From: Oenococcus kitaharae | GTDB taxonomy: Bacteria; Bacillota; Bacilli; Lactobacillales; Lactobacillaceae | Length of the DNA: 64,000 nt | Direction: 5' to 3' | Assembly: GCF_025758695.1 (NCBI RefSeq) | Contig: NZ_JANJQP010000001.1 | Coordinates: 434,001-498,000 of the forward strand | Shown: positions 1 through 64,000 of the stretch, one piece after another | How the letters are laid out: the number at the start of each line of letters is the position of its first letter | Position numbering within the stretch: the first letter of the stretch is position 1 | Position numbers and translations under genes: made by a program | The notes under the pieces: generated by a model | What the model was told of the DNA's origin: nothing | Database searches by the model: none | What the model saw: only the letters and a program-made list of their open reading frames with translations

Positions 1-41
1 CTTCTTCTTGTACTTGCTTTTTTTCTAGTTCTAGCTGCCAT
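1..41 (-). CDS. Start of a truncated basic protein, possibly DNA translocase FtsK
   Basis: An ATG at 41 on the minus strand opens a frame MAARTRKKASTRR that runs off the left edge. The very basic start resembles the cytoplasmic N-terminus of FtsK/SpoIIIE translocases of lactobacilli, which I recall being found next to trmL. Only 13 codons are visible and no strong ribosome site precedes the ATG, so the identity is a guess from composition and position. Confidence 0.35.
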   Translation of the reverse strand, partial: MAARTRKKASTRR

Positions 42-94
42 AGTCCACAATTAAGTCTATAAAAAAACAGGTTCAGTTAAAAATGCCTTAAGGT

Positions 95-601
95 TTACTT
101 TAACTTGTCCTGTTCATAAAAATGTTCACGTTCCAAACCAGAAAAATTCTGTTGACGCAAGACTTCGTATAAGACAATTGCCACAGAGTTGCTTAAATTC
201 AATGATCGGACATGCTGATCATTTTGTGGAATTCGAACGGCTTTTTCTGGATTCCGGCGCATAAATACTTCCGGCAAACCATAAGCCTCATTGCCAAATA
301 GAAAATAACGATCTTGGCTGCGATCCGAATAATCTATCTGATCATAGGATTTTTCAGCATACTTGGACACAAGAAAGAGCTGAGCATTATCGATGGTCGA
401 TAAAAAAGCAGGTAAATTTTCGTGCAGGGTAATATCAACATTTTTCCAGTAATCTAAGCCTGCTCGAATAACCTTTTTATCGTCCAGATCAAAGCCCAAT
501 GGCTTAATCAAGTGCAGCCGTGCATTAATGGCGGTCGCAGTACGGGCGATGTTCCCTGTATTTGCCGGCATAGACGGCTCAAATAAAACAATATGGTTCA
601 T
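95..601 (-). CDS. trmL: tRNA (cytidine(34)-2'-O)-methyltransferase TrmL
   Basis: SPOUT-class methyltransferase that 2'-O-methylates the wobble base of leucine tRNAs with S-adenosylmethionine. The protein begins MNHIVLFEPSMPANTGNIAR and carries the family motifs NTGNIAR (about residues 14-20), FGNEAYGLP and the knot sequence IPQNDQHVRSLNLSNSVAI near the C-terminus. At 168 residues it has the family's usual length. The ATG at 601 is chosen over an upstream in-frame ATG at 634 because it overlaps the stop of the preceding gene as ATGA and starts at the conserved family N-terminus. It is probably translationally coupled to the upstream transporter gene. Confidence 0.93.
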   Translation of the reverse strand: MNHIVLFEPSMPANTGNIARTATAINARLHLIKPLGFDLDDKKVIRAGLDYWKNVDITLHENLPAFLSTIDNAQLFLVSKYAEKSYDQIDYSDRSQDRYFLFGNEAYGLPEVFMRRNPEKAVRIPQNDQHVRSLNLSNSVAIVLYEVLRQQNFSGLEREHFYEQDKLK

Positions 602-1746
602 GACTTGAATAACTCCGAATTCTGGCGCCACCAAAGATAAATTCGGCTAATTAAGACCTTCAGAACCGCGTAGGCTGGAATGCCAAAAGCGACGCCAAGC
701 AAGCCGAACATCTCGCCGGCAGCTAATAAAATAACTAGAATCGTGACCGGATGAATGTGCATTGAGGCACCCATAATTTTTGGATGAATCAGACGAGACT
801 CTAAGGTCTGTTCAATAGCAAACACGACCAAGACGGCCAATAAGAGATTTGTACTTCCGAGCAGAGCAATGATGACAGCTGGTACCATAGCGAGAAAAGA
901 GCCTAGATACGGGATCAGGTTCAGCGGCCCAGCTAGCAGGCCGATCCAAATACCGTAAGGCAAGCCAATGACTGAAAAACCGATCATGAACATAATCGAT
1001 ACTGCTAGTGCAGTCAAGATCTGGCCTCTTAAATAATCGGAAATCTGTTTGTTAATTTCATATAAGACTTCCATGAGGCTTGAGCGTGTTTTTTCAGGAA
1101 AAAATTGAGATATATATTTTGGGAACTTATCACTCTCTTTTAGCATGTAATACAGCATAAAGGGAAAAGTGACTAGCGTGATCGCAGTCATTGTCAAAAA
1201 GCGTGTAATCCAGCCAACACCGGCAATGCCATTGGATAAATAACTTCGAGACCAATCGATAATTGTCTTGTTCAGATTATTGTTGGCATCCAATGCCCAG
1301 TTCTTAATCGGGTTGAGTGCTGGATAGTCCAGCCAGACCAATAACTGGCGTGACCAGTGTTTATAGTAGTCCGGCCAGTGTTTGGCAAATTGAACAAAAT
1401 TAGTTCGAATAATGGGCGAGATAAAAATAATACCAAGAATCAAAATTGCAAACACAATCAGAAAGATAATCAAAACGATCGTCTGCTTGGACCAGCGGAA
1501 TTTTCGGTTAGCCCAATTCACAATCGGAATTAGCAGATAGTAAAAAATACCAGCTGTGATCATCGGCGCACCAACTGCTGTAAATAGTGCCGTAATTGGT
1601 TCGAAAATGAAACTGACTCGGCGCATCATATAAACAGCTGCGAGAAGCACAATAACCACTATAAGTGCCGCAACTAAGCGGTTATTGACAACCCAACGAT
1701 AAAACCAGCTTTTTTGTTCAGTGCTATCATTTTTATTCAATCGCAT
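598..1746 (-). CDS. AI-2E family transporter (PerM/YtvI-like membrane protein)
   Basis: This 382-residue polytopic membrane protein has the AI-2E transporter layout: two or three hydrophobic helices within residues 20-120, a polar stretch of about 100 residues, then helices from about 180 on, ending in a Gly/Pro-rich bundle (GLPYGIWIGLLAGPLNLIPY). Members of the family export small molecules or ions, but their substrates are mostly unproven, and the quorum-signal name should not be taken literally. Its TGA overlaps the trmL start by four bases, so the two genes form a minus-strand pair. The divergent pgl gene begins 56 bp upstream. Confidence 0.88.
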   Translation of the reverse strand: MRLNKNDSTEQKSWFYRWVVNNRLVAALIVVIVLLAAVYMMRRVSFIFEPITALFTAVGAPMITAGIFYYLLIPIVNWANRKFRWSKQTIVLIIFLIVFAILILGIIFISPIIRTNFVQFAKHWPDYYKHWSRQLLVWLDYPALNPIKNWALDANNNLNKTIIDWSRSYLSNGIAGVGWITRFLTMTAITLVTFPFMLYYMLKESDKFPKYISQFFPEKTRSSLMEVLYEINKQISDYLRGQILTALAVSIMFMIGFSVIGLPYGIWIGLLAGPLNLIPYLGSFLAMVPAVIIALLGSTNLLLAVLVVFAIEQTLESRLIHPKIMGASMHIHPVTILVILLAAGEMFGLLGVAFGIPAYAVLKVLISRIYLWWRQNSELFKS

Positions 1747-1801
1747 TTCCCTTTTACTCTATCATGAATGATAATAGTAATGTAACACGAAAGGAAAAAT
1801 A

Positions 1802-2818
1802 ATGAGCTACAAATTGTTATTTGGAACTTATACGAAATCTGATTCCAAGGGTCTATATGAAGCCTTCCTATCAGATGATGGAAAACTTAATAACCTGGAA
1901 AACGTTGCACAGATAGGATCTCCGACCTATTTCGCACTTTCAAACGCAGGTTTGCTTTACGCCGTAGATAAACAAGGCGATCGCGGCGGCGTCTCCGTCT
2001 GGGACACATCGACGATGCCCTTTACAAAAACAGACGAGCAGATTAGCGATGGTGCTTCGCCAGCTTACGTTTTTGTCGATGAAGGCCGACAGCTGGTGTT
2101 CACAGGCAACTATCATACCGGCTTGATCACAATTTTCAAGATTGACGGCCAAAAATTAATTAAGACAGATGATTTTCAAAACGAAGGTAAAGGGCCAAAA
2201 GCCGAGCAGGATTCGGCTCATATCCATTTCACGAGTCTAACACCCGATAATCGTTTGGTGGCTGTTGACCTAGGAACTGATGAAGTACTGACTTTTGAAA
2301 TTTCTCAGGATGGCAAATTATCAGAGCCGATTCGTTTTCGGACTGAAGCCGGTTTTGGCCCGCGCCATATTCGTTTCAGCGAAGATGGCAAACGTGCATT
2401 TCTATTAGGCGAACTTTCTTCAAAACTGTCCCTATTGAAATATCAGGAAGGAAAATTCAAGTTAATCTCGACAATTTCGACTATCCCAGCTGATTGGACC
2501 AAACATAACGGCGCAGCAGCGATCCGCCTGTCGGATGATTATAAGTATATTTACACGTCAAATCGTGGATATAATTCAATCGCCGTTTTCAAAATCGCAG
2601 ACGATGAGAATGATGTCAAACTCATCCAGCAGATCCCAACCGAGGGTGATTTCCCGCGCGATTTCAATATCACACCGGACGGCCGTTATCTGGTCGCGGT
2701 TAACCAAAATACAAATAACGCTTCTAGTTATGCCATTGACAAGACTAGCGGCGAATTGACCCTGATTCAAAAAGACTTTTACGTGCCTGAAGCCGTTCGT
2801 GTTTACTTCCAGGCGTAA
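1802..2818 (+). CDS. pgl: 6-phosphogluconolactonase, seven-bladed propeller type
   Basis: This enzyme hydrolyses 6-phosphogluconolactone to 6-phosphogluconate in the oxidative branch feeding the phosphoketolase pathway. The 338 residues match the cytosolic lactonase/YkgB family: start MSYKLLFGTYTKSDSKGLYE, then repeated blade motifs with SPTYF, GPRHIRF, KHNGAAAIRLS and YTSNRGYNSIAVF, ending RDFNITPDGRYLVAVNQ. It follows a clear AAAGGAAAAATA ribosome site and stands alone between two minus-strand genes. The function fits heterofermentative sugar metabolism. Some propeller lactonases of this family act on other lactones. Confidence 0.9.
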   Translation: MSYKLLFGTYTKSDSKGLYEAFLSDDGKLNNLENVAQIGSPTYFALSNAGLLYAVDKQGDRGGVSVWDTSTMPFTKTDEQISDGASPAYVFVDEGRQLVFTGNYHTGLITIFKIDGQKLIKTDDFQNEGKGPKAEQDSAHIHFTSLTPDNRLVAVDLGTDEVLTFEISQDGKLSEPIRFRTEAGFGPRHIRFSEDGKRAFLLGELSSKLSLLKYQEGKFKLISTISTIPADWTKHNGAAAIRLSDDYKYIYTSNRGYNSIAVFKIADDENDVKLIQQIPTEGDFPRDFNITPDGRYLVAVNQNTNNASSYAIDKTSGELTLIQKDFYVPEAVRVYFQA

Positions 2819-2823
2819 TTGAA

Positions 2824-3723
2824 TTAGTAGTGTCCAGCATCAATCAAACGCTGAATATCTTCTGGCAGGCCAGCATGAAAATGCTGGTTTTTGTTTGCAA
2901 AAGGATCAAAAAAAGTCAAATCCGAAGCGTGCAGGGCCTGACGGAAGATAAAAGCTGATTTCGGGCCGGCATAAAGTTCGTCGCCGACCAAGGGATGGCC
3001 CGCCCAAGCTAAGTGAACGCGAATCTGGTGAGTACGACCCGTATGCAGCTGGACTTTTAACTGGGTAAAGTTGTCAAAACGCTTTTCGACCCAATATTCA
3101 GTCAACGACTCCTTACCGTCCGGCCGCACCTGCCGCCTGATAAAGTCGCCTTCAATACGTCCAATTGGCTGATCAATGATGCCGTGGTCTTCAGGAAAAT
3201 CACCGACAGCAAAGGCTTGATAAAATTTCTCGATGTCGTGATGATCCATGAGCGCGTCATTTAACAACGCGTGTGCAAATTTATGTTTGGCCAGCAAGAC
3301 CAGCCCGCTTGTATCACGGTCTAAACGCGTCACAACATGCGGCACAAGACTTTCGGCTTCTTCAGTAATCAGATGGGCTTTCACCATATTGACCAGTGTC
3401 GTTTGCCGGTCAGCGTGGCCAGGAACAGTCGTCACAAATGGTGCTTTATTGATAAGCAAAAAATTGTCGTCCTCAAAAACGATATCCAGCGAATCTTTAA
3501 AATCGGCTGTCAGTTGATCGTTTTCTTTTTCAGCTGGCATGAAAATACTGATCTGTTGACCTGGCTTAACATAATCATTCGTGAAAACCTCACGATTATC
3601 CACGACGATTTTGCCGCCAAAATGCTTTAATTGTGAAAACATCCGATGCGAAACGCCGCGCGCTTTTAAAAAGAGACGAACTTTTTGCATGTCGTCTAGA
3701 TCAGAAACCCAGGAAAACTTCAT
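2824..3723 (-). CDS. RluA/RluD-family pseudouridine synthase
   Basis: Converts uridine to pseudouridine in rRNA or tRNA. The C-terminal catalytic domain shows RLDRDTSGLVLLAKH, whose Asp is the catalytic residue, and later QLHTGRTHQIRVHLAW. The N-terminal part (VRLFLKARGVSHRMF) looks like an S4-type RNA-binding segment. The start at 3723 (MKFSWVSDL) overlaps the nadK TGA as ATGA. The frame could extend 14 codons upstream inside nadK, but that lacks a ribosome site. nadK followed by this family is a conserved Firmicutes pair. The exact target uridine cannot be read from sequence. Confidence 0.92.
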   Translation of the reverse strand: MKFSWVSDLDDMQKVRLFLKARGVSHRMFSQLKHFGGKIVVDNREVFTNDYVKPGQQISIFMPAEKENDQLTADFKDSLDIVFEDDNFLLINKAPFVTTVPGHADRQTTLVNMVKAHLITEEAESLVPHVVTRLDRDTSGLVLLAKHKFAHALLNDALMDHHDIEKFYQAFAVGDFPEDHGIIDQPIGRIEGDFIRRQVRPDGKESLTEYWVEKRFDNFTQLKVQLHTGRTHQIRVHLAWAGHPLVGDELYAGPKSAFIFRQALHASDLTFFDPFANKNQHFHAGLPEDIQRLIDAGHY

Positions 3724-4517
3724 TGATGGCCGTCTCCAATAAATGAATTCTTGACGCGTTGCCAAAAACTAATCTGTTTGTAATTGGCCATTTTTAATGG
3801 TTCTTTGGAAATTTTGAATAAAATTTGTCTGTAGGCTACCTGCGGCAATTGGAAACTATCATAATTAATTGTCGAATTCCCCACTTCCAAGACAACACGA
3901 ATGCGTGTATCAGCTGACACAATAATCGGTGAGCCTAATGTCCGATAAACACGGTTATTAATGGAAGCAATCTCGGTCATCTGTAAAGCTGCAAAATCTG
4001 GATCAATCAAAGCGCCGCCCAAAGATTTGTTATAACCTGAAGAACCAGCCGGTGTGGAAACAGCTAGGCCATCCCCGCGAAACTTTTCAAACAGCACATC
4101 ATTGATATAAACATCAATCGCCAATGAATTGGTAATTCTGTTCAAAATGATTTCATTGACCGCTAATATCTCGGCAACCTGCCCATCGGCATAAAAAACC
4201 TCGCCCTCCATTAACGGGTATTCGTTCAACTGCCCGTGATCATGAGTAATTTTATCCACCAGGTCATCGAGTTCATCAACGAGCCAATCCGAATAAAAGC
4301 CTAGATGCCCTGTATGTACGCCAACAAAACGAATGTTGGCTAATTGATTGGAAAACTGGTGAACTGCTGACAAAAAAGTGCCATCTCCACCGATTGAGAC
4401 CACCAAATTCGGCTGTCGGCTGGAGACTTCCTGGCCGGCTGCTTCTAATTTATTTTTTAACAAGTCAGCAACCTTCAAGGACTGCGGCTGGTCATTAGGA
4501 AACAGGCAAACTTTCAT
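3720..4517 (-). CDS. nadK: NAD kinase
   Basis: Phosphorylates NAD to NADP. The diagnostic GGDGT loop is present (SIGGDGTFLSAVH), followed by HTGHLGFYSDW, NEIILNR and the ATP-grasp-like segment DGLAVSTPAGSSGYNKSLGG. The chosen ATG at 4517 (MKVCLFPND) gives 265 residues, normal for the Gram-positive enzyme, and has GGAAGAT just upstream. Longer in-frame starts up to 4610 would run into the terminator of pepF. It shares an ATGA overlap with the downstream pseudouridine synthase gene. Confidence 0.93.
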   Translation of the reverse strand: MKVCLFPNDQPQSLKVADLLKNKLEAAGQEVSSRQPNLVVSIGGDGTFLSAVHQFSNQLANIRFVGVHTGHLGFYSDWLVDELDDLVDKITHDHGQLNEYPLMEGEVFYADGQVAEILAVNEIILNRITNSLAIDVYINDVLFEKFRGDGLAVSTPAGSSGYNKSLGGALIDPDFAALQMTEIASINNRVYRTLGSPIIVSADTRIRVVLEVGNSTINYDSFQLPQVAYRQILFKISKEPLKMANYKQISFWQRVKNSFIGDGHQ

Positions 4518-4596
4518 ATCTTCCATTCTAGCGGAAAAGCGATCATTATTAATCCCTGCCGCGTTTTTTCCAGAAAAATCATGATTAATCAGCAAA

Positions 4597-4622
4597 TAAA
4601 AAACAGCCATCAGGCTGTTTTT
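4597..4622 (-). terminator. Rho-independent terminator after pepF
   Basis: A 10-base perfect stem, AAAAACAGCC and GGCTGTTTTT around the loop ATCA, lies 13 bases past the pepF stop. It has U runs in both directions. Confidence 0.85.
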
Positions 4623-4634
4623 GATGCGATATTG

Positions 4635-6446
4635 TTACTTGGACATGAGTTTTTCAAATTCATCCAAACGATTCTCAAAGACGGCAAAGGCCTTGTCCAG
4701 ATAATCAGTTTTCTCCATATCAACACCGGCCTTTTTAATCACATTCAAAGGATAATCTGAAGAACCGGCTGACAGATAGCCCAAGTAAAGCGGGACATTT
4801 TTCTCCGGATCGTCAATAATTCCCTGTGAAAGCGTCGTTGCCGCTGATTCGCCAGTGGCATATTGGTAAACATAGTAGTCATAGTAGAAATGTGGAATTC
4901 GTGTCCATTCCAAAGCGATCTGCGGATCAAAAGTGAGTGCGTCGCCATAAAACTTTTTGTTCAAATCGCCATAGAACTTAGACAAGGCATCAGCTGTCAA
5001 AGCAACACCGGCCTGAGCCTGTTTATGCATCCAATCCTCAAATTCAGCAAACTGTGTCTGACGGAAGACCGTACCCTTAAAGCCATCCAGATAATGATTC
5101 AAAACATAAGCTTTAATCTTTGGATCTTTCTGTGTCTTCAGCAAATAATCGGTCAACAGCATTTCGTTGGTTGTTGAAGCAATCTCCGCCAAAAAGATTG
5201 GATAGTCACCGTACTGGTATGGTTGATTACTACGGGTCAGCAAGGAGTGCTGAGAATGTCCGGATTCATGAACCAAAGTAAAGATATTGTCTAAAGTATC
5301 CTGCCAATTCAGCAGCACATAAGGATTGGTGTCATAAGCACCACCTGAATAGGCACCTGACCGTTTGCCGGCGTTTTCCGGAACATCAATCCAGCGCTCG
5401 TCAAATTCGCGCTGCAAACCGGCCAAGTACTTGTCGCCCAATGGCTTCAAGGCTTCTAAAGCAATTGCCTTGGCACCTTCAAAGTCGACTGGAAAATCAA
5501 CATCACCTGTAATTGGCGTATAGAGGTCATAAGTATGCAATTCGGAAACACCTAATAATTTTTTGCGCAGTGCCACGTAGCGGTGCAGCAAACCCAAGTG
5601 AGCGTCCGTTGAGGAAACCAGACTTTCAAACACAGTTTCCGGAATATCACTCCTAAAAGTAGCAGCTTCGCGCGCACTTTTAAAATGATGGGCACTGGCA
5701 AGGAAATTATCGGCTTTCATCTGCCCGTAAAGCGTTGAGGCAAAGGTATTTTTGTAGGTGCCGTAGGCCGCATATAGAGTCGTAAAGGCAGTCTGGCGAA
5801 TCTTGCGATCACTGGATTCCAGCATTGTCGAATAAAGGCCTTGCGTTAGTTGGACTGTATCGCCATTTTCATCAACGACATCGCCATATTTCAAATCAGA
5901 ATCGTTCAACGTACTAAATGTCTGAGAACTTGAGGAGAAGACATCCCCTGCACTGGCCAAGAGCTTTTCCTCGGCTGGTGGCAATGTATGATCACGTTTC
6001 TTTGCAAAAGTATCAATCAAATGATGGTAGTCTTCTAATTCTGGCGCATCTTTGTAAAAAGAAGCCAGTTGTTCAGGCGAAAAGGCGATAATTGCCGGTG
6101 TCAAAAATGAGCTGGCCGAGTCGGATTTAGCAGCCAGACCTGCAACACGTGCATCAAAAGCAGCGTATTTATTATTACTGGTATCCTGATCGGATTTCAT
6201 CGAAGCATAGACATACACTTTTTCTACCAAACGGAATAAATCCAGAACAGCTTTGACTGCAGCGAGCAAACTGCCCGCGTCTTTGACTGTATCTGATAAT
6301 TTTGCAACTGCTTGGGCTTTTTCTTCGGAAAGCTTAAATGCCGCTTCCCAATCATCATCTGTCTTAAAAATCTGACTCAGGTCCCAGGTCTGAGAAGGAT
6401 TTTTTTCCACCTCGGCCCTTGTGATCTGTTTTTTACTCTCTGTCAT
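4635..6446 (-). CDS. pepF: Oligoendopeptidase F
   Basis: This cytoplasmic M3B zinc metallopeptidase cleaves medium-length peptides, taking part in peptide nutrition and protein turnover. The HExxH zinc motif is HESGH at residues 393-397, within TLVHESGHSQHSLL, and the third-ligand region FLAEIASTTNEML follows about 25 residues later. The 603-residue length and start MTESKKQITRAEVEKNPSQ match the family. It lies downstream of mecA and coiA, a gene order conserved in lactobacilli and streptococci, 26 bp after the coiA stop. Confidence 0.95.
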   Translation of the reverse strand: MTESKKQITRAEVEKNPSQTWDLSQIFKTDDDWEAAFKLSEEKAQAVAKLSDTVKDAGSLLAAVKAVLDLFRLVEKVYVYASMKSDQDTSNNKYAAFDARVAGLAAKSDSASSFLTPAIIAFSPEQLASFYKDAPELEDYHHLIDTFAKKRDHTLPPAEEKLLASAGDVFSSSSQTFSTLNDSDLKYGDVVDENGDTVQLTQGLYSTMLESSDRKIRQTAFTTLYAAYGTYKNTFASTLYGQMKADNFLASAHHFKSAREAATFRSDIPETVFESLVSSTDAHLGLLHRYVALRKKLLGVSELHTYDLYTPITGDVDFPVDFEGAKAIALEALKPLGDKYLAGLQREFDERWIDVPENAGKRSGAYSGGAYDTNPYVLLNWQDTLDNIFTLVHESGHSQHSLLTRSNQPYQYGDYPIFLAEIASTTNEMLLTDYLLKTQKDPKIKAYVLNHYLDGFKGTVFRQTQFAEFEDWMHKQAQAGVALTADALSKFYGDLNKKFYGDALTFDPQIALEWTRIPHFYYDYYVYQYATGESAATTLSQGIIDDPEKNVPLYLGYLSAGSSDYPLNVIKKAGVDMEKTDYLDKAFAVFENRLDEFEKLMSK

Positions 6447-6472
6447 AAAACCTCCATCAATTGAGAACTATT

Positions 6473-7561
6473 CTACCGCAAAAGTGCCAGTTTCTGTTGA
6501 TAATTGTCAGGCCATGGCGGCAGTGATCTCACCAAAATATAGGCACTTTTCAGATAAATATAGCCCGCCAACGATAATTCTCGCAGGAAATTAACAACCG
6601 CCTGCTGGGAAAGATGGTTCTCCCAGCTGCGTTCATAAAAATAGCTTTCTGATGAAAATTCTTTAATAAACGCATTACGAGATAGACGGCCAGTCTCAGA
6701 ACCTGCTTCCAAAGCTAAAAGCATTGCAAGCCGCCAATGCTGGTTGCTGACTTTTAATCCGGCCTGGTTGCCACCATGAACTAGCCAAGGCGCATTAATC
6801 GGGCTGGTGTGTTTTTGTTCATAGACAAGACGAACCACGTCTGGCGAAAATCGTTTCAAAGTTAACTGCTGCTGCATATGTTTGAGATCTCGACGCAAAT
6901 AGCTCTTCGATCTTATCGCCTGCACTTGCTGGCTTGAGTGATGAGAACCACGTAAAAAAATATCAAAAAAAGATTCCGGAGAATATTGATGCTGCTGCAT
7001 TTTTAAAACTGATAAATCATTTTTTTGAAAACAGCTGCAGACCGTTAATTGATTCGATGATGGCGCCCAAGTGAATATCATGTCATTAGCGTCAGCAAAT
7101 TTAAAAATCGTTCTTTCTTGTAAACGCTGGCGAAAATAATTGGGCCCCAGAATCCAAATCACTTGCAGGCCAATGCGATGATAGCCTGCCGTACGCTGTC
7201 TTAATTTGTCAACGCTGATCGGGCTTTGCTGAAATTCAATCGCAAGCTGCCTGCCGTCAGCATCTTGTATCCAAAGATCAGCTCGTTGTTTGATTTCTGG
7301 AAACACTTTTTCCAGCTGAGTTTGGTAGCCTGCTTGGGTTAAGGTCTGATTCAAACACTTTTTAGCCACTAAATGCAGCTGACTTTCATTTTCTGAAAAA
7401 TAATCGCAGACCATACCAGGCCGATGGGCAAAATGCGGCATTTTGATTTGCCCTTTTTTTAGGCATAAAGGCCGCTGACATCCAGGACAGGAAAAAAGCT
7501 GGCCGGCAATAGCCTGGTCAGCCTCAATTAATTCACCAAATTGATTCTTCGCAATCAGCAC
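6473..7561 (-). CDS. coiA: Competence protein CoiA-like
   Basis: CoiA-family protein of 362 residues. In streptococci CoiA is needed for recombination of incoming DNA during transformation. The N-terminus has a zinc-finger-like segment, FSCPGCQRPLCLKKG followed by MPHFAH. A central nuclease-like core follows (QRADLWIQDADGRQLAIEFQ), resembling the restriction-endonuclease fold with Asp and Glu in place. It sits between mecA and pepF as in naturally competent relatives. Whether this organism is transformable cannot be judged from this window. Confidence 0.88.
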   Translation of the reverse strand: MLIAKNQFGELIEADQAIAGQLFSCPGCQRPLCLKKGQIKMPHFAHRPGMVCDYFSENESQLHLVAKKCLNQTLTQAGYQTQLEKVFPEIKQRADLWIQDADGRQLAIEFQQSPISVDKLRQRTAGYHRIGLQVIWILGPNYFRQRLQERTIFKFADANDMIFTWAPSSNQLTVCSCFQKNDLSVLKMQQHQYSPESFFDIFLRGSHHSSQQVQAIRSKSYLRRDLKHMQQQLTLKRFSPDVVRLVYEQKHTSPINAPWLVHGGNQAGLKVSNQHWRLAMLLALEAGSETGRLSRNAFIKEFSSESYFYERSWENHLSQQAVVNFLRELSLAGYIYLKSAYILVRSLPPWPDNYQQKLALLR

Positions 7562-7592
7562 TGACTAGTATTACGACATCAGCAGGTGAAAA

Positions 7593-8318
7593 TCAAAAAA
7601 TATGTTTTGAAAGTTCTAATGCAAGGTTAGTGAAAATTGGTTTAGTCAAGTCAGTCTCTTGAATCTTGCCGCCATCGAGACGAACACCAAAGTCTGTCAT
7701 CAAGAGTTGGATCGCTGGTGCTTTTTTCGTTCTTGAAAACAAGTGAAGCAGGAAAGCACGATGGGTTTGCGAATCAACCCCCGGTGCCTGAATTTCATAA
7801 AGATCAGATACGACTTGTCTAGCATCAATCTGACGGGCAACACTCAAAAACTCATCAAAGTCTGTCAGCAGATACCAGCTGTCCAGAGTTGCGTTCGGTG
7901 TGCTATCTGTTTTCTTCATTACCGATGAATTTGAAGTCTTTTGTTTGATCGTTTTTCTTTGCCCCGCTGATGAACGGTCGTAACCCGACAGCAGCTTGGA
8001 AACTGCCGGATCTACCTGCTCGTCTTTTAACGCAAATACTGTATTGCCGCTCTCATCAATTGAAATATTCGGATCGTCAACAATTTTCGAGATAAACAAC
8101 TCAACACCGTGCTTGCCCGTCGGCAAAATCTGAAAGGTCACCTGGTCATCATTGCTAAAGGAATGGTCTGCATCCGCCTCGTCTAAAATTGCATAGAAAA
8201 AACTTTCGACTTGATTACGGTCGGACATCAAATCCATCATCGAGACATGACGATCATCAAGATCAGCCTTGGTCAACATGATATGCAGAGTATTCGCATC
8301 AATTTTTTCTAATTTCAT
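7593..8318 (-). CDS. mecA: Adaptor protein MecA
   Basis: Adaptor that delivers regulators such as competence sigma factors to the ClpCP protease. The 241-residue acidic protein has the family N-terminus (MKLEKIDANTLHIMLTKADL), an acidic/serine linker around residues 120-145, and the conserved C-terminal domain with WYLLTDFDEFLSVARQI. It is the first gene of a minus-strand run mecA-coiA-pepF with 31 bp to coiA. The N-terminal substrate domain is well conserved by eye. Confidence 0.92.
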   Translation of the reverse strand: MKLEKIDANTLHIMLTKADLDDRHVSMMDLMSDRNQVESFFYAILDEADADHSFSNDDQVTFQILPTGKHGVELFISKIVDDPNISIDESGNTVFALKDEQVDPAVSKLLSGYDRSSAGQRKTIKQKTSNSSVMKKTDSTPNATLDSWYLLTDFDEFLSVARQIDARQVVSDLYEIQAPGVDSQTHRAFLLHLFSRTKKAPAIQLLMTDFGVRLDGGKIQETDLTKPIFTNLALELSKHIF

Positions 8319-8372
8319 TATCTCTATTATACCAATTCGTTTAGTTGCTTATTATAGCGTTAAAATTTAGTT

Positions 8373-8855
8373 ATGGATAAACTATATTTAACCTTCGGAA
8401 GTAAAGATTATCTGCTCGGATTAGCAGACCGTTCGAATGTTTCAGATATCCAATTCATCTCCAAACCGGGTCAATCGCAGTTTGGCATTATTTCTCGGGA
8501 AATTTTAGCTCCCAATGCCCGCCCAATCGAACTGGATATTGAACAAGAATATGCCAAACCGATTAAGGGACCGGAATTGATTGGGCTTTTCTACTTTATC
8601 GGTGAAGACAAACAAGCCGAGATTGCCAAGAAAACACTTGAAATCCACCGGGACGAATTAAGACGGCTTGGCGCTCATGGTAGTGCTATTTGGGCTAAAG
8701 AACACAAATATCTGCATCGAAACGTGCTGCTGGTCCAATTAGATGACGCAGCAGCCTACGAACATTTCTCACACTCCAAGATCATGCAGGGAATTGCTGC
8801 TGATTTTTACTCGAGCTTCAATGTCCTATACGCAGATGGCTTTGACCAGGATTAA
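8373..8855 (+). CDS. Unknown 160-residue cytosolic protein, possibly ABM-like fold
   Basis: I do not recognise this protein with confidence. It has no membrane segment or signal peptide. The C-terminal half (residues 80-155) has an alternating pattern ending FYSSFNVLYADGF that recalls dimeric alpha-beta barrel proteins (antibiotic-biosynthesis-monooxygenase-like), but no motif proves this. It is divergent from mecA across 54 bp and ends before a structured terminator region. Its length and composition match its neighbours, so it is probably a genuine native gene. Confidence 0.75.
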   Translation: MDKLYLTFGSKDYLLGLADRSNVSDIQFISKPGQSQFGIISREILAPNARPIELDIEQEYAKPIKGPELIGLFYFIGEDKQAEIAKKTLEIHRDELRRLGAHGSAIWAKEHKYLHRNVLLVQLDDAAAYEHFSHSKIMQGIAADFYSSFNVLYADGFDQD

Positions 8856-8871
8856 CATAATTAGCCATTTG

Positions 8872-8951
8872 AAAAACAGCCTCAAAAAAACGAGCCTCGC
8901 TGTCGGGGAAACCTAAACAGGAAGTTCGTTAATGTCTATGAAGCTGTTTTT
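8872..8951. terminator. Bidirectional terminator region with nested stems
   Basis: AAAAACAGC at 8872-8880 pairs with GCTGTTTTT at 8943-8951, enclosing AACGA/TCGTT (8889-8893 with 8926-8930) and CTGT/ACAG (8900-8903 with 8917-8920). The outer stem with its U runs can end transcripts of both convergent genes. The 62-base interior is unusually long for a terminator loop, so a small structured RNA is an alternative. Confidence 0.5.
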
Positions 8952-9278
8952 TTATTCGTCGTCTTCAGTCTTTAATGAATCATCTGCAACGAATGTATTC
9001 AAAACTTCAGCCACCATGTTCCATTCATCTTCATCTTCGATTGGGAACAAATCAGAATCAGTCTCGGAGTCCCCAGCCTGCGGGTCGAAACTAAAGGCCT
9101 GAATCTCTACTTCCTGATCGGGATTCTCAATTGCAATCTCATCAGCGCCAGCCGGCGTAAAAAGGATGTAATCTTTGTTGTACTCATCAGAATGAAAAGT
9201 AAACAGTACCTCATAGAGAGATTCATTGCCCTGATCATCAGTCAGAGTTACATATTTGTCATTATCTTGGTCAGCCAT
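8952..9278 (-). CDS. yrzB: DUF1292 protein (YrzB family)
   Basis: Small, very acidic protein of 108 residues in the DUF1292 family. The conserved part is [20 protein letters not shown] followed by YILFTP. Its molecular role is not established. It overlaps the end of ruvX by 8 bases and belongs to the conserved alaS-ireB-ruvX-yrzB minus-strand run. The stop lies directly at the bidirectional terminator. Confidence 0.9.
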
Positions 9279-9705
9279 TTACGAGTTTTCCTTTTCTATC
9301 TAGATAATTTTGCAGAATCAACTGAGCCGCCAGGCTATCGATGACTTTTTTGCGCTTCTCGCGAGACAAGTCAGCTTCCTCAATCAGCATTCGATTGGCT
9401 TGGACGCTGGTCAGACGCTCATCTTCATAATCAATCGGCAAATGAAAGCGGTCGATGACCATCTGGCCATAGCGACGAGATGCATCCACACGCGGCCCTT
9501 CGCTGTTGTTCATATTCTTGGGCAAACCAATGACGATGCCAGTCGCCTTCTTTTCGGCAATCAGTTGAGCTAAACGGTCCAGACCGAATTCGCCTTTATC
9601 CTCATTGATCCGAATGATTTCAACAGAACTGGCCGTCCATCCAAGCGGATCGGATTGTGCGACACCGACTGTCCGAGAGCCGACGTCGAGACCCAAAATT
9701 CTCAT
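9271..9705 (-). CDS. ruvX: Putative pre-16S rRNA nuclease / Holliday junction resolvase-like RuvX (YqgF)
   Basis: RNase H-fold protein of 144 residues acting in 16S rRNA maturation, and possibly on branched DNA. The first strand holds the catalytic Asp in [32 protein letters not shown] and [11 protein letters not shown] supply the remaining family motifs. It overlaps ireB by 4 bases (ATGA) and yrzB by 8, consistent with coupled translation. Confidence 0.95.
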
Positions 9706-9983
9706 TTGTCTTTATCCGTCGGCTTTTTAACATCTTCAGCCAGGTAATTTTTGACCAATTCTTCGACGATCTCATCGCGTTCGAAACGGCGAATCAGATT
9801 CCTGGCATCGTTAAGACGCGGGATATAAGCCGGATCGCCAGAAATTAAATAACCGACAATCTGATTGATCGGGTTATACCCTTTTTCCTCTAACGCCTCG
9901 TAAACCAACTTCAGCATCGAACGGACGTTTTCCGGTTTCTGTGAACCGAAATCAAATACTGTTGTGTCTTCAAATTCTGCCAT
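9702..9983 (-). CDS. ireB: IreB family regulatory phosphoprotein (UPF0297)
   Basis: Small protein of 93 residues ([13 protein letters not shown] start). In Enterococcus IreB is phosphorylated by the PASTA kinase IreK on N-terminal threonines and tunes cell-envelope stress and cephalosporin tolerance. The TT pair at residues 7-8 is the likely phosphorylation region here, by inference. The core [20 protein letters not shown] is diagnostic. It starts 18 bp after alaS and overlaps ruvX. Confidence 0.94.
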
Positions 9984-10001
9984 CTACTATATTCTACCCT
10001 A

Positions 10002-12650
10002 TCATAGGTTTTGTAGATATTGCTTAACAGCTGATAACGCATCTTTAATACCGGCCGGATTTTTTCCGCCAGCCTGCGCCAAATCGGGTCGTCCGCCGCC
10101 GCCGCCCTGAATCTTCACAGCAAGGTTTTTGATAAGATCGCCGGCTTTAATCTGTTTTGGAATTCGCGATGCAGCAACTAGAATTGGGCTGCCCGCATTA
10201 TTGCTGGCGAGAATAATCAAGTCAGAAACCTGTTTGGCACGCCAATCATCGACAATCAACCTCAGGCCATCAGCAGTCTGACCATCTATTTGAGCAGCAA
10301 CGTAACTGATGCCGTTAACCGTCTGGCTCGAATCAAATAATTTTTCGGCTGCTTGATTGGCAGCTTTGGCTGATAAGGCCTCTAAGGCCTTTTTACTGTC
10401 TTTGAGCTCCTGAATTAATCCAGCGACTTTTTCTGGGACATCTGTGATTTTCTGAGTCTCCAAAATGGCAGCCGTCTTTTTTAATTCATCTTCGTGCTGT
10501 TTGAAAAGGCGAAAAGCTGCCTGCCCGGTAACGGCTTCAATACGCCGAGTGCCGGCACCGGTTCCTGACTCGCTGACAATCTTAAACAGGCCCAGCTCGC
10601 TTGTATTGGAAGCGTGCGTGCCGCCATCAAACTCTTTATTGTAATCGCCGATGGAAACAACACGCACTTTTTTACCATATTTTTCACCGAAAACAGCGAC
10701 TGCACCTAATTTCTTGGCTGATTCGATATCAGTCTCAATCCAGGTAATCGGCAACGCTAAGGCAATCTGCTGATTCACTTGGTCTTCAATTTGATCCAAA
10801 GTTTTTTGAGAAACAGCACCCTGATGGGTGAAATCAAAACGCAGGTAGTCTGTCTCAACCAGTGAACCAGCTTGATGAATATTGCCGCCAATCACATTTC
10901 TTAAAGCCTGATCTAATAAATGTGTCGCCGTATGATTTTTAGAAACCGCCAGATGACGCGCCATATCAACTGCTAAAGCAACCTGTTGTCCAACTTTGAC
11001 ATCCCCTGACAGTTTGACGGTATGAATATGCTGCTTATTGGGGCCATTTTGAACATCCAAGACTTGGCCTAATAATTGGCCGTTAAGAGATTTCACCGTG
11101 CCATGATCGGCGACTTGGCCGCCCATTTCAGCATAAAATGGCGTCTTAGCAAAGACTAGTACAGCCTGTTGCCCAGCCCGTGCTTGGTCTACCTGCTTAT
11201 CATCAACGATGATCGCATTAATTTCTGTGTCATCAACTGAAGTCTGCGACCAGCCAACATACTCGGAAGGCACTTTTAAGTTCATTAAGGCTGCATCTTG
11301 AACACCGAAAGTCTTCAACTTGCCTTGTGCTTTGCGGGCTCGATCTTGTTGTGCTTTCATCTCTGTCTCAAAGCCCTTGCGGTCAACTTTTAATCCGGCT
11401 TCAACTGCCTGTTCTTCGGTTAATTCCAAAGGAAAACCATAAGTATCGAATAATTTAAAGGCTTTGGCGCCGGATAATTCGGATTCATGTTTATCTTTTG
11501 CTTCTTGGATATCGTCATCTAATAAAGCCAGCCCAGCCGTCAAAGTCTGGTCAAAGCGGTCTTCTTCAGCTTTAATCACTGGGATAATCTGATGCTGATT
11601 GGCCAGGATTTCCGGATAATATGAAGACATAATCTGCCCGACAATCGGTACAAGCTGTGTCAAGAACGGCTTTTCAATGCCTAATTTGCGCCCATGCATG
11701 ACGGCTCGGCGAAGCAGGCGGCGAATGACGTAGCCACGACCACTGTTGCCCGGCAATGCACCATCAGAAATAGCAAAAGTCACAGCACGAACATGGTCGG
11801 CAATCACCTTAAAACTGACATCCAATGTCTTGTCCTGACCATACTTTTGACCGGAAAGCGATTCGACTTTATGAATGATCGGCAGGAAAAGGTCGGTTTC
11901 AAAATTAGTCGGCGCGTTTTCAAAAATCGAGACAACACGCTCCAAGCCCATGCCGGTATCAATGTTTTTATGCGGCAATTCGGGATATTGAGAGTTATCG
12001 GTCATGCCGGGAAGATGATTGAATTGTGAAAAGACGATATTCCAAATTTCCAGATAGCGTTCGTTTTCGCCGCCGGGATACATTTCAGGGTCATCATCAG
12101 GAAGATCCTGAAATTTCGGCCCGCGATCAAAGAAAATTTCCGTATCCGGTCCAGAAGGACCTTCACCAATGTCCCAAAAGTTGCTCTCTTCGGCAACTGT
12201 GTGATTGGGCAGAAAACCTGGCTGAGCTTCCCAAAGAGCCTTGGTCTCGGTATCGCGCGGATAATAAGTGATATACAATTTTTCCGGCTCAATAGCAAAC
12301 CAATCAGGGCTGGTTAATAATTCCCAGGCCCAGGGAATAACCTCTTTTTTAAAATAGTCGCCAACTGAAAAATTGCCCAGCATCTCAAAAAAAGTATGGT
12401 GTCGTGCAGTGTGGCCGACGTTTTCAATATCATTGGTCCGGATTGATTTTTGTGCGTTCGTAATCCTTGGATTTTCCGGTACGACAGAACCGTCAAAATA
12501 TTTTTTAAGGGTCGCGACACCGGAATTAATCCAAAGAAGGCTGGGATCGTCTTTTGGAATCAAGGATTGGCTGGGTTCGATCTTGTGTCCTTTAGATTGA
12601 AAGAAATCAAGAAACATTCGACGAATTTGTGCAGAATCAAGTTTTTTCAT
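10002..12650 (-). CDS. alaS: Alanyl-tRNA synthetase
   Basis: Charges tRNA-Ala and edits mischarged Ser/Gly. The 882 residues contain the class II catalytic domain ([35 protein letters not shown]), the editing domain ([13 protein letters not shown]) and the C-terminal [14 protein letters not shown]. The editing-domain zinc site, normally C-GGTH, reads FDGGTH, so Asp675 replaces the usual Cys. An alanine T-box lies upstream, so expression should respond to uncharged tRNA-Ala. It heads the ireB-ruvX-yrzB cluster. Confidence 0.97.
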
Positions 12651-12860
12651 TTTTCCTCATTACTGTAAATAGAAAAACACCGCGTAATGCCGGGGCGAAA
12701 ATTCGCGGTACCACCCGGCTTCACACAGTGCTGTGTCTCTATCTGCTATTTTTTAAATAAACGGGAGCATCCTGATTGAGATTTCAAGCCTCGCAGCACC
12801 GGCCTGTCTCTTAAAAATCCGCTTCAGGACATATCCGCTTTCCTACATACTATATCACGG
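12651..12860 (-). promoter_or_regulatory. T-box leader, alanine-specific, upstream of alaS
   Basis: On the minus strand the leader holds an AGAGA bulge sequence, a GGTG apical motif, and the specifier GATGCTCCC with Ala codon GCT at 12766-12768. The T-box core GGGTGGTACCGCG follows at 12704-12716. Uncharged tRNA-Ala should stabilise the antiterminator. Confidence 0.9.
12673..12709 (-). terminator. Intrinsic terminator of the alaS T-box
   Basis: ACCGCG (12679-12684) pairs with CGCGGT (12704-12709), and a run of T follows on the minus strand. The distal arm overlaps the T-box core, as expected for mutually exclusive terminator and antiterminator. Confidence 0.8.
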
Positions 12861-12983
12861 CCGGAAAAAATTGAAAACGGTAAATTCAAATTGAAAAATC
12901 TGTTAGCTTTCCTGACATTAGTTTCATTGCTTAAAAAAATAAGAGATAGAATTGTGACTAAATTTTAGAAAGGTGGTAGTTAC

Positions 12984-14435
12984 ATGGATGTGTTTAGAAA
13001 AAAAGACGTCAACGAGATTTTGAAATACTCGTCGCCGTTGAAAAGGACGTTAAAGACCTGGGATCTGACCTTCCTAGGCATTGGTGCCATTATCGGTACC
13101 GGAATTTTCGTCCTAACTGGTAGAGGAGCACTGACCGCTGGTCCGGCTTTGTCATTATCCTTCTTAATTGCGGCAATCTGTTGTGGATTTGCCGGCTTGT
13201 GTTACGCGGAATTTGCTTCGATGGCCCCTGTCTCAGGGTCAGCCTATACTTATTCCTACATTGCCTTTGGTGAAATTATTGCTTTCATCATTGGCTGGGA
13301 TTTAATTTTGGAGTATGCCCTCGGGGCTGCGACCGTCTCAGTCGGCTGGTCAGGCTACTTTGTCAATCTGCTGCAAAATCTCGGAATTCATATTCCGACA
13401 GTTCTGACAGCCGCTGCAGGCACAACACCTGGCGTGACAACATTCTTCAATTTGCCGGCGTTTTTAATTGTTTTACTGATTACTTGGATTATTTCTATTG
13501 GTATTACACAGACAAAAAGAGTCAACGATACGATGGTTATCGTGAAATTAGCCGTCATCATTCTCTTCATTGTCTGCACGATCTGGTTCATCAAGCCGCA
13601 TAACTGGGTACCATTTTCACCTTACGGCTTGTATTCGTTTCATGGCGGCAGTGCAGCTGGTATTATCCCGGCTGCCTCGATCGTTTTCTTCTCCTTCATT
13701 GGTTTTGATTCAGTCTCTTCCAGTGCCGAGGAAACGATCAACCCCAGCAAGACCTTGCCAAGAGGCATCCTGGGTTCGCTTTTGATCTCAACTGTGCTTT
13801 ACATTATCATGACCTTGATTATGACTGGTGTTGTTAAGTACACAGTCTTCGCTCGTTTCTTGGATGCACCGATTCTTGCTGTTCTTCATTCAACCGGCCA
13901 GACTTGGTTGTCGATTATCGTCAGTGTCGGCGCGATTCTTGGTATGACAACGGTTATTCTTGTTCAGCTTTACGGTCAGTCACGGATTACTTATTCAATG
14001 TCTCGTGACGGTTTATTCCCGAGTTTCTTTGGTTCAGTTAATCCCAAGTACCAAACACCCTTCAAAGGGACTTGGTTCTTTGGTATCGTCACTGCCATTG
14101 CAGGCGGCTTAATCAATTTGAACATTCTGTCCGAACTGGTTAACATTGGTACTTTGACAGCCTTCGTGCTTGTTTCTGCAGGTATACTTTGGATGAGGCA
14201 CAGTCATCCAGAACTGCACCGCGGTTTCCGTGCTCCCGGCGTTCCCGTGACACCAATCATCGCGATTCTCTTCTGCTTGGTACTGATTGCTGGTCTGAAC
14301 TGGGAAACCTGGGTTCGGTTCATCGTCTGGTTTGCTATCGGTATGGTGATCTACTTCGCCTATGCTAAGCGCCATTCAAAGTTGAATCCGTCCAATTCTG
14401 ACGGCACGGCCTCTGCTAAAAAAGGAGCTGATTAA
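12984..14435 (+). CDS. APC-superfamily amino acid permease (CAT-like)
   Basis: Proton-coupled amino acid transporter of 483 residues with about 12-13 hydrophobic helices. The family TM1 signature GIGAIIGTGIFVLTG is at about residues 31-46, and SFIGFDSVSSSAEETINP carries the consensus TM6-7 motif. It follows an AAAGGTGGTAGTTAC ribosome site and is separated by one base from a universal stress protein gene, so the two are co-transcribed. APC permease plus UspA is a recurrent pairing in Firmicutes, but the substrate cannot be assigned. Confidence 0.92.
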   Translation: MDVFRKKDVNEILKYSSPLKRTLKTWDLTFLGIGAIIGTGIFVLTGRGALTAGPALSLSFLIAAICCGFAGLCYAEFASMAPVSGSAYTYSYIAFGEIIAFIIGWDLILEYALGAATVSVGWSGYFVNLLQNLGIHIPTVLTAAAGTTPGVTTFFNLPAFLIVLLITWIISIGITQTKRVNDTMVIVKLAVIILFIVCTIWFIKPHNWVPFSPYGLYSFHGGSAAGIIPAASIVFFSFIGFDSVSSSAEETINPSKTLPRGILGSLLISTVLYIIMTLIMTGVVKYTVFARFLDAPILAVLHSTGQTWLSIIVSVGAILGMTTVILVQLYGQSRITYSMSRDGLFPSFFGSVNPKYQTPFKGTWFFGIVTAIAGGLINLNILSELVNIGTLTAFVLVSAGILWMRHSHPELHRGFRAPGVPVTPIIAILFCLVLIAGLNWETWVRFIVWFAIGMVIYFAYAKRHSKLNPSNSDGTASAKKGAD

Positions 14436-14436
14436 T

Positions 14437-14865
14437 ATGACTTACAAGCATATTCTGGTTGGCCTTGATGGTTCCAAGAAAGCTGATAAAGCCTTTGAAA
14501 CAGCTTGTGCACTGGCCTCAACCTTGTCTGCAAGCCTCAGTGCTGTTTGGATTGTCAATCGCGACCGCGGCATGGATTCGACCTTTGGCGTTAGCGAAGA
14601 TTTCTATCAAGACCGTATTGGCCAAGTGAAACAGAAACTGGCCCCATATGTCGAGAAAGCTAAAAAACAGCATATTGATATCACCACCGAAACACTGTTG
14701 GGCAACGTGAAAATGCTGCTGGCTAAAGAATATCCCGAAGCGCATGGTATCGATCTGATTGTTGTGGGCGATACAGGCCTCAATTCAATTGAAAGACTGG
14801 TCGTTGGTTCACACACAAGTTACGTGATCCGCAACGCCAGCTGCGATGTTCTAGTCGTTAAATAA
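14437..14865 (+). CDS. Universal stress protein, UspA family
   Basis: Single-domain Usp of 142 residues starting MTYKHILVGLDGSKKADKAF. The ATP-binding signature G-x2-G-x9-G-S is intact at the C-terminus (GDTGLNSIERLVVGSHTS), which predicts an ATP-binding member. It follows the permease stop by one base, with the ribosome site inside the permease end (AAAGGAGCTG). It may sense or modulate permease state, which is inference from gene pairing only. Confidence 0.93.
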   Translation: MTYKHILVGLDGSKKADKAFETACALASTLSASLSAVWIVNRDRGMDSTFGVSEDFYQDRIGQVKQKLAPYVEKAKKQHIDITTETLLGNVKMLLAKEYPEAHGIDLIVVGDTGLNSIERLVVGSHTSYVIRNASCDVLVVK

Positions 14866-14872
14866 GCAAATT

Positions 14873-14907
14873 AAAAGCCATCTTGCAAATTACAAGATGG
14901 CTTTTTT
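14873..14907. terminator. Bidirectional terminator between usp and the methionine operon
   Basis: AAAAGCCATCTTG pairs with CAAGATGGCTTTT around a short loop (CAAATTA region), with T runs on both strands. It serves convergent transcripts. Confidence 0.88.
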
Positions 14908-14912
14908 GTCGG

Positions 14913-16064
14913 CTATTTGATCTGACCAAGGGCTTGTTTGAAATCGGCGATCAAATCATCGACATCTTCCAAACCAACAGAAACACGCAGTAAACCGGGC
15001 GTAATGCCCTCTTTTTTTAAGTCTGCCGCACTTAATTCGGCATGGCTCATCTTCGGTGGATAGGACACAATTGTCTCTGTCGCACCCAAAGAAACAGAAA
15101 ATATCGGAATTTTCAAAGCCGCGACAAAGGTTCTCACTGCAGCCTCACTGCCAATATCAAAAGAAAAGACAGCACCACCGTTTTTTGCCTGCTTTTGTTG
15201 AATCTCATAGCCCGGATGGCTGGGCAGTCCAGGATAAAGGACGCGCACCACTTGGGGCTGATTTTCCAGCCAAGAAGCTAGTTTTAAAGCCGAAGACGAT
15301 GAACGGTCCAGACGTACAGCTAGTGTCTTTAAGCCGCGCAATAACAACCAGGTATCAAAGGAACTCAGTGTAGCACCGACAGCGTTTTGGATGAAATAAA
15401 TCTGTTTGGCTAATTCTGGCTTGTTAGTCATAACCGCACCGGCTAAAAGATCGGAGTGGCCGGAAAGAAATTTAGTCGCCGAGTGAACGACAATATCAGC
15501 ACCCAAAGACAGCGGCTTTTGCAAATAGGGCGACATAAAAGTATTGTCGGCGATCGTGATCAGGTGATGCGCTTTGGCGATTTGAGAGATGGCAGCAATA
15601 TCCGTCACATCCAAAGTCGGATTCGAAGGCGTCTCAATATAAAGTGCTTTCGTATTGGGCTTGATTGCTGCTTCAACTGCACCTGGGTCACAAAAATCTG
15701 CGTAGCTGTGACTGATGTTAAAACGGGTCAGAATTTCATTTAAAACACGATAGGTCCCGCCGTAGACGTGTCCAGAAATCACGAGATGATCGCCGGCACT
15801 AAAAGTCAGCAGCACACTGGAAATAGCTGCCATACCAGTCGAAAACAGGTAACCATATTCGGCCCCTTCCAACTGAGCCAGTGCTTTTTCACCAGCTTGG
15901 CGCGTCGGATTCCCAGATCGTGCGTAATCAAACTCATGAAAATGATCCAAATCCGGCTGGCTGAAAGTCGATGTCATATAAATCGGCGTATTCAGCGCAC
16001 CATTCTCTGGATCATGCGGTGTTGTTAATTTAATTATTTTTGTCGGATCACTAAAATCGCTCAT
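14913..16064 (-). CDS. PLP-dependent transsulfuration enzyme (cystathionine lyase/synthase family)
   Basis: Cys/Met-metabolism PLP enzyme of 383 residues. The cofactor Lys lies in SATKFLSGHSDLLAGAVMTN, with DYARSGNPTRQ and YGYLFSTGMAAISS in the N-terminal half. Last gene of the methionine operon; its start overlaps metA as ATGA. Together with the paralogue two genes upstream it could supply cystathionine gamma-synthase and beta-lyase steps. Sequence alone does not say which of the two does which; direct sulfhydrylation or gamma-lyase activity are alternatives. Confidence 0.9.
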   Translation of the reverse strand: MSDFSDPTKIIKLTTPHDPENGALNTPIYMTSTFSQPDLDHFHEFDYARSGNPTRQAGEKALAQLEGAEYGYLFSTGMAAISSVLLTFSAGDHLVISGHVYGGTYRVLNEILTRFNISHSYADFCDPGAVEAAIKPNTKALYIETPSNPTLDVTDIAAISQIAKAHHLITIADNTFMSPYLQKPLSLGADIVVHSATKFLSGHSDLLAGAVMTNKPELAKQIYFIQNAVGATLSSFDTWLLLRGLKTLAVRLDRSSSSALKLASWLENQPQVVRVLYPGLPSHPGYEIQQKQAKNGGAVFSFDIGSEAAVRTFVAALKIPIFSVSLGATETIVSYPPKMSHAELSAADLKKEGITPGLLRVSVGLEDVDDLIADFKQALGQIK

Positions 16065-16945
16065 GCCACCTCTTTAAATAAATTTTTCTTACCTTTTGCA
16101 GCAGAATTTCCAGCTAAACCAAGCCAATCTGAAAGCAGCTCGGATGCCGGCTGACGCCAATCGTTCACCTGCTGATTATCAAGCAAGTAATTTTCGGGTT
16201 TGGCCTGTTTCATTCCCTTGCCGATATCACGCAAATACTCTTTTTGCAGCGTATCTTGATCATATTCAAAATGCCCGGAAGATAGCAGCACGCGGCCTTG
16301 TTCTAGTTCGGCTAAGGAAACACCAAAGTGCTGGTCACCTGACAGAATCCGCCAGCCAGCTTTTTGCGCCGCCTGAAAATCAATCGAAAACCAGCGGGAA
16401 TGCGGTGCACGGTCAACAAGCGCCTCACTCAGGTCAAAACGATAGATACCAAAACGCTTGCGCTTTAATTGTGTCACATGAACTCGTTTGACGTGTGCGT
16501 AAGCCGCAGCCGACCAGCAGGCAAAGAAAGTCCGCTTGGAATTCTTGTTCTGCCAGTCGACAAAGTCAGCAAATTCCGACCAGTAATCGACCTCTTCAAA
16601 AGCTATTCGATCCACTGGTGAGCCAGTGACAATCGTCCAGTCGTAGTGGTTTTTTTCGGCTTTTGGCAGGGGCTCATAGCAGCCGCGAATCGTTTCTGAT
16701 TCTTTTTTTAGATGATGTGTCGCCGGCATAGCAAAACGGACATTGAAATCCTGCCCACTCTGATCAGAAATCAATTTCAGCAAAGCCAAATACTGCAATT
16801 CGCTTTGCTCCCGAGTCGACATCAGACAAACAATTAAAACATTACTCGCTTTGTCCGAATAATCGTTGTCCTTGTCGGCCAACTGGCGAAAGTTGTTTTC
16901 AGTCTGCCTGGCTCTGGCCAAACCATTTGCGACATAAAGCGTCAT
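16061..16945 (-). CDS. metA: Homoserine O-acyltransferase (MetA family)
   Basis: Acylates homoserine with succinyl- or acetyl-CoA, the committed step of methionine synthesis. Family features include the catalytic Cys in FFACWSAAAYAHVK and later GDQHFGVSLAELEQGRVLLS and SSGHFEYDQDTL, with the catalytic Glu/His region. The 294 residues are slightly shorter than typical MetA. It overlaps both neighbours by ATGA junctions, so the operon is tightly coupled. Acyl-donor choice (many Gram-positive MetA proteins use acetyl-CoA) cannot be fixed by eye. Confidence 0.92.
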   Translation of the reverse strand: MTLYVANGLARARQTENNFRQLADKDNDYSDKASNVLIVCLMSTREQSELQYLALLKLISDQSGQDFNVRFAMPATHHLKKESETIRGCYEPLPKAEKNHYDWTIVTGSPVDRIAFEEVDYWSEFADFVDWQNKNSKRTFFACWSAAAYAHVKRVHVTQLKRKRFGIYRFDLSEALVDRAPHSRWFSIDFQAAQKAGWRILSGDQHFGVSLAELEQGRVLLSSGHFEYDQDTLQKEYLRDIGKGMKQAKPENYLLDNQQVNDWRQPASELLSDWLGLAGNSAAKGKKNLFKEVA

Positions 16946-18054
16946 ACTTTTGCCCCCTTAATCGCCTGCTTGAGATCGGCCAACAAATCGTCCTGATCTT
17001 CCAATCCAGCACTCACACGCACAAGATTATCCGTAATGCCCAGCTGATCGCGCCTTTCTTGACTCATGTCATGATGCGTCTGGATACTAGGAATCGTAAT
17101 CAGGCTTTCAGCGCCACCAAGGCTTTCAGCAAAGGAAAACACTTTTAATCCCTTCAGAAGTTTATCGGTGTCATAACCGTCAGCCAAGTAAAAGCTCAGC
17201 ATGCCGCCCAGCCCTGGATACAGGACTTTTTCAACACCGGCAAATTTTGGCAGGTGTTTAGCCAGAAAACGGCCATTGCTATCGTGCCGGGCCATCCTGA
17301 GATGCAATGTCTTCAAACTGCGCAACAACAGCCAGCAGGAAAATGGATCCAGTACCTGTCCGCGCGTAACCAGATTATAGTCAATAGTTTCGCCTAAATC
17401 ATGCGATTTTGTGATCACAGCACCAGCCAGAATGTCATTATGTCCACCCAGATACTTTGTCGCTGAGTGAACGACAACATCAGCACCATCGTCGATCGGA
17501 TTTTGAAAAATCGGCGACAAAAAAGTGTTGTCAACGGCCACGATAATATTGGGATTCTTCTTGTGGGCAGCTTGCGCACATTTTTTGATGTCAATGATTT
17601 TCATGGTCGGGTTGCTAGGTGTTTCCAGCCACAAAAGGCGCGTCTTGTCGTTGATTTTGTCTGCTAACGCCTGCTCATCCTGGCCATCCCAAAGTGTGTA
17701 GCTGACGTTATCCTTTTTGGCAATATCATCAAAATAGCGAAAAGAGCCACCATATAAATCATCGGAACTGACAAAATTCTCACCACTGTGCATGACACTG
17801 GAAAACAGCAAATCAATCGCCGCCATACCCGAAGAAACAGCAAAACCATCGGAACCGTGTTCCAAAACGGCTAACTGTTTTTCCAAAATCGCCCGCGTCG
17901 GCGTCTGCAAACGGGCGTAATCAAACCCGGTCGACTCGCCTAATCCCGGATGACGGAAAGCCGTCGAAAAATACAGGGGCGTACTGACAGCGCCGGTCTT
18001 TGCATCATCAGACCCATTGCTGGCCTGGACCAAGATTGTGTCGATATGTGCCAA
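16942..18054 (-). CDS. PLP-dependent cystathionine gamma-synthase/lyase family enzyme
   Basis: Second transsulfuration PLP enzyme of the operon (370 residues). It shows DYARLQTPTRAILEKQ, GFAVSSGMAAIDLLF and the PLP-lysine segment HSATKYLGGHNDILAGAV, and ends with RVSAGLEDQDDLLADLKQA. It is only moderately similar to the 14913-16064 protein, so this looks like an old paralogue pair rather than a fresh duplication. Its stop is 4 bases inside metA, and it starts 3 bp after the MetE-like gene. Confidence 0.9.
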   Translation of the reverse strand: MAHIDTILVQASNGSDDAKTGAVSTPLYFSTAFRHPGLGESTGFDYARLQTPTRAILEKQLAVLEHGSDGFAVSSGMAAIDLLFSSVMHSGENFVSSDDLYGGSFRYFDDIAKKDNVSYTLWDGQDEQALADKINDKTRLLWLETPSNPTMKIIDIKKCAQAAHKKNPNIIVAVDNTFLSPIFQNPIDDGADVVVHSATKYLGGHNDILAGAVITKSHDLGETIDYNLVTRGQVLDPFSCWLLLRSLKTLHLRMARHDSNGRFLAKHLPKFAGVEKVLYPGLGGMLSFYLADGYDTDKLLKGLKVFSFAESLGGAESLITIPSIQTHHDMSQERRDQLGITDNLVRVSAGLEDQDDLLADLKQAIKGAKV

Positions 18055-18057
18055 TGT

Positions 18058-19182
18058 TTAACCCCATACCTCTTCGATGATTGACTTCACCAGAGCTAAT
18101 TTCTTCCATTCGTCGGCTTCGGTTAATTCATTCCCTTCTTCGGTCGACGCAAAACCGCACTGGGTCGACAACCACAAACGATCCAGAGGTAGGAATTTTT
18201 CCGCCTGATGAATGCGGTCGATAATCACTTGACGGTCTTCCAACACTGGACTTTTAGAGGTCACAAGGCCTAAGACGACTCTTTTGTCACCACTAACTTT
18301 AGCTAGGGGTTCAAAACCACCGGCACGATCAGAATCATATTCCAAGAAGTAGGTTGAAACATTTTCCTGGCCGAAAAGCTTGTCGGCGACTGAATCGTAA
18401 CCGCCTTGTGCTGCCCAATCAGAGTGATAATTACCTCTGCAGACGTGTGTATTGACTGTTAAATCTGAAGGCAGGTCAGCGATCGCACCATTATTTAGCT
18501 TCAAATAGGTATCCTTCAGCTTTTCGGGATCGAAACCGGCACCAACCATTGTCTGCCAAAAATTCTTATCTACCAGCATCCCCCAAGTGCAGTCGTCAAT
18601 TTGTACAACACGAGCGCCGGCATCATAAAAGGCCAAAATTGCTTCGTGATAAATTTTGACGATATCATCGAGCAAATCCTTCTCGCTGGCATAATAATTT
18701 TTGATCAGGTCTGCGTTTGTGCCACGGACAAGTTCTAAATAAAGTTGTGCTGGTGCCGGAATCGTCTGTTTGGCCAGAACACCATATTTTTCCGCCAAAG
18801 TCTTGGTTAGGACGAAGTCATTGATAAAGGGGTGTTTCTCAGCATCAAAAGACAGCTTGCCATCCAACACGGCCGAGTCATCACGTGTCTCTTCATGGGC
18901 AAAACGATAGCCTTCACCGTAGTGAATATGTTTTACGCCACCAAATCCCCAGAAGAAATCAAGATGCCAGTAACTGCGGCGGAATTCGCCATCCGTGACA
19001 TAATCAAGTCCAGCTTCAGCTTCTTTTTTGATTAATTTTTCAATTTCCTGATTTTCAATCTCGTGCAGCTGGTCAAAAGTAATTTCCTTTTTAGCAAACT
19101 TTGCCCGCGCCTCCTTGATTACCTGCGGCCTTAAAAACGAGCCAACGTGCTGAAAACCGATTTTACTTGCTACTAATGTCAT
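18058..19182 (-). CDS. MetE C-terminal-domain-like methyltransferase (YxjG/YxjH type)
   Basis: This 374-residue protein corresponds to the catalytic C-terminal barrel of cobalamin-independent methionine synthase, without the N-terminal half. Zinc-ligand motifs are visible as VNTHVCRGNYHSD and STQCGFAS. Such proteins make methionine from homocysteine with a methyl donor that differs by lineage. The start at 19182 (MTLVASKIG) has AGGGGAAAAATT in front; the longer frame to 19419 is T-box leader. First gene of a four-gene methionine operon controlled by that leader. Confidence 0.9.
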   Translation of the reverse strand: MTLVASKIGFQHVGSFLRPQVIKEARAKFAKKEITFDQLHEIENQEIEKLIKKEAEAGLDYVTDGEFRRSYWHLDFFWGFGGVKHIHYGEGYRFAHEETRDDSAVLDGKLSFDAEKHPFINDFVLTKTLAEKYGVLAKQTIPAPAQLYLELVRGTNADLIKNYYASEKDLLDDIVKIYHEAILAFYDAGARVVQIDDCTWGMLVDKNFWQTMVGAGFDPEKLKDTYLKLNNGAIADLPSDLTVNTHVCRGNYHSDWAAQGGYDSVADKLFGQENVSTYFLEYDSDRAGGFEPLAKVSGDKRVVLGLVTSKSPVLEDRQVIIDRIHQAEKFLPLDRLWLSTQCGFASTEEGNELTEADEWKKLALVKSIIEEVWG

Positions 19183-19189
19183 AATTTTT

Positions 19190-19495
19190 CCCCTATTCTT
19201 AATTTGTCTGCCATCTGCACAAAAAACCCGCAAACAGAAAGACCTGTTTACGGGGCGAATAAGCGCTTTACCACTCGTGTTCAGCATACAGTCACCTGCA
19301 TACCCTCTGTGGCTACGTCGCAAGGTAGATGAACCTGCGATGATAGTCTGACGTGATAACGGACGCAACCGATCCCTACTTGCGGTAAACCACTCGTAGA
19401 AACAAAGCTCAAAGACCATGGTTCATTAGCTGTCATTATCGGATCCCAGCGACCTCCGACTCTCTGAAAATTTCGCTAATTACTTATCTTCTCTC
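19190..19495 (-). promoter_or_regulatory. T-box leader, methionine-specific
   Basis: On the minus strand the leader has AGAGAGTCGGAGG, a specifier region GAACCATGGTC with Met codon ATG at 19417-19419, and the T-box core CGAGTGGTAAAGCGC at 19263-19277. A strong terminator follows, then the MetE-like gene. A second, similar core CGAGTGGTTTACCGC is at 19382-19396. Low charged tRNA-Met should switch on the whole operon. Confidence 0.85.
19221..19254 (-). terminator. Intrinsic terminator of the methionine T-box
   Basis: CCCGTAAACAG and CTGTTTGCGGG (19244-19254 and 19227-19237, read on the minus strand) form an 11-bp stem with one mismatch, followed by six T. Confidence 0.9.
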
Positions 19496-19514
19496 TGCCA
19501 ATATATTGTCTTCA

Positions 19515-19542
19515 ATGATACATGAATTTATTGGATTGTCAA
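19515..19542 (-). promoter_or_regulatory. Sigma-A promoter of the methionine operon
   Basis: Minus-strand -35 TTGACA (19537-19542) and -10 TATCAT (19515-19520) are separated by 16 bases. They sit just upstream of the T-box leader. Confidence 0.7.
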
Positions 19543-19604
19543 ACGATTTTCCAAGATAATCCGCTTCAGAAACAAATGCCGAAATTTGATAAAATTAAGT
19601 TGGA

Positions 19605-19618
19605 TGTAAGCGCTTAAT
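19605..19618 (+). promoter_or_regulatory. cre-like CcpA site before sodA
   Basis: TGTAAGCGCTTAAT matches the cre consensus TGWAARCGYTWNCW at 13 of 14 positions. It lies 23-36 bp before the sodA start, a position where CcpA would block transcription. Confidence 0.6.
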
Positions 19619-19640
19619 CCAAAAACAAGGAGGTTATCCG

Positions 19641-20270
19641 ATGGTTTTTGTTTTACCCGAATTACCCTACAATTATGATGCGTTAACACCTTATATTGAC
19701 GAGAGAACCATGCATCTGCATCACGACATGCACCATCAGACCTATGTCGACAAATTGAATGCGCTGCTCGTAGACTATCCCGAATTTGCAAATTGGCCGA
19801 TTGAAAAAATATTGACAAATCTGGACAAACTGCCGGAAAAATTACGGACACCGGTACGAAATCAAGCTGGTGGCCACTATAATCACAGTCTTTTTTGGAA
19901 GATGCTTTCTCCAGATTTTGATCAGAAAATCGATGCCGGACTATTGGACAGGATTAATAAGGAATGGGGAAACCTGCAAGAATTTAAAAATGCTTTTTCC
20001 AGCAATGCTGTTGCTGTGTTCGGATCAGGCTGGACATGGCTCGTGATGAAGCCGGACGGAAAGCTGCAGATTGTCTCGACGATGAACCAGGATTCGCCAA
20101 TCTCAATAGGGCTGACACCGCTTTTGGGAATTGATCTTTGGGAACATGCTTATTATTTGAAATACGAAAATCGCCGCCCTGAATATATCAAGGCTTTCTG
20201 GCATGTTGTCAATTGGGCACAAGTTGCTGAAAATATGTCACAGTCTTCGTTGTCAGAGATGGTAATGTAA
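19641..20270 (+). CDS. sodA: Superoxide dismutase, Fe/Mn family (Mn-type signature)
   Basis: Dismutates superoxide in the cytosol. The 209-residue protein starts MVFVLPELPYNYDALTPYID and shows metal-ligand His27 in HLHHDMHHQTYV, the second His in GGHYNHSLFW, and Asp/His in DLWEHAYYLKYENRR. The NQDSP sequence near residue 155 favours manganese over iron use. The ribosome site is AGGAGG. A cre-like box upstream suggests carbon-source control. Single gene between minus-strand operons. Confidence 0.94.
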   Translation: MVFVLPELPYNYDALTPYIDERTMHLHHDMHHQTYVDKLNALLVDYPEFANWPIEKILTNLDKLPEKLRTPVRNQAGGHYNHSLFWKMLSPDFDQKIDAGLLDRINKEWGNLQEFKNAFSSNAVAVFGSGWTWLVMKPDGKLQIVSTMNQDSPISIGLTPLLGIDLWEHAYYLKYENRRPEYIKAFWHVVNWAQVAENMSQSSLSEMVM

Positions 20271-20283
20271 TTTCCCCCATAAC

Positions 20284-20316
20284 AAAAAACGCTGGCCAAA
20301 TGGTCGGCGTTTTTTA
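20284..20316. terminator. Bidirectional terminator after sodA
   Basis: AAAAAACGC-GGCC and GGTC-GCGTTTTTT form an imperfect stem around AAAT, with T runs in both directions between convergent genes. Confidence 0.85.
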
Positions 20317-20326
20317 ATGATTAATT

Positions 20327-21667
20327 TTATAATTGGCCATAAGCCGCAGAGGTAATCGATGGGAACAGATAAACTAGACGATTCAATTCAGCTGGCCCAA
20401 ATTTAAATTCAATTGCAGGCAGCAGACTATTGATCACATTTTCTGCTTGATTGCTGACCTCAGTCGCGCCCACCAAATGATGTGCCTTATCAAAGACTAG
20501 CAAGTTATCGCCAAGCGTTTCCTTGCTTGCCTGGCGATACCAATCATTAGGAGTGTGATTGGCAGAAACAGTGTAATCAGATGGTGCTGCAGCGGCTGTT
20601 TCCGGTGAAACTCCTGCTTTGGCCAGACGCGGCGTCGTAAAGACAACCGACGGAATGACCGGATACTTGATCGGGTCGCTTGATTCGCCGGCAAACTGTG
20701 CGGACAGATACTTGGACTCAAAGATCGCCGTCGGTGTGAGCTTTGGCTGTGCCTTATCAATGACATCGCCAGAAGCATAAATACTTGGGACAGAGGTCTG
20801 CAAGTGGTCGTTAACCGTGACGCCCTTAGCCGTATAATGCACACCTACCTTCTCAAGGCCGATATTTTCAACATTCGGGATTCTGCCAGTGGCATCCAAT
20901 ACCCAATCTGTGGTGCTTGATTGGCCATCTGCTGTCAGCACTTGAATCTGGTCGCCAGCGGCTTTCAGTTCTGTTACTGAGATCTCGCGTTTGAATGTAA
21001 CACCATGTTTTTCCAAATCGCTGATAATTGTTTCGACAAATTCCTGATGAAAGGCACGCAAAGCCTTATCGCCACGAAGCAAAACAGTCACATCAGCCCC
21101 AGTAGCATTAGCAATCGTCGCAAACTCCATCGCGATATAACCACCGCCGATAATCGTGATCTTTTTTGGCATCTTCGTCAGATTCATGAAATCGCTGCTG
21201 TCATGAGCCAAATCAATACCGGGAATATCCAGACGATTTGGACGCAGACCAGTCGCGATCACGATTTTGCCAGCTGTTTTCAAAGTGCCATCAATCGAGA
21301 CTGTATGAGGATCCTCCAAAACACCTTTGCCGTGAATCACATCGATATGGACTGAATCCAACAAGCCGCCGATAAAGCCGGGAAGTACCCCAATAACTTC
21401 CTCTTTATGAGCAACATTCTGAGACCAATCAATAGCAACACCGCCAGTCACGACACCATTTAAATCCTCGAATTGGCGACGAAGTGCAACAGGCATATCC
21501 AAAATAATTTTCGCGTTGCAGCCGCGGTTGGGACAGGTGCCACCAATTAGATCGGCCTCTACAACTGCTACTTTATAACCCTTGGCTGCAAGTGGAATCG
21601 CACCGTCAAAAGTACCATGTCCGCTTCCAATGTACAAAACATCATAATCAAACTGCTTTTCAGGCAT
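20327..21667 (-). CDS. FAD-dependent pyridine nucleotide-disulfide oxidoreductase family protein
   Basis: Glutathione-reductase/dihydrolipoamide-dehydrogenase fold of 446 residues: FAD loop GSGHGT (14-19), redox CxxxxC as C45-PNRG-C50 in GGTCPNRGCNAK, NAD(P) loop GGGYIAMEFA, and YASGDVIDKAQPKLTPTAIF. The C-terminus reads LFPSITSAAYGQL, where classical members have a His-Pro and a Glu that form the acid/base pair; both His and Glu are missing. It may reduce another acceptor or work as an oxidase-type enzyme. Substrate unknown. Confidence 0.88.
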   Translation of the reverse strand: MPEKQFDYDVLYIGSGHGTFDGAIPLAAKGYKVAVVEADLIGGTCPNRGCNAKIILDMPVALRRQFEDLNGVVTGGVAIDWSQNVAHKEEVIGVLPGFIGGLLDSVHIDVIHGKGVLEDPHTVSIDGTLKTAGKIVIATGLRPNRLDIPGIDLAHDSSDFMNLTKMPKKITIIGGGYIAMEFATIANATGADVTVLLRGDKALRAFHQEFVETIISDLEKHGVTFKREISVTELKAAGDQIQVLTADGQSSTTDWVLDATGRIPNVENIGLEKVGVHYTAKGVTVNDHLQTSVPSIYASGDVIDKAQPKLTPTAIFESKYLSAQFAGESSDPIKYPVIPSVVFTTPRLAKAGVSPETAAAAPSDYTVSANHTPNDWYRQASKETLGDNLLVFDKAHHLVGATEVSNQAENVINSLLPAIEFKFGPAELNRLVYLFPSITSAAYGQL

Positions 21668-21813
21668 TGTCGTTCCTCCAATTTCTTCTTATACTATCAA
21701 GGCTACACTAGTTTTTTTAGCCTTACAATATGTTAGTAGCAAATGAAAAAAATAACTTGAAATGCTTTGACTATCATTTGACACGCGCCTATGCTATATG
21801 CAAGAGGTGAATA

Positions 21814-22659
21814 ATGCTGGAACAGAAATTTCAGTTTGATGATGATTTGACCGTTAATCGCTTGGGATATGGCACAATGCAGCTGCCAGGACCAGGCGTC
21901 TGGGGGCCTTCTGCCGACCCGCAAAACGCCGTTCGCGTGATCGAGACCGTGATTGACCATGGCGTGAATTTTATTGACACAGCCGATGCCTACGGCCCGC
22001 TGTTTGCCAATCTTTATTTGAAAGAGGCCTTGAAAAATAGGCCGGATGCCAAGGTCATGGTGGCCACAAAAGTCGGCTTCACACGCCAAGGACCTGATGA
22101 ATGGACAGCACTCGGCCGCCCTGAATATCTCCGTCAGCAAGTCGAAGAAAATCTCTATACTTTAGGGTTGGATCACATTGACCTGCTCCAGCTCCATCGG
22201 ATTGACCATAAAGTCGACTTGGCAGATCAAATCGGTGTGCTTAAAGATATGCAGGACGAAGGTAAAATCAAGCATATCGGCCTCAGCCAGGTATCGGTCA
22301 AGCAGATTAAAGCCGTCCGGAAGATCGTGCCTATCGTTTCCGTACAAAATCGCTACAATCTGATCGACCGCAGCGATGAGGATGTCTTAAAGTACGCCGA
22401 AAAACACCATATCGCTTTCATTCCTTGGTTCCCCTTAGCGACTGGCAAACTGTTGGAAAATCCTGAATTAGCTGCGCTGACAGAAAAATACGTTGCCAGC
22501 CCTGCCCAGCTTGCATTGGCTTGGCTGCTAAAAAGGTCCGATGTGATCCTGCCGATTCCGGGAACCAGTAATGCAGGCCACGCGATCGACAATATCGCCG
22601 CTCAAAAGATTGAGCTGGATGATGCCGATTTCAAAGCGCTGAATAAGCTTGGCAAATAA
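21814..22659 (+). CDS. Aldo/keto reductase
   Basis: NADPH-dependent aldehyde/ketone reductase of 281 residues. The catalytic Asp and Tyr are in FIDTADAYGPLFAN, Lys in VATKVGFT and His in LLQLHRIDHK. The C-terminal cofactor segment is ILPIPGTSNAGH. The start ATG has AAGAGGTGAATA upstream. It stands alone, divergent from the disulfide-oxidoreductase-family gene, so these two redox genes share a 146-bp intergenic region. Confidence 0.92.
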   Translation: MLEQKFQFDDDLTVNRLGYGTMQLPGPGVWGPSADPQNAVRVIETVIDHGVNFIDTADAYGPLFANLYLKEALKNRPDAKVMVATKVGFTRQGPDEWTALGRPEYLRQQVEENLYTLGLDHIDLLQLHRIDHKVDLADQIGVLKDMQDEGKIKHIGLSQVSVKQIKAVRKIVPIVSVQNRYNLIDRSDEDVLKYAEKHHIAFIPWFPLATGKLLENPELAALTEKYVASPAQLALAWLLKRSDVILPIPGTSNAGHAIDNIAAQKIELDDADFKALNKLGK

Positions 22660-22663
22660 AAAT

Positions 22664-22690
22664 AAAGCCGACCAATCAAGGCCGGCTTTT
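22664..22690. terminator. Bidirectional terminator
   Basis: AAAGCCG pairs with CGGCTTT between the convergent aldo/keto reductase and esterase genes, with a T run on the plus strand and a weaker one on the minus strand. Confidence 0.75.
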
Positions 22691-22697
22691 TATTAGC

Positions 22698-23525
22698 TTA
22701 TTTAAAGAAAAAACGCATGCCAAATTTCAGTTGCCGCATGGCACTTGGTAAATCATGACTGCCGTTTTCATCGATGTGGAAACGGATGTGCGGCACGTTT
22801 TTCAGCGTATTCATGGTTCGGTCGATATCATAGGGCGTCCCATTATTCACATAATCATCACTACCAACACTAACTGTGACGTCATAAGCCAGCTTACTTT
22901 TCAAAAGCTTGCTGCGTAATTGGGCGGCCCGGTCATCCCCACCTGCGATCATTTGAAAATACCGAAAATGGCTTAATTGGTCCTGCATGACGGCCCAGCC
23001 TGTAATGGCACCAAAAGAAAATCCGGCAAAGGCGTAATGGTTACGGCTTTTGTATACGCGATACTTGGCTTGAACTGCGCGTAAAACCTGATTGATTTCA
23101 GTTTTAGCAAAACGCTTTGTCAGCTTGTCCTCGCTAGCTTCGTCATCATTTGTAAAGGACCAATTGGGATAATAGGTCGGAGAGACAACGATAAAAGGAT
23201 TTTTCTCGTCCTTCATTAAATCATCAATCACAGGTGCTTTGTCATTGGGATCGCCTTTGATAAAATCATTCTCGGACATCCCCCATCCATGCATCAAAAA
23301 CAGCACATTATACTTTTTTGATGAATCCTGATAGCCACGCGGCAGATAAACCAGAGCCGTCTTGTCATAGGTCCTGCCCTTGTAAACGGTCCGATAGCGA
23401 ACTAATCGATTGCGAGCCTGACTAACATGTGATTGGTTTACAAAAAATAGACAAACTAAGACAGAAACGGCAGCAATGGCCGCAATGATTAAAATGGTGA
23501 TGCTGATTATCCGTTTATGCTGCAT
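22698..23525 (-). CDS. Membrane-anchored alpha/beta-hydrolase esterase (esterase D-like)
   Basis: An N-terminal hydrophobic helix (residues about 7-30, ITILIIAAIAAVSVLVCLFF) anchors or secretes a 275-residue hydrolase of the putative-esterase family (PF00756 type). The nucleophile elbow is GFSFGA and the catalytic His is likely in NGSHDLPSAM; LFLMHGWGMSE carries the oxyanion region. The extracytoplasmic location is inferred from the leader helix. Upstream and 30 bp away lies an anchored flavodoxin, so both may be one transcript acting at the membrane. Confidence 0.85.
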   Translation of the reverse strand: MQHKRIISITILIIAAIAAVSVLVCLFFVNQSHVSQARNRLVRYRTVYKGRTYDKTALVYLPRGYQDSSKKYNVLFLMHGWGMSENDFIKGDPNDKAPVIDDLMKDEKNPFIVVSPTYYPNWSFTNDDEASEDKLTKRFAKTEINQVLRAVQAKYRVYKSRNHYAFAGFSFGAITGWAVMQDQLSHFRYFQMIAGGDDRAAQLRSKLLKSKLAYDVTVSVGSDDYVNNGTPYDIDRTMNTLKNVPHIRFHIDENGSHDLPSAMRQLKFGMRFFFK

Positions 23526-23555
23526 CTTTTCATGAACCTGATTACTTCAAAGAGG

Positions 23556-24242
23556 TTACTTCCGATTCTGTCCGATTTTCGAAAGCCAACTATCGACTTC
23601 TTTGTTGACTTGAACGCGTCGATTGCCCTTGATAGCTAGCAAAATGCCATTCGTCTCCTGGCCGCCTTCGACAGAAAAGCCTTGAAGCACACGATCTGCA
23701 TTTTTTGCACCTGACCTGATCTGTGTGAAGACAGAACCGACACCATAACCACCATTGGTATTAAAAGGAATCACTGTCTTGCCGGAAAAATTATAGCTAT
23801 CCAAAAAAGTGACAACAGCTTGCGGCAGAGCCATATTCCAAGTCGGCGACCCAATAAAGACACGATCATAGGATGCAAAATTCGGGACTTTGTTTTTCAG
23901 GGCCGGCAAGGTATTATCATTTTGCTCCTGCTCATTTTGATTGACCTCGGCACGATAATTTTTTGGCCGCGGAACTTTCGTCTCGATTTGAAAGAGATCG
24001 CCGCCGACTTGATTTTGAATTAATTCAGCGACCGCTCTTGTATTGCCTGTCCGAGAATAGTAAACGATCAATGTCTTCTGACTAGACCCTGTCCCCGATC
24101 CTGATCCGGAGGTACTGCTTTTGGACATTTGCGAGCTGCTTGAAGATGTCTGAGGTGCAGTCCTCAAGCCATTCATCGCCCAAACAACCCCTCCGATGAT
24201 GACAATAGCGGCAGCGATAACTGCTAAAATTATTTTTTTCAT
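23556..24242 (-). CDS. Membrane-anchored flavodoxin-like protein
   Basis: Residues 4-25 form one hydrophobic helix, followed by a Ser/Gly-rich linker (about 30-54) and a complete flavodoxin domain with the FMN phosphate loop YYSRTGNTRAV and the second loop GSPTWNMALP. The 228-residue size equals a flavodoxin plus leader. Positive charges precede the helix, so the domain is predicted outside the membrane or tethered to it. Cytosolic flavodoxins lack such a leader. No obvious redox partner is adjacent. Confidence 0.85.
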   Translation of the reverse strand: MKKIILAVIAAAIVIIGGVVWAMNGLRTAPQTSSSSSQMSKSSTSGSGSGTGSSQKTLIVYYSRTGNTRAVAELIQNQVGGDLFQIETKVPRPKNYRAEVNQNEQEQNDNTLPALKNKVPNFASYDRVFIGSPTWNMALPQAVVTFLDSYNFSGKTVIPFNTNGGYGVGSVFTQIRSGAKNADRVLQGFSVEGGQETNGILLAIKGNRRVQVNKEVDSWLSKIGQNRK

Positions 24243-24458
24243 TTGGCCTCTTTTCTAGTAATTGGATTAACTGCAAATAACGGATTAGCTAAAGCAGCAA
24301 AAATGACAGTAGACGCAATTATTGAGATAAAACGCTACTTTCAAAGAATAGTAGCATAAAGCCAGCTCCAACCTCTAGTGCTAAAAATAAGATGACGATT
24401 AAAAAACTGCGCCTTAGTTGATAAATAAAGTCCGCGGTTTATATAGGTAATTTCAAAA

Positions 24459-24487
24459 TTGTCGCTACCGATGAAGTTGCCTATAAT
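24459..24487 (+). promoter_or_regulatory. Promoter of the SDR gene
   Basis: TTGTCG (24459-24464) and TATAAT (24482-24487) are spaced by 17 bases and lie 40 bp upstream of the SDR start. Confidence 0.65.
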
Positions 24488-24526
24488 TAACTTGCGTCCT
24501 TTTTGGCACAATCGAAAGGAAAATCA

Positions 24527-25303
24527 ATGACAGAAAATCATTATCAATTCCAAAATAAAGTTATCCTAATCACTGGCGGCGGCAGTGGAATAGGCCGAGC
24601 GATTACGCAAGCCTTTTTGGAAAACGGTGCCAGCGTTGCAATTGTTGGCCGTCGGCTTTCAGCTTTACAGGAGACACTCGCCGGCTATCCAGCAGAAAAA
24701 ACACTAGCTATCGCCAAAGACATTTCAAAACCTGAATCTGCTGGAGAAATTGTTGAGCAGATTCTGGCACGTTTCCACCAATTGGATGTCGTCGTCAGCG
24801 ATGCCGCTGTCTTTCAAGGCGGCGATTTCGATAAAGTCAGCTTATCTGATTGGGAAACACTGCGTTCAATTAATATCGATGCCTTTTTCTACTTAGCTCA
24901 AGCTGCCCTCCCTGCTTTAAAAACCAGCAAGGGTAATTTCGTAGCGATCTCCTCTGTCTCCGGCAGTTTCGGAGATTGGAAACAAGCTATTTATAATGCC
25001 AGCAAACATGCGATTAACGGTTTCGTCCGCTCGCTAGCCCTGGATTGGGGTGCCTTCGGTGTCCGGATTAATGCCGTCGCACCAGCTTTCACGCTGACCG
25101 ATATGACAAAAAACGCTGTCCAAAATCCAGCACAATTAGCACCTTTCAACAACCGAATTGCCTTAGGCCGTCCGGAAAAACCCACTGACGTGGCTCCGGC
25201 TGTCCTCTTCCTGGCCTCGGCAGACGCTGCCTACATTACAGGCACAATCTTGACTGTCGATGGCGGCACAAGTGCTTCAACTGGCCAACCGCATATCGTG
25301 TAA
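24527..25303 (+). CDS. Short-chain dehydrogenase/reductase
   Basis: NAD(P)-dependent oxidoreductase of 258 residues, classical SDR. The cofactor loop is TGGGSGIGRA near the N-terminus, the catalytic Ser is in AISSVSGSFGDW and the Tyr-Lys pair is in YNASKHA. VDGG near the end is typical. The start at 24527 (MTENHYQFQ) is preceded by GAAAGGAAAATCA; an upstream in-frame ATG at 24503 has no ribosome site. Monocistronic, between divergent flavodoxin and convergent alcohol dehydrogenase genes. Substrate unknown. Confidence 0.92.
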   Translation: MTENHYQFQNKVILITGGGSGIGRAITQAFLENGASVAIVGRRLSALQETLAGYPAEKTLAIAKDISKPESAGEIVEQILARFHQLDVVVSDAAVFQGGDFDKVSLSDWETLRSINIDAFFYLAQAALPALKTSKGNFVAISSVSGSFGDWKQAIYNASKHAINGFVRSLALDWGAFGVRINAVAPAFTLTDMTKNAVQNPAQLAPFNNRIALGRPEKPTDVAPAVLFLASADAAYITGTILTVDGGTSASTGQPHIV

Positions 25304-25310
25304 TAAAAAG

Positions 25311-25337
25311 AAAACCCAAGCAATTAAGCTTGGGTTT
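25311..25337. terminator. Terminator after the SDR gene
   Basis: AAAACCCAAGC and GCTTGGGTTTT form an 11-bp perfect stem between convergent genes. Confidence 0.88.
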
Positions 25338-25370
25338 TAATTTATCCAAATTTCCGAATTATGAATCTAA

Positions 25371-26411
25371 TCAAGCGCTCACAACCAACAGCGACTTGAT
25401 CGCCTCACGCTTGTCCATGGCTGCATAGGCATCTTCGATATGATCCAAGTCAAAGTGTTTTGTAAAGACTTTGCCTGGATGAATCTCACCTTTTAAGACA
25501 GCATCCAACAATACTTGACGGTCGTCAGTCGTCACAGAGGCAATGCCTCCGCGCAGGCCGATGTTGCGCCAGAATAAATCATTTGTATTCATTTCGGCTT
25601 TTTGCGGCACACCGACACGACCAACAATCGAACCCGGACGACCGACTTTGACGGCTGTATCGACAGACTGCTCAGTACCAACACATTCAAGGACAGCATC
25701 TGCACCAGCGCCATCAGTCATTTCCAAAACGTGCTTAACAGCGGCATCGCCACGTTCCGGCACGATATCAGTAGCGCCAAAGGCAGTTGCGAGTTTCTGA
25801 CGGTCTTCATGACGGCTCATGGCAATAATCCGTTTGGCACCCAGCAATTTAGCGCCAATAACCCCACAAAGGCCAACAGCACCATCACCCATGACAACCA
25901 CTGTATCACCGGCTTTCAGTTCAGCACTCTTAGCTGCGTGATAACCAGTCGCCATTACATCGGCCAGCGTCAGCAAATCGTTCAGCTGCTCGTCACTGTA
26001 GTCTTCAGGCTGTCCCGGAATCTTGACCAGCGCCCAATTAGCATTTTTAAAACGCAGATATTCAGCTTGGTAACCAACAATTTCAGAATCTGTCTTCGTC
26101 ATGCAATCACCATCAAATCCAGCCAAACATGCGGCACAATGACCACAGCCATGCGTGAATGGCGCAATGACAAAGTCGCCAGGCTTCACATTTGTGACTT
26201 GCGAACCAACAGATTCAACGATCCCAATTGCCTCATGGCCAACCTGCGAATTCAGCTGGCGTTTGGAAATACCGCGGTACCACCACAAATCCGAACCACA
26301 GACACAGGTGCGAACGATTTTCAAAATGGCATCAGTCGGCGCCTTGATTTCAGGTTTAGGTAGATCCTGCGTTTCAATCTTGCCTGCTTCAACAAAAATT
26401 CCTGCTTTCAT
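25371..26411 (-). CDS. Zinc-dependent alcohol dehydrogenase family protein
   Basis: Medium-chain dehydrogenase of 346 residues. The catalytic zinc region CVCGSDLWWYRG and GHEAIGIVESVG is present, and the structural zinc Cys residues appear in GCGHCAACLAGFDGDC. The Rossmann loop is VMGDGAVGLCGVIGAK. It probably oxidises or reduces small alcohols or aldehydes with NAD(P). No clear neighbour gives the substrate. The gene stands alone between the SDR gene and the large P-type ATPase. Confidence 0.92.
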   Translation of the reverse strand: MKAGIFVEAGKIETQDLPKPEIKAPTDAILKIVRTCVCGSDLWWYRGISKRQLNSQVGHEAIGIVESVGSQVTNVKPGDFVIAPFTHGCGHCAACLAGFDGDCMTKTDSEIVGYQAEYLRFKNANWALVKIPGQPEDYSDEQLNDLLTLADVMATGYHAAKSAELKAGDTVVVMGDGAVGLCGVIGAKLLGAKRIIAMSRHEDRQKLATAFGATDIVPERGDAAVKHVLEMTDGAGADAVLECVGTEQSVDTAVKVGRPGSIVGRVGVPQKAEMNTNDLFWRNIGLRGGIASVTTDDRQVLLDAVLKGEIHPGKVFTKHFDLDHIEDAYAAMDKREAIKSLLVVSA

Positions 26412-26479
26412 CTTCCCATCTCCATTTCATTTACTTTTATCATAACGTTATTCGGGATAGCAATGAAGAACGCGTCAAG

Positions 26480-29269
26480 TCACCAGATTTTAATTTTCCA
26501 AAATTCCTTCATACCGGAAAGTACCAGTGTCGGAATAGCTGGTAAGAAAATAACTGCCAAGTAAATCGGCCAAGTCAAAGGGCGTGTTCCCATTAACGTA
26601 TTGAAGAAAGGCAGCATCGTCACGGTCAATGAGGCAATCGCTGCAAAGAGAACTGCCGCTAACAAATAAGGATTGCTGAAGGGATTTCGATGAAACAAAC
26701 TACGCGAGCTGCGCGCGTCAAACACATGCCATAGCTGACCGAAGACCAGAGTCAGAAAAGCAATTGTTTGCGCCTCTGCGATTTGATAACCGGCTGAGGC
26801 GGCCCAAAGAAAGGCTAAAAACACTTGCAAACCCATGAAGAACCCGCGAATCAAAACCCTCGTCCACATATGATCCGACAAAATCGATTTGGCTGTGTCA
26901 CGCGGCTTTTCTGCCATAATCTCATGTTCCGGTTCATCGTATCCCAACGAAAATGACGGCAGCGAATCGCTGATCATATTGACCCAGAGCACCATCAGAG
27001 TAGTCAGGGTTGGCGTTACTTCTGAAATATGCCCAATCGGCGCTGTTATCAGAAAAGTTGTGAAAAGCAGTGAAAGCACTTCAGCCACATTGGTTGTTAA
27101 TTCTTGCCGGATAAAATTTTGAATGTTAGCAAAGATAGTTCGACCAGCGGCGACTGATTTTTGGATCGTCGTAAATTTATCGTCCAGCAGAATTAAATCA
27201 GCCGAATCTTTTGTCACTTCGGTCCCGTTAATGCCCATTGCAATACCGATATTGGCAGCTCGCAAAGCAGCCGCATCGTTGACGCCATCTCCAGTCATGG
27301 CAACAATTTCGTGGTGCTGCTGCAGGGCTTTAACGATTCGCTGCTTATGGGCCGGCGCGACCCTGGCATAGACACGTATCGGTTTAACAAGATCAAAAAG
27401 CTGTTTGTCAGACATTCCTTCAATCTCGCTCCCGGTCACAACGCGAACATCTCGATCAGAAACGATTCCCAAGCGGTAGGCAATTTCCCTTGCCGTCGCT
27501 GCATGATCCCCTGTGATCATGACCACTTGAATTGATGCTTCGTGCAGTGTTTTAATGGATTGCCGAACCTCGGGACGCGGCGGATCAATAATGCCCGCCA
27601 GGCCAAGTACCTTAAAGTCGTTTTCCAGTTCTTCTTGACTGGCGTGCAGCGCCTCTTCTTCGGTCAGATCACGTTCAGCGACCGCAATTGTTCTTAAAGC
27701 ATCATGGGCGAAATCTAAAATCTGCTGGTCAAACATTGGCCGGGCAGAATCAACCGACTGAAATTGACCATGAATCTGAATACTTGCAGCCTTGTTTAAA
27801 ATCACATCCGGGGCACCTTTGGTCAACAGCTTATATGAAGATGGCCCGCACTTCAATACGGTACTCATCATCTTTCGCTGGCTTTCAAAAGGGAGAATCC
27901 GTAAAATATCGTAGTCGATCCCATCGGTCTGGTTCAATAAAGTTTCCCGAATCAAGCCGGCTTTTCTTGCTAATACCACTAGAGAAACATCCGTCGGATT
28001 GCCTAAGGGCACATAATTGCCGACTGAATTTTTTTGAATGGCAGCCTCGTTATTCAAAACAGCACTTAACAAGAACTTCTGATAATCATAATTTTCCCCC
28101 ATCTCTGACGATGGCAAGATTTCGCCGACTGGTTCATAGCCATTGCCGTCAACTTCATAATTGACGCCATTCGCATAAAAACGTGTGACAGTCATCTCGT
28201 TCTTAGTCAAAGTGCCGGTCTTGTCTGAAGCAATAAAAGTCGTTGCGCCAAGTGTCTCGACACTGTTCAAAGATTTGATCAAACCGTTATTGGCAGCGAG
28301 CTGCCGAGCGCCAACGGTCAGTACAATCGATAAGACAACCGGCAGCGCATCAGGAATCGCGCCGACGGCCAAAGCGATTGCACCGGAGACATTTTCAAAC
28401 AGATCTGCAATTGTCAATTGCCCTGTGGAGACAAATTCTTTGATAAGGTTATAGGCCAAAGCTAGAATAACCACAGCTGCTGCCAAGATCATCAGACGCC
28501 TGGTCAGCTGATTAATTGTGATTTCTATCGGTGTCTGTTTGACGGCCGTATTTTGGATCAGGCCGGCAATTTTCCCCAATTCAGTGTCCATACCCGTAGC
28601 TGTGACTACGCCGATACCACTGCCGTTAACGACCACTGAAGCCGAATAGCCCATGTTGCTGCGATCGCCTAATTCAGTATTGGCCGGTAAAAGTTTATTA
28701 TCTTTTAAAACTGCCTGCGATTCGCCGGTCAGATGGGACTCATCAACCTGTAATTCGCTAGTCGACAACCATCGCAGATCTGCCTCAACAAAATCACCCA
28801 TCCGGACTTCGACAATATCGCCGGTTACCAGCTGTTTTGCATCAATTTTCTGCCAATCGCCATCACGAAGCACTTTTATCTGCCGATGAGACATTTTTTG
28901 AAGCGCATTTAAGGATTTTTGTGCCGTATAGCTTTGCCAAGAAGTGAGGCCAGCATTAATAAAAATGACGATCAAAATAACTAGTGCTTCATAAATAGCC
29001 TCAAGGCCGTGTTTGGCATTTTCAGCGACAAAAAATTCAAAAAGAGAATTGGAAATGGTTAGCGCGATCGCAAACCACAAAATAATCATGATTGGTTCGC
29101 TTAAAGCATGTAAAAAAATTTTCCAAATTGGATCCGGCGCGTCGCTTTCGATACTATTAAAACCGTTCGCCAAGAGGCGATTCTCAGCTTCTTGACTGCT
29201 CAGCCCCTCGTGACGCGACGTCTTAAGGTCGTTAAGTAATTCTTTTCGGTGTGACGAAAATGCTTGCAT
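26480..29269 (-). CDS. Cation-translocating P-type ATPase (P2/Ca2+-like)
   Basis: ATP-driven cation pump of 929 residues with a P2-type layout: N-terminal cation-ATPase domain, TGES actuator motif (HLTGESQAVLKDN), phosphorylation motif SDKTGTLTKNEM, hinge MTGDGVNDAAALRAA, and a long C-terminal membrane domain. The M4 sequence is AIPDALPVVLSIVLTVG, related to the PEGLP motif of calcium pumps but with Asp for Glu and Ala for Gly. This leaves the ion (calcium, sodium or another) open. Single gene with its own promoter region at 29270-29320. Confidence 0.92.
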   Translation of the reverse strand: MQAFSSHRKELLNDLKTSRHEGLSSQEAENRLLANGFNSIESDAPDPIWKIFLHALSEPIMIILWFAIALTISNSLFEFFVAENAKHGLEAIYEALVILIVIFINAGLTSWQSYTAQKSLNALQKMSHRQIKVLRDGDWQKIDAKQLVTGDIVEVRMGDFVEADLRWLSTSELQVDESHLTGESQAVLKDNKLLPANTELGDRSNMGYSASVVVNGSGIGVVTATGMDTELGKIAGLIQNTAVKQTPIEITINQLTRRLMILAAAVVILALAYNLIKEFVSTGQLTIADLFENVSGAIALAVGAIPDALPVVLSIVLTVGARQLAANNGLIKSLNSVETLGATTFIASDKTGTLTKNEMTVTRFYANGVNYEVDGNGYEPVGEILPSSEMGENYDYQKFLLSAVLNNEAAIQKNSVGNYVPLGNPTDVSLVVLARKAGLIRETLLNQTDGIDYDILRILPFESQRKMMSTVLKCGPSSYKLLTKGAPDVILNKAASIQIHGQFQSVDSARPMFDQQILDFAHDALRTIAVAERDLTEEEALHASQEELENDFKVLGLAGIIDPPRPEVRQSIKTLHEASIQVVMITGDHAATAREIAYRLGIVSDRDVRVVTGSEIEGMSDKQLFDLVKPIRVYARVAPAHKQRIVKALQQHHEIVAMTGDGVNDAAALRAANIGIAMGINGTEVTKDSADLILLDDKFTTIQKSVAAGRTIFANIQNFIRQELTTNVAEVLSLLFTTFLITAPIGHISEVTPTLTTLMVLWVNMISDSLPSFSLGYDEPEHEIMAEKPRDTAKSILSDHMWTRVLIRGFFMGLQVFLAFLWAASAGYQIAEAQTIAFLTLVFGQLWHVFDARSSRSLFHRNPFSNPYLLAAVLFAAIASLTVTMLPFFNTLMGTRPLTWPIYLAVIFLPAIPTLVLSGMKEFWKIKIW

Positions 29270-29329
29270 AATCTTCTCCTGACTGTTGTATAGCGCGTTT
29301 ACATAATCTATTTTTATTATACATGAGAC

Positions 29330-29354
29330 AAAAAAAGACCGGTTTCTCGGTCTC
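29330..29354 (-). terminator. Terminator after the choloylglycine hydrolase gene
   Basis: GAGACCGAG pairs with CGGTCT around AAAC on the minus strand, followed by seven T. Confidence 0.75.
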
Positions 29355-29365
29355 GCAAATGATTA

Positions 29366-30331
29366 TCATGCAGTCGCTTTATCCAATTCTACGACTTGAT
29401 CGCTCGCCAAAAGATGGGCATCCAAGACATATTTTGCCGGCCCGAACTGCTCATAAAGCTGGAAATAGTAGGCTGAATCCGTCAAATCCATGACAGTCTT
29501 GTACTGCGTGTAATCCGACTCGCCATTAGCCTGAATTTTGACGCCCTTGGGAATATCAAAAGCATTCAAAAGATGGAAAACGGCCTTCGCGCCAGCTTCG
29601 CAGCCAGTTGTCTTTCCTATATAATTTCTCAAAAAGACGGCTCTGATAAAACGAGAAACAGAACTATAATCGCCAGGCAAGCCCATCGCACCGTATCCCG
29701 GGCCATCGGCAATCGCTTTAAAGCTGCCATACTGTCTGTCAACATGATCCTGCGGCTGCAAATGATTATAGCGGCGCAGGTTTTCCATATGCCAACCGTA
29801 AGCCGGCGAATTGGTCATGACACCGACCTGATTATCGTAATAATGCACACCAGTCGCTGTGATTTCCAGAACTTTTGAGACGCCGGATTTATCAGCCAGC
29901 ACCCAATGCAGCGGGACGACAATTTTCAAGAAACGATTTTCCTGATTGACGATCACGACTTTTTGAAAACGATCGATAAAGTCTGCCACAGAAGACGCCT
30001 GGCCGAGACCCCAAGCCACCAAATCAGCTGATTCAAGATTGGCCTTGTCAGGATCTGGCTGATCGGCATATTGGGCGTTTTCCGAAAAATACAAAGCGGC
30101 CATCGAAAAGCCTGCTTCATTGAGACCGTCGGCGAAAATATAGCCGCCGACATTGGCACCAGCACCCAAAAAAGCGAGACGGCTTGTGAATCCCGACTGT
30201 CCTGCCAACGTTGCAAAATGGTAATTGCGCGGGATGTAGATGGGTTTGGCACCCAGCTGAAATGAAAAATCCATCGTCCGAGCCAGCATGCGGACATTGT
30301 CCTCTGTCTGATACGTAATTGATGTGCACAT
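29366..30331 (-). CDS. Choloylglycine hydrolase family (linear amide C-N hydrolase)
   Basis: Ntn hydrolase of 321 residues. It starts MCTSITYQTEDN, so removal of Met exposes the nucleophile Cys2. Arg18 and Asp21 (ARTMDF) and DGLNEAGFS fit the active site. The family includes bile-salt hydrolases and penicillin V acylases. Which one this is cannot be decided without alignment of the substrate loops, and N-acyl homoserine lactones are a further possible substrate. No secretion signal, so cytosolic. Upstream is a short divergent small membrane protein gene. Confidence 0.88.
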   Translation of the reverse strand: MCTSITYQTEDNVRMLARTMDFSFQLGAKPIYIPRNYHFATLAGQSGFTSRLAFLGAGANVGGYIFADGLNEAGFSMAALYFSENAQYADQPDPDKANLESADLVAWGLGQASSVADFIDRFQKVVIVNQENRFLKIVVPLHWVLADKSGVSKVLEITATGVHYYDNQVGVMTNSPAYGWHMENLRRYNHLQPQDHVDRQYGSFKAIADGPGYGAMGLPGDYSSVSRFIRAVFLRNYIGKTTGCEAGAKAVFHLLNAFDIPKGVKIQANGESDYTQYKTVMDLTDSAYYFQLYEQFGPAKYVLDAHLLASDQVVELDKATA

Positions 30332-30436
30332 AAAAACTCCTTTCAGATTTGATTGAGATCATTATAGGAGTATTCAGTAATAAGTTGTCAACCTTAGCCA
30401 AAATAAGGAATAATTAAGGAAGCAAGGAGCGAAAAC

Positions 30437-30586
30437 ATGACCAAATATCTGATTTTTGCAGCTGAATTAATCGCAATTTCTCTGTGGCTCTTCTTCGGAG
30501 CCAAATCCTTTTGGGCCGGCCTGATCGGCGTAGTTGTCATCATTGCCATCTCGCAGTTCCTGCATTGGTGGCTGAAAGCTCGATAA
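30437..30586 (+). CDS. Small single-protein membrane ORF, 49 residues
   Basis: A strong ribosome site AAGGAGCGAAAAC precedes an ATG opening MTKYLIFAAELIAISLW and ending HWWLKAR. Two hydrophobic segments (about 4-20 and 24-42) with a short turn suggest a tiny two-helix or hairpin membrane protein. I recognise no family. It ends 4 bp before the convergent TPM gene stop and is divergent from the Ntn hydrolase. The clean start signal and hydrophobicity make it likely real. Confidence 0.6.
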   Translation: MTKYLIFAAELIAISLWLFFGAKSFWAGLIGVVVIIAISQFLHWWLKAR

Positions 30587-30589
30587 AAA

Positions 30590-31741
30590 TTACTGCTGGC
30601 TATCCGATTTTTTCAATACATCCAACGCTGCCAAATCCGCAGCAAAGGCCACAGGATCAAAAGTTGGCAAAGCCAGATTCGCCCAAGTCATCTCGGAACC
30701 CTGATAGTTTTTGCTACCGCCATAACCCGCATAGAGCTTAACCGCGCGAGAAAAATCCTCGAAAACCTGTATCAGCCCTAAGGAATCAGGATGCCCATAA
30801 CGCAGCATGTTCACTGCGATTTTAAGGCGTGTCGATAAATCGGCATCGACAGTCTGCAGAGCCTGAGTGAGCAGGACTAAATTATCTTTCAGCTCAGGTG
30901 TCATCTCCCCTAGAGTGGGCTGAATGACAGGCTGCAGGGAAACAAGTGCCAGACGCATCTGCTTATTTCGGCGCGCTCTCGGTAACAAGAAGACGAATAA
31001 CGCAATAACCAGAACCACTCCAACAGTCAAAAAAATGAGCGCAAATTGGTTGAATTTCTGCAAATAAGTCTGGGCATAGGCATGCTGACTGGCTTTCGTT
31101 TTGGCTTTGACGCTCGGATCCATGTAAAGATTGATCAGACCCGCAGCGCGGCGTACCATCTTATCAATGCCCTCGCTATAATCTCCTTTTTGCATCATGG
31201 CCTTGACTTGATCGTTCACAATCCAGGAAATAGCGTTATCCCCTATCTGGCTGCGTAAACCACTGCCCGTCACCACCGATACTTTGCGGTCTTTGATTGC
31301 CACGTAAATCAGTAAAGCCGTATCGTGAGGCCGTTTATCAAGCTTGTGTTTTTTAAAGGCCTGCTCGGCTTGTTGAGCAATATTCGCGCCATGAGTTGTC
31401 GGCACAACCACCACAAAAATACCCGGGCGATGCTGGTCGCGAGCCATATAGTAGTGATTAATGAAGTTAATATCGTCGACAAAAAACCCGGATATGTATT
31501 GCGACTCATCAAAGACATATCGTGTGTGCGTATCCTTGTCCCAATAATCGGCCGGGTAAGCCCTCGCAAACGCTTTAACCCTTGCTGAAGGCGGCTTGTA
31601 ACCAGCTAATTTTTCAGTACTCGGCCAGCTGGCAGTAGTCGACGGCCATGTCAGAATGAAAAAGTGGATAATCGTCCACCCCAAAAAAATCAGTAAAACA
31701 CCAGCAATAAGAATTCTTAGCTTCTTGAATTTGATAGGCAT
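30590..31741 (-). CDS. TPM-domain membrane protein (YgcG-like)
   Basis: TM helix at about 9-30, then a TPM domain (about 75-215) with the features GIFVVVVPTTHGANI, ALLIYVAIKDRKVSVVTGSG and ISWIVNDQVKAMM. A second hydrophobic helix lies at about 235-255 and a 120-residue cytoplasmic tail follows. Proteins with this layout are membrane-bound with an extracytoplasmic TPM domain, seen in lactobacilli as poorly characterised envelope proteins; some TPM domains act as phosphatases or photosystem repair factors. Function here is unknown. Confidence 0.8.
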   Translation of the reverse strand: MPIKFKKLRILIAGVLLIFLGWTIIHFFILTWPSTTASWPSTEKLAGYKPPSARVKAFARAYPADYWDKDTHTRYVFDESQYISGFFVDDINFINHYYMARDQHRPGIFVVVVPTTHGANIAQQAEQAFKKHKLDKRPHDTALLIYVAIKDRKVSVVTGSGLRSQIGDNAISWIVNDQVKAMMQKGDYSEGIDKMVRRAAGLINLYMDPSVKAKTKASQHAYAQTYLQKFNQFALIFLTVGVVLVIALFVFLLPRARRNKQMRLALVSLQPVIQPTLGEMTPELKDNLVLLTQALQTVDADLSTRLKIAVNMLRYGHPDSLGLIQVFEDFSRAVKLYAGYGGSKNYQGSEMTWANLALPTFDPVAFAADLAALDVLKKSDSQQ

Positions 31742-31859
31742 GCCCAGCTTTCTTTATTTAGTCGGCGGTGTGGATGCGGCCAAGTTATACAAACAGCATA
31801 AGCCTAAATGTTGTGGCACGTGGTGTCAAAGAAGCATCCGAGTATTCAAGTCTAAAAAA

Positions 31860-32531
31860 TCAGTAATCGCTTTTTAGCAAATTGCCCAAATCACTATCGA
31901 GACTATTATATTTGTCGGTCCAACCATTGTAGGTGCCAACAGGGTTCGAACAATTATCGTAAAACTTATTTAACAAATTCAGCATTTTTTTGCTGCTTGA
32001 ATAATTACTTGCAATCCGCGTGATATTCGGATATTTGTCATAAATCAGCCTAATTTTAGAAACATCATCTTCTATAGCAGAAATCTTAGCCTGCGCTTTA
32101 GACAAGTTACTAGATTGATCACTCACAGCCGCGCTAACAACTTTGGTGATGCCATCTGAACTGTAGTCCGCATTATCATCGTTAAAATAGCTTTGCCACT
32201 TACCATAAATATAAGATCCAGATTTTTCAATTTCCGAACCAGCAAGATATCCGTCTGCCAGCACATCTGCCTTATAGGTACTTGATTTTTTAATAGCAAC
32301 TTTCCGCTCCTGCTTTTCCCGGGCAATTCGCGCTTGCCTCAGAGTGGCTTGATATTGATTATTAGAAGCCCATCCGCCAATCACTGAGAAAATAAGTAAA
32401 ATCGGCGATAGAAAAAGAACGATTTTTGAAACCGTTCTAAATTTCTTTAAGATTAATAAAATTCCCGAAACAACAAATAAGACCAAACTAATTGACGCAA
32501 TTATTACGCACAACAAAAACAAGCTCTTCAT
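31860..32531 (-). CDS. Unknown membrane protein with extracytoplasmic domain, 223 residues
   Basis: Two N-terminal hydrophobic helices (about 3-27 and 35-52) precede a basic linker (RIAREKQERKVAIKKSS) and a soluble Ser/Lys/Asp-rich domain. No conserved motif or family was recognised. AT content is higher than in the housekeeping neighbours, and it begins the accessory region that extends to 36 kb. Preceded by AAAGGGGAGATTATG. Conservation is unknown to me. Confidence 0.65.
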   Translation of the reverse strand: MKSLFLLCVIIASISLVLFVVSGILLILKKFRTVSKIVLFLSPILLIFSVIGGWASNNQYQATLRQARIAREKQERKVAIKKSSTYKADVLADGYLAGSEIEKSGSYIYGKWQSYFNDDNADYSSDGITKVVSAAVSDQSSNLSKAQAKISAIEDDVSKIRLIYDKYPNITRIASNYSSSKKMLNLLNKFYDNCSNPVGTYNGWTDKYNSLDSDLGNLLKSDY

Positions 32532-33000
32532 AATCTCCCCTTTAAATCCTTTTACTCATTTAAATTTTAGTTTAAAAACGAGATTCTCCGACAGGAAATT
32601 TGAATATTTACTCAATTTCATTTGCAAACCGTAATATAGAACATTATTTGTCACTTCTAATTGATCTTGCGCGTCCGAAACTTTGCCTTCGCATGGCACA
32701 GACCACAGATCGGACTCTACCTCATTGATCTGACACACATCTGAAGCGCAAGTACACACCTAAAAATGACCAAGAACAACTCTACGATCCTATGTCGTTC
32801 CAATCGTACAAACTAGGGAGGTGCTGCATACGAAGTGGGCTCTTAAAGCTAAAGACCGGCAAATGGTTATTCTCTATACCAAAGAGGACTAAAGATATAA
32901 GATGATCGGTTTAGCACAGAACGATTCAGGACCTATTGCCATCGCAATCAAAAAGATTGGCTGAGTGTTGTACAGCCTTTAAAGACCCGCACAACCTATT
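32532..33000. other. Gene-free stretch with one copy of a 28-bp repeat
   Basis: No convincing gene is seen. It contains repeat copy A (32720-32747) and a relic-like frame at about 32828-32963 interrupted by stops (reads AKDRQMVILYTKED, then MIGLAQNDSGPIAIAIKKIG after a stop). This may be the decayed remains of a gene I do not recognise. Confidence 0.5.
32720..32747. repeat. Direct repeat copy A flanking the LRR gene
   Basis: The 28 bases beginning CCTCATTGATCTGACACA recur at 33920-33947 with 26 of 28 identical. Confidence 0.85.
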
Positions 33001-33897
33001 TTATCGTCTCACAATCGTGACATTCCTAGAAAATGTTTGTGGCCTGACTAATAATTGACGCGGCAGAGAAACCCAAGCGAAGTTTTGATCATATGCAAAA
33101 GCTGAATTATCTAGAACAGTGACTGAGTCAGGAATGTAAACGCGCCTTAGAGCGGTACAAGAGTAAAAGACAAACTGTCCAATCGTAATAATCCGGTTGC
33201 CCAGATCCACATCTGTTAGTGAAGTATCACCCATAAAAGTATTTCCCAGCTTGACTGCAAGATCGTCTAGCCGGGCACTTTTAAGTGACGGATCCCAGGC
33301 AAAAGCGTTTGACCCCAAATATTTTACCGAGTGCGGTACGACAATTGATTCTAATTGCTGGTCATGACTAAAAGCCCAGTTGCCAATGGAAACGACACGA
33401 TCAGGAATAACCACATTAGAGAAGTCGCTTTTTGATAGTGCCCAGGCATTAATGGATTTCAAGGTCTTAGGAAGAACAAGCGTAGTTGCGCTGTGTCGCG
33501 GCAATGCAGATTTTTTGCCATCACCAAGAGAAGTCACAGTGTAGGTTACGCCGTGATAAGACACGCGACTTGGTAAAGTAATAACCGCCGTGTTCTTTTC
33601 TGTACTGTTCTTTTGGTATCCAACCAGTATGGCGGTCTTAGATTCATTTTTTAAAGTAAAGGCCCAAAGGCCAGTTGACGCCTGGTCATGATAAACCTGG
33701 CCGGACTTTATTTTTAAATGCCTATTAAATTTTATTTGAGATAAACGTTCATACACGGGCCTGAGCACAGCAAAAGAAAAACCCGCTACCAATAAAACAA
33801 ACGCAAGCGTCTCTATCATAACCTTTAATTTTGAATGACGATCTGGCACTACACCTATTTTACCTACCTTACAGTCCCCAGGCCTACCTATCATCAA
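33001..33897 (-). CDS. BspA-type leucine-rich-repeat protein
   Basis: A hydrophobic helix at about residues 27-47 (MIETLAFVLLVAGFSFAVL) is followed by several 22-23-residue LRR_5 repeats (examples SINAWALSKS, SIGNWAFSHDQQLES, YLGSNAFAWDPSLKS, TIGQFVFYSCTALRR, VLDNSAFAYDQNF). Such proteins are surface ligand-binding or adhesive proteins in many Firmicutes. The short protein lacks an LPXTG or other wall signal, so it is held by its helix. The true start could be the Met at 33819. Flanked by direct repeats, suggestive of a mobile or duplicated cassette. Confidence 0.75.
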   Translation of the reverse strand: MMIGRPGDCKVGKIGVVPDRHSKLKVMIETLAFVLLVAGFSFAVLRPVYERLSQIKFNRHLKIKSGQVYHDQASTGLWAFTLKNESKTAILVGYQKNSTEKNTAVITLPSRVSYHGVTYTVTSLGDGKKSALPRHSATTLVLPKTLKSINAWALSKSDFSNVVIPDRVVSIGNWAFSHDQQLESIVVPHSVKYLGSNAFAWDPSLKSARLDDLAVKLGNTFMGDTSLTDVDLGNRIITIGQFVFYSCTALRRVYIPDSVTVLDNSAFAYDQNFAWVSLPRQLLVRPQTFSRNVTIVRR

Positions 33898-34191
33898 ACA
33901 AATAAGGGCGGGAATTCTGCCTCATTAATCTGACACATATCTGAAGCCAAAGATGCCAGGAATTATTTTGTCGTATAGATAGTGATAATTTCACTTTCTG
34001 AAATTGCTGCATGATAAAACCAGAGATTGTTTAAGACAAGAGAGCTATTTTTTTGTCTACCATCTTTCCAATATTGCATTCGAAATGAAAAATCAGTAGT
34101 AATTAGTTCGTAATCAACCTTTATATTCTATTCATTTTCACCATAAAGTTCGTTATTTTTTAAAGATAACTATATTCTTATATTTTTTAAA
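33898..34191. other. AT-rich gene-free stretch before the hsdS remnant
   Basis: No gene is seen. It holds repeat copy B (33920-33947) and is much richer in A and T than its surroundings, consistent with decayed or foreign DNA. Confidence 0.6.
33920..33947. repeat. Direct repeat copy B flanking the LRR gene
   Basis: The 28 bases beginning CCTCATTAATCTGACACA are 1200 bp from copy A in the same orientation, two mismatches. Confidence 0.85.
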
Positions 34192-34194
34192 AAA

Positions 34195-34734
34195 CGCCTT
34201 ACTTGGGAAAAGCGTAAGTTGGGTGATCTGGGAAAAACATTCACAGGTCTCTCTGGAAAAACTAAGGAAGATTTTGGTTACGGAGATGCTAGATTTGTGA
34301 CGTATATGAATGTGTATTTAAATCCCATCGCATCCGAAAAAGGTTTGGAACGAGTGGAGTTAGACTCAAAACAACATTTGGTTCAATATGGCGATGTTTT
34401 CTTTACAACCTCCTCAGAAACACCAGAGGAGGTCGGCATGTCGAGCGTTTGGACCTTTAAATTGCCTAATATATACTTAAACAGTTTCACCTTTGGTTAT
34501 AGACCTACCTACCATTTTGATCTCAACTATCTAGCCTTCATGCTAAGAACAGAGATAGTAAGAAAAGATATTAAGTTACTTGCCCAAGGAGTTTCTCGAT
34601 TCAATATTTCTAAAACTAAGATGATGGATATCCAGGTACCTATCCCTGAAAAAGACGAACAAATCAAGATTGGTACGTTTTTAAAAACACTTGATGACCT
34701 GATAACTGTCAACCAGCGTCATGCACCCAATTAA
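34195..34734 (+). pseudogene. Truncated type I restriction specificity subunit (hsdS')
   Basis: The frame shows one target-recognition domain entering through the HsdS-like sequence TWEKRKLGDLGKTFTGLSGK and leaving into a piece of the conserved spacer (EKDEQIKIGTFLKTLDDLIT). The remainder, including the first recognition domain and the rest of the central repeat, is missing. No ATG start is present; the nearest in-frame start is TTG at 34219. It faces the hsdR-integrase hybrid, the layout of the silent hsdS' copy in invertible type I loci. Probably a relic. Confidence 0.75.
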
Positions 34735-34737
34735 GCA

Positions 34738-34761
34738 GAAACGCATGTTGCCATGCGTTTC
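34738..34761. terminator. Hairpin between hsdS' and the hsdR-int hybrid
   Basis: GAAACGCATG and CATGCGTTTC form a perfect 10-bp stem around TTGC between the two convergent frames. Confidence 0.8.
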
Positions 34762-34770
34762 TTACATTTT

Positions 34771-35862
34771 TTACATTAAAGTTGTCAGGTATCTCATGAT
34801 TTTGTCAGTATCTTGGTTCTCTAATTCCTGAATCACGTGTAAATAAGTTCTTTGAGTCGTATTCATATTCGAATGTCCCAGTCTCCTAGCTACAGAACCA
34901 ATTGAGACACCAGCATATAGCAGCAATGAAGCGTGAGTGTGTCTAAGACCATGAACGCTGATGACTGGGATCCCCGCTCGAGAACAATATCGTTCCAAAC
35001 GATCATTAGCCGTGGCGTTATAAATCTTTTGTCCGGGCAAAACGAAAATTTGATAGGGACGCAACAAAATCAGGCTTTTTCTTTCTTCATCCATGACTGT
35101 GTATTCGCTGACCAACTTGTGTGCCATGGGGATATTCAAAACTTGTTGAGTGAATTTCAGGCCATCTTCGACAGGTTTGTTGTCTCGTGTACGCCAATGA
35201 AAAATGAAAGAATCATTGAAATGTCCTGGCTCACAGTTAGCAAAATAGGCAGAGCTATCAGGACTCATAATGACAAACATTTGCAGTAAAGAATAGATAC
35301 CTGTGTACTTGCTTTCCGCTGCATATTTTTTAATTTGAGTGAACGCTTGACCAAGTTCGACAGTTGATTTCTTGAACTCAAGCTGGATTAAAGGCAGGCC
35401 GTTAATTAATAAAGTGACATCGAAACGACGATCCTGATCATCGCCATTTATATTTGTGCCCTTTGGACGTACAGCCTGACGCACAATTTCATAACTAGAC
35501 TTGCCGCCGGCAACATCAGCTTTCCAAAAAAGCTCAAGCGTTACTTTATCAAGCTGGGCATCATCACGCTCTATCACGATTTTACCGATACCATTTTCAG
35601 CAGCAAGCAATTGGGCGGCTTCATATGGTGTCTGAACTTCAATTGCTCGTTGGACACGACCGAATTCCTGGTCGGTTAATGGCTGACCCTGCAAAACAGC
35701 GTAATTGTTGTTATTTATTTTTTCGCGAAGATTTGCCCAGAGTTGTTCAGGGGTTGCTTCATACAGATCTTTTCGCTCGACCCACTGATTATGCCCAACT
35801 GTCAGCTGATTCACAACCTCTTTTTCAAAGTCCAATTCAGCTTTCGTTTTATAATTTGCCAT
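34771..35862 (-). CDS. Hybrid: HsdR N-terminal nuclease domain fused to tyrosine recombinase C-terminal domain
   Basis: Residues 1-272 match the N-terminus of type I restriction subunit HsdR, with the nuclease residues Asp148, Glu162 and Lys164 in RFDVTLLINGLPLIQLEFKK and the typical LLRPYQI. At about residue 272 the protein switches to the C-terminal part of a tyrosine recombinase: HGLRH (His304-x-x-Arg307), His330 in RRLGH and nucleophile Tyr340. The HsdR helicase motor and the recombinase N-terminal half with the first catalytic Arg are absent. A large deletion between hsdR and int best explains it. Whether the hybrid is stable or active is unknown. Confidence 0.85.
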   Translation of the reverse strand: MANYKTKAELDFEKEVVNQLTVGHNQWVERKDLYEATPEQLWANLREKINNNNYAVLQGQPLTDQEFGRVQRAIEVQTPYEAAQLLAAENGIGKIVIERDDAQLDKVTLELFWKADVAGGKSSYEIVRQAVRPKGTNINGDDQDRRFDVTLLINGLPLIQLEFKKSTVELGQAFTQIKKYAAESKYTGIYSLLQMFVIMSPDSSAYFANCEPGHFNDSFIFHWRTRDNKPVEDGLKFTQQVLNIPMAHKLVSEYTVMDEERKSLILLRPYQIFVLPGQKIYNATANDRLERYCSRAGIPVISVHGLRHTHASLLLYAGVSIGSVARRLGHSNMNTTQRTYLHVIQELENQDTDKIMRYLTTLM

Positions 35863-36023
35863 ACTCTCCCCAAAATAAAATACTATTTTGATTATAGTTT
35901 ATTGGAGCGTTGATACTTACGCTATTAAACAGCAATTATTTGATATTTATTTATTAATACCAAAGCAAATTCTTGGGTAAATCGAGCTTGCTTTCCCCTC
36001 CCCACCGTGATATCGTATCAAGA

Positions 36024-36081
36024 GGTTAAAATAAAAGTAAACGATACCTTTATTTTAACCAATTAAAGGTATTATTTACTT
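36024..36081 (+). promoter_or_regulatory. Interlocked inverted repeats upstream of the binding-protein gene
   Basis: GGTTAAAATAAA (36024-36035) is the exact reverse complement of TTTATTTTAACC (36049-36060). AAGTAAACGATACCTT (36035-36050) is nearly complementary to AAGGTATTATTTACTT (36066-36081). The two pairings interleave, so they resemble either two operators or alternative RNA folds ahead of the gene at 36112. Confidence 0.55.
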
Positions 36082-36111
36082 AAATTATCAAGATTGAGAG
36101 AGTGAGAAGTT

Positions 36112-37029
36112 ATGAGAAAAATTATCACCTTTATCGGCAGTCTGCTGCTGGCAGCTGGTCTCATTTCCAGCCTGCCTGCATCCCCTGCTTCAGCTGCACA
36201 AAGCCGTAATCCCAAAACAATACGTGTCGGATTCGTCCCTTCTGAGAATGCCTCGACAATGCAGGCGCGCGCCATCCCATTGGGAAAAATGTTATCCAAG
36301 CGCCTAGGCAAAAAAGTCCAGGTCACCGTTTCCACGGATTATAATTCGATCGTCGAAGCCCTGGGCTCCGGTAAAATCGATGTTGGTTTCCTACCGCCCG
36401 CAAGCTACGTCCAGGCTCACAAGCAGTATGGGTCCAAAGTTCTGCTCCAAGTCGTTCGAAACGGTATCAATCACGACGGCTCCAACCAAAAGAAAATGGT
36501 CAGCTGGTACCGGTCACTGATTCTTGTCCGCAAAGATTCCAATATCAAGAGTTTAAAAGACCTTGAAGGTAAAAATATCGCGGTCCAGGATTCGACCAGT
36601 GCTTCGGGTTACATCTTCCCCATTTACTACCTGAATGCTAGAGGCATCGATGTTGTAAAAAAAGCCCATCTTGTGACTGTCAAAGGCCATGATCAAGGGG
36701 TGCTGGCATTGGCAAACAAGCAGGCAGAGGCCGCATTCGTTTATCAGGATGCCCGCAATCTCGTCAAGAGCGATGTGCCTAACATTTTCAAAGACACGCG
36801 GATTTTGGCACAAACCATGAAGATTCCTAATGATACGATCACGGTTCGAAAGACGCTGTCCGCTTCACTGGACAAGAAAATTTCTAAAGCCTTCATGCAA
36901 ATCGTGAAGACAAAAAAAGGCAAAAAGCTCGTCGAAAACCTTTATGGTATCGCCGGCTTTGAGCATTCGAAAAATAGCAATTTCAATGTTGTCAGAAAAG
37001 CCTATAATTCCATCACACAAGGCAACTAA
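36112..37029 (+). CDS. Phosphate/phosphonate-type ABC substrate-binding protein (PhnD family), orphan
   Basis: A signal peptide (MRKIITFIGSLLLAAGLISS...) ends at an AxA site (ASA before AQ), with no lipobox Cys. The mature protein is a PhnD/PtxB-type periplasmic-binding domain: RVGFVPSENASTMQAR, GKIDVGFLPPASYV, KDLEGKNIAVQDSTSASGY and YQDARNLV. At 305 residues it is full length. No permease or ATPase gene lies nearby, so it must use remote subunits or act otherwise. A soluble, non-lipidated form is unusual for a Gram-positive binding protein. Confidence 0.85.
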   Translation: MRKIITFIGSLLLAAGLISSLPASPASAAQSRNPKTIRVGFVPSENASTMQARAIPLGKMLSKRLGKKVQVTVSTDYNSIVEALGSGKIDVGFLPPASYVQAHKQYGSKVLLQVVRNGINHDGSNQKKMVSWYRSLILVRKDSNIKSLKDLEGKNIAVQDSTSASGYIFPIYYLNARGIDVVKKAHLVTVKGHDQGVLALANKQAEAAFVYQDARNLVKSDVPNIFKDTRILAQTMKIPNDTITVRKTLSASLDKKISKAFMQIVKTKKGKKLVENLYGIAGFEHSKNSNFNVVRKAYNSITQGN

Positions 37030-37039
37030 TGTATAGTAG

Positions 37040-37066
37040 AAAACAAGCCGATGGGCTTGTTTTTTT
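37040..37066 (+). terminator. Terminator after the binding-protein gene
   Basis: AAACAAGCC pairs with GGGCTTGTTT around GAT, followed by a run of T. Immediately downstream is a tRNA T-arm-like sequence. Confidence 0.85.
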
Positions 37067-37095
37067 GTGGGTTCGATTCCCGATCGAGATATAGC
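37067..37095 (+). repeat. T-arm-like motif A downstream of a terminator
   Basis: GTGGGTTCGATTCCCGATCG resembles the T-stem/loop and 3' end of a tRNA, but no tRNA body precedes it. A related copy is at 47097-47123 in the same terminator context. Confidence 0.5.
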
Positions 37096-37271
37096 CCCTT
37101 TGATCAAGAACTAGTCTTATTTGTGCACCAGGATTAGGAGATGAATGACAGCAGTTATGGACAAGACAAACACACTTACATTGATTGGCTGCAAGATGGA
37201 GCGATTTCCCCTTGAATCCATTTAATTTTGACTTAGAGAAAGAATTATAGAATGAGAGTGGAGGCAAAACA

Positions 37272-38123
37272 ATGATAGAAACTCGTAAAATCCCTAATTT
37301 AGTACTCAATGACGGTCACCTATTGCCATCAATTGGATTTGGCACCTATGAAATCCGGGGCAACCGAGGGGTTGACCAAATTTTAACAGCTATTCAAGAT
37401 GGCTATCGCCTAATTGATACCTCAACTAATTACGATAGCGAAGGTGCGGTTGGCGAAGCAATTCGTCGTTCCGGTATCCCGCGTTCAAAATTTTTTGTCA
37501 CTTCCAAATTGCCCGGCAAATATCACCATTACGAGGATGCTTTAAAGATGATTCAGGAATCAATTTTCCGTATGGGAATTGATTATTTGGATTTATATCT
37601 GATTCATTGGCCAAACCCCAAACGTGGCCTTTACCTTGAAGCGTGGCAAGCTTTGATTGAAGCACGCAAACAAGGATTGGTTCGTTCGATTGGTGTTTCC
37701 AACTTTACAGCTGAGCACCTGGATAAGATTATTTCAGAGACAGCAGTAGTGCCAGCCGTTAATCAGATTGAAATCCATCCTTACTGGCCGCAACCAAAGA
37801 TGCTGGCTGTTAACCAAGACCGTCATATCTTAACCGAAGCTTGGAGTCCCTTGGGCCGAGGCAGTAAAGAGTTATCCGAACCGTTGATTTTAGATTTAGC
37901 TAAGAAATACCACAAGAATGCCGGACAAATCATTCTGCGCTGGCATCATCAAAGAGACATCCTGCCGATTCCTAAATCCAGCAGTGTTTTCCACCAGCGG
38001 GATAACTTGGACATTTTCGATTTTGCTTTAAGTGATGATGAAGTTGCTCAGATAAATCAACTAAATCGTCCTGATGGCCGAGTTGATAATCAGGATCCAA
38101 ACGAGTATGAAGAGTTCGATTAG
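37272..38123 (+). CDS. Aldo/keto reductase
   Basis: NADPH-dependent reductase of 283 residues in the 2,5-diketogluconate-reductase-like subgroup. Catalytic Asp and Tyr are in LIDTSTNYDSEGAVG, Lys in VTSKLPGKYHHY and His in YLIHWPNPKRG. The C-terminal segment is ILPIPKSSSVFH. It is only distantly like the other aldo/keto reductase in the window, so not a tandem duplicate. Monocistronic with its own terminator. Confidence 0.92.
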   Translation: MIETRKIPNLVLNDGHLLPSIGFGTYEIRGNRGVDQILTAIQDGYRLIDTSTNYDSEGAVGEAIRRSGIPRSKFFVTSKLPGKYHHYEDALKMIQESIFRMGIDYLDLYLIHWPNPKRGLYLEAWQALIEARKQGLVRSIGVSNFTAEHLDKIISETAVVPAVNQIEIHPYWPQPKMLAVNQDRHILTEAWSPLGRGSKELSEPLILDLAKKYHKNAGQIILRWHHQRDILPIPKSSSVFHQRDNLDIFDFALSDDEVAQINQLNRPDGRVDNQDPNEYEEFD

Positions 38124-38128
38124 TGTTT

Positions 38129-38157
38129 AATAAAGGCCGCGGTTAAGCGGCTTTTTT
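38129..38157 (+). terminator. Terminator after the aldo/keto reductase
   Basis: GGCCGC and GCGGCTTTTTT pair around GGTTAA with a T run, 6 bp after the stop. Confidence 0.8.
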
Positions 38158-38379
38158 AATATGTTTTTGTTTTCGACTGGACCGACACTTTATGGACGAT
38201 ATCTTTTGTTGTGCTAGCCAAATCGTTGGTTCCTAGTTTTGGCACCGCTTGGTTTTCTAACACACCAACATTTCCGTCGAATTATCTGTTAATAGGCCAA
38301 TTTTCTTAGCAGACCTTCTTAGTGATCAAACACGGAAATTACTTTAGTATAAAATTAAGTTAATTTCTAAGGGGCACTT

Positions 38380-39018
38380 GTGAAAATACAGACAGCAGTG
38401 AGAAAAAGGAATCGTTTTCTATTTTCAGCAGTTTTGGGTCTGGTGCTGTTTGGCGTATCCTTGTTCTTCTTTAATTGGCAGATAGCTCTATTGGCCGGTT
38501 GGGATACAGCATCGCTATCCTTAATTGTGTTAATCTGGTGGGCTTTTTTGCCGAGCAGCGGCCAACATACCCGCCAAATCGCTTTAGGTGTCGGTGTCCG
38601 CTATCCAGTTTTAGATGTTTTGATTCTCTTAGCTAGTCTCATTAGTCTTGTGATTGGCGTCCTTCTTTTTACAAGCAGTAAAGGGAACCCAATCAAAATT
38701 ATTTTCTGTCTCTTTAGTATCTTCTGTTCTTGGAATCTAATTCACGTGCTTTATGCCGTCCATTATTCAGAAATGTACTATCGAAGGAATGCACATTTTA
38801 GCGATGGCGGAATTGATTTTAATAGCAAGGAAGCGCCAGATATCTGGGATTTTGCCTACCTATCTTACACAATTGGTATGACTTATCAGGTCTCTGACAC
38901 AACTTTTTTGACCACAGATTTTCGAAAGTTGGCTCTGAGTCATGCTTTAATTTCCTTTTTATTTAGTACGGTTTTAATTGCCACGATGATCAATTTTATT
39001 GCTAGTTTAATGAGCTGA
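38380..39018 (+). CDS. DUF1345 membrane protein
   Basis: Polytopic protein of 212 residues with about five hydrophobic helices (10-30, 35-55, 70-95, 105-130 and 185-210). The DUF1345 segment HYSEMYYRRNAHFSDGGI and FAYLSYTIGMTYQVSDT is well conserved. Function unknown. The start is GTG at 38380 after AAGGGGC, giving the N-terminus MKIQTAVRKRNRFLFSAV. It stands alone. Confidence 0.8.
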   Translation: MKIQTAVRKRNRFLFSAVLGLVLFGVSLFFFNWQIALLAGWDTASLSLIVLIWWAFLPSSGQHTRQIALGVGVRYPVLDVLILLASLISLVIGVLLFTSSKGNPIKIIFCLFSIFCSWNLIHVLYAVHYSEMYYRRNAHFSDGGIDFNSKEAPDIWDFAYLSYTIGMTYQVSDTTFLTTDFRKLALSHALISFLFSTVLIATMINFIASLMS

Positions 39019-39328
39019 TTTTGCTATCGATTCGCCATTGCTGACTTTTTTGTGATTAATCGACGACCATAACCAATAATCTGTGTTCCTTGATGGCACA
39101 TACGGTCTTATCTGCTTAGCAATATACTGCATCGCTAATAAACAGTCTGAATTTAGCCGGATCAAGTCTCAGAGAAATAGGTGCCGTTAGACAATAACGG
39201 CTTAAATTATCTCCAAAATTAGCTCAACATTATCCTTTACTTAAAGCTGTTATAATTGAGTTGTAGCTGTTTATAAGCGCTTTCATTTCCACTTTCCATG
39301 AACAATGAGTTTCAGAAAAGGAGGTCAA
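39019..39328. other. Intergenic region before the envelope-stress cluster
   Basis: It has no gene. It contains a TATAAT element (39251-39256), the cre-like site at 39272-39285, and the AAGGAGG ribosome site of amaP. Confidence 0.6.
39272..39285 (+). promoter_or_regulatory. cre-like CcpA site before amaP
   Basis: TATAAGCGCTTTCA matches the cre consensus at 13 of 14 positions and lies 44-57 bp before the amaP start, downstream of a TATAAT element. Confidence 0.55.
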
Positions 39329-39889
39329 ATGTTAAAAACTATCAAATATTTATTGATGATGCTGGGTGCCTTGTTGCTGATCCCGCTTTGGGAGATCGTG
39401 GTTAGATTTCAGGCAATTGGATCTTTTCCTTTCAGATTGACCCCACTGACCCAGTACCCGGTCATCGGCGAATATATGCCTGTTATGCTTTTCTGGTTAG
39501 CCTGCGGTTTAATTGTGATTATTCTGTTGTGTTTGATTGTGATTACTTTTTGGCCTTCTCAAAAACATCAATTGGTTTTTAAGGAAGATCGAGGAACCTT
39601 GCAAATCCAAGAAAAAGCCATTGAGAACTTTGCGAAGCGAATCGCCCAAGAAAGTGGCTTTCTTGAAGAACCAAAAGTAAAAGTACGAGTAACCGCCAGA
39701 AGGATTAAGGTTCACTTAGAAGGATCTTTTAATCCTCAGGATGTTCTCCCCGATGTCAACCAGCGCTTTCAGGAGAATTTGAAAAATAAACTGTCAACGT
39801 TGTTGAATGCGCCAAAAGAAAAACTACGAATAACTCTGCAATTCAAAAATGTTTATCTAGCCAAGCACGAACACCATCGTGTGGAATAG
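39329..39889 (+). CDS. amaP: Alkaline shock response membrane anchor protein AmaP
   Basis: Membrane anchor of the Asp23 envelope-stress complex. A helix at about 5-20 and a second at about 48-72 flank a short periplasmic stretch; the cytoplasmic C-terminus is basic and contains the AmaP-like domain (VKVRVTARRIKVHLEG). The start at 39329 is chosen for its perfect AAGGAGGTCAA ribosome site rather than the frame start 24 bp earlier. First of four genes (amaP, DUF2273, asp23, glsB) arranged as in other Lactobacillales. Confidence 0.85.
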   Translation: MLKTIKYLLMMLGALLLIPLWEIVVRFQAIGSFPFRLTPLTQYPVIGEYMPVMLFWLACGLIVIILLCLIVITFWPSQKHQLVFKEDRGTLQIQEKAIENFAKRIAQESGFLEEPKVKVRVTARRIKVHLEGSFNPQDVLPDVNQRFQENLKNKLSTLLNAPKEKLRITLQFKNVYLAKHEHHRVE

Positions 39890-39900
39890 GAGAAAAGAAG

Positions 39901-40074
39901 ATGGAAATAATTTTTAGCAAATATAAGTGGCCGATCATTATTGGCTTCGTTGGCTTTGTGATTGCGATCTTATTTTTAACCTTAGGTTTTTGGCAGACTA
40001 TCTTGATTCTTCTACTGACGACGCTTGGTGGTATGCTTGGTTTTTATCTCCACAACATTGGCATTTTGAAGTAG
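39901..40074 (+). CDS. DUF2273 small membrane protein
   Basis: 57-residue protein with two hydrophobic helices (about 12-30 and 33-52, ending HNIGILK). Its position between AmaP and Asp23 is the conserved spot for DUF2273 proteins. A GGAGAAAAGAAG ribosome site precedes the ATG. Presumably helps organise the Asp23 complex at the membrane; not proven. Confidence 0.8.
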   Translation: MEIIFSKYKWPIIIGFVGFVIAILFLTLGFWQTILILLLTTLGGMLGFYLHNIGILK

Positions 40075-40131
40075 ATTACGATCTTTAATTAAAGCAATTT
40101 AAAATAAAAGCTACAAAGGATGGCACTTCTT

Positions 40132-40698
40132 ATGGATACTATTAATAAACACAAAGAAACTGGACCAGAGCAGACTGATAAAACAAACGCACCGCAGATT
40201 CGGGGGACTTTATCCTATGAGGATAAAGTGATTCAAAAGATAGTTGGGCTATCTATTGGACAAATCGACGGCTTGCTCACGGTTGATGGTGGCTTTTTCT
40301 CCAACATCGCCGAGAAGCTAGTCAATACAAACAATAAAACAACTGGTGTTGATGTTGAAGTTGGCAAAAAACAAGTCGCTGTTGATTTATCAATTGTAGC
40401 CGAATACGGCAAAAATATCGCTGAAATTTATCAAGAAATTAAGAAAGTGATTTCTAAACAAGTCAACCAAATGACCAATCTTGAAGTTGTAGAGGTCAAT
40501 GTGAATGTCACTGATATTAAGACTCGAGAGCAATATGAAAAAGACTCAGTCAGTTTACAAGATAAAGCAAGCGAAGTTGCCGAAAATACCGGCAAGGCAG
40601 TCTCCGAACAAAGCGATAAAGTCTCAGATAAAGTTCAAGAAACAGTTAGAAAGACTCAAAATCGAGCTAAAGATGCTTCAAAACCAAGAGTTGAATAG
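40132..40698 (+). CDS. Asp23/Gls24 family envelope stress response protein
   Basis: Protein of 188 residues with the Asp23 domain (about 25-135; SYEDKVIQKIVGLSIGQIDG, DGGFFSN, and VEVGKKQVAVDLSIVAEYG) followed by a Lys/Glu/Ser-rich helical tail (about 135-188). The start at 40132 uses the AAAGGATGG ribosome site; the ATG 12 bases upstream overlaps that site. In Staphylococcus Asp23 lies under the membrane bound to AmaP. It heads toward glsB, 44 bp downstream. Confidence 0.9.
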   Translation: MDTINKHKETGPEQTDKTNAPQIRGTLSYEDKVIQKIVGLSIGQIDGLLTVDGGFFSNIAEKLVNTNNKTTGVDVEVGKKQVAVDLSIVAEYGKNIAEIYQEIKKVISKQVNQMTNLEVVEVNVNVTDIKTREQYEKDSVSLQDKASEVAENTGKAVSEQSDKVSDKVQETVRKTQNRAKDASKPRVE

Positions 40699-40742
40699 TG
40701 TTGATAGGGTTTAAATAATCGTCAAAATTAAAGGAGAAAAAG

Positions 40743-40997
40743 ATGCATATAATTTGGGTGTTAATCATTGGCGGCATCATCGGTGCCATCGCTGGCGCGA
40801 TCACGAACAAAGGCGGCTCAATGGGCTGGATTGCTAATATCGCAGCCGGTTTAGTCGGATCCTGGCTTGGTGAATCTATCCTCGGAGACTGGGGCTGGCA
40901 TCTGGCCGGCATTGCGATCTTTCAATCCATCATCGGCGCCGTTGTTGTTGTGGCCATTGTTTCCTGGCTGATGGTCAGGATGAATACAAATAAATAG
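40743..40997 (+). CDS. GlsB/YeaQ/YmgE family stress response membrane protein
   Basis: 84-residue transglycosylase-associated-type membrane protein with three hydrophobic helices and Gly-rich packing motifs (GGIIGAIAGAI, GSWLGESILGDWGW). Members are stress-induced in Gram-positives. The ribosome site AAAGGAGAAAAAG is excellent. Last envelope-stress gene before the glycosyltransferase, with 58 bp to the next start. Confidence 0.88.
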   Translation: MHIIWVLIIGGIIGAIAGAITNKGGSMGWIANIAAGLVGSWLGESILGDWGWHLAGIAIFQSIIGAVVVVAIVSWLMVRMNTNK

Positions 40998-41055
40998 GTA
41001 TTAAAAAACTAAAGCACGATAAGTGCTTTTTTCTGACGATAGACTAGGAGAAACG

Positions 41056-41913
41056 ATGGAACTGACTTCTACTGTTATTATGGGGACTTATAACGGGTCA
41101 GCTTTTATCTATGACCAATTAGCCTCCATCCTTGAACAAACAAGTCCTGTGACTAAAGTAATTATCAGAGACGATGGTTCCACTGATGGGACTTCCAAGA
41201 TGATTGAGCAATTTATTGATAATCACGCTTTGCACCAAACATGGGATTTTCAGATCAACGATGATCAAAAGGGTTGGCGGAAAAACTTCATGGACATGCT
41301 TACCAAGATCGAAACCGACCTCGTTTTCTTTTCTGACCAAGATGATATCTGGTATTCCGATAAGGTCAGCACATTCCTGAAAGCTTTTTCTCATGAACAG
41401 CAGGCTGAATTAATTGTTTCGGACTATGATTTTCAGCCAAAAGATCAAACACTGTTGACCACGTACACCCTTCAGGAGAAACAAGCTGGTTATGAGGGCT
41501 TGTTTCAGCTAATTCCCAACGTTTATAATCTGGCTACTTATCGGCCTGGTTGTTCGATGGCACTCAAGGAATCAATGATTCCCTCGGTTATCGAAACTTT
41601 CAACAAAATTGCTATAGGGCCGAATGGATTAGCCCAATCGCATGATGAAGCGAGTTGGCTAACGGCCATACTCCGGGGTTCTTTCTATCACTTGGCTAAA
41701 CCATTATTCAGCCGTCGATCACATGCAGATAGCACTTGGCAATCCGAGAAGAAAGCCCATCAGGATTATTTTGAAACAGCGGCTCATCAAGAAAACTTCG
41801 AAAATTTTGTGGCCAGCGTTGGCAGCGAACTAAATAGCGACCATTGGCGGATCAAGCCACTCCAGTCGAATCTAAAAAAAGAAATAGAGCTTTATTTTCA
41901 AGGCCTAAATTAA
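41056..41913 (+). CDS. Glycosyltransferase family 2, rhamnosyltransferase-like
   Basis: GT-A fold enzyme of 285 residues. STVIMGTYNGSAFIYDQL and RDDGSTDGTSKMIEQF give the nucleotide-sugar domain, and FFSDQDDIWYSDKV holds the DxD-type metal motif. No transmembrane segment is seen, so it is cytoplasmic or peripheral. The start at 41056 follows TAGGAGAAACG. Probably decorates envelope polysaccharide, inferred from family and envelope-stress context. Donor and acceptor are unknown. Confidence 0.88.
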   Translation: MELTSTVIMGTYNGSAFIYDQLASILEQTSPVTKVIIRDDGSTDGTSKMIEQFIDNHALHQTWDFQINDDQKGWRKNFMDMLTKIETDLVFFSDQDDIWYSDKVSTFLKAFSHEQQAELIVSDYDFQPKDQTLLTTYTLQEKQAGYEGLFQLIPNVYNLATYRPGCSMALKESMIPSVIETFNKIAIGPNGLAQSHDEASWLTAILRGSFYHLAKPLFSRRSHADSTWQSEKKAHQDYFETAAHQENFENFVASVGSELNSDHWRIKPLQSNLKKEIELYFQGLN

Positions 41914-42101
41914 CTATAAATCAGCTGGCACTTCGTTAAACTGCCAGTTTGCGGCCATATCGTCTCCAATGGATACCTGCCAAGCGATGACCCACACACT
42001 GCTGATTTTGCTCTCTTCCAAAAAGTTAAAATATATTAAACGTGTGCTAAGACGAAGAGAGCTGCCATTCGATTCTCAAAGAAAGCCAAAAAATCAACTA
42101 A

Positions 42102-42139
42102 CAAAAAAAGACCAATGATCTCGTGTCGGTCTTTTTTTT
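42102..42139. terminator. Bidirectional terminator
   Basis: AAAAAAAGACC and GGTCTTTTTTT pair around a 16-base loop between the glycosyltransferase and YtxH genes. Confidence 0.85.
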
Positions 42140-42162
42140 ACTGAGGCAACTAAGACGTCGTC

Positions 42163-42480
42163 TCAATTAAATTTATTTTTAATGTCGTTGACCTTGTCGC
42201 CTAATTCATCTTTCACATCAGAAAAGGTATCCTTGGCTTTCCCTGCAGCTTGTTGAAGCTTGCCTTTATCTTCTTGAAGCATGTTGCTACTGGCTTTTCC
42301 CATTAGGACATTTGCCGCGCCTACGACTCTATCCTTGATAGAGTCCTTTTTATTTTGCATTTTGTCTCCAGATTGGTCAATTTTCTTGGCAACTAATACT
42401 GTTCCTGCAACAAGAACACCTGTTGTAATCAGGCTACATGCAACCGTGACTTTTAAAAACTTTTTGAACATATTGTCCAT
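42163..42480 (-). CDS. YtxH-like small stress protein
   Basis: Protein of 105 residues: one hydrophobic helix (about 8-28, LKVTVACSLITTGVLVAGTV) and a long amphipathic Lys/Asp helix (about 35-105) with KLQQAAGKAKDTFSDVKDEL, typical of YtxH-type general-stress proteins. The start at 42480 has AAAGGACC upstream with 7-9 bp spacing, better than the frame start at 42510. A cre-like site and a TATAAT lie 170 bp upstream. Confidence 0.75.
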   Translation of the reverse strand: MDNMFKKFLKVTVACSLITTGVLVAGTVLVAKKIDQSGDKMQNKKDSIKDRVVGAANVLMGKASSNMLQEDKGKLQQAAGKAKDTFSDVKDELGDKVNDIKNKFN

Positions 42481-42661
42481 AAAAGCTGGTCCTTTATGTT
42501 TTGATCTCATAATAGTGCTCCAATCGGTGAATTTGATGAGTTACGTAATATATGAAGATGTTCCTTTTTCTCAAGTAAATCGTTCTCGTTATCAATACTG
42601 CAGAGTTGAAGCCACCGCATTTAGTCACTTGCGAGCAGCTCACCTCTATTATACAGGTTAA

Positions 42662-42675
42662 TGTAAACGCTTTTA
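42662..42675 (-). promoter_or_regulatory. cre-like site at the YtxH promoter
   Basis: TGTAAACGCTTTTA matches the cre consensus at 13 of 14 positions. A minus-strand TATAAT (42648-42653) lies 8 bp downstream, so CcpA binding would overlap the -35 region. Confidence 0.5.
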
Positions 42676-42946
42676 TAGTCGTGATATAATAACGATCTCG
42701 ATGAGACTAGTGAGTCGAGCCACTACTAACTATCACACCACAAGTTTGGTAATTAACGTCATCCCAGAAATTCGCTGCAATTTTATACCAGTCAATGGAT
42801 GAGTCTCGAGGTACCTTGCGAGGAACGAAGAACCAATCAATATGAATAACAAAGATCCTTTCAATTTTCTCATTTGTTTTCCCAATGAATAAACTGGTTC
42901 ACCCTCACGTGCTTAATGGTAAGCATTCAGCAGATATTCTAGAAAT

Positions 42947-42980
42947 AAAAAACACCCCCGAATTTAATCGGGCGCGTTTT
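42947..42980 (-). terminator. Terminator after the GNAT gene
   Basis: On the minus strand ACGCGCCCGATT pairs with ATTCGGGGGTGT with two mismatches, followed by six T. Confidence 0.75.
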
Positions 42981-42997
42981 ACTAATCGTTTTCAATT

Positions 42998-43456
42998 CTA
43001 AAAATAAGTTGGCAGCTGATTCTTTGCTGGATGAAAATTTTCAGGATAATACATCAGCGTTGTATCCGAATAAGACTGGTTTTCCTGGCTGACAGCCTGA
43101 AAGCCCAATCGTCTATAGAAAGATGGATCGATGTCACTGAACAAAAAGAAATTAAATGCCGGATGGGCGGCCATAAATTGCCTGAGCATGGTCGTCGCAT
43201 AGCCTTGGTGCCGGTGAACTGGATCCGTTGAGACCGACCCAATTCCTAACACGTGATCAGACAGTTCATAAATAATTAACGAACTCAGCAGCTGGCCTTG
43301 TTCTTCAAGAACCCACCAAGTACCCTGCTGATATTTAGTCGAAGAACGACATTCTTGTAGATAAGCTGCGACTGACTGGCACTCACTCCATGCGTCGTAA
43401 CCCATCATATAAATTTGAGTGAGTTCGACCCGTGATGCTTTTCTTAGTTTGACCAA
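42998..43456 (-). CDS. GNAT family N-acetyltransferase
   Basis: Acetyltransferase fold of about 152 residues with the acetyl-CoA loop SVSTDPVHRHQGYATTMLRQF and the C-terminal strand FYRRLGFQAVSQEN. The start is not certain: ATG at 43507 has no ribosome site, whereas TTG at 43456 follows GAGGTAATT and gives a family-like N-terminus (VKLRKASRVELTQIY). Substrate unknown. Single gene. Confidence 0.8.
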   Translation of the reverse strand: MVKLRKASRVELTQIYMMGYDAWSECQSVAAYLQECRSSTKYQQGTWWVLEEQGQLLSSLIIYELSDHVLGIGSVSTDPVHRHQGYATTMLRQFMAAHPAFNFFLFSDIDPSFYRRLGFQAVSQENQSYSDTTLMYYPENFHPAKNQLPTYF

Positions 43457-43651
43457 TATAAAAATTACCTCGTGATTGTTTATTGTTGAAAAAAATAGCA
43501 AATTCATAAATTCGTTTTACTTGATTAATCATCACGATCGCCCCCTCTCATCAATACTTTTTATTATCACGCAAAATCACTAACAAAAATCCACTAAAGA
43601 GTAAAATGAGGCGGTAAGGCAGAAATCACAAAGTGTACAGGAGGTATGATT

Positions 43652-44716
43652 ATGTATCTGGCTCTAAAGGAAATTCGTCACGAAAAACTGCGCTACACGC
43701 TGATCACGGCCATGATCGTCCTAATTAGCTACCTGATTTTTATTCTGTCGGGACTGGCAAACGGCTTAGCGAGCGAGAACACGCAGGCAATCGAATCCTG
43801 GCACACAAAAAGTGTCCTCTTGAATCGCAACGCTAATGTGAATTTGTCGCAATCCACGATCACAAAGAAACAGCTCGCTGCAACCAACCTGACGAAAAGC
43901 CAAGCAATTGTCGGACAAGCAGCGGTCGTTGTCAAAAGCAGCAATCGCGAAAAAGAATCGGCACAGTTTATCGGGCTCGACAAAAACCAATATATTGCCA
44001 AAAATCTCGTGGCCAGCAGTGGCCGCCCTTTTCGCAAGCAGCACGAAGTTGTCGTCGATCAGCAATTTAAATCCGAGGGCTACAAGATCGGAGACAAAAT
44101 CAAATTCAATTCCGCGTCCAGCCAGTATACAATCGTCGGTTTTACGAAAAATGCCAAGCTTAATATCGCGCCGATTGTCTATGGACAAATGGCAATTTGG
44201 AAAAAGCTGCGTCCTTTCCCTGGCAGCCAAGTAGCTGGAAGTGCGATTATTTCCAAAACAGCTGACTTTGCGCCGGCAGTTAAAGGTTTAAAACAATACA
44301 GCAGCCCTTATTTCATCTCTAAGTTACCTGGCTATTCCGCGCAGAACACGACTTTTGCCTTTATGATCGGATTTTTGATGGTCATCTCATTGGTCGTGAT
44401 TGCCGTCTTCCTATATATTCTCACGATTCAGGCTCTGCCAACATATGCCGTCCTTAGAGCACAAGGCATCCCCGGGGCTAAACTTGTCAGCACGATTATC
44501 AACCAATCGCTGATCTTAATGGTCGCGGGTATCATTGGTGGCGCCTTATTGACAGCCATTACAGCCAGCCTGATTCCTTTCGGTGTCCCGCTCTCCTTTA
44601 ATCCCGTCATGTTGTCGCTGATTACCCTGGGCTTGGTGGTCATGGGAATTATCGGTGCAGCGCTGCCAGCAAGAAAAATTGCGAAAATCGATCCAGTCAG
44701 CGTTATTGGAGGTTAA
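43652..44716 (+). CDS. ABC transporter permease, FtsX-like
   Basis: MacB/FtsX-type permease of 354 residues: one helix near the N-terminus (about 16-36), an extracytoplasmic domain (about 40-225) and three C-terminal helices (about 230-345) with the signature FtsX region AVLRAQGIPGAKLV. The start at 43652 (MYLALKEIRHEKLRY) has AGGAGGTATGATT in front. Its stop is one base before the ATPase gene. Likely exports peptides or lipophilic toxins; substrate unknown. Confidence 0.9.
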   Translation: MYLALKEIRHEKLRYTLITAMIVLISYLIFILSGLANGLASENTQAIESWHTKSVLLNRNANVNLSQSTITKKQLAATNLTKSQAIVGQAAVVVKSSNREKESAQFIGLDKNQYIAKNLVASSGRPFRKQHEVVVDQQFKSEGYKIGDKIKFNSASSQYTIVGFTKNAKLNIAPIVYGQMAIWKKLRPFPGSQVAGSAIISKTADFAPAVKGLKQYSSPYFISKLPGYSAQNTTFAFMIGFLMVISLVVIAVFLYILTIQALPTYAVLRAQGIPGAKLVSTIINQSLILMVAGIIGGALLTAITASLIPFGVPLSFNPVMLSLITLGLVVMGIIGAALPARKIAKIDPVSVIGG

Positions 44717-44717
44717 T

Positions 44718-45398
44718 ATGTCAGCAATTGAATTAAAAAACGTTAATCATTATTTCGGTTCCGGCAGCAGTCTTGTTCACGTCTTACAAGATATAAATTT
44801 TTCTGCCAACAAAGGACAATTGGTGTTGATTATCGGTCCTTCAGGTTCCGGCAAGAGTACCTTTCTAACCATCGCCGGCGGTCTGCGGACAGCTTCATCG
44901 GGCGATGTCTCAATCGAAGGCCAATCGATTAATCAGCTGAGCCGCAAACAAAGCGATCAATTGAGGCTGGCTCATATTGGTTTTGTCCTGCAGTCCTATG
45001 CCCTGGTCCCTTATTTAAAAGTCAGCGAACAATTAGCTTTTGTCGATCGGATCAAGCCGGAAGGTAATCTGAATGCAGAAGAGCTAAAGGAACTGTTTGC
45101 CCAATTAGGTATCGAAGATTTGGTCAACAAATATCCCGGTCAGCTATCCGGCGGGCAAAGACAGCGCGTGGCGATTGCCAGAGCTGTTTACACAAATCCA
45201 GAAGTCATCCTGGCCGACGAGCCCAGTGCCGCTTTGGATTCAGACCGTGTCGTTAAAATCGGGCAGCTCTTTAAGGAACTGGCTGAACAGCGCGACAAAG
45301 CCATCGTAGTCGTCACACATGATACGCGTTTGATGCCTTTCGCGGACAAAGTCTATGAAATCATGGATGGCAAGATGAGCTTGCAGCAGAAACTGTAA
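44718..45398 (+). CDS. ABC transporter ATP-binding protein (LolD/MacB type)
   Basis: ATPase of 226 residues with Walker A GPSGSGKSTF, Q-loop LQSYALVPYL, signature LSGGQRQRVAIARAV and Walker B VILADEPSAALD. The start at 44718 follows GGAGGTTAAT, and MSAIELKNVNHYFGSGS is a normal beginning. It pairs with the preceding FtsX permease as an exporter. Confidence 0.93.
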   Translation: MSAIELKNVNHYFGSGSSLVHVLQDINFSANKGQLVLIIGPSGSGKSTFLTIAGGLRTASSGDVSIEGQSINQLSRKQSDQLRLAHIGFVLQSYALVPYLKVSEQLAFVDRIKPEGNLNAEELKELFAQLGIEDLVNKYPGQLSGGQRQRVAIARAVYTNPEVILADEPSAALDSDRVVKIGQLFKELAEQRDKAIVVVTHDTRLMPFADKVYEIMDGKMSLQQKL

Positions 45399-45497
45399 AA
45401 ACTAAAACTTCAAACATCGTTTGACCGAGATTCAACAAACTCAATTGTATCTACATAGTGTATACTTTAGTTAATAGATATGCAGGGGGCTAAGAAG

Positions 45498-45761
45498 ATG
45501 AAAACACTTAAAGAACAAAGCAAAATTTCCCAGTGGGGCCACTCTAAAGCGGCTAGAATTCCTAGTCAAGTAATCGCACAACTGGGTCTGAAAGATAATC
45601 AAGCTTTGACCGTAACGATTGAAAACAATGCCATCGTGCTGACTCCAACAGAAGAAAAAGCGAGTGATATTCATGAATTGTTTGCTAATTGGCAAGACGA
45701 CCATCAACGTGATCAGGAACTGGATTGGGGAGAATCTCAAGGTAATGAATTACCATGGTGA
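45498..45761 (+). CDS. mazE: MazE-type antitoxin (AbrB fold)
   Basis: Antitoxin of 87 residues. The swapped-hairpin DNA-binding domain is SQWGHSKAARIPSQVIAQLG, and the C-terminal part (EKASDIHELFANWQDD...) is the acidic toxin-binding tail. The start at 45498 has AGGGGGCTAAGAAG upstream. The toxin gene start overlaps its last 7 bases. It likely represses the operon. Confidence 0.88.
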   Translation: MKTLKEQSKISQWGHSKAARIPSQVIAQLGLKDNQALTVTIENNAIVLTPTEEKASDIHELFANWQDDHQRDQELDWGESQGNELPW

Positions 45762-46096
45762 CTCAAGGTGATATTTTCTTCGTGAACTTCAATCCTAGCC
45801 GCGGGCACGAACAAATGAATCGGCGCCCTGCCATTGCTTTGAGTAATGACCTCGTCTGTCAGACAAGCAATATGACAATCGTGGCGCCAATCAGTTCTAC
45901 TCAGCGAGATTTTCCAATGTATTATCACTTAACCAGCAGTTCAGCTGTCCATGGCAAAATTTTATTGGATCAGACGATTGCCTTAGACCTGCAGGCACGT
46001 CACGTGACAGATAACGATGTGGCAGATCACGTTTCCCGTGAGGAATTAGCGGATATCATTTACCGTTACAAATTGTTGTTCAGCATCGACCACTAA
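45755..46096 (+). CDS. mazF: MazF/PemK family endoribonuclease toxin
   Basis: mRNA interferase of 113 residues. GDIFFVNFNPSRGHEQMNRRP carries the conserved Arg-Pro, ALSNDLVCQ and IVAPISST supply the beta-barrel core, and GKILLDQTIALDL gives the C-terminal strand. Overlap with mazE by 7 bases suggests coupled translation. Complete and apparently functional. The recognition sequence for cleavage cannot be predicted from sequence. Confidence 0.9.
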   Translation: MVTQGDIFFVNFNPSRGHEQMNRRPAIALSNDLVCQTSNMTIVAPISSTQRDFPMYYHLTSSSAVHGKILLDQTIALDLQARHVTDNDVADHVSREELADIIYRYKLLFSIDH

Positions 46097-46117
46097 TAAA
46101 GTGAGCACGGTGCTTTT

Positions 46118-46716
46118 TTAGTTGTGCCCTTTCCCCACAAGACGGTATACAAGACGGTATATATAAGGAAGCAGGATCCAAAACAGCAGCACGCCCAGTA
46201 CTGAAAAACTGGCAATTTCCGGTATCAGCAGCGTCAAAAAACAGGCTGCGACTCCGAAAATAACGAGCCAGAATCTGACATGATTCGTCTGCCGGCACTG
46301 CTGCTGTTCGGACTGTTTCACACGGTTGACGGCCGTCTTGCCCAGTATATAAAGTCCCAAGACCGATAAGACGTAGATGAAGACATAGCTGAAATTCGGC
46401 GCGGCCATGGTCGGGAAATTGCTGTGCCAAGCGGTGACAAAAGGCAGCAGGCTGATCGGAAAAAGCATCAAGACATTGACCCAAAGCAAGGTCTTATCGA
46501 CAATCTGAATCGGCGCGATAATATCGTGTGGTGGCTGACCCAAAAGCTGGCGATAAATAGAAAACTAAAAAAATAGGAGCTGATTGTGTCGAGAAATTGC
46601 GTTTGAAACAGCTCCTGCCATTGGCCGGAAGCAGGCACACGCAATTCTAAGACCATGATCGTGATAATAATGGCAAAAACGCCGTTGCCGAAAGCTTCTA
46701 ACCTACTTTTTGACAT
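46118..46716 (-). pseudogene. TMEM175-family (DUF1211) potassium channel gene, frameshifted
   Basis: Two overlapping frames together form one TMEM175-type channel protein. The first (46716 down) has MSKSRLEAFGNGVFAIIITI and ends near WVSHHTIL. The second continues from about 46525 with IVDKTLLWVNVLMLFPISLLPFVTAW and the remaining helices. A one-base deletion (or two-base insertion) near 46525-46520 is needed to rejoin them. An AAGGGGAAACACAGCC ribosome site precedes the start. It may be inactive, unless the shift is a sequencing error. Confidence 0.75.
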
Positions 46717-46825
46717 GGCTGTGTTTCCCCTTTGCTTCATTATAAGTAATCGGCGGCAGAATTAGATGCGACGCTGATTTTTGATGTGGATCGCACTATA
46801 CTGGTGGCATCAGGGAGGAAATGCA

Positions 46826-47083
46826 ATGACTGACAAAGTGACAAAAGAAAAACGCCGGCGGCGGCTACATCTAGCCTTTGATATTCTTGACATTTTTATA
46901 ACCCTCTTCCTGGTCTTTACGGTGAATTTACTGATTTTTTCACAGCAGCCGGATGTCCTGAGCACGTTGGGCAAATACATGACTGGGATCATTGCATCGG
47001 CCTTTCTGATTTTTTTCGGTGCCATCAACACTTATCGCGCATTTAAAAAAGACGGATTTATCCATAAGAAAAACAAGTCATGA
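46826..47083 (+). CDS. Unknown small two-helix membrane protein
   Basis: 85-residue protein with a basic N-terminus (MTDKVTKEKRRRRLHLAF), two hydrophobic helices (about 18-38 and 47-68) and a basic tail (AFKKDGFIHKKNKS). The start at 46826 has GGGAGGAAATGCA in front. No family recognised. It ends within a terminator that also overlaps its stop codon. Confidence 0.65.
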   Translation: MTDKVTKEKRRRRLHLAFDILDIFITLFLVFTVNLLIFSQQPDVLSTLGKYMTGIIASAFLIFFGAINTYRAFKKDGFIHKKNKS

Positions 47084-47096
47084 GACTTGTTTTTTT
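47070..47096 (+). terminator. Terminator overlapping the stop of the small membrane protein
   Basis: AAACAAGTC and GACTTGTTT pair around ATGA, then a T run. It is followed by the T-arm-like motif B. Confidence 0.8.
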
Positions 47097-47123
47097 GTGA
47101 GTTCGACTCCTGTTCGGGGCATC
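47097..47123 (+). repeat. T-arm-like motif B downstream of a terminator
   Basis: GTGAGTTCGACTCCTGTTCG follows the T run exactly as motif A does at 37067. About 30 of 37 bases match, counting from CTTGTTTTTTT. Confidence 0.5.
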
Positions 47124-47212
47124 GAACCCATTTTTCACAAATAATCTGTATTTTTCTCATTTTTTGCCTCAGGTCAATATGCTAATATGTCTTGAAACTT
47201 AAGGGGAGTTAA

Positions 47213-49009
47213 GTGACTAATTTTAGAAAATTTATGTTGGCGCTGATTATCGGCGTGATTGCCCTAATCAGCCAATTTGTTTTTGGAGCCGATGATGTCG
47301 CCTTCTGGCTGATCTTGCTGGCCGGTGGCCTGACCACGATTTCCATGCTGATCGGTATGATTAAAACCATCCGCAGTGGTAAATACGGTGTCGACATCCT
47401 GGCCATTACAGCCATCGTGGCGACCTTGGCCGTTGGTGAATATTGGGCCAGCCTGATCGTCTTGATTATGCTGACCGGCGGTGACAGTTTGGAAGATTAT
47501 GCCAGCCGCCAGGCATCTCGTGAACTCCGGTCTTTGTTGGACAACTCGCCGCATACGGCACATAAAATAAGCGATCAGCAAACAATCGATCTGCAAGTCG
47601 AAGCTGTTCAAATCGGCGACATCGTTCTTGTCAAACCTGGTGAGACAGTGCCAGTTGATGGCATGGTGATTTCCGGCGAATCGACTGTTGACGAATCATC
47701 TTTAACTGGCGAATCTCGAGCCGTTGCAAAAGATGCTGATGATATGCTGATGTCCGGATCCGTTAATGGTGATGGCGCTTTGCAGTTTCGCGTCACGAAA
47801 ATTGCTGCAGACAGCCAATATCAAAGGCTGGTCCGCTTAGTCAAGGAATCTGAAGCCAAGCCGGCACATTTTGTTAGGCTTGCTGACCATTATGCGGTAC
47901 CCTTCACCCTGATTGCTTACTTGATTGGCGGCATTGCCTGGTTTCTCGCTAAGGACCCGGTCCGATTTGCTGAAGTGCTGGTCGTGGCTTCACCCTGCCC
48001 TTTGATTTTAGCCGCCCCAGTCGCATTAGTCGCTGGTATGAGCCGTTCCAGCCGTAAAGGCATCGTTGTTAAAAACGGGACGACAATTGAAAAATTAGCG
48101 AAAGCCAAAAGTGCCGCCCTTGATAAGACAGGTACGATTACGGCCGGCAGTTTGCTCGTTGACCAAATCAAGTCTTCGGATTCGACACTTTCACCAGACC
48201 GCCTGCTGATTCTAGCAGCCAGTGCCGAGCAGGATTCGTCGCATATCCTGGCCCGTTCATTATTGACCGATGCTAAAAATAAAAAAATCCACTTGCTGCC
48301 TGTCACAAACTTAGCCGAAGTCACAGGACAAGGGATTAAAGCTGAAGTTGCCAGCCAGCAAATCGCTGTCGGTAAAGCCGCGTTTGCCCAAAATCCAGCC
48401 ACAGATCTACCGGATCAGACGGCCGTCTATGTCTCAATTGATGGTAAATACGCTGGCTCAATTACCTTTAAAGACACAGTCAGACCTGAAGCCAAAGCGA
48501 CACTGGCTCGGCTAAAAGAATTGGGATTGTCCAAACTAATCATGCTGACTGGTGATCAGCAGCCTGTCGCCGATAAGATTGCAGCCGGACTGGCACTTGA
48601 TGAGATCCATGCCCAGTGCCTGCCTGAAGATAAGATCAGCCTGATCAATAATATTCCCAAACAATACAAACCAATTATCATGGTCGGTGATGGCGTCAAT
48701 GATGCCCCTGCTTTGGCCGCTGCGGATGTCGGTATCGCCATGGGTGCTCACGGATCAACTGCCGCCAGCGAAAGTGCTGATGCCGTTATTTTAAAGGACG
48801 ACTTGTCGCGTGTTGCTGAAGCCGTCGATATCTCGCAAGACACGATGAGAATCGCTCGGCAATCTGTACTGATCGGCATCGGCATCTGTGTTTTCTTGAT
48901 GCTTGTCGCCAGCACCGGCGTCATCCCCGCCTTATTTGGAGCCGCTTTGCAAGAAGTGGTTGATTCCGTTTCCATCCTGTCATCCTTGCGGGCCAGAAGA
49001 GATCATTAA
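47213..49009 (+). CDS. Heavy-metal-translocating P-type ATPase (P1B)
   Basis: 598-residue P1B ATPase without N-terminal metal-binding domains. TGESRAV, the CPx-equivalent ASPCPLILAAPVALVAGM, ALDKTGTITAG and VGDGVNDAPALAAADVGIAMG are intact. The M6 motif SPCP, with Ser before the Cys, resembles the cobalt/zinc-type (P1B-4 like) class rather than the CPC or CPH classes. Start is GTG at 47213 after AAGGGGAGTTAA. The exported metal is unknown; no adjacent metal regulator gene. Confidence 0.92.
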   Translation: MTNFRKFMLALIIGVIALISQFVFGADDVAFWLILLAGGLTTISMLIGMIKTIRSGKYGVDILAITAIVATLAVGEYWASLIVLIMLTGGDSLEDYASRQASRELRSLLDNSPHTAHKISDQQTIDLQVEAVQIGDIVLVKPGETVPVDGMVISGESTVDESSLTGESRAVAKDADDMLMSGSVNGDGALQFRVTKIAADSQYQRLVRLVKESEAKPAHFVRLADHYAVPFTLIAYLIGGIAWFLAKDPVRFAEVLVVASPCPLILAAPVALVAGMSRSSRKGIVVKNGTTIEKLAKAKSAALDKTGTITAGSLLVDQIKSSDSTLSPDRLLILAASAEQDSSHILARSLLTDAKNKKIHLLPVTNLAEVTGQGIKAEVASQQIAVGKAAFAQNPATDLPDQTAVYVSIDGKYAGSITFKDTVRPEAKATLARLKELGLSKLIMLTGDQQPVADKIAAGLALDEIHAQCLPEDKISLINNIPKQYKPIIMVGDGVNDAPALAAADVGIAMGAHGSTAASESADAVILKDDLSRVAEAVDISQDTMRIARQSVLIGIGICVFLMLVASTGVIPALFGAALQEVVDSVSILSSLRARRDH

Positions 49010-49039
49010 AAAACTCCTTAATCAAATAAGGAGTTTTTT
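49008..49039. terminator. Terminator after the metal ATPase
   Basis: AAAACTCCTTA pairs with TAAGGAGTTTT, followed by T; bidirectional between convergent genes. Confidence 0.88.
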
Positions 49040-49058
49040 AATAAAAAGCATAAAGAAG

Positions 49059-49681
49059 TTACCTTTGATTCTTTTTGTTTATCCAATCAGTTGACAAGTC
49101 CATGGCCGCACGAGCAGCCCAAGTCTGATCCAAAGTATTCAGCATCACGAAATCATGAATCATACCTTGAAAACGAACTTGCGTTACTTCAACACCAGCA
49201 TCACGCAGCCTGCGCGCATAAGCTTCGCCTTCATCACGCAAGACATCTGCTTCGTCAGTCAGAATCATGGCTGCCGGTAAATCTGCCAAATCTTCTAAAC
49301 TGGCACGCAGCGGCGAAGCTGTAATTTCGGCACGAGCTTTTTCGTCAGTCGTATATTGATTCCGGAACCAGAGCATCCCCTCTTTGGTCAGATAGTAGTT
49401 ATCACCAAATTCGTCATAAGAGACTGTGTCCATCGCAGCATCGGTCACAGGATAATAAAGCAGCTGCTGATTAATTTTCTGGCCACCACGCTGTTTGGCC
49501 AAAATTGTCATGACTGTCGACATATTGCCACCGACTGAATCGCCAGCTACAGTCAGACGGCTCAAGTCCAAATTCTCTTGGTCCTGCCAATCAGATAATT
49601 TCTGCAGCGTTGCGAAATTCTGTTCGATTGCAGTTGGATATTGTGCTTCCGGAGAACCAGAATATTCTGGAAAAACGACGA
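49059..49681 (-). pseudogene. Alpha/beta-hydrolase (lipase family), 5'-truncated
   Basis: The C-terminal two-thirds of an HSL-type hydrolase is present: nucleophile GDSVGGNM, Asp in TDEADVLRDEG and His in MIHDF. The frame begins within VVFPEYSGSPEAQYPTAIEQ at about 49681, where the normal protein would have another 80-90 residues including the HGGG oxyanion hole. There is no start codon with ribosome site. The break point coincides with the broken start of a MarR gene on the other strand. Confidence 0.75.
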
Positions 49682-50119
49682 CTTACTTCCTTTAGATGAT
49701 CACTTGTGTTCCATTCTTCATGCCACTTCCAGAGCTATCCAGCGTTTGTACCACCCGAGTTTGGCAGAGATGGACCTAACCTATCCGCAATATCTGGCAC
49801 TCGTGATTTTATACGAACATGATGATTTAACGGTTAAACGGCTTGGTCAATATTTGGAACTAGATAGCGGCACAATTACCCCTTTACTGAAGCGTATGGA
49901 AAAAGCCGAATTACTAACGCGGACGCGCGAACAAGACGATGAACGGATTGTCTATGCGAGTCTGACTGAAGCCGGCAGAAAAAAGCGCGAAGAGCACAGG
50001 ATTCACCAAAAGTATTATTAGACCGCAGCCAGTTATCGTCACAAGAATGGCAAGAATTGATGCGTTTTGCTAATAAATTACTCGGAAATGTCGATCAAGA
50101 TGCCTTAATCAAACAGTAA
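49675..50119 (+). pseudogene. MarR/OhrR-family regulator, broken at both ends
   Basis: Winged-helix repressor with SRAIQRLYHPSLAEMDLTYP, YLELDSGTITPLLKRMEKAE and EQDDERIVYASLTEAGR. There is no plausible start codon before LLPLDDHLC; the upstream ATG lies antisense inside the truncated hydrolase. After residue HQK the frame stops at 50021, but the OhrR-like C-terminus (VLLDRSQLSSQEWQELMRFA...) continues in another frame to 50119, consistent with a one-base loss in an A run near 50008-50011. Confidence 0.7.
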
Positions 50120-50141
50120 AACGGCTTCGGCTGTTTTTTAG
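50117..50141 (+). terminator. Terminator after the MarR relic
   Basis: AACGGC TTCG GCTGTT hairpin followed by a T run. Confidence 0.65.
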
Positions 50142-50202
50142 TCTAATCGCAATTAGTGTTAATATGATCCATATTCTGGATATCTCATTTAAGGATTAAC
50201 GG

Positions 50203-52218
50203 ATGAAAAATAAAAATCATTTCAGCAAAAAAACGATTGGTGGTTTGATCGCCTTAGGCATCGTCTACGGCGACATTGGTACCTCGCCTCTGTATGTAAT
50301 GAATGCAATTGTGTCAAATGCAGGTGGCTTGAAAAACGCCGACAGTACCTACATCATCGGTTGTTTGTCACTCATTTTCTGGACACTAATGCTGATCACG
50401 ACAATCAAATATGTGCTGCTGGCCATGCAAGCGGATAACCACCATGAAGGCGGCATCTTTTCCTTGTACGCGCTTGTCAGAAATAGAGCAAAATGGCTGA
50501 TCCTGCCGGCCTTAATTGGTGGAGCTGCCCTATTAGCCGATGGCACTTTGACGCCAGCCGTCACGGTCACTTCTGCAATTGAAGGATTAAAAGGCGAGCA
50601 GATTGGTATCGTTCGTTTCGGCCAATCTCAGTGGCCGGTCATTTTGACCGTGACAATCATTTTATTGTTTGTTTTTCTCTTCCAACGTTTAGGTGCTTCG
50701 TCAATCGGCAAACTTTTTGGCCCTCTGATGCTGATTTGGTTCTCTTTTATTGGCATTTTCGGGCTGATCAATCTGTTCGGCCACTGGGAAATACTCAAAG
50801 CTCTCTCACCAATTTATGGTATCCAAGTCTTATTCAGCCCTGATAATAAAATGGGATTTTTCATTCTCGGTAGCATCTTTTTAGCGACCACTGGTGCCGA
50901 GGCCTTGTATTCTGATATGGGCCACGTCGGAAAAGCCAACATTTATCGTACTTGGCCTCTGGTCTATCTTAGCCTCATGCTCAGTTACTTTGGCCAAGGT
51001 GCTTGGGTTATTTCTCAGAATAAAAACAGTATCGGCGAAGCTAATCCTTTTTATAGTATGCTGCCGGCTGATTGGCATGCCGCAGCAATCATTATTGCGA
51101 CAATTGCTGCGATTATTGCCTCACAAGCACTGATCACGGGTTCCTTTACGCTAGTCAGCGAAGCCATCGGCCTCAAACTGTTGCCGAGACTTAAAATCAC
51201 CTATCCTGGCAAAATCAAAAGCCAATCCTATATTGCCAGCGTAAACTGGCTGCTGTGCCTCACGACACTGATAATCGTCTGGCTTTTTCAGACCTCGGAT
51301 CATATGGAAGCCGCTTACGGTTTGGCCATCACCGTGACGATGCTGATGACAACGCTGCTGCTTCACCAGTTTCTCATGATGAATAAACATCGCCTGTTAG
51401 CCAGTGTCTTCGTGATCTTTTTTGGATTCTTGGAGGGCGTCTTCTTGATTTCAAGTCTGATCAAATTTGTCCACGGCGGCTATCTGACTCTGCTAATCAC
51501 ACTTGTCATTCTCATGGTCATGATCTTCTGGCATTTTGGCAACGAAATCAGACGTTCTTATACCGCTGACAGCCAATACCTGTCTTTAAAAGAAGCAACG
51601 CCCAAGCTCCAGCAACTTAGTGATGACAATTCGCTGCCTCTGTACGCAACAAATCTGATTTACATGAACCGGGTCAAAGACAATTACCAGATTAAACGGC
51701 ATGTTTTGTACTCGATCTTTGATGAACGGCCTAAAAGGGCTAAAGTCTATTGGTTCTTCACAGTCAATCAGACTGACTATCCTTACGGTGCCAGCTATAC
51801 AGTCGACATGCTGGGTACAAGAAACATTGTTGACGTTCAGCTGTATTTGGGTTTTAAAAAATCTCAGCACATCACACGTTACCTAAGACGGATTGTCAAC
51901 GACTTGATCGAGGCCGATGTGATTGACCGCCAGGTTCCCCGTTATTCGACGATTCCTGACCGGCAAGTCGGTGATTTCAGATTCGTGTTATTAAATCAGC
52001 GTGTACAGGACTTAAATTTTTTGCCGAATATCAAACGTCTCGATAAGTTTTTAATTTCCGGCCGGCTTTTCTTGCAACGGATCACAGCCTCTCAGCCAGC
52101 TTGGTATGGACTAGAATTTAGTGAATTCGTTGAAGAAACCGTCCCGCTGTTTATTAGTGAAAGCAGTCGAATTGATCTGATTCGAACAGAAACTGAAAAT
52201 CAGGACCAAGGCTCTTAA
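50203..52218 (+). CDS. kup: Potassium uptake protein Kup
   Basis: KUP/HAK-type proton-coupled potassium transporter of 671 residues. The N-terminal signature [18 protein letters not shown], the 12-helix membrane domain (up to about residue 450) and the C-terminal soluble domain (450-671) are all present. Typical family length. Ribosome site AAGGATTAACGG. Its stop overlaps the stop of the convergent MFS gene. A housekeeping ion transporter, possibly c-di-AMP-controlled in this phylum. Confidence 0.95.
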
Positions 52219-52231
52219 ACCGGAGCCTTTT
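52208..52231. terminator. Terminator overlapping two stop codons
   Basis: AAGGCTC pairs with GAGCCTT around the loop TTAAACCG. TTAA at 52215-52218 holds both stop codons (TAA on each strand) inside the hairpin. Confidence 0.85.
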
Positions 52232-53387
52232 TGTGTCTTTTTAAAGACAGCAGGACAATGGCGATAAGAATATGCAGCAGAAAAACCGTGACAAACAAGC
52301 TCGGATAGCTAAAACTCGTTACCAAAAAGCCGCCAATTGCAGGGCCGATTGCACGCCCTAATGATCCGGCCAGACTGCCGAAAGATTGAATACGACCGCG
52401 ATTTTCGTCAGTCGCAAAGCGGTTCAGCATGGACGGAATCGCCGGAAAAGCTAAGATTTCGCCAAAAGTCAAAATGACAATTCCCACAACAAATTGCCAA
52501 TAATTGCTGGCATCAATGATGACTAAGTACGAGAAGGAAAACATGACAATCCCGGAAATAATCCGCCATTTATCTGCGCGGAAAGTATCTCTGAAAACGA
52601 TTTTCGTTATCGGCTGAATAATCAGCAGCACGATCGCGTTAATCGTGAAGAGCACACTATATGCCTGCACTGAAATGCCTTGTGAAATCATAAAAGTGGA
52701 AATGTTCGTGTCCCACTGTTCATAGCCCATCCAAGCAATCACAAAGCTCAAGCAGACTAAAACAACCGGCCAAAGGTGCGGAAAAGAATGAGTTTTTTGG
52801 GCTTTGGAATTATTTAGTTTCGTGTTCTTCTCTACTGGATGAATGCTCAACCTGACGAGAATTAAAGTCAAAATGAAAAGAATTGTCGAAAATCCAAAGA
52901 CCAGGCGGACGTTGATGCCAAACAAAATACCAGAAAGAAAACTCGCCAGACCTGATCCCAGACTAGCCAGCCAATAATTGTTGTTAAAAATCTGCGGATC
53001 GTCTTTTTTCAAAAAAGCCAGATAGCCGTTAACGTTCGCGTTTAAAATGCCCAGGCCAAAACCATAAGTGGCAACCAATAAGGAATATGTCAGCCAGATC
53101 GGAAAGATCGTGATCAAGGCCAGTGACACAACCGTGATCGCCCCGCCCAGATACATCGATTGTTTGGGCTGCCAGCGATCAAAGAGAAAACCGCCGAGCA
53201 AATTGCCGGCCATCTGAGCCAGCGAGAATGCCATCAATACAAATCCGGCGATCAGCAGACTTTTGCCAAGTGTCCGATGGATGAACAAAGTCGTGATCGG
53301 CATAATCAGCACAATGCCCATATTTATGAATAAACTTGCTAACAATACCAGCTTATTTTTGAACATACTCCCCCGCTTGATGACCAT
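52215..53387 (-). CDS. MFS transporter, 12 helices
   Basis: Drug/solute antiporter-type facilitator of 390 residues with 12 predicted helices. The first-loop motif appears as [18 protein letters not shown] and helix 11-12 has [21 protein letters not shown]. Substrate cannot be read from sequence; multidrug efflux is common in the family. The start could also be Met 8 at 53366. Single gene. Confidence 0.88.
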
Positions 53388-53436
53388 TTATCCCAGAAAT
53401 GTTGTCACACAAATAAGCTCAGTGTAGCTTTTTGCA

Positions 53437-53463
53437 TAAAAAAAGACAATCGTATGATTGCCT
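53437..53463 (-). terminator. Terminator after the PTS gene
   Basis: AAGGCAATC and GATTGTCTT pair around ATAC on the minus strand, followed by seven T. Confidence 0.85.
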
Positions 53464-53483
53464 TAATTAATTTCTTCAGAAAC

Positions 53484-54812
53484 TTACTTTTGTGTTTCCA
53501 AAGCAGCTTCTTTAGCCATGACTCTTTCACTGATTTTCATGAAAGGAATGTAGAAAAGAACACCTAGGATAATGATCAGCAATTGCACCAAGACCGCTCG
53601 CCAATCACCAGCAGTGGCCAAATAGGCACTCAGCAATGGTGGTGTTGTCCAAGGAATTAAGACAACTACTCGACTCATCCAACCGATTGTTGTAAAGAAA
53701 TAAGCAATCAAAATGCCGATAACAGGTTGGAGAACAAAAGGAATCATCATCGGAATATTGAAGACAATGGGATAACCGAAAATGACGGGTTCATTGATGT
53801 TGAAAATACCAGGTGCAGATGCCAAACTTGCAACGTTTTTGCTGACACGGTTGCGAGAAAAGATAAAGATCGCAATCAACAAACATAGAGTTGATCCTGT
53901 TCCGCCAATCATGCCAAATGTATCACGGAAAGTGTTTGTCAAAATGTAAGGAATCTGTTGATGGGCAGCATAAGCGGCCATGTTTTTATTCATGTTGATC
54001 AACAGAACCGGATCCAGCAAGGTACCATTGATAACTGTTTGATGAATTCCCAAAGTGAACAGGAAATTGCCGCAGCTATAAATGAATAGCATCCCCGGTA
54101 AGCTAGTATTAAAGCTCCGGAGAGGTTCCTGAATAATATTCGTAATCAGTGCAATGAGATTCGTCTTCCCAAGAACCAGTAACAAGGCTGAGAGCAAAGC
54201 CATGAGGCTGAGAGTCAGAATGACTGGAATCATGTCGCTAAAAGAAGCTGATACCGATGGCGGCACATTACCGCCAATATTAATCTTCAGATGCTTAATC
54301 TTTGACAATCGAATAAAAATTTCAGTCGCGACCAAACCAATAATAATACCGGCGAACATGCCAGTCGTGCCTAGATTTGAAAAACTCAGCACACCAGTCA
54401 AATCAACGGCCTTTTTTGCACCATTCGGTAGGACTGAAAGAGTAAATGGCATGACGATAATGAGGCTCGAGAGCGCTATGACTGCAGCCAGCAATCCGTT
54501 TGTGAAGCCTTTATTTCGTGCCAGAGTAAAACCAATCACAGGTGCCAATACGAGTCCAGCAATATTAAGTGTCCCGTTAGTAACCATATTTCCCCAAAAC
54601 TGCAAATTGGCCAATGCCTGTCCTTTTGCAACAAAAGGAAAAATAACATTATTAATCAATACTGCTAATCCAGCTAAAATGAACAAAGGCATAATTGTCG
54701 CGAAAGCGTCACGCAAGGAACGCAGGTGAACCTCGTTACCGATTTTAGCCGAAACTTCAGAAAACTTATCCAAAAATCGTTTTCCTTGAGCTTTGTTCTC
54801 AGATTCGTTCAT
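53484..54812 (-). CDS. PTS cellobiose/beta-glucoside-family EIIC permease
   Basis: Membrane component of 442 residues of the lactose/cellobiose PTS family, which carries the sugar through the membrane. The NEPVIFGYPIVFNIPMMIPF segment is the family signature. No EIIA or EIIB gene is present here, so it must borrow partners from elsewhere. The start at 54812 (MNESENKAQGKRF) has AAAGGAGGTAATTTC upstream. It starts 16 bp after the GH1 gene, so the two are one operon. Confidence 0.9.
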   Translation of the reverse strand: MNESENKAQGKRFLDKFSEVSAKIGNEVHLRSLRDAFATIMPLFILAGLAVLINNVIFPFVAKGQALANLQFWGNMVTNGTLNIAGLVLAPVIGFTLARNKGFTNGLLAAVIALSSLIIVMPFTLSVLPNGAKKAVDLTGVLSFSNLGTTGMFAGIIIGLVATEIFIRLSKIKHLKINIGGNVPPSVSASFSDMIPVILTLSLMALLSALLLVLGKTNLIALITNIIQEPLRSFNTSLPGMLFIYSCGNFLFTLGIHQTVINGTLLDPVLLINMNKNMAAYAAHQQIPYILTNTFRDTFGMIGGTGSTLCLLIAIFIFSRNRVSKNVASLASAPGIFNINEPVIFGYPIVFNIPMMIPFVLQPVIGILIAYFFTTIGWMSRVVVLIPWTTPPLLSAYLATAGDWRAVLVQLLIIILGVLFYIPFMKISERVMAKEAALETQK

Positions 54813-54828
54813 TGAAATTACCTCCTTT

Positions 54829-56199
54829 TTAGAGATCTTCGCCATTGGAACGCGTTACTCGTTGAAACCAGGCATAGCTCTTCTTTGGTACCCGCTTCAA
54901 ATCACGGAGATCATGATTACTGCGATTCACGTACACGAGGCCATATCTTTTTTCGACATCCCCTTTTGAACTCGGAATATCAATCAGGCCCCAACCGAGA
55001 TAGCCGATCACATCAGCACCATCTTTAACAGCACGTTTCAATGCCTGAATGTGCAAACGATGATAGTCGATGCGATAATCATCGTCAATTTGATGCTCGC
55101 CATCCCACACCTCACGCATACCAATGCCATTTTCTATTGGAAAGATGGGTAGATTGGTACGATTATAAAGGTCCATCAAAATACCGTAAAAACCTTCCGG
55201 ATCGATCTGCCATCCCCACTCATTTGTGCGAAGAGCCGGATTGAGTTCGGCACCAAAATCACCATAAAAATTCGGTACGGTTGCGATCGGAATTTTTGCC
55301 GCAGAAATGGTCGTGCTTGTGTAATAACTGAAGCTGATAAAATCGCTGCGTGTCTGAGCAATTTCAGCAAGCTCGCTCGGTTCTAAAATGTCATCGAGGT
55401 GTTTCTGAACCATAAAGGACGTGACTTCAGGTAAATATTGGCCTTTAACAAACACGTTAAGCAGATTGAAATCACCGAAAGTCATAAATTTACGCGCAGC
55501 TTCCACATCCGCTGGCAAAGACGATGCAGGATACACTTCTTGAAAAGCCAGCATGCCGCCAATTTTTAGATCCGGTTTTTGCGAGTGAATGTAATTCGCC
55601 AAACGAGCATGAGCCAGCATAGTATTATGCTGAATCTGATACAGTTCCCTTAACGTTTCTTCGCCATGAAGATAGCCACTGCTAGTAAATGCGAATTTTA
55701 AGCTGAAACAATTTTGTTCATTGAAACTAAGCCAATATTTCACGCGATCACCAAAATGATCAACCATCTTTTTTGCAAAACGTGTATAGGCTTCAACGAC
55801 TTTTTTACTAACAAAACCGTTGTACTTCTCAGCAAGAGCTAAGGGCATGTCAAAATGATAAAGACACACCATTGGTTGAACGCCTTTAGCTAAAAGCTCG
55901 TCAATCAGCCGATCATAAAAATCGATGCCAGCTTGGTTGAAATCTCCTTCGCCATCGGGCTGAACACGGCTCCAAGAGATTTGAAAACGATAAAAATTCA
56001 TCCCCAAATCCTGCATCAGAGAAATATCTTCTGAATAACGATGGTACTCGTCAATCGCGACCTTCCAATCAGATTGGTTAGGACCGGCCTTTTTAATGTC
56101 ATAAACGGATCTGCCCTTGCCATCTTCGTTCCAGGCGCCTTCCGTCTGCATACTAGAGGTGGAATTGCCCCAGAAAAAGCCTTGCTTGAGTTCCCCCAT
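54829..56199 (-). CDS. 6-phospho-beta-glucosidase, GH1
   Basis: Hydrolyses phosphorylated beta-glucosides delivered by the PTS. Family GH1 signs are FYRFQISWSRVQPDGEG, the acid/base Glu in LSFNEQNCF, and the nucleophile Glu in PIFPIENGIGMRE. The C-terminal GLVYVNRSNHDLRDLKRVPK is typical, including the phosphate-recognition lysine region. Start at 56199 (MGELKQGFFWG) follows AAGGAGGCAAT. First gene of a two-gene operon divergent from a GntR regulator. Two Met candidates upstream were rejected on ribosome-site grounds. Confidence 0.93.
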   Translation of the reverse strand: MGELKQGFFWGNSTSSMQTEGAWNEDGKGRSVYDIKKAGPNQSDWKVAIDEYHRYSEDISLMQDLGMNFYRFQISWSRVQPDGEGDFNQAGIDFYDRLIDELLAKGVQPMVCLYHFDMPLALAEKYNGFVSKKVVEAYTRFAKKMVDHFGDRVKYWLSFNEQNCFSLKFAFTSSGYLHGEETLRELYQIQHNTMLAHARLANYIHSQKPDLKIGGMLAFQEVYPASSLPADVEAARKFMTFGDFNLLNVFVKGQYLPEVTSFMVQKHLDDILEPSELAEIAQTRSDFISFSYYTSTTISAAKIPIATVPNFYGDFGAELNPALRTNEWGWQIDPEGFYGILMDLYNRTNLPIFPIENGIGMREVWDGEHQIDDDYRIDYHRLHIQALKRAVKDGADVIGYLGWGLIDIPSSKGDVEKRYGLVYVNRSNHDLRDLKRVPKKSYAWFQRVTRSNGEDL

Positions 56200-56211
56200 A
56201 TTGCCTCCTTC

Positions 56212-56259
56212 TTTGTAATCATTCATTCATTCTTTGGAAGCGCTTACAATGATTACAAA
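56212..56259 (-). promoter_or_regulatory. 12-bp perfect inverted repeat around a cre-like site
   Basis: TTTGTAATCATT (56212-56223) and AATGATTACAAA (56248-56259) are exact reverse complements with a 24-bp spacer that holds the cre-like sequence TGGAAGCGCTTACA (56235-56248). A candidate operator or RNA hairpin for the PTS-GH1 operon. Confidence 0.65.
56235..56248 (-). promoter_or_regulatory. cre-like site in the PTS-GH1 promoter region
   Basis: TGGAAGCGCTTACA matches the cre consensus at 13 of 14 positions, 36-49 bp upstream of the GH1 start and about 15 bp downstream of the -10 box. Confidence 0.7.
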
Positions 56260-56262
56260 TTA

Positions 56263-56291
56263 ATTATATGACCATGTGGAAAATATGTAAA
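56263..56291 (-). promoter_or_regulatory. Promoter of the PTS-GH1 operon
   Basis: TTTACA (56286-56291) and TATAAT (56263-56268) on the minus strand are spaced by 17 bases. Confidence 0.7.
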
Positions 56292-56306
56292 CTCTTTTAT
56301 TTATGT

Positions 56307-56316
56307 TGTAAATACA
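56307..56316. promoter_or_regulatory. Possible GntR operator
   Basis: TGTAAATACA is a TGTA-N2-TACA dyad upstream of the GntR gene. The short site is only suggestive. Confidence 0.3.
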
Positions 56317-56403
56317 TTTATTTTTGAAATTAGATAAATTCTTTGGATTGTGATCAATTATTTGTCATAATGGAGCAGAATTAATCGTAGAAAGGTTAAG
56401 TGC

Positions 56404-57126
56404 ATGGCAAAATACATTGAAATCGCAAATCAATTAAGATCGGATATTAGTCAACACAAATTCAGCCAAGATCAACCTTTCCCCGATCAATTAGACTTGG
56501 CCAACCGATTTTCAACAAGCAGAATGACAGTACAAAAATCATTAAATATATTGCGCGCCGAAGGTTTGATATATAGTCGCCAAGGATCGGGTACTTTTGT
56601 TTCAAAAAATGCTGATCTCATTGTTCAATCTGACTTCGGCGTTGATCAGTATGTTGGTACAAGTACACTTTTAGGAGACCAGCATCAAATTGAAAGTCAA
56701 GTAATTAAATTCGAAATTCGTTATCCTAATGATTCTGAACAGATTGCACTGCGTCTTAATGACAAAGAATTAATCTATGATATTATTCGTCAACGAGTTG
56801 TTGATAAAGAACCCTATGCTTTGGAATACAGTAAAATGCCTGTCAAGGTAATTCCGGGACTTGATGATAAAGTGCTGCACGCATCTATTTATGGCTATAT
56901 CCAGAATGATCTCAAGTTAAAAATCGGCTCGGCCTTCAGGAAGATCAGTGCAGATAAAGCAAACTCAAACGATGAAAAATACCTGAAATGCGGTCCCATG
57001 GATCCCGTTTTAGAGGTAACACAGACCGTTTTTCTCAACACAGGCATCCCCTTTGAGTTTTCGAGTACGCGGCACCGATATGACCAAGGCAGCGTGACTG
57101 TTTTTGTCAAATCAAAACTAGAGTAA
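56404..57126 (+). CDS. GntR-family transcriptional regulator (HutC/UTRA type)
   Basis: 240-residue repressor. The N-terminal winged helix (about 1-70) shows IANQLRSDISQHKF, RFSTSRMTVQKSLNILRAEG and YSRQGSGTFVSKN; the C-terminal UTRA domain (about 90-235) has YDIIRQRVVDKEPYALEYS. It is divergent from the PTS-GH1 operon and probably senses a phosphorylated beta-glucoside, as UTRA regulators next to GH1 genes do. Effector is inferred. Confidence 0.9.
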   Translation: MAKYIEIANQLRSDISQHKFSQDQPFPDQLDLANRFSTSRMTVQKSLNILRAEGLIYSRQGSGTFVSKNADLIVQSDFGVDQYVGTSTLLGDQHQIESQVIKFEIRYPNDSEQIALRLNDKELIYDIIRQRVVDKEPYALEYSKMPVKVIPGLDDKVLHASIYGYIQNDLKLKIGSAFRKISADKANSNDEKYLKCGPMDPVLEVTQTVFLNTGIPFEFSSTRHRYDQGSVTVFVKSKLE

Positions 57127-57218
57127 AATCGCTCAATTTCAGATCATATTTAATCTCCATTTTACTTTAGGCACATACAATATCTGCATCAGCGATCAAC
57201 TGACGAGAGGAGAATCAC

Positions 57219-57446
57219 ATGAAATTAATCAACACGATGCGTTTATTAAACAAGTTTCATCACGAAAAGAACTCAGCTTTTGACCAGTCTGCTTTGCAAG
57301 TTGCCGATCGAAAGATTGTCAGCGGGATTGAATTGCTGATTGAGATTATCAAAAATACAATCTATGTTATTCCCATCAGCATCATCTACAGCTACCAGCC
57401 AGTGCGCGTTCGTGTGAGACACGATAACCATAAGCAGCTCAACTAA
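57219..57446 (+). CDS. Unknown 75-residue protein with one hydrophobic helix
   Basis: The ATG has a strong GAGAGGAGAATCAC ribosome site, and the frame ends in a terminator. MKLINTMRLLNKFHHEKN is followed by a hydrophobic stretch (about 37-56) and a basic C-terminal tail PVRVRVRHDNHKQLN. No family is recognised. The start signal, the terminator and a single consistent frame support a real gene. Confidence 0.6.
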   Translation: MKLINTMRLLNKFHHEKNSAFDQSALQVADRKIVSGIELLIEIIKNTIYVIPISIIYSYQPVRVRVRHDNHKQLN

Positions 57447-57461
57447 CAAACAGCAAAAATT

Positions 57462-57492
57462 AAAAACGTCTCCCTTTTGGAGGCGTTTTTTT
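57462..57492 (+). terminator. Terminator after the 75-residue ORF
   Basis: AAAAACG-CTCC pairs with GGAG-CGTTTTT around CTTTT, then T run. Confidence 0.85.
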
Positions 57493-57708
57493 GTATAAAC
57501 ATAACTTCTAGCCGCTTGTTTGGCTAAAAGGAAAGCACATGAATATTAGTTGGCTGTCGGCTAGAAAGTGTGTCGCAATAAAGCAAGAAATCCACTCGAA
57601 TACAGATATCCAATATTAAAATCAGTGTTTTTTCATCTTCGCTGCCCCTGCTTTCATTAAATTAGGTTTTGTACTAACATTTTCAGATATTTGGCTACTA
57701 GCGTTTTG

Positions 57709-58302
57709 TTAGAAATATTCAGCTTTATCCTCTCGGTCGAGGCTATCAGCTAACTGGCGCGCAGCTGCAAGCATGGCTTTTTTAATTTCTTCAGGTGGCT
57801 CAGGTTTTTCTTGTTCAAGCCAAAGGCGCAATACATTCGTCAATCCACCTAATTGAAAGGCCATCGCATAAGCCATTTGCATCTGGCTGCCTTCAACATG
57901 CCAAGGAGCTGCAAACTCGCGATAATGAGGTGTAGCTTGGCTTTGCCAGATAACAATCATATGATCAAATAATCCTTGTCTAATTAATAATCGAAGTGCT
58001 TTTCTCTGTTCCCACCAAAAATGCAGAAAAATATCAAAAGTTCTATCCAGCATCATCTCACCAGACTGCGGCTTTTGTTGGACTAATTGTTGAAAATAAC
58101 CCTCAAAAAGACAATGACAGTAATAATCAATTAAATCTTCTTTATCTTTAAAAGAATGATAAAAAGTCTTACGAGAAAGTTGTGCTTTTTCGGCAATCTC
58201 TGTGATGGAAATGTCACGGTAATTTTCTTTTTCCATCAAAGCGATGAAGGCTTCACTCAACCACTTTTTTGATTGTTCTACAATTCTTTGTTTGCCGTTC
58301 AT
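57709..58302 (-). CDS. TetR/AcrR-family transcriptional regulator
   Basis: Repressor of 197 residues. The N-terminal helix-turn-helix is RDISITEIAEKAQLSRKTFY followed by HSFKDKEDLIDYYC. The C-terminal ligand domain is variable. Divergent from a DHA2-type efflux gene, the standard arrangement where the repressor controls the pump and is relieved by its substrate. Upstream region 58303-58469 has a candidate operator. Confidence 0.88.
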   Translation of the reverse strand: MNGKQRIVEQSKKWLSEAFIALMEKENYRDISITEIAEKAQLSRKTFYHSFKDKEDLIDYYCHCLFEGYFQQLVQQKPQSGEMMLDRTFDIFLHFWWEQRKALRLLIRQGLFDHMIVIWQSQATPHYREFAAPWHVEGSQMQMAYAMAFQLGGLTNVLRLWLEQEKPEPPEEIKKAMLAAARQLADSLDREDKAEYF

Positions 58303-58369
58303 GACACAAGTTGTCTCCTATCGCATCGGTAACATATCCAGGCAATCTGACTCACTTGACGAAAATTCG

Positions 58370-58398
58370 TTGCTTGGCTTGCCTGCTTTGATTATACT
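58370..58398 (+). promoter_or_regulatory. Promoter of the DHA2 efflux gene
   Basis: TTGCTT (58370-58375) and TATACT (58393-58398) are spaced by 17 bases, upstream of the candidate operator. Confidence 0.6.
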
Positions 58399-58414
58399 AA
58401 AAAAAGCGTTAAAT

Positions 58415-58449
58415 GGTAACAAATGTTTCTTATATACTCATTCGTTACC
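58415..58449. promoter_or_regulatory. Candidate TetR operator: inverted repeat
   Basis: GGTAACAAATG (58415-58425) and CATTCGTTACC (58439-58449) are inverted repeats matching at 10 of 11 positions with a 13-base spacer. A third GGTAAC lies at 58328-58333. The site sits between promoter and efflux gene start. Confidence 0.55.
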
Positions 58450-58469
58450 GGAAAGAGAGAACTATTTCA

Positions 58470-60314
58470 ATGTCAAAATTTGTTAAGAGTCTTAGTTTTA
58501 TTGGCTTGACGATTGCCATGTTCATGGGTACCTTGGATAGTACAATTGTTAACATTGCCCTACCAAAAATTATGACGCATTTTAATGCCAGCCTAGCTAA
58601 TACAAGCTGGGTCACGACGATTTATACCTTAGCCTTGGCAGTCTTTATGATCACGACTTCGAAAATAGCCGATCGTTATGGGCGTAAAAAAATTATGCTG
58701 CTGGGTCTCCTTTTGTTTGGTGGATTTTCTGCTGCTTGTATGATGGCTAATTCCTTAACGGAACTGATTATTTTCCGTTTTTTTCAAGGAATTGGCGGCG
58801 CCATCATTACACCAATCGTCCTACCCATGATGGTCGTAGTCTTTGGTCAAGAAAACATGTCAAAAGTTGCCAGCGTTGTCGGGGCCATCACAGCCTTAGC
58901 TGCAGCTGGTGGACCGCCAATTGGCGGCATTATTCTTCAAAATGCTTCCTGGCGCTGGATTTTTGGCATTAACGTGCCGCTGACGCTGATTTCCTTTGTA
59001 ATCGTGATGATTTGGATCAAAGAATCCTACGATGAAAGTCTGGCTGGGAAAATCGATATCCTTGGCACCATCTTTATCACTTTAGGATTAGCAGGGATCA
59101 CCTTCGGACTGTTAGAAGGCCGCGAATATGGCTGGCATTCAAGTCTGATTTTAGGATCCTTATTCGGCGGTCTCGCGGCAATTATCTTATTTGTGCTGAT
59201 TGAAAAGAAAGTCACCAATCCCCTTTTGGAATTGGATTTGTTTCGCGAAAAAACGCTCAGTGCTTCCAGCTTTGTTTATTTTTTAACCGGTTTTGCCTTA
59301 GTCAGCCCGCTTCTGATCTTGAATTATTTTCTACAAAATGTTTTAAACTATTCAGCACTTAGCGCGGCCTTAATTATCATCCCCGTCTCTTTAACCATCA
59401 CAGTGGCAATGCCGCTAGGAACCAAATTATTCAATCGGGTCGGCGCTGTGCCAGTCACTTTCTTGGGATTGCTGATCACAGCTGCTAGTCTTCTGTGTTT
59501 ATCATTTATTAAGACAACGACACCCAGAGCAGTCATGGTTGTGTTTTTAATTATCAACGGCGTCGGCTTTGGCTTTTCTTCTGTCTCTTTAGTGGCTTCC
59601 GTCAAACATCTGCCCGAAAATAAAAACGGCATTGGATCCGGCATCGTGAATGCTGCACGCCAAATTGGTACTTGTCTTGGAGCCGCCATTCTTGTGACGG
59701 CTTTAGATACTAATATCAATGGCGCTAAAACGCAAGTCCATCGTCGTGCCGATCACATTGTGAACCAGCAACAGCTTTCTCCGCGAGTTAAGACAACAGC
59801 TCACAAGGAATTGAAAAAAATGTTTGCCAGCTCCAATTCAGCAAAACTAGCCGGCAGCAAAGCACAGAAACAATTACGGCTTGCTCTGACAGCTGCTGCT
59901 AAGTCCCAGGAACAGCTGCCTGAACCTGCAAAAAACTCTGATTTGCATCGCCTTTATCAAGCTGAATCACAAATCAACCACGCGCATAAGCTTATCGAAC
60001 AGGGCAGTCTGCAATTAACGAAAAGTTTAGCGGCAACTGGATCGGGGAATCCAGTCCTGGCACAGGCAGCTGTCCTTTCTCAAGGGCTGACGCAAGGCAA
60101 TCTAAAAATTGTCCAAGGTCAGGCAAAACTGCTGACCGGAATTAAGTTGTTAGCACAAAAAGAAGCCTTGAAATCAGTTTTGAATCAAGTCAAACAGACA
60201 AAAAACGACAAAATCAGTCAGGCTTTTAGTCAAACTTATCTATTAAGTGCCTTGATTATTCTGTGTCTATCTCCTGTCGCCTTGTGGACGGATCGCAAAA
60301 AAGACAAGCAATAA
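58470..60314 (+). CDS. DHA2-family MFS drug exporter with large extracytoplasmic loop
   Basis: Proton-coupled drug antiporter of 614 residues with 14 predicted helices. Motif A is KIADRYGRKKIMLLG and motif C region GGPPIGGIILQNASWRWIFG. Between the last two helices is a roughly 150-residue hydrophilic Ala/Gln/Lys-rich helical segment (about 415-580), as in several LAB relatives. The start at 58470 (MSKFVKSLSF) follows GGAAAGAGAGAAC. Controlled by the divergent TetR. Confidence 0.88.
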   Translation: MSKFVKSLSFIGLTIAMFMGTLDSTIVNIALPKIMTHFNASLANTSWVTTIYTLALAVFMITTSKIADRYGRKKIMLLGLLLFGGFSAACMMANSLTELIIFRFFQGIGGAIITPIVLPMMVVVFGQENMSKVASVVGAITALAAAGGPPIGGIILQNASWRWIFGINVPLTLISFVIVMIWIKESYDESLAGKIDILGTIFITLGLAGITFGLLEGREYGWHSSLILGSLFGGLAAIILFVLIEKKVTNPLLELDLFREKTLSASSFVYFLTGFALVSPLLILNYFLQNVLNYSALSAALIIIPVSLTITVAMPLGTKLFNRVGAVPVTFLGLLITAASLLCLSFIKTTTPRAVMVVFLIINGVGFGFSSVSLVASVKHLPENKNGIGSGIVNAARQIGTCLGAAILVTALDTNINGAKTQVHRRADHIVNQQQLSPRVKTTAHKELKKMFASSNSAKLAGSKAQKQLRLALTAAAKSQEQLPEPAKNSDLHRLYQAESQINHAHKLIEQGSLQLTKSLAATGSGNPVLAQAAVLSQGLTQGNLKIVQGQAKLLTGIKLLAQKEALKSVLNQVKQTKNDKISQAFSQTYLLSALIILCLSPVALWTDRKKDKQ

Positions 60315-60329
60315 TAGCTTGTCTTTTTT
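60301..60329. terminator. Terminator overlapping the DHA2 stop
   Basis: AAGACAAGC pairs with GCTTGTCTT around AATAATA, followed by a T run; the efflux stop codon lies in the loop. Confidence 0.85.
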
Positions 60330-60353
60330 AATACTTTGACATGATGAATCAGC

Positions 60354-61070
60354 TTATTGCTGCATAATCTGATCTAAGATCAATTCAACATTTTTCTGTA
60401 AGGCACTGTCATTTAGTTTCCGCGGACGTGGTAAATCGGTTAGATCAATTGGCTGACTGACTTGATGATCGTGCACAATGACCACGCGATCTGCCAGACG
60501 GACAGCTTCTTCGACATCATGTGTGACTAAAATTGCGGTAAAGCCATACTTTTTCCAGATACTTTCAATCAGTTTCTGCATATTCAGCCTGGTTAGCGCG
60601 TCCAAAGCACCAAGTGGTTCATCCAATAGCAGCAGTTCTGGTTGAGAGATTAAGGCTCTGGCTAAGGCAACACGCTGCCGTTCACCACCAGATAGGCTGA
60701 CTGGAAAAACATCAGCCTTATCTTTTAATCCTACGGCATCCAACAAATCCAGAGCACGTTCTTTGGTACTATTTTGTGAACCCAGCAGAATATTATTCAG
60801 GACGTTCTTCCAAGGCAGCAGACGGCCGTTTTGAAACATAATCCGGGTCGTCTTGGACACGGTTTCCAACACGTTGCCATGCTCTGTGACTTGACCACTT
60901 GTCGCCGATTCCAAACCGGAAATCATGCGCAGCAAAGTCGTTTTCCCACCGCCGGATTCACCGACAATCGCTGTAAATGATCCAGTCGGAAAAGCCAGAT
61001 TGACCTTCTCGACAACCGTCTTGCTGCTGTAAGTCTTGGTCAAGTCTTTGATTTCGATTAAATTCGTCAT
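60354..61070 (-). CDS. ABC transporter ATPase, SsuB/TauB-like
   Basis: ATP-binding subunit of 238 residues: Walker A GESGGGKTTL, signature LSGGERQRVALARAL, Walker B LLLLDEPLGALDALT and switch His in VTHDVEEAVRLAD. The sequence resembles nitrate/sulfonate/taurine importers. Its start overlaps the permease stop as TGATG. Last gene of the four-gene operon. Confidence 0.92.
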   Translation of the reverse strand: MTNLIEIKDLTKTYSSKTVVEKVNLAFPTGSFTAIVGESGGGKTTLLRMISGLESATSGQVTEHGNVLETVSKTTRIMFQNGRLLPWKNVLNNILLGSQNSTKERALDLLDAVGLKDKADVFPVSLSGGERQRVALARALISQPELLLLDEPLGALDALTRLNMQKLIESIWKKYGFTAILVTHDVEEAVRLADRVVIVHDHQVSQPIDLTDLPRPRKLNDSALQKNVELILDQIMQQ

Positions 61071-61837
61071 CAGGCAGCCACTCTCCTTTCACGCCATGAG
61101 AGCAGTTCGTCTTCGAGGAATTTAGCGATCGAATCAGACAGCTTGCCGAGCAGTGCATAAATGATCACGACAAGAATAATCGTCCGAGTATTGGCAAACT
61201 GCTGGGCGTCCATGGCCATGTAGCCGAGTCCGGAACGCGCATTAATCTGTTCGGACACGATCAAAGTCGTCCACATAACGCCTAAAGCAAATCGCAGGCC
61301 GACGAGAATGTTTGGCAAAGCAGCCGGCACGATAATATCTTTGAACATCTGCCATTTGGAAAACTGGTAAACGCGGCCCATCTCGATTAATTCCGGATCG
61401 ACATCTTTGATGCCGGAATAAGTGTTGATATAAATGGGAAACATGACACCCAACGATACCAACAGGATTTTGGCCGGTTCGCCGATGCCGAACCACAAAA
61501 TGAAAAGTGGTACTAAAGCTAGATGGGGAATGTTTCGAATCATCTGAATCGAAGAATCAAACACTGAGCGGGAAACTTTTGACAAACCGTTTGCCAGGCC
61601 GAAGATAAATCCGATCGATCCGCCTAACAGCAGGCCGGCAGTCGCACGATACAGCGACACGGCGATATTACGCGGCAGACGGCCGTTATTCCACAAAGTG
61701 ATTGCCTGCTGAATCACCTGCAGCGGACTGGGAAGAACATTATCTCGCAAAATACCGACCATGGATGAAACTTGCCAAAGAACAATAATCAAGACCGGTA
61801 AGCTGTAGGGAATTATTTTCAAAAATGTTTTTTTCAT
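61070..61837 (-). CDS. ABC transporter permease, SsuC-like
   Basis: 255-residue membrane subunit with six predicted helices. The EAA-like segment near GAALPNILVGLRFALGVMWT (family VPAALPNILVGLR) couples to the ATPase. LPSPLQVIQQAITLWNNG is the typical SsuC N-terminal region. It overlaps both neighbours at TGATG junctions. Substrate is undetermined. Confidence 0.9.
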   Translation of the reverse strand: MKKTFLKIIPYSLPVLIIVLWQVSSMVGILRDNVLPSPLQVIQQAITLWNNGRLPRNIAVSLYRATAGLLLGGSIGFIFGLANGLSKVSRSVFDSSIQMIRNIPHLALVPLFILWFGIGEPAKILLVSLGVMFPIYINTYSGIKDVDPELIEMGRVYQFSKWQMFKDIIVPAALPNILVGLRFALGVMWTTLIVSEQINARSGLGYMAMDAQQFANTRTIILVVIIYALLGKLSDSIAKFLEDELLSWRERRVAA

Positions 61838-62853
61838 CAGTCACTCCCCAGATCGATAAAGGCATTTTTCACCCGAACACGGCGATCGATCATCTTATTT
61901 TTATAAAGCAGATCAGCGATATCTTGCTGTTCATTAACAATAGCCGGATCTGTCAAATTAGACATGCCATAAGTCCGACGGCCGACCTGTAGGCGAGCAA
62001 CACGCTGGCTTAAGCCAAGATCCTTTGTAAACTGCCGAATCAGCAGTGCGTGATTATTGTTTGCCCAAGTCATCGTAGTCTGAGCATCGCGATTCAATAA
62101 ACGCAGCAGATCTTTATGCTTGTTTGCCCAAGAACGAGTCGAGGTGAAGAAATTATGGTCGCCTGAGAGGCCCTTAGCATTAGCTAGAACTTGGGCATCA
62201 TCTTCAACCTGAGCGGCGGCAGAAAAGGGATCCCAAGTGACCCAAGCATCGACCCGCCCGGTCTTGAAAGCAGTACCAGCTGCAGATTGATTCAGGTTCA
62301 CGGCATTGACATCACTCAGTGTTAAATCAGCACTCTGCAGTGCTTTTAACAATAAATAAGTCGAAGCTGTACCAAAGCCGTAGGCAATCCGTTTACCGCG
62401 CAAATCACTGAGATTGCTGATGGTCGAATCTTTCGGGACCAGAATCATCGAGGCACGATATTTGGAAACGGTCGCCGCTACATAGACGATGTCCGAACCA
62501 CCTGCCTGCGAGACGACTGGCGGCGTATTTCCGGTACGGGCAAAACGAATGTGGTGGCTAGTCAAAGCTGACAGCATCGTCGGTCCATCCTGAAAATTAG
62601 TCCAACGGATACGATAACCTAATTTCCTTGCATCGCTTGCAAACTGGCCATTAATCCTGACCAGATCCGCTTCATCCCCACGCTGGTAACCAAAATTGAT
62701 CACCTTCAGTTTCCGATCACCAGCACTACCGCTTTGCTGATTGCCGCCCCGCAGATTCTCAGACTGAATGATGAAAAAACCTTCTATAGCGACAACAAGC
62801 CATAAGATTGCCAGCAAACCGTAAACTATTTTTTTTACACGATGCCTTTTCAT
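61837..62853 (-). CDS. ABC substrate-binding protein, SsuA/NMT1-like
   Basis: Sulfonate/nitrate-type binding protein of 338 residues with an N-terminal membrane anchor (about 9-28, IVYGLLAILWLVVAIEGFFI) in place of a lipoprotein signal. VINFGYQRGDEADLVR, TGNTPPVVSQAGGSDIVYV and the GKRIAYGFGTASTYLLLKAL core are SsuA-like. The start shares one base with the preceding ligase stop (TAATG). The exact ligand is unknown. Confidence 0.88.
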   Translation of the reverse strand: MKRHRVKKIVYGLLAILWLVVAIEGFFIIQSENLRGGNQQSGSAGDRKLKVINFGYQRGDEADLVRINGQFASDARKLGYRIRWTNFQDGPTMLSALTSHHIRFARTGNTPPVVSQAGGSDIVYVAATVSKYRASMILVPKDSTISNLSDLRGKRIAYGFGTASTYLLLKALQSADLTLSDVNAVNLNQSAAGTAFKTGRVDAWVTWDPFSAAAQVEDDAQVLANAKGLSGDHNFFTSTRSWANKHKDLLRLLNRDAQTTMTWANNNHALLIRQFTKDLGLSQRVARLQVGRRTYGMSNLTDPAIVNEQQDIADLLYKNKMIDRRVRVKNAFIDLGSD

Positions 62854-64000
62854 TAGTATTTTTCCAATCCAGTTTCTTGGCTCAATTTCTTTTTCAGAGC
62901 CGTGCGTTGAATTTTGCCCGTCGCGCCATGCGGCAGTTCAGTCATAAAGAAAACATATTTCGGAATTTTGAACTTTTCTTCGTTTTCAGCAACGATTTTG
63001 CGAATTTGATCCGCATAATTGGCCAACTGGTCGCGATCTTCAGCCAGCGTCTTCAAAACGATCACGGCAGCAACTGTTTCGCCATAAATGTCGTCCGGAT
63101 AGCCGACAACAGCCGAACTTCCGATAAAATCAAGGCGGTCAATCACGTTCTCCACTTCATAAGGACTGATCTTATCACCGGATTTATTGATCATTTCTTT
63201 GCTTCGGCCCACAAGATATAAGAAACCGTCAGCATCAAAATGGCCCATATCGCCCGTCTTAAACCAGCCCTTTAAAAAGGAATCTTTGTCCCGGCCGTGC
63301 AGGTAAGCGGAAATTGTCCCCGGCCCCTGAATCCAGATATAACCGTCCTTACCGGTCGAGTAATCTTTTGTCAATTCAGCATTGGCAATCCGTACTTTAA
63401 TGTTAAAAGGCTTCCCGGATGACCCTTCCGGACTCCTCAGTGGCGGCAGCGGATCAATGGAAATCTGGCTCGGCGCTTCCGTCATACCATAGGAATTTAA
63501 AATCGAGACGCCAAAACGCCGTTCGAATCTTTCCATGGCTGCAATCGGTAATGGTGCCGAAGCAGAACGGATGAAACGCATCTTCGTTAAATGTACCGGA
63601 TCAATCGCGGTATTCAGTAGGATTGAAATAATCGCTGGCGCAGCAGTTACCCAAGTCGCGGCCTGTTCTTCAGCAATCGGCCAGAAACGATGAGCCGAAA
63701 AATGTTTTTGAACAATCAGCGAGCCGCCGGAAATCAAGGTCGAAATCAAGCCAATATGCTGCGCATTAATATGATGAAATGGCAGCGTGATATAAATCCG
63801 GTCTTGAGCCGTCAGCAAATGGCTTTGAATAATGTTTTCACCGGCTATGGCCATCTGTTCCTGACTCAACAAGACACCCTTAGGCTCGCTGGTCGTACCA
63901 GACGTGTACATGAGAATGCCTGAATGAGACGGAATCATATCGAATTTATCGATGGGATCGATGTGCTGCCACAAAGTCAATTTAATTTCCGTGTCGTCCG
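62853..64000 (-). CDS. Adenylate-forming acyl-CoA ligase, partial at the right edge
   Basis: The C-terminal two-thirds of an AMP-dependent synthetase. The P-loop is MYTSGTTSEPKGVLLS, followed by NSYGMTEAP, WFKTGDMGHFDADGFLYLVG and the lysine motif ATGKIQRTALKKKL. The open frame continues through the window edge without a stop, so the roughly 150 N-terminal residues lie outside. It is upstream of and overlaps the SsuA-like gene by one base. Substrate acid unknown. Confidence 0.88.
   Translation of the reverse strand, partial: DDTEIKLTLWQHIDPIDKFDMIPSHSGILMYTSGTTSEPKGVLLSQEQMAIAGENIIQSHLLTAQDRIYITLPFHHINAQHIGLISTLISGGSLIVQKHFSAHRFWPIAEEQAATWVTAAPAIISILLNTAIDPVHLTKMRFIRSASAPLPIAAMERFERRFGVSILNSYGMTEAPSQISIDPLPPLRSPEGSSGKPFNIKVRIANAELTKDYSTGKDGYIWIQGPGTISAYLHGRDKDSFLKGWFKTGDMGHFDADGFLYLVGRSKEMINKSGDKISPYEVENVIDRLDFIGSSAVVGYPDDIYGETVAAVIVLKTLAEDRDQLANYADQIRKIVAENEEKFKIPKYVFFMTELPHGATGKIQRTALKKKLSQETGLEKY

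Follow-up and report, generated by a model that had tools for sequence, protein, structure and literature searches.

The locus lies in a 64,000-nucleotide stretch of Oenococcus kitaharae DNA, referred to here as the window, and consists of two converging genes: an hsdS-like stretch on the plus strand and, facing it on the minus strand, one open frame that joins the N-terminal part of the type I restriction subunit HsdR to the C-terminal part of a tyrosine recombinase (Int). The features of the region are given below in window coordinates; G003 is a genome of the same genus carrying an intact relative of the locus.

34202..34734, plus strand: predicted silent hsdS target-recognition domain (TRD) cassette, inverted relative to hsdR/int (Pfam Methylase_S, 2.3e-10)
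34203..34220, plus strand: 18-nt repeat at the start of the predicted silent cassette
34699..34719, plus strand: repeat at the end of the predicted silent cassette, from the comparison with G003
34737..34762, no strand assigned: terminator-like hairpin between the converging genes, with a counterpart in G003
34771..35862, minus strand: in-frame hybrid ORF of 363 aa, HsdR N-terminal nuclease domain (1-272) followed by a tyrosine-recombinase C-terminus (273-363)
35046..35862, minus strand: HsdR-derived part, codons 1-272, 84% aa and 74% nt identity to the intact HsdR of G003
34771..35049, minus strand: recombinase-derived part, codons 273-363, placed by its identity to the intact Int of G003
35046..35050, minus strand: putative deletion joint, 4-5 bp microhomology (ATTT or AATTT) read against hsdR and int of G003
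32716..32747, minus strand: relict type II-A CRISPR direct repeat, partial copy
about 33912..33947, minus strand: relict type II-A CRISPR direct repeat, diverged copy
33001..33897, minus strand: gene for a BspA-type leucine-rich-repeat (LRR) protein between the two relict repeats (Pfam LRR_5, 2.5e-24)

The hybrid frame starts with ATG and contains no internal stop. Pfam places HSDR_N at residues 34-209 (E 1.4e-18) and Phage_integrase at residues 256-343 (E 8.2e-14), both above cut-off, in agreement with the original prediction, which had joined HsdR residues 1-272 to a recombinase C-terminus within the correct span of 34195-35862 and had named seven active-site residues, all of which are present. 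In the HsdR part, the nuclease site D-(x)n-E-x-K is kept as Asp148, Glu162 and Lys164. These residues align with positions 151, 165 and 167 of EcoR124I HsdR (2w00, aligned with hybrid residues 144-273, E 4.3e-19), which we take to be the catalytic residues. Pfam detects no helicase domain in the hybrid: only codons 1-272 of HsdR are left, a nuclease domain and no translocase. In the recombinase part, the catalytic motif of tyrosine recombinases comprises six residues, R-K-H-R-H-Y, and the hybrid keeps only His304, Arg307, His330 and Tyr340. The parent Int ORF has 314 aa and its codons 1-223 are absent, leaving a recombinase part devoid of the N-terminal core-binding domain and of the first half of the catalytic domain.

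The hsdS-like stretch begins near 34202, ends at 34734 and has the same position and orientation as the cassette in G003, with similar end repeats and a different TRD. By this comparison it is an ordinary, presumably silent TRD cassette and not a damaged gene; the facing hsdS that had been predicted is therefore present, whereas its supposed truncation is not borne out. The hairpin between the converging genes was likewise correctly placed, with 11 pairs instead of the 10 proposed. Its folding z-scores are -4.96 and -5.36 on the two strands, that of the counterpart in G003 is -3.81, and it looks like a terminator common to both genes. The 18-nt repeat TTGGGAAAAGCGTAAGTT occurs, by exact matches, once in the genome of the window and twice in G003, as an inverted pair. 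The inverted repeat pair flanking exchangeable TRDs that marks an invertible hsdS locus is thus missing from the genome of the window at this level of matching, and the silent cassette is left with no partner repeat for inversion.

The remaining type I components were sought in the whole assembly (completeness 98.5%, 7 contigs). HSDR_N matches at one place, this locus, and Methylase_S at one place, the cassette, which holds a single TRD and not the two of a complete HsdS. No N6_Mtase match was obtained with Pfam in the genome (13 of 14 control genomes were positive), and the HsdM of G003 used as a query found no match either. These counts leave the assembly without a working type I system.

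A complete locus in the order anticipated by the original prediction, hsdR-hsdM-hsdS-int followed by a TRD cassette on the opposite strand, exists in G003 (stretch L051). Its genes, in L051 coordinates, are as follows.

3582-6824: hsdR ORF, Pfam HSDR_N, SWI2_SNF2 and EcoR124_C
6841-8436: hsdM, Pfam N6_Mtase and HsdM_N
8442-9680: hsdS, Pfam Methylase_S in two stretches
9796-10740: int, Pfam Phage_integrase and a SAM-like domain

The G003 HsdR has 1063 codons counted from ATG and carries the ATPase and EcoR124_C domains. Window 35043-35853 matches G003 hsdR at 74% nt, with about 84% aa identity over residues 3-276 (84.8% in the invariant-column comparison described below); window 34699-35049 matches the end of G003 int and the following hairpin at 94% nt, and codons 273-363 are 98.9% identical to G003 Int at the aa level. 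Window position 35049 corresponds to L051 4443 in hsdR and to L051 10462 in int, so that the window lacks 6,019 bp relative to G003, the gap opening within hsdR and closing within int, as expected for the deletion that had been proposed; at the joint itself the two alignments overlap. Outside the locus, window 28001-42000 and L051 have no neighbours in common. As a separate observation, the L051 10462-10812 match to window 34699-35049 stands at 94% nt whereas hsdR stands at only 74% between the two species, which suggests an exchange of the recombinase part independent of hsdR.

The joint falls at hybrid residues 272/273 (window 35046-35049), close to the 35044-35049 at which the original prediction had advised looking for microhomology. 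The codons read CAG ATT TAC in G003 hsdR, CCG ATT TTC in G003 int and CAA ATT TTC in the hybrid; the stretch common to both is ATTT and would lengthen to AATTT had the lost int codon ended in A. This reading uses a relative with only 74% nt identity in hsdR and not the ancestor of this strain. By a hand calculation with equal base use, a match of at least 4 bp is expected at about 1.6% of random joints, and the microhomology is therefore suggestive and not proof. In the wider family, seven genome stretches (L077-L083) carry a homologous int near hsdR, hsdM and/or hsdS in varying gene orders, and hsdS matches lie on both strands in three of them (L077, L078 and L083).

With the whole hybrid as the query, neither 60 genomes nor 397 family genomes (185 matched at 1e-30), the own genome being included in both, gave a second protein of this kind: among the matches listed, ordered by score, only the own one covers residues 1-363. 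The two sets overlap, the collections hold one genome per species, and records near the window's genome may be absent from several of them. All 29 genome-contig loci matched the HsdR part only, with no second hybrid, and six candidate stretches from viral contigs held no relatives. Among 797 phage records matching the hybrid, one covers at least 80% of the query; this phage, OR846608 (97% of the query), encodes an ordinary HsdR of 1049 aa and the alignment enters its helicase part with poor identity. Among 1,695 matching plasmid records, 96 cover at least 80% of the query and the four inspected look like full HsdR genes: three are from Enterococcus (about 40% identity; one annotated as HsdR, two without a listed gene), with the alignment pattern of OR846608, and one is an annotated Arsenophonus HsdR. 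The junction peptide was covered to at least 80% in none of 93 phage records and in one of 158 plasmid records, Mesomycoplasma H52, annotated as a site-specific integrase. The joint was slightly crossed by recombinase matches starting at residues 222-237 (G012, G074, G113 and G162) and by HsdR matches reaching residues 279-292; three of the four former, once fetched, proved to be ordinary recombinases. Six short HsdR frames (G199, G205, two in G402, G282 and G023) end prematurely, at a contig boundary, through a frameshift or within the gene, and a recombinase match was found in none of them; the check covered these six, and two frames of G317 (189 and 191 aa) and a partial match in G240 stood outside it. 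Since the same hybrid was not recognised elsewhere in these searches, the conservation across many distant genomes that would have argued against a recent scar was not encountered.

The recombinase half shows 14.0 synonymous and 1.0 non-synonymous differences from G003 over 91 codons (dN/dS 0.027). By hand calculation, neutral drift across the whole of this divergence would give about 33 non-synonymous changes; with one observed, drift after the collapse can account for no more than about 14% of the divergence. After removal of short matches, stop-bearing matches and duplicates, invariant columns were found broken in 0 of 28 cases in the HsdR half (40 distinct relatives) and in 0 of 48 in the recombinase half (9 relatives); this is a weak test, as 35 of the 40 and 4 of the 9 relatives also break none when each is left out in turn. 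Relative to G003, the hybrid is nearer to outgroups by a mean of 1.3 points in the HsdR half (39 outgroups) and of 0.3 points in the recombinase half (8 outgroups). Judged from these comparisons, the scar would be young or else the frame would be constrained, and the data fit both.

The site itself belongs to a defence island. In G005, whose array agrees with the published one of O. kitaharae DSM 17330 in its repeat and its 57 spacers of 30 bp, flanks matching window 35979-37080 (94%) and 29487-32638 (88%) enclose Cas9, Cas1, Csn2 and the array. In the genome of the window, Cas9 gave no match and the two relict direct repeats stand about 1.2 kb apart, with no matches expected from shuffled sequences. 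The BspA-type gene between them has no match in the six other genomes of the genus that were searched. The original prediction had missed this broader context of a CRISPR-Cas island that was replaced and later decayed.

Three further observations concern this site and its counterpart. A 223-aa gene at window 31860-32531 (minus strand), whose counterpart adjoins the array in G005, has a sub-cut-off Pfam match to the Cpf1 REC2 domain (E 0.00097), probably a chance coiled-coil match. The window's site lacks a gene that adjoins cas9 in G005 (L076 3921-5621, plus strand); its product, of 566 aa, is a helicase protein of the Schlafen group 3 type and has a weak GIY-YIG match. Spacer 21 of the G005 array translates to IHGLRHTHAS, a conserved tyrosine-recombinase motif; it has no DNA-level match at E 0.05 to the window, its int part included, or to the fetched loci, and the link was set aside; a phage integrase as its target would be a guess.

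Combined, these results lead us to regard the hybrid, with a probability of about 0.9, as the scar that a deletion left in an invertible type I restriction-modification locus; most probably it has no function in its own right. An invertible hsdR-hsdM-hsdS-int locus with an inverted silent TRD cassette, probably acquired horizontally, would have occupied a chromosomal defence island, at the site that holds CRISPR-Cas II-A in the O. kitaharae type strain. Some 6.0 kb would then have been deleted between short ATTT matches at hsdR codon 272 and int codon 223. HsdR would thereby have lost its motor and its C-terminus, HsdM and HsdS would have gone, and the recombinase would have been shortened by about two thirds; the reading frame would have been preserved across the joint by chance. 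The data accommodate one event and two events equally. The product most likely neither restricts nor recombines DNA, because the translocase is missing, methyltransferase and specificity partners are absent and the recombinase is incomplete.

The open frame and the unbroken invariant columns in both halves count against a scar to the extent that selection on the hybrid would also give them. The hybrid could be an expressed and selected protein, an HsdR nuclease domain with a recombinase DNA-binding tail working as a stand-alone nuclease or regulator; the retained nuclease triad, the low dN/dS against intact Int and the 34 bp directly upstream of the start, 85% identical to the intact G003 hsdR, agree with such a protein. 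However, a young scar would show the same signs of constraint, the region has about as many promoter-like sites as shuffled sequence (9 against a mean of 6.5, sd 2.3), the recombinase part is deprived of its core-binding domain and of half of its catalytic domain, and a second example was not recognised in the genomes, plasmids and phages searched, so that we consider an expressed chimera very unlikely. That the fusion was retained as a useful DNA-binding regulator or stand-alone nuclease in a strain devoid of CRISPR-Cas and type I restriction is less likely still. Between the scar and the unusual DNA-acting chimera offered by the original prediction, the evidence supports the scar, and nothing specifically favours a function for the hybrid.

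An assembler could also have joined two distant genes, the assembly being built from short reads (Illumina MiSeq, SKESA, according to a passage of PMC10112052) and the joint sitting on a short common sequence. Yet at the reported 66-fold coverage a k-mer assembler would not be misled by so short a match, of 4-5 bp, and neither hsdM nor the remainder of hsdS turns up elsewhere in the 7 contigs, which have a single HSDR_N place; an artefact is thus extremely improbable. The deletion could instead have been made by the recombinase of the locus itself and not by microhomology or slippage, as the lost locus bore both a recombinase and inverted repeats. The joint, however, lies in the coding cores of hsdR and int and not at the TRD repeats (34203-34220 or 34699-34719), which makes this origin equally improbable.

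The hybrid and the missing hsdM are already in print, and the reading as a scar of the locus is largely known. The 2022 article on O. kitaharae CRBO2176, the kefir strain whose genome is analysed here (PMC9867325), describes in its passages on the locus a two-part HsdR/integrase protein, MCV3295975.1, which is the same protein as the hybrid; its first 271 aa share 85% identity with O. sicerae HsdR (QAS70346) and its last 92 aa share 99% with an integrase (QAS70349). As these identities fit G003 (84.8% and 98.9%) and the accession spacing fits four consecutive genes, G003 is probably Oenococcus sicerae UCMA15228. The same passages report no hsdM, a facing hsdS and a CRISPR-Cas system lost with one repeat left. 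They interpret the arrangement differently, seeing ORFs that were inserted and an incomplete type I system possibly associated with a prophage, and call the genes head-to-head, whereas here they converge. A third gene is described there as Ig-like and may be the BspA-type LRR gene of the window. A deletion across an invertible hsdR-M-S-int locus, a silent TRD cassette, a joint and a second repeat are not named in that section of the article. What is added here, as a refinement of that published account, is the likely deletion mechanism of about 6.0 kb with its joint, the predicted silent TRD cassette, the genome-wide loss of partners and the second CRISPR relic. The case illustrates how an invertible type I locus may die, a single short-match deletion abolishing restriction, methylation and switching at once. 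It also points to turnover of a defence site in Oenococcus, from CRISPR-Cas II-A in the type strain to a type I locus, since collapsed, in the kefir strain.

The invertible type I locus of G003 is among the closest known systems, and its homology extends over HsdR 1-272, the C-terminus of Int, the hairpin and the repeats of the cassette; it differs in being complete and in holding another TRD in its silent cassette. PsrA is reportedly a phase-variable type I system with a locus-encoded recombinase and with inverted-repeat-bearing hsdS variants adjoining it. Passages of PMC7394358 describe hsdS genes with inverted repeats beside recombinase genes as a known arrangement, and the likeness extends to SpnD39III, a phase-variable type I system with a locus-encoded recombinase in which inverted-repeat-bearing hsdS variants adjoin the recombinase/integrase gene. 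In contrast to SpnD39III and PsrA, the Oenococcus kitaharae locus has lost its recombinase, its expressed hsdS and its hsdM, and because these are gone no switching is expected; the locus would thus represent the relic of a lost phage-defence system and not a new kind of system.
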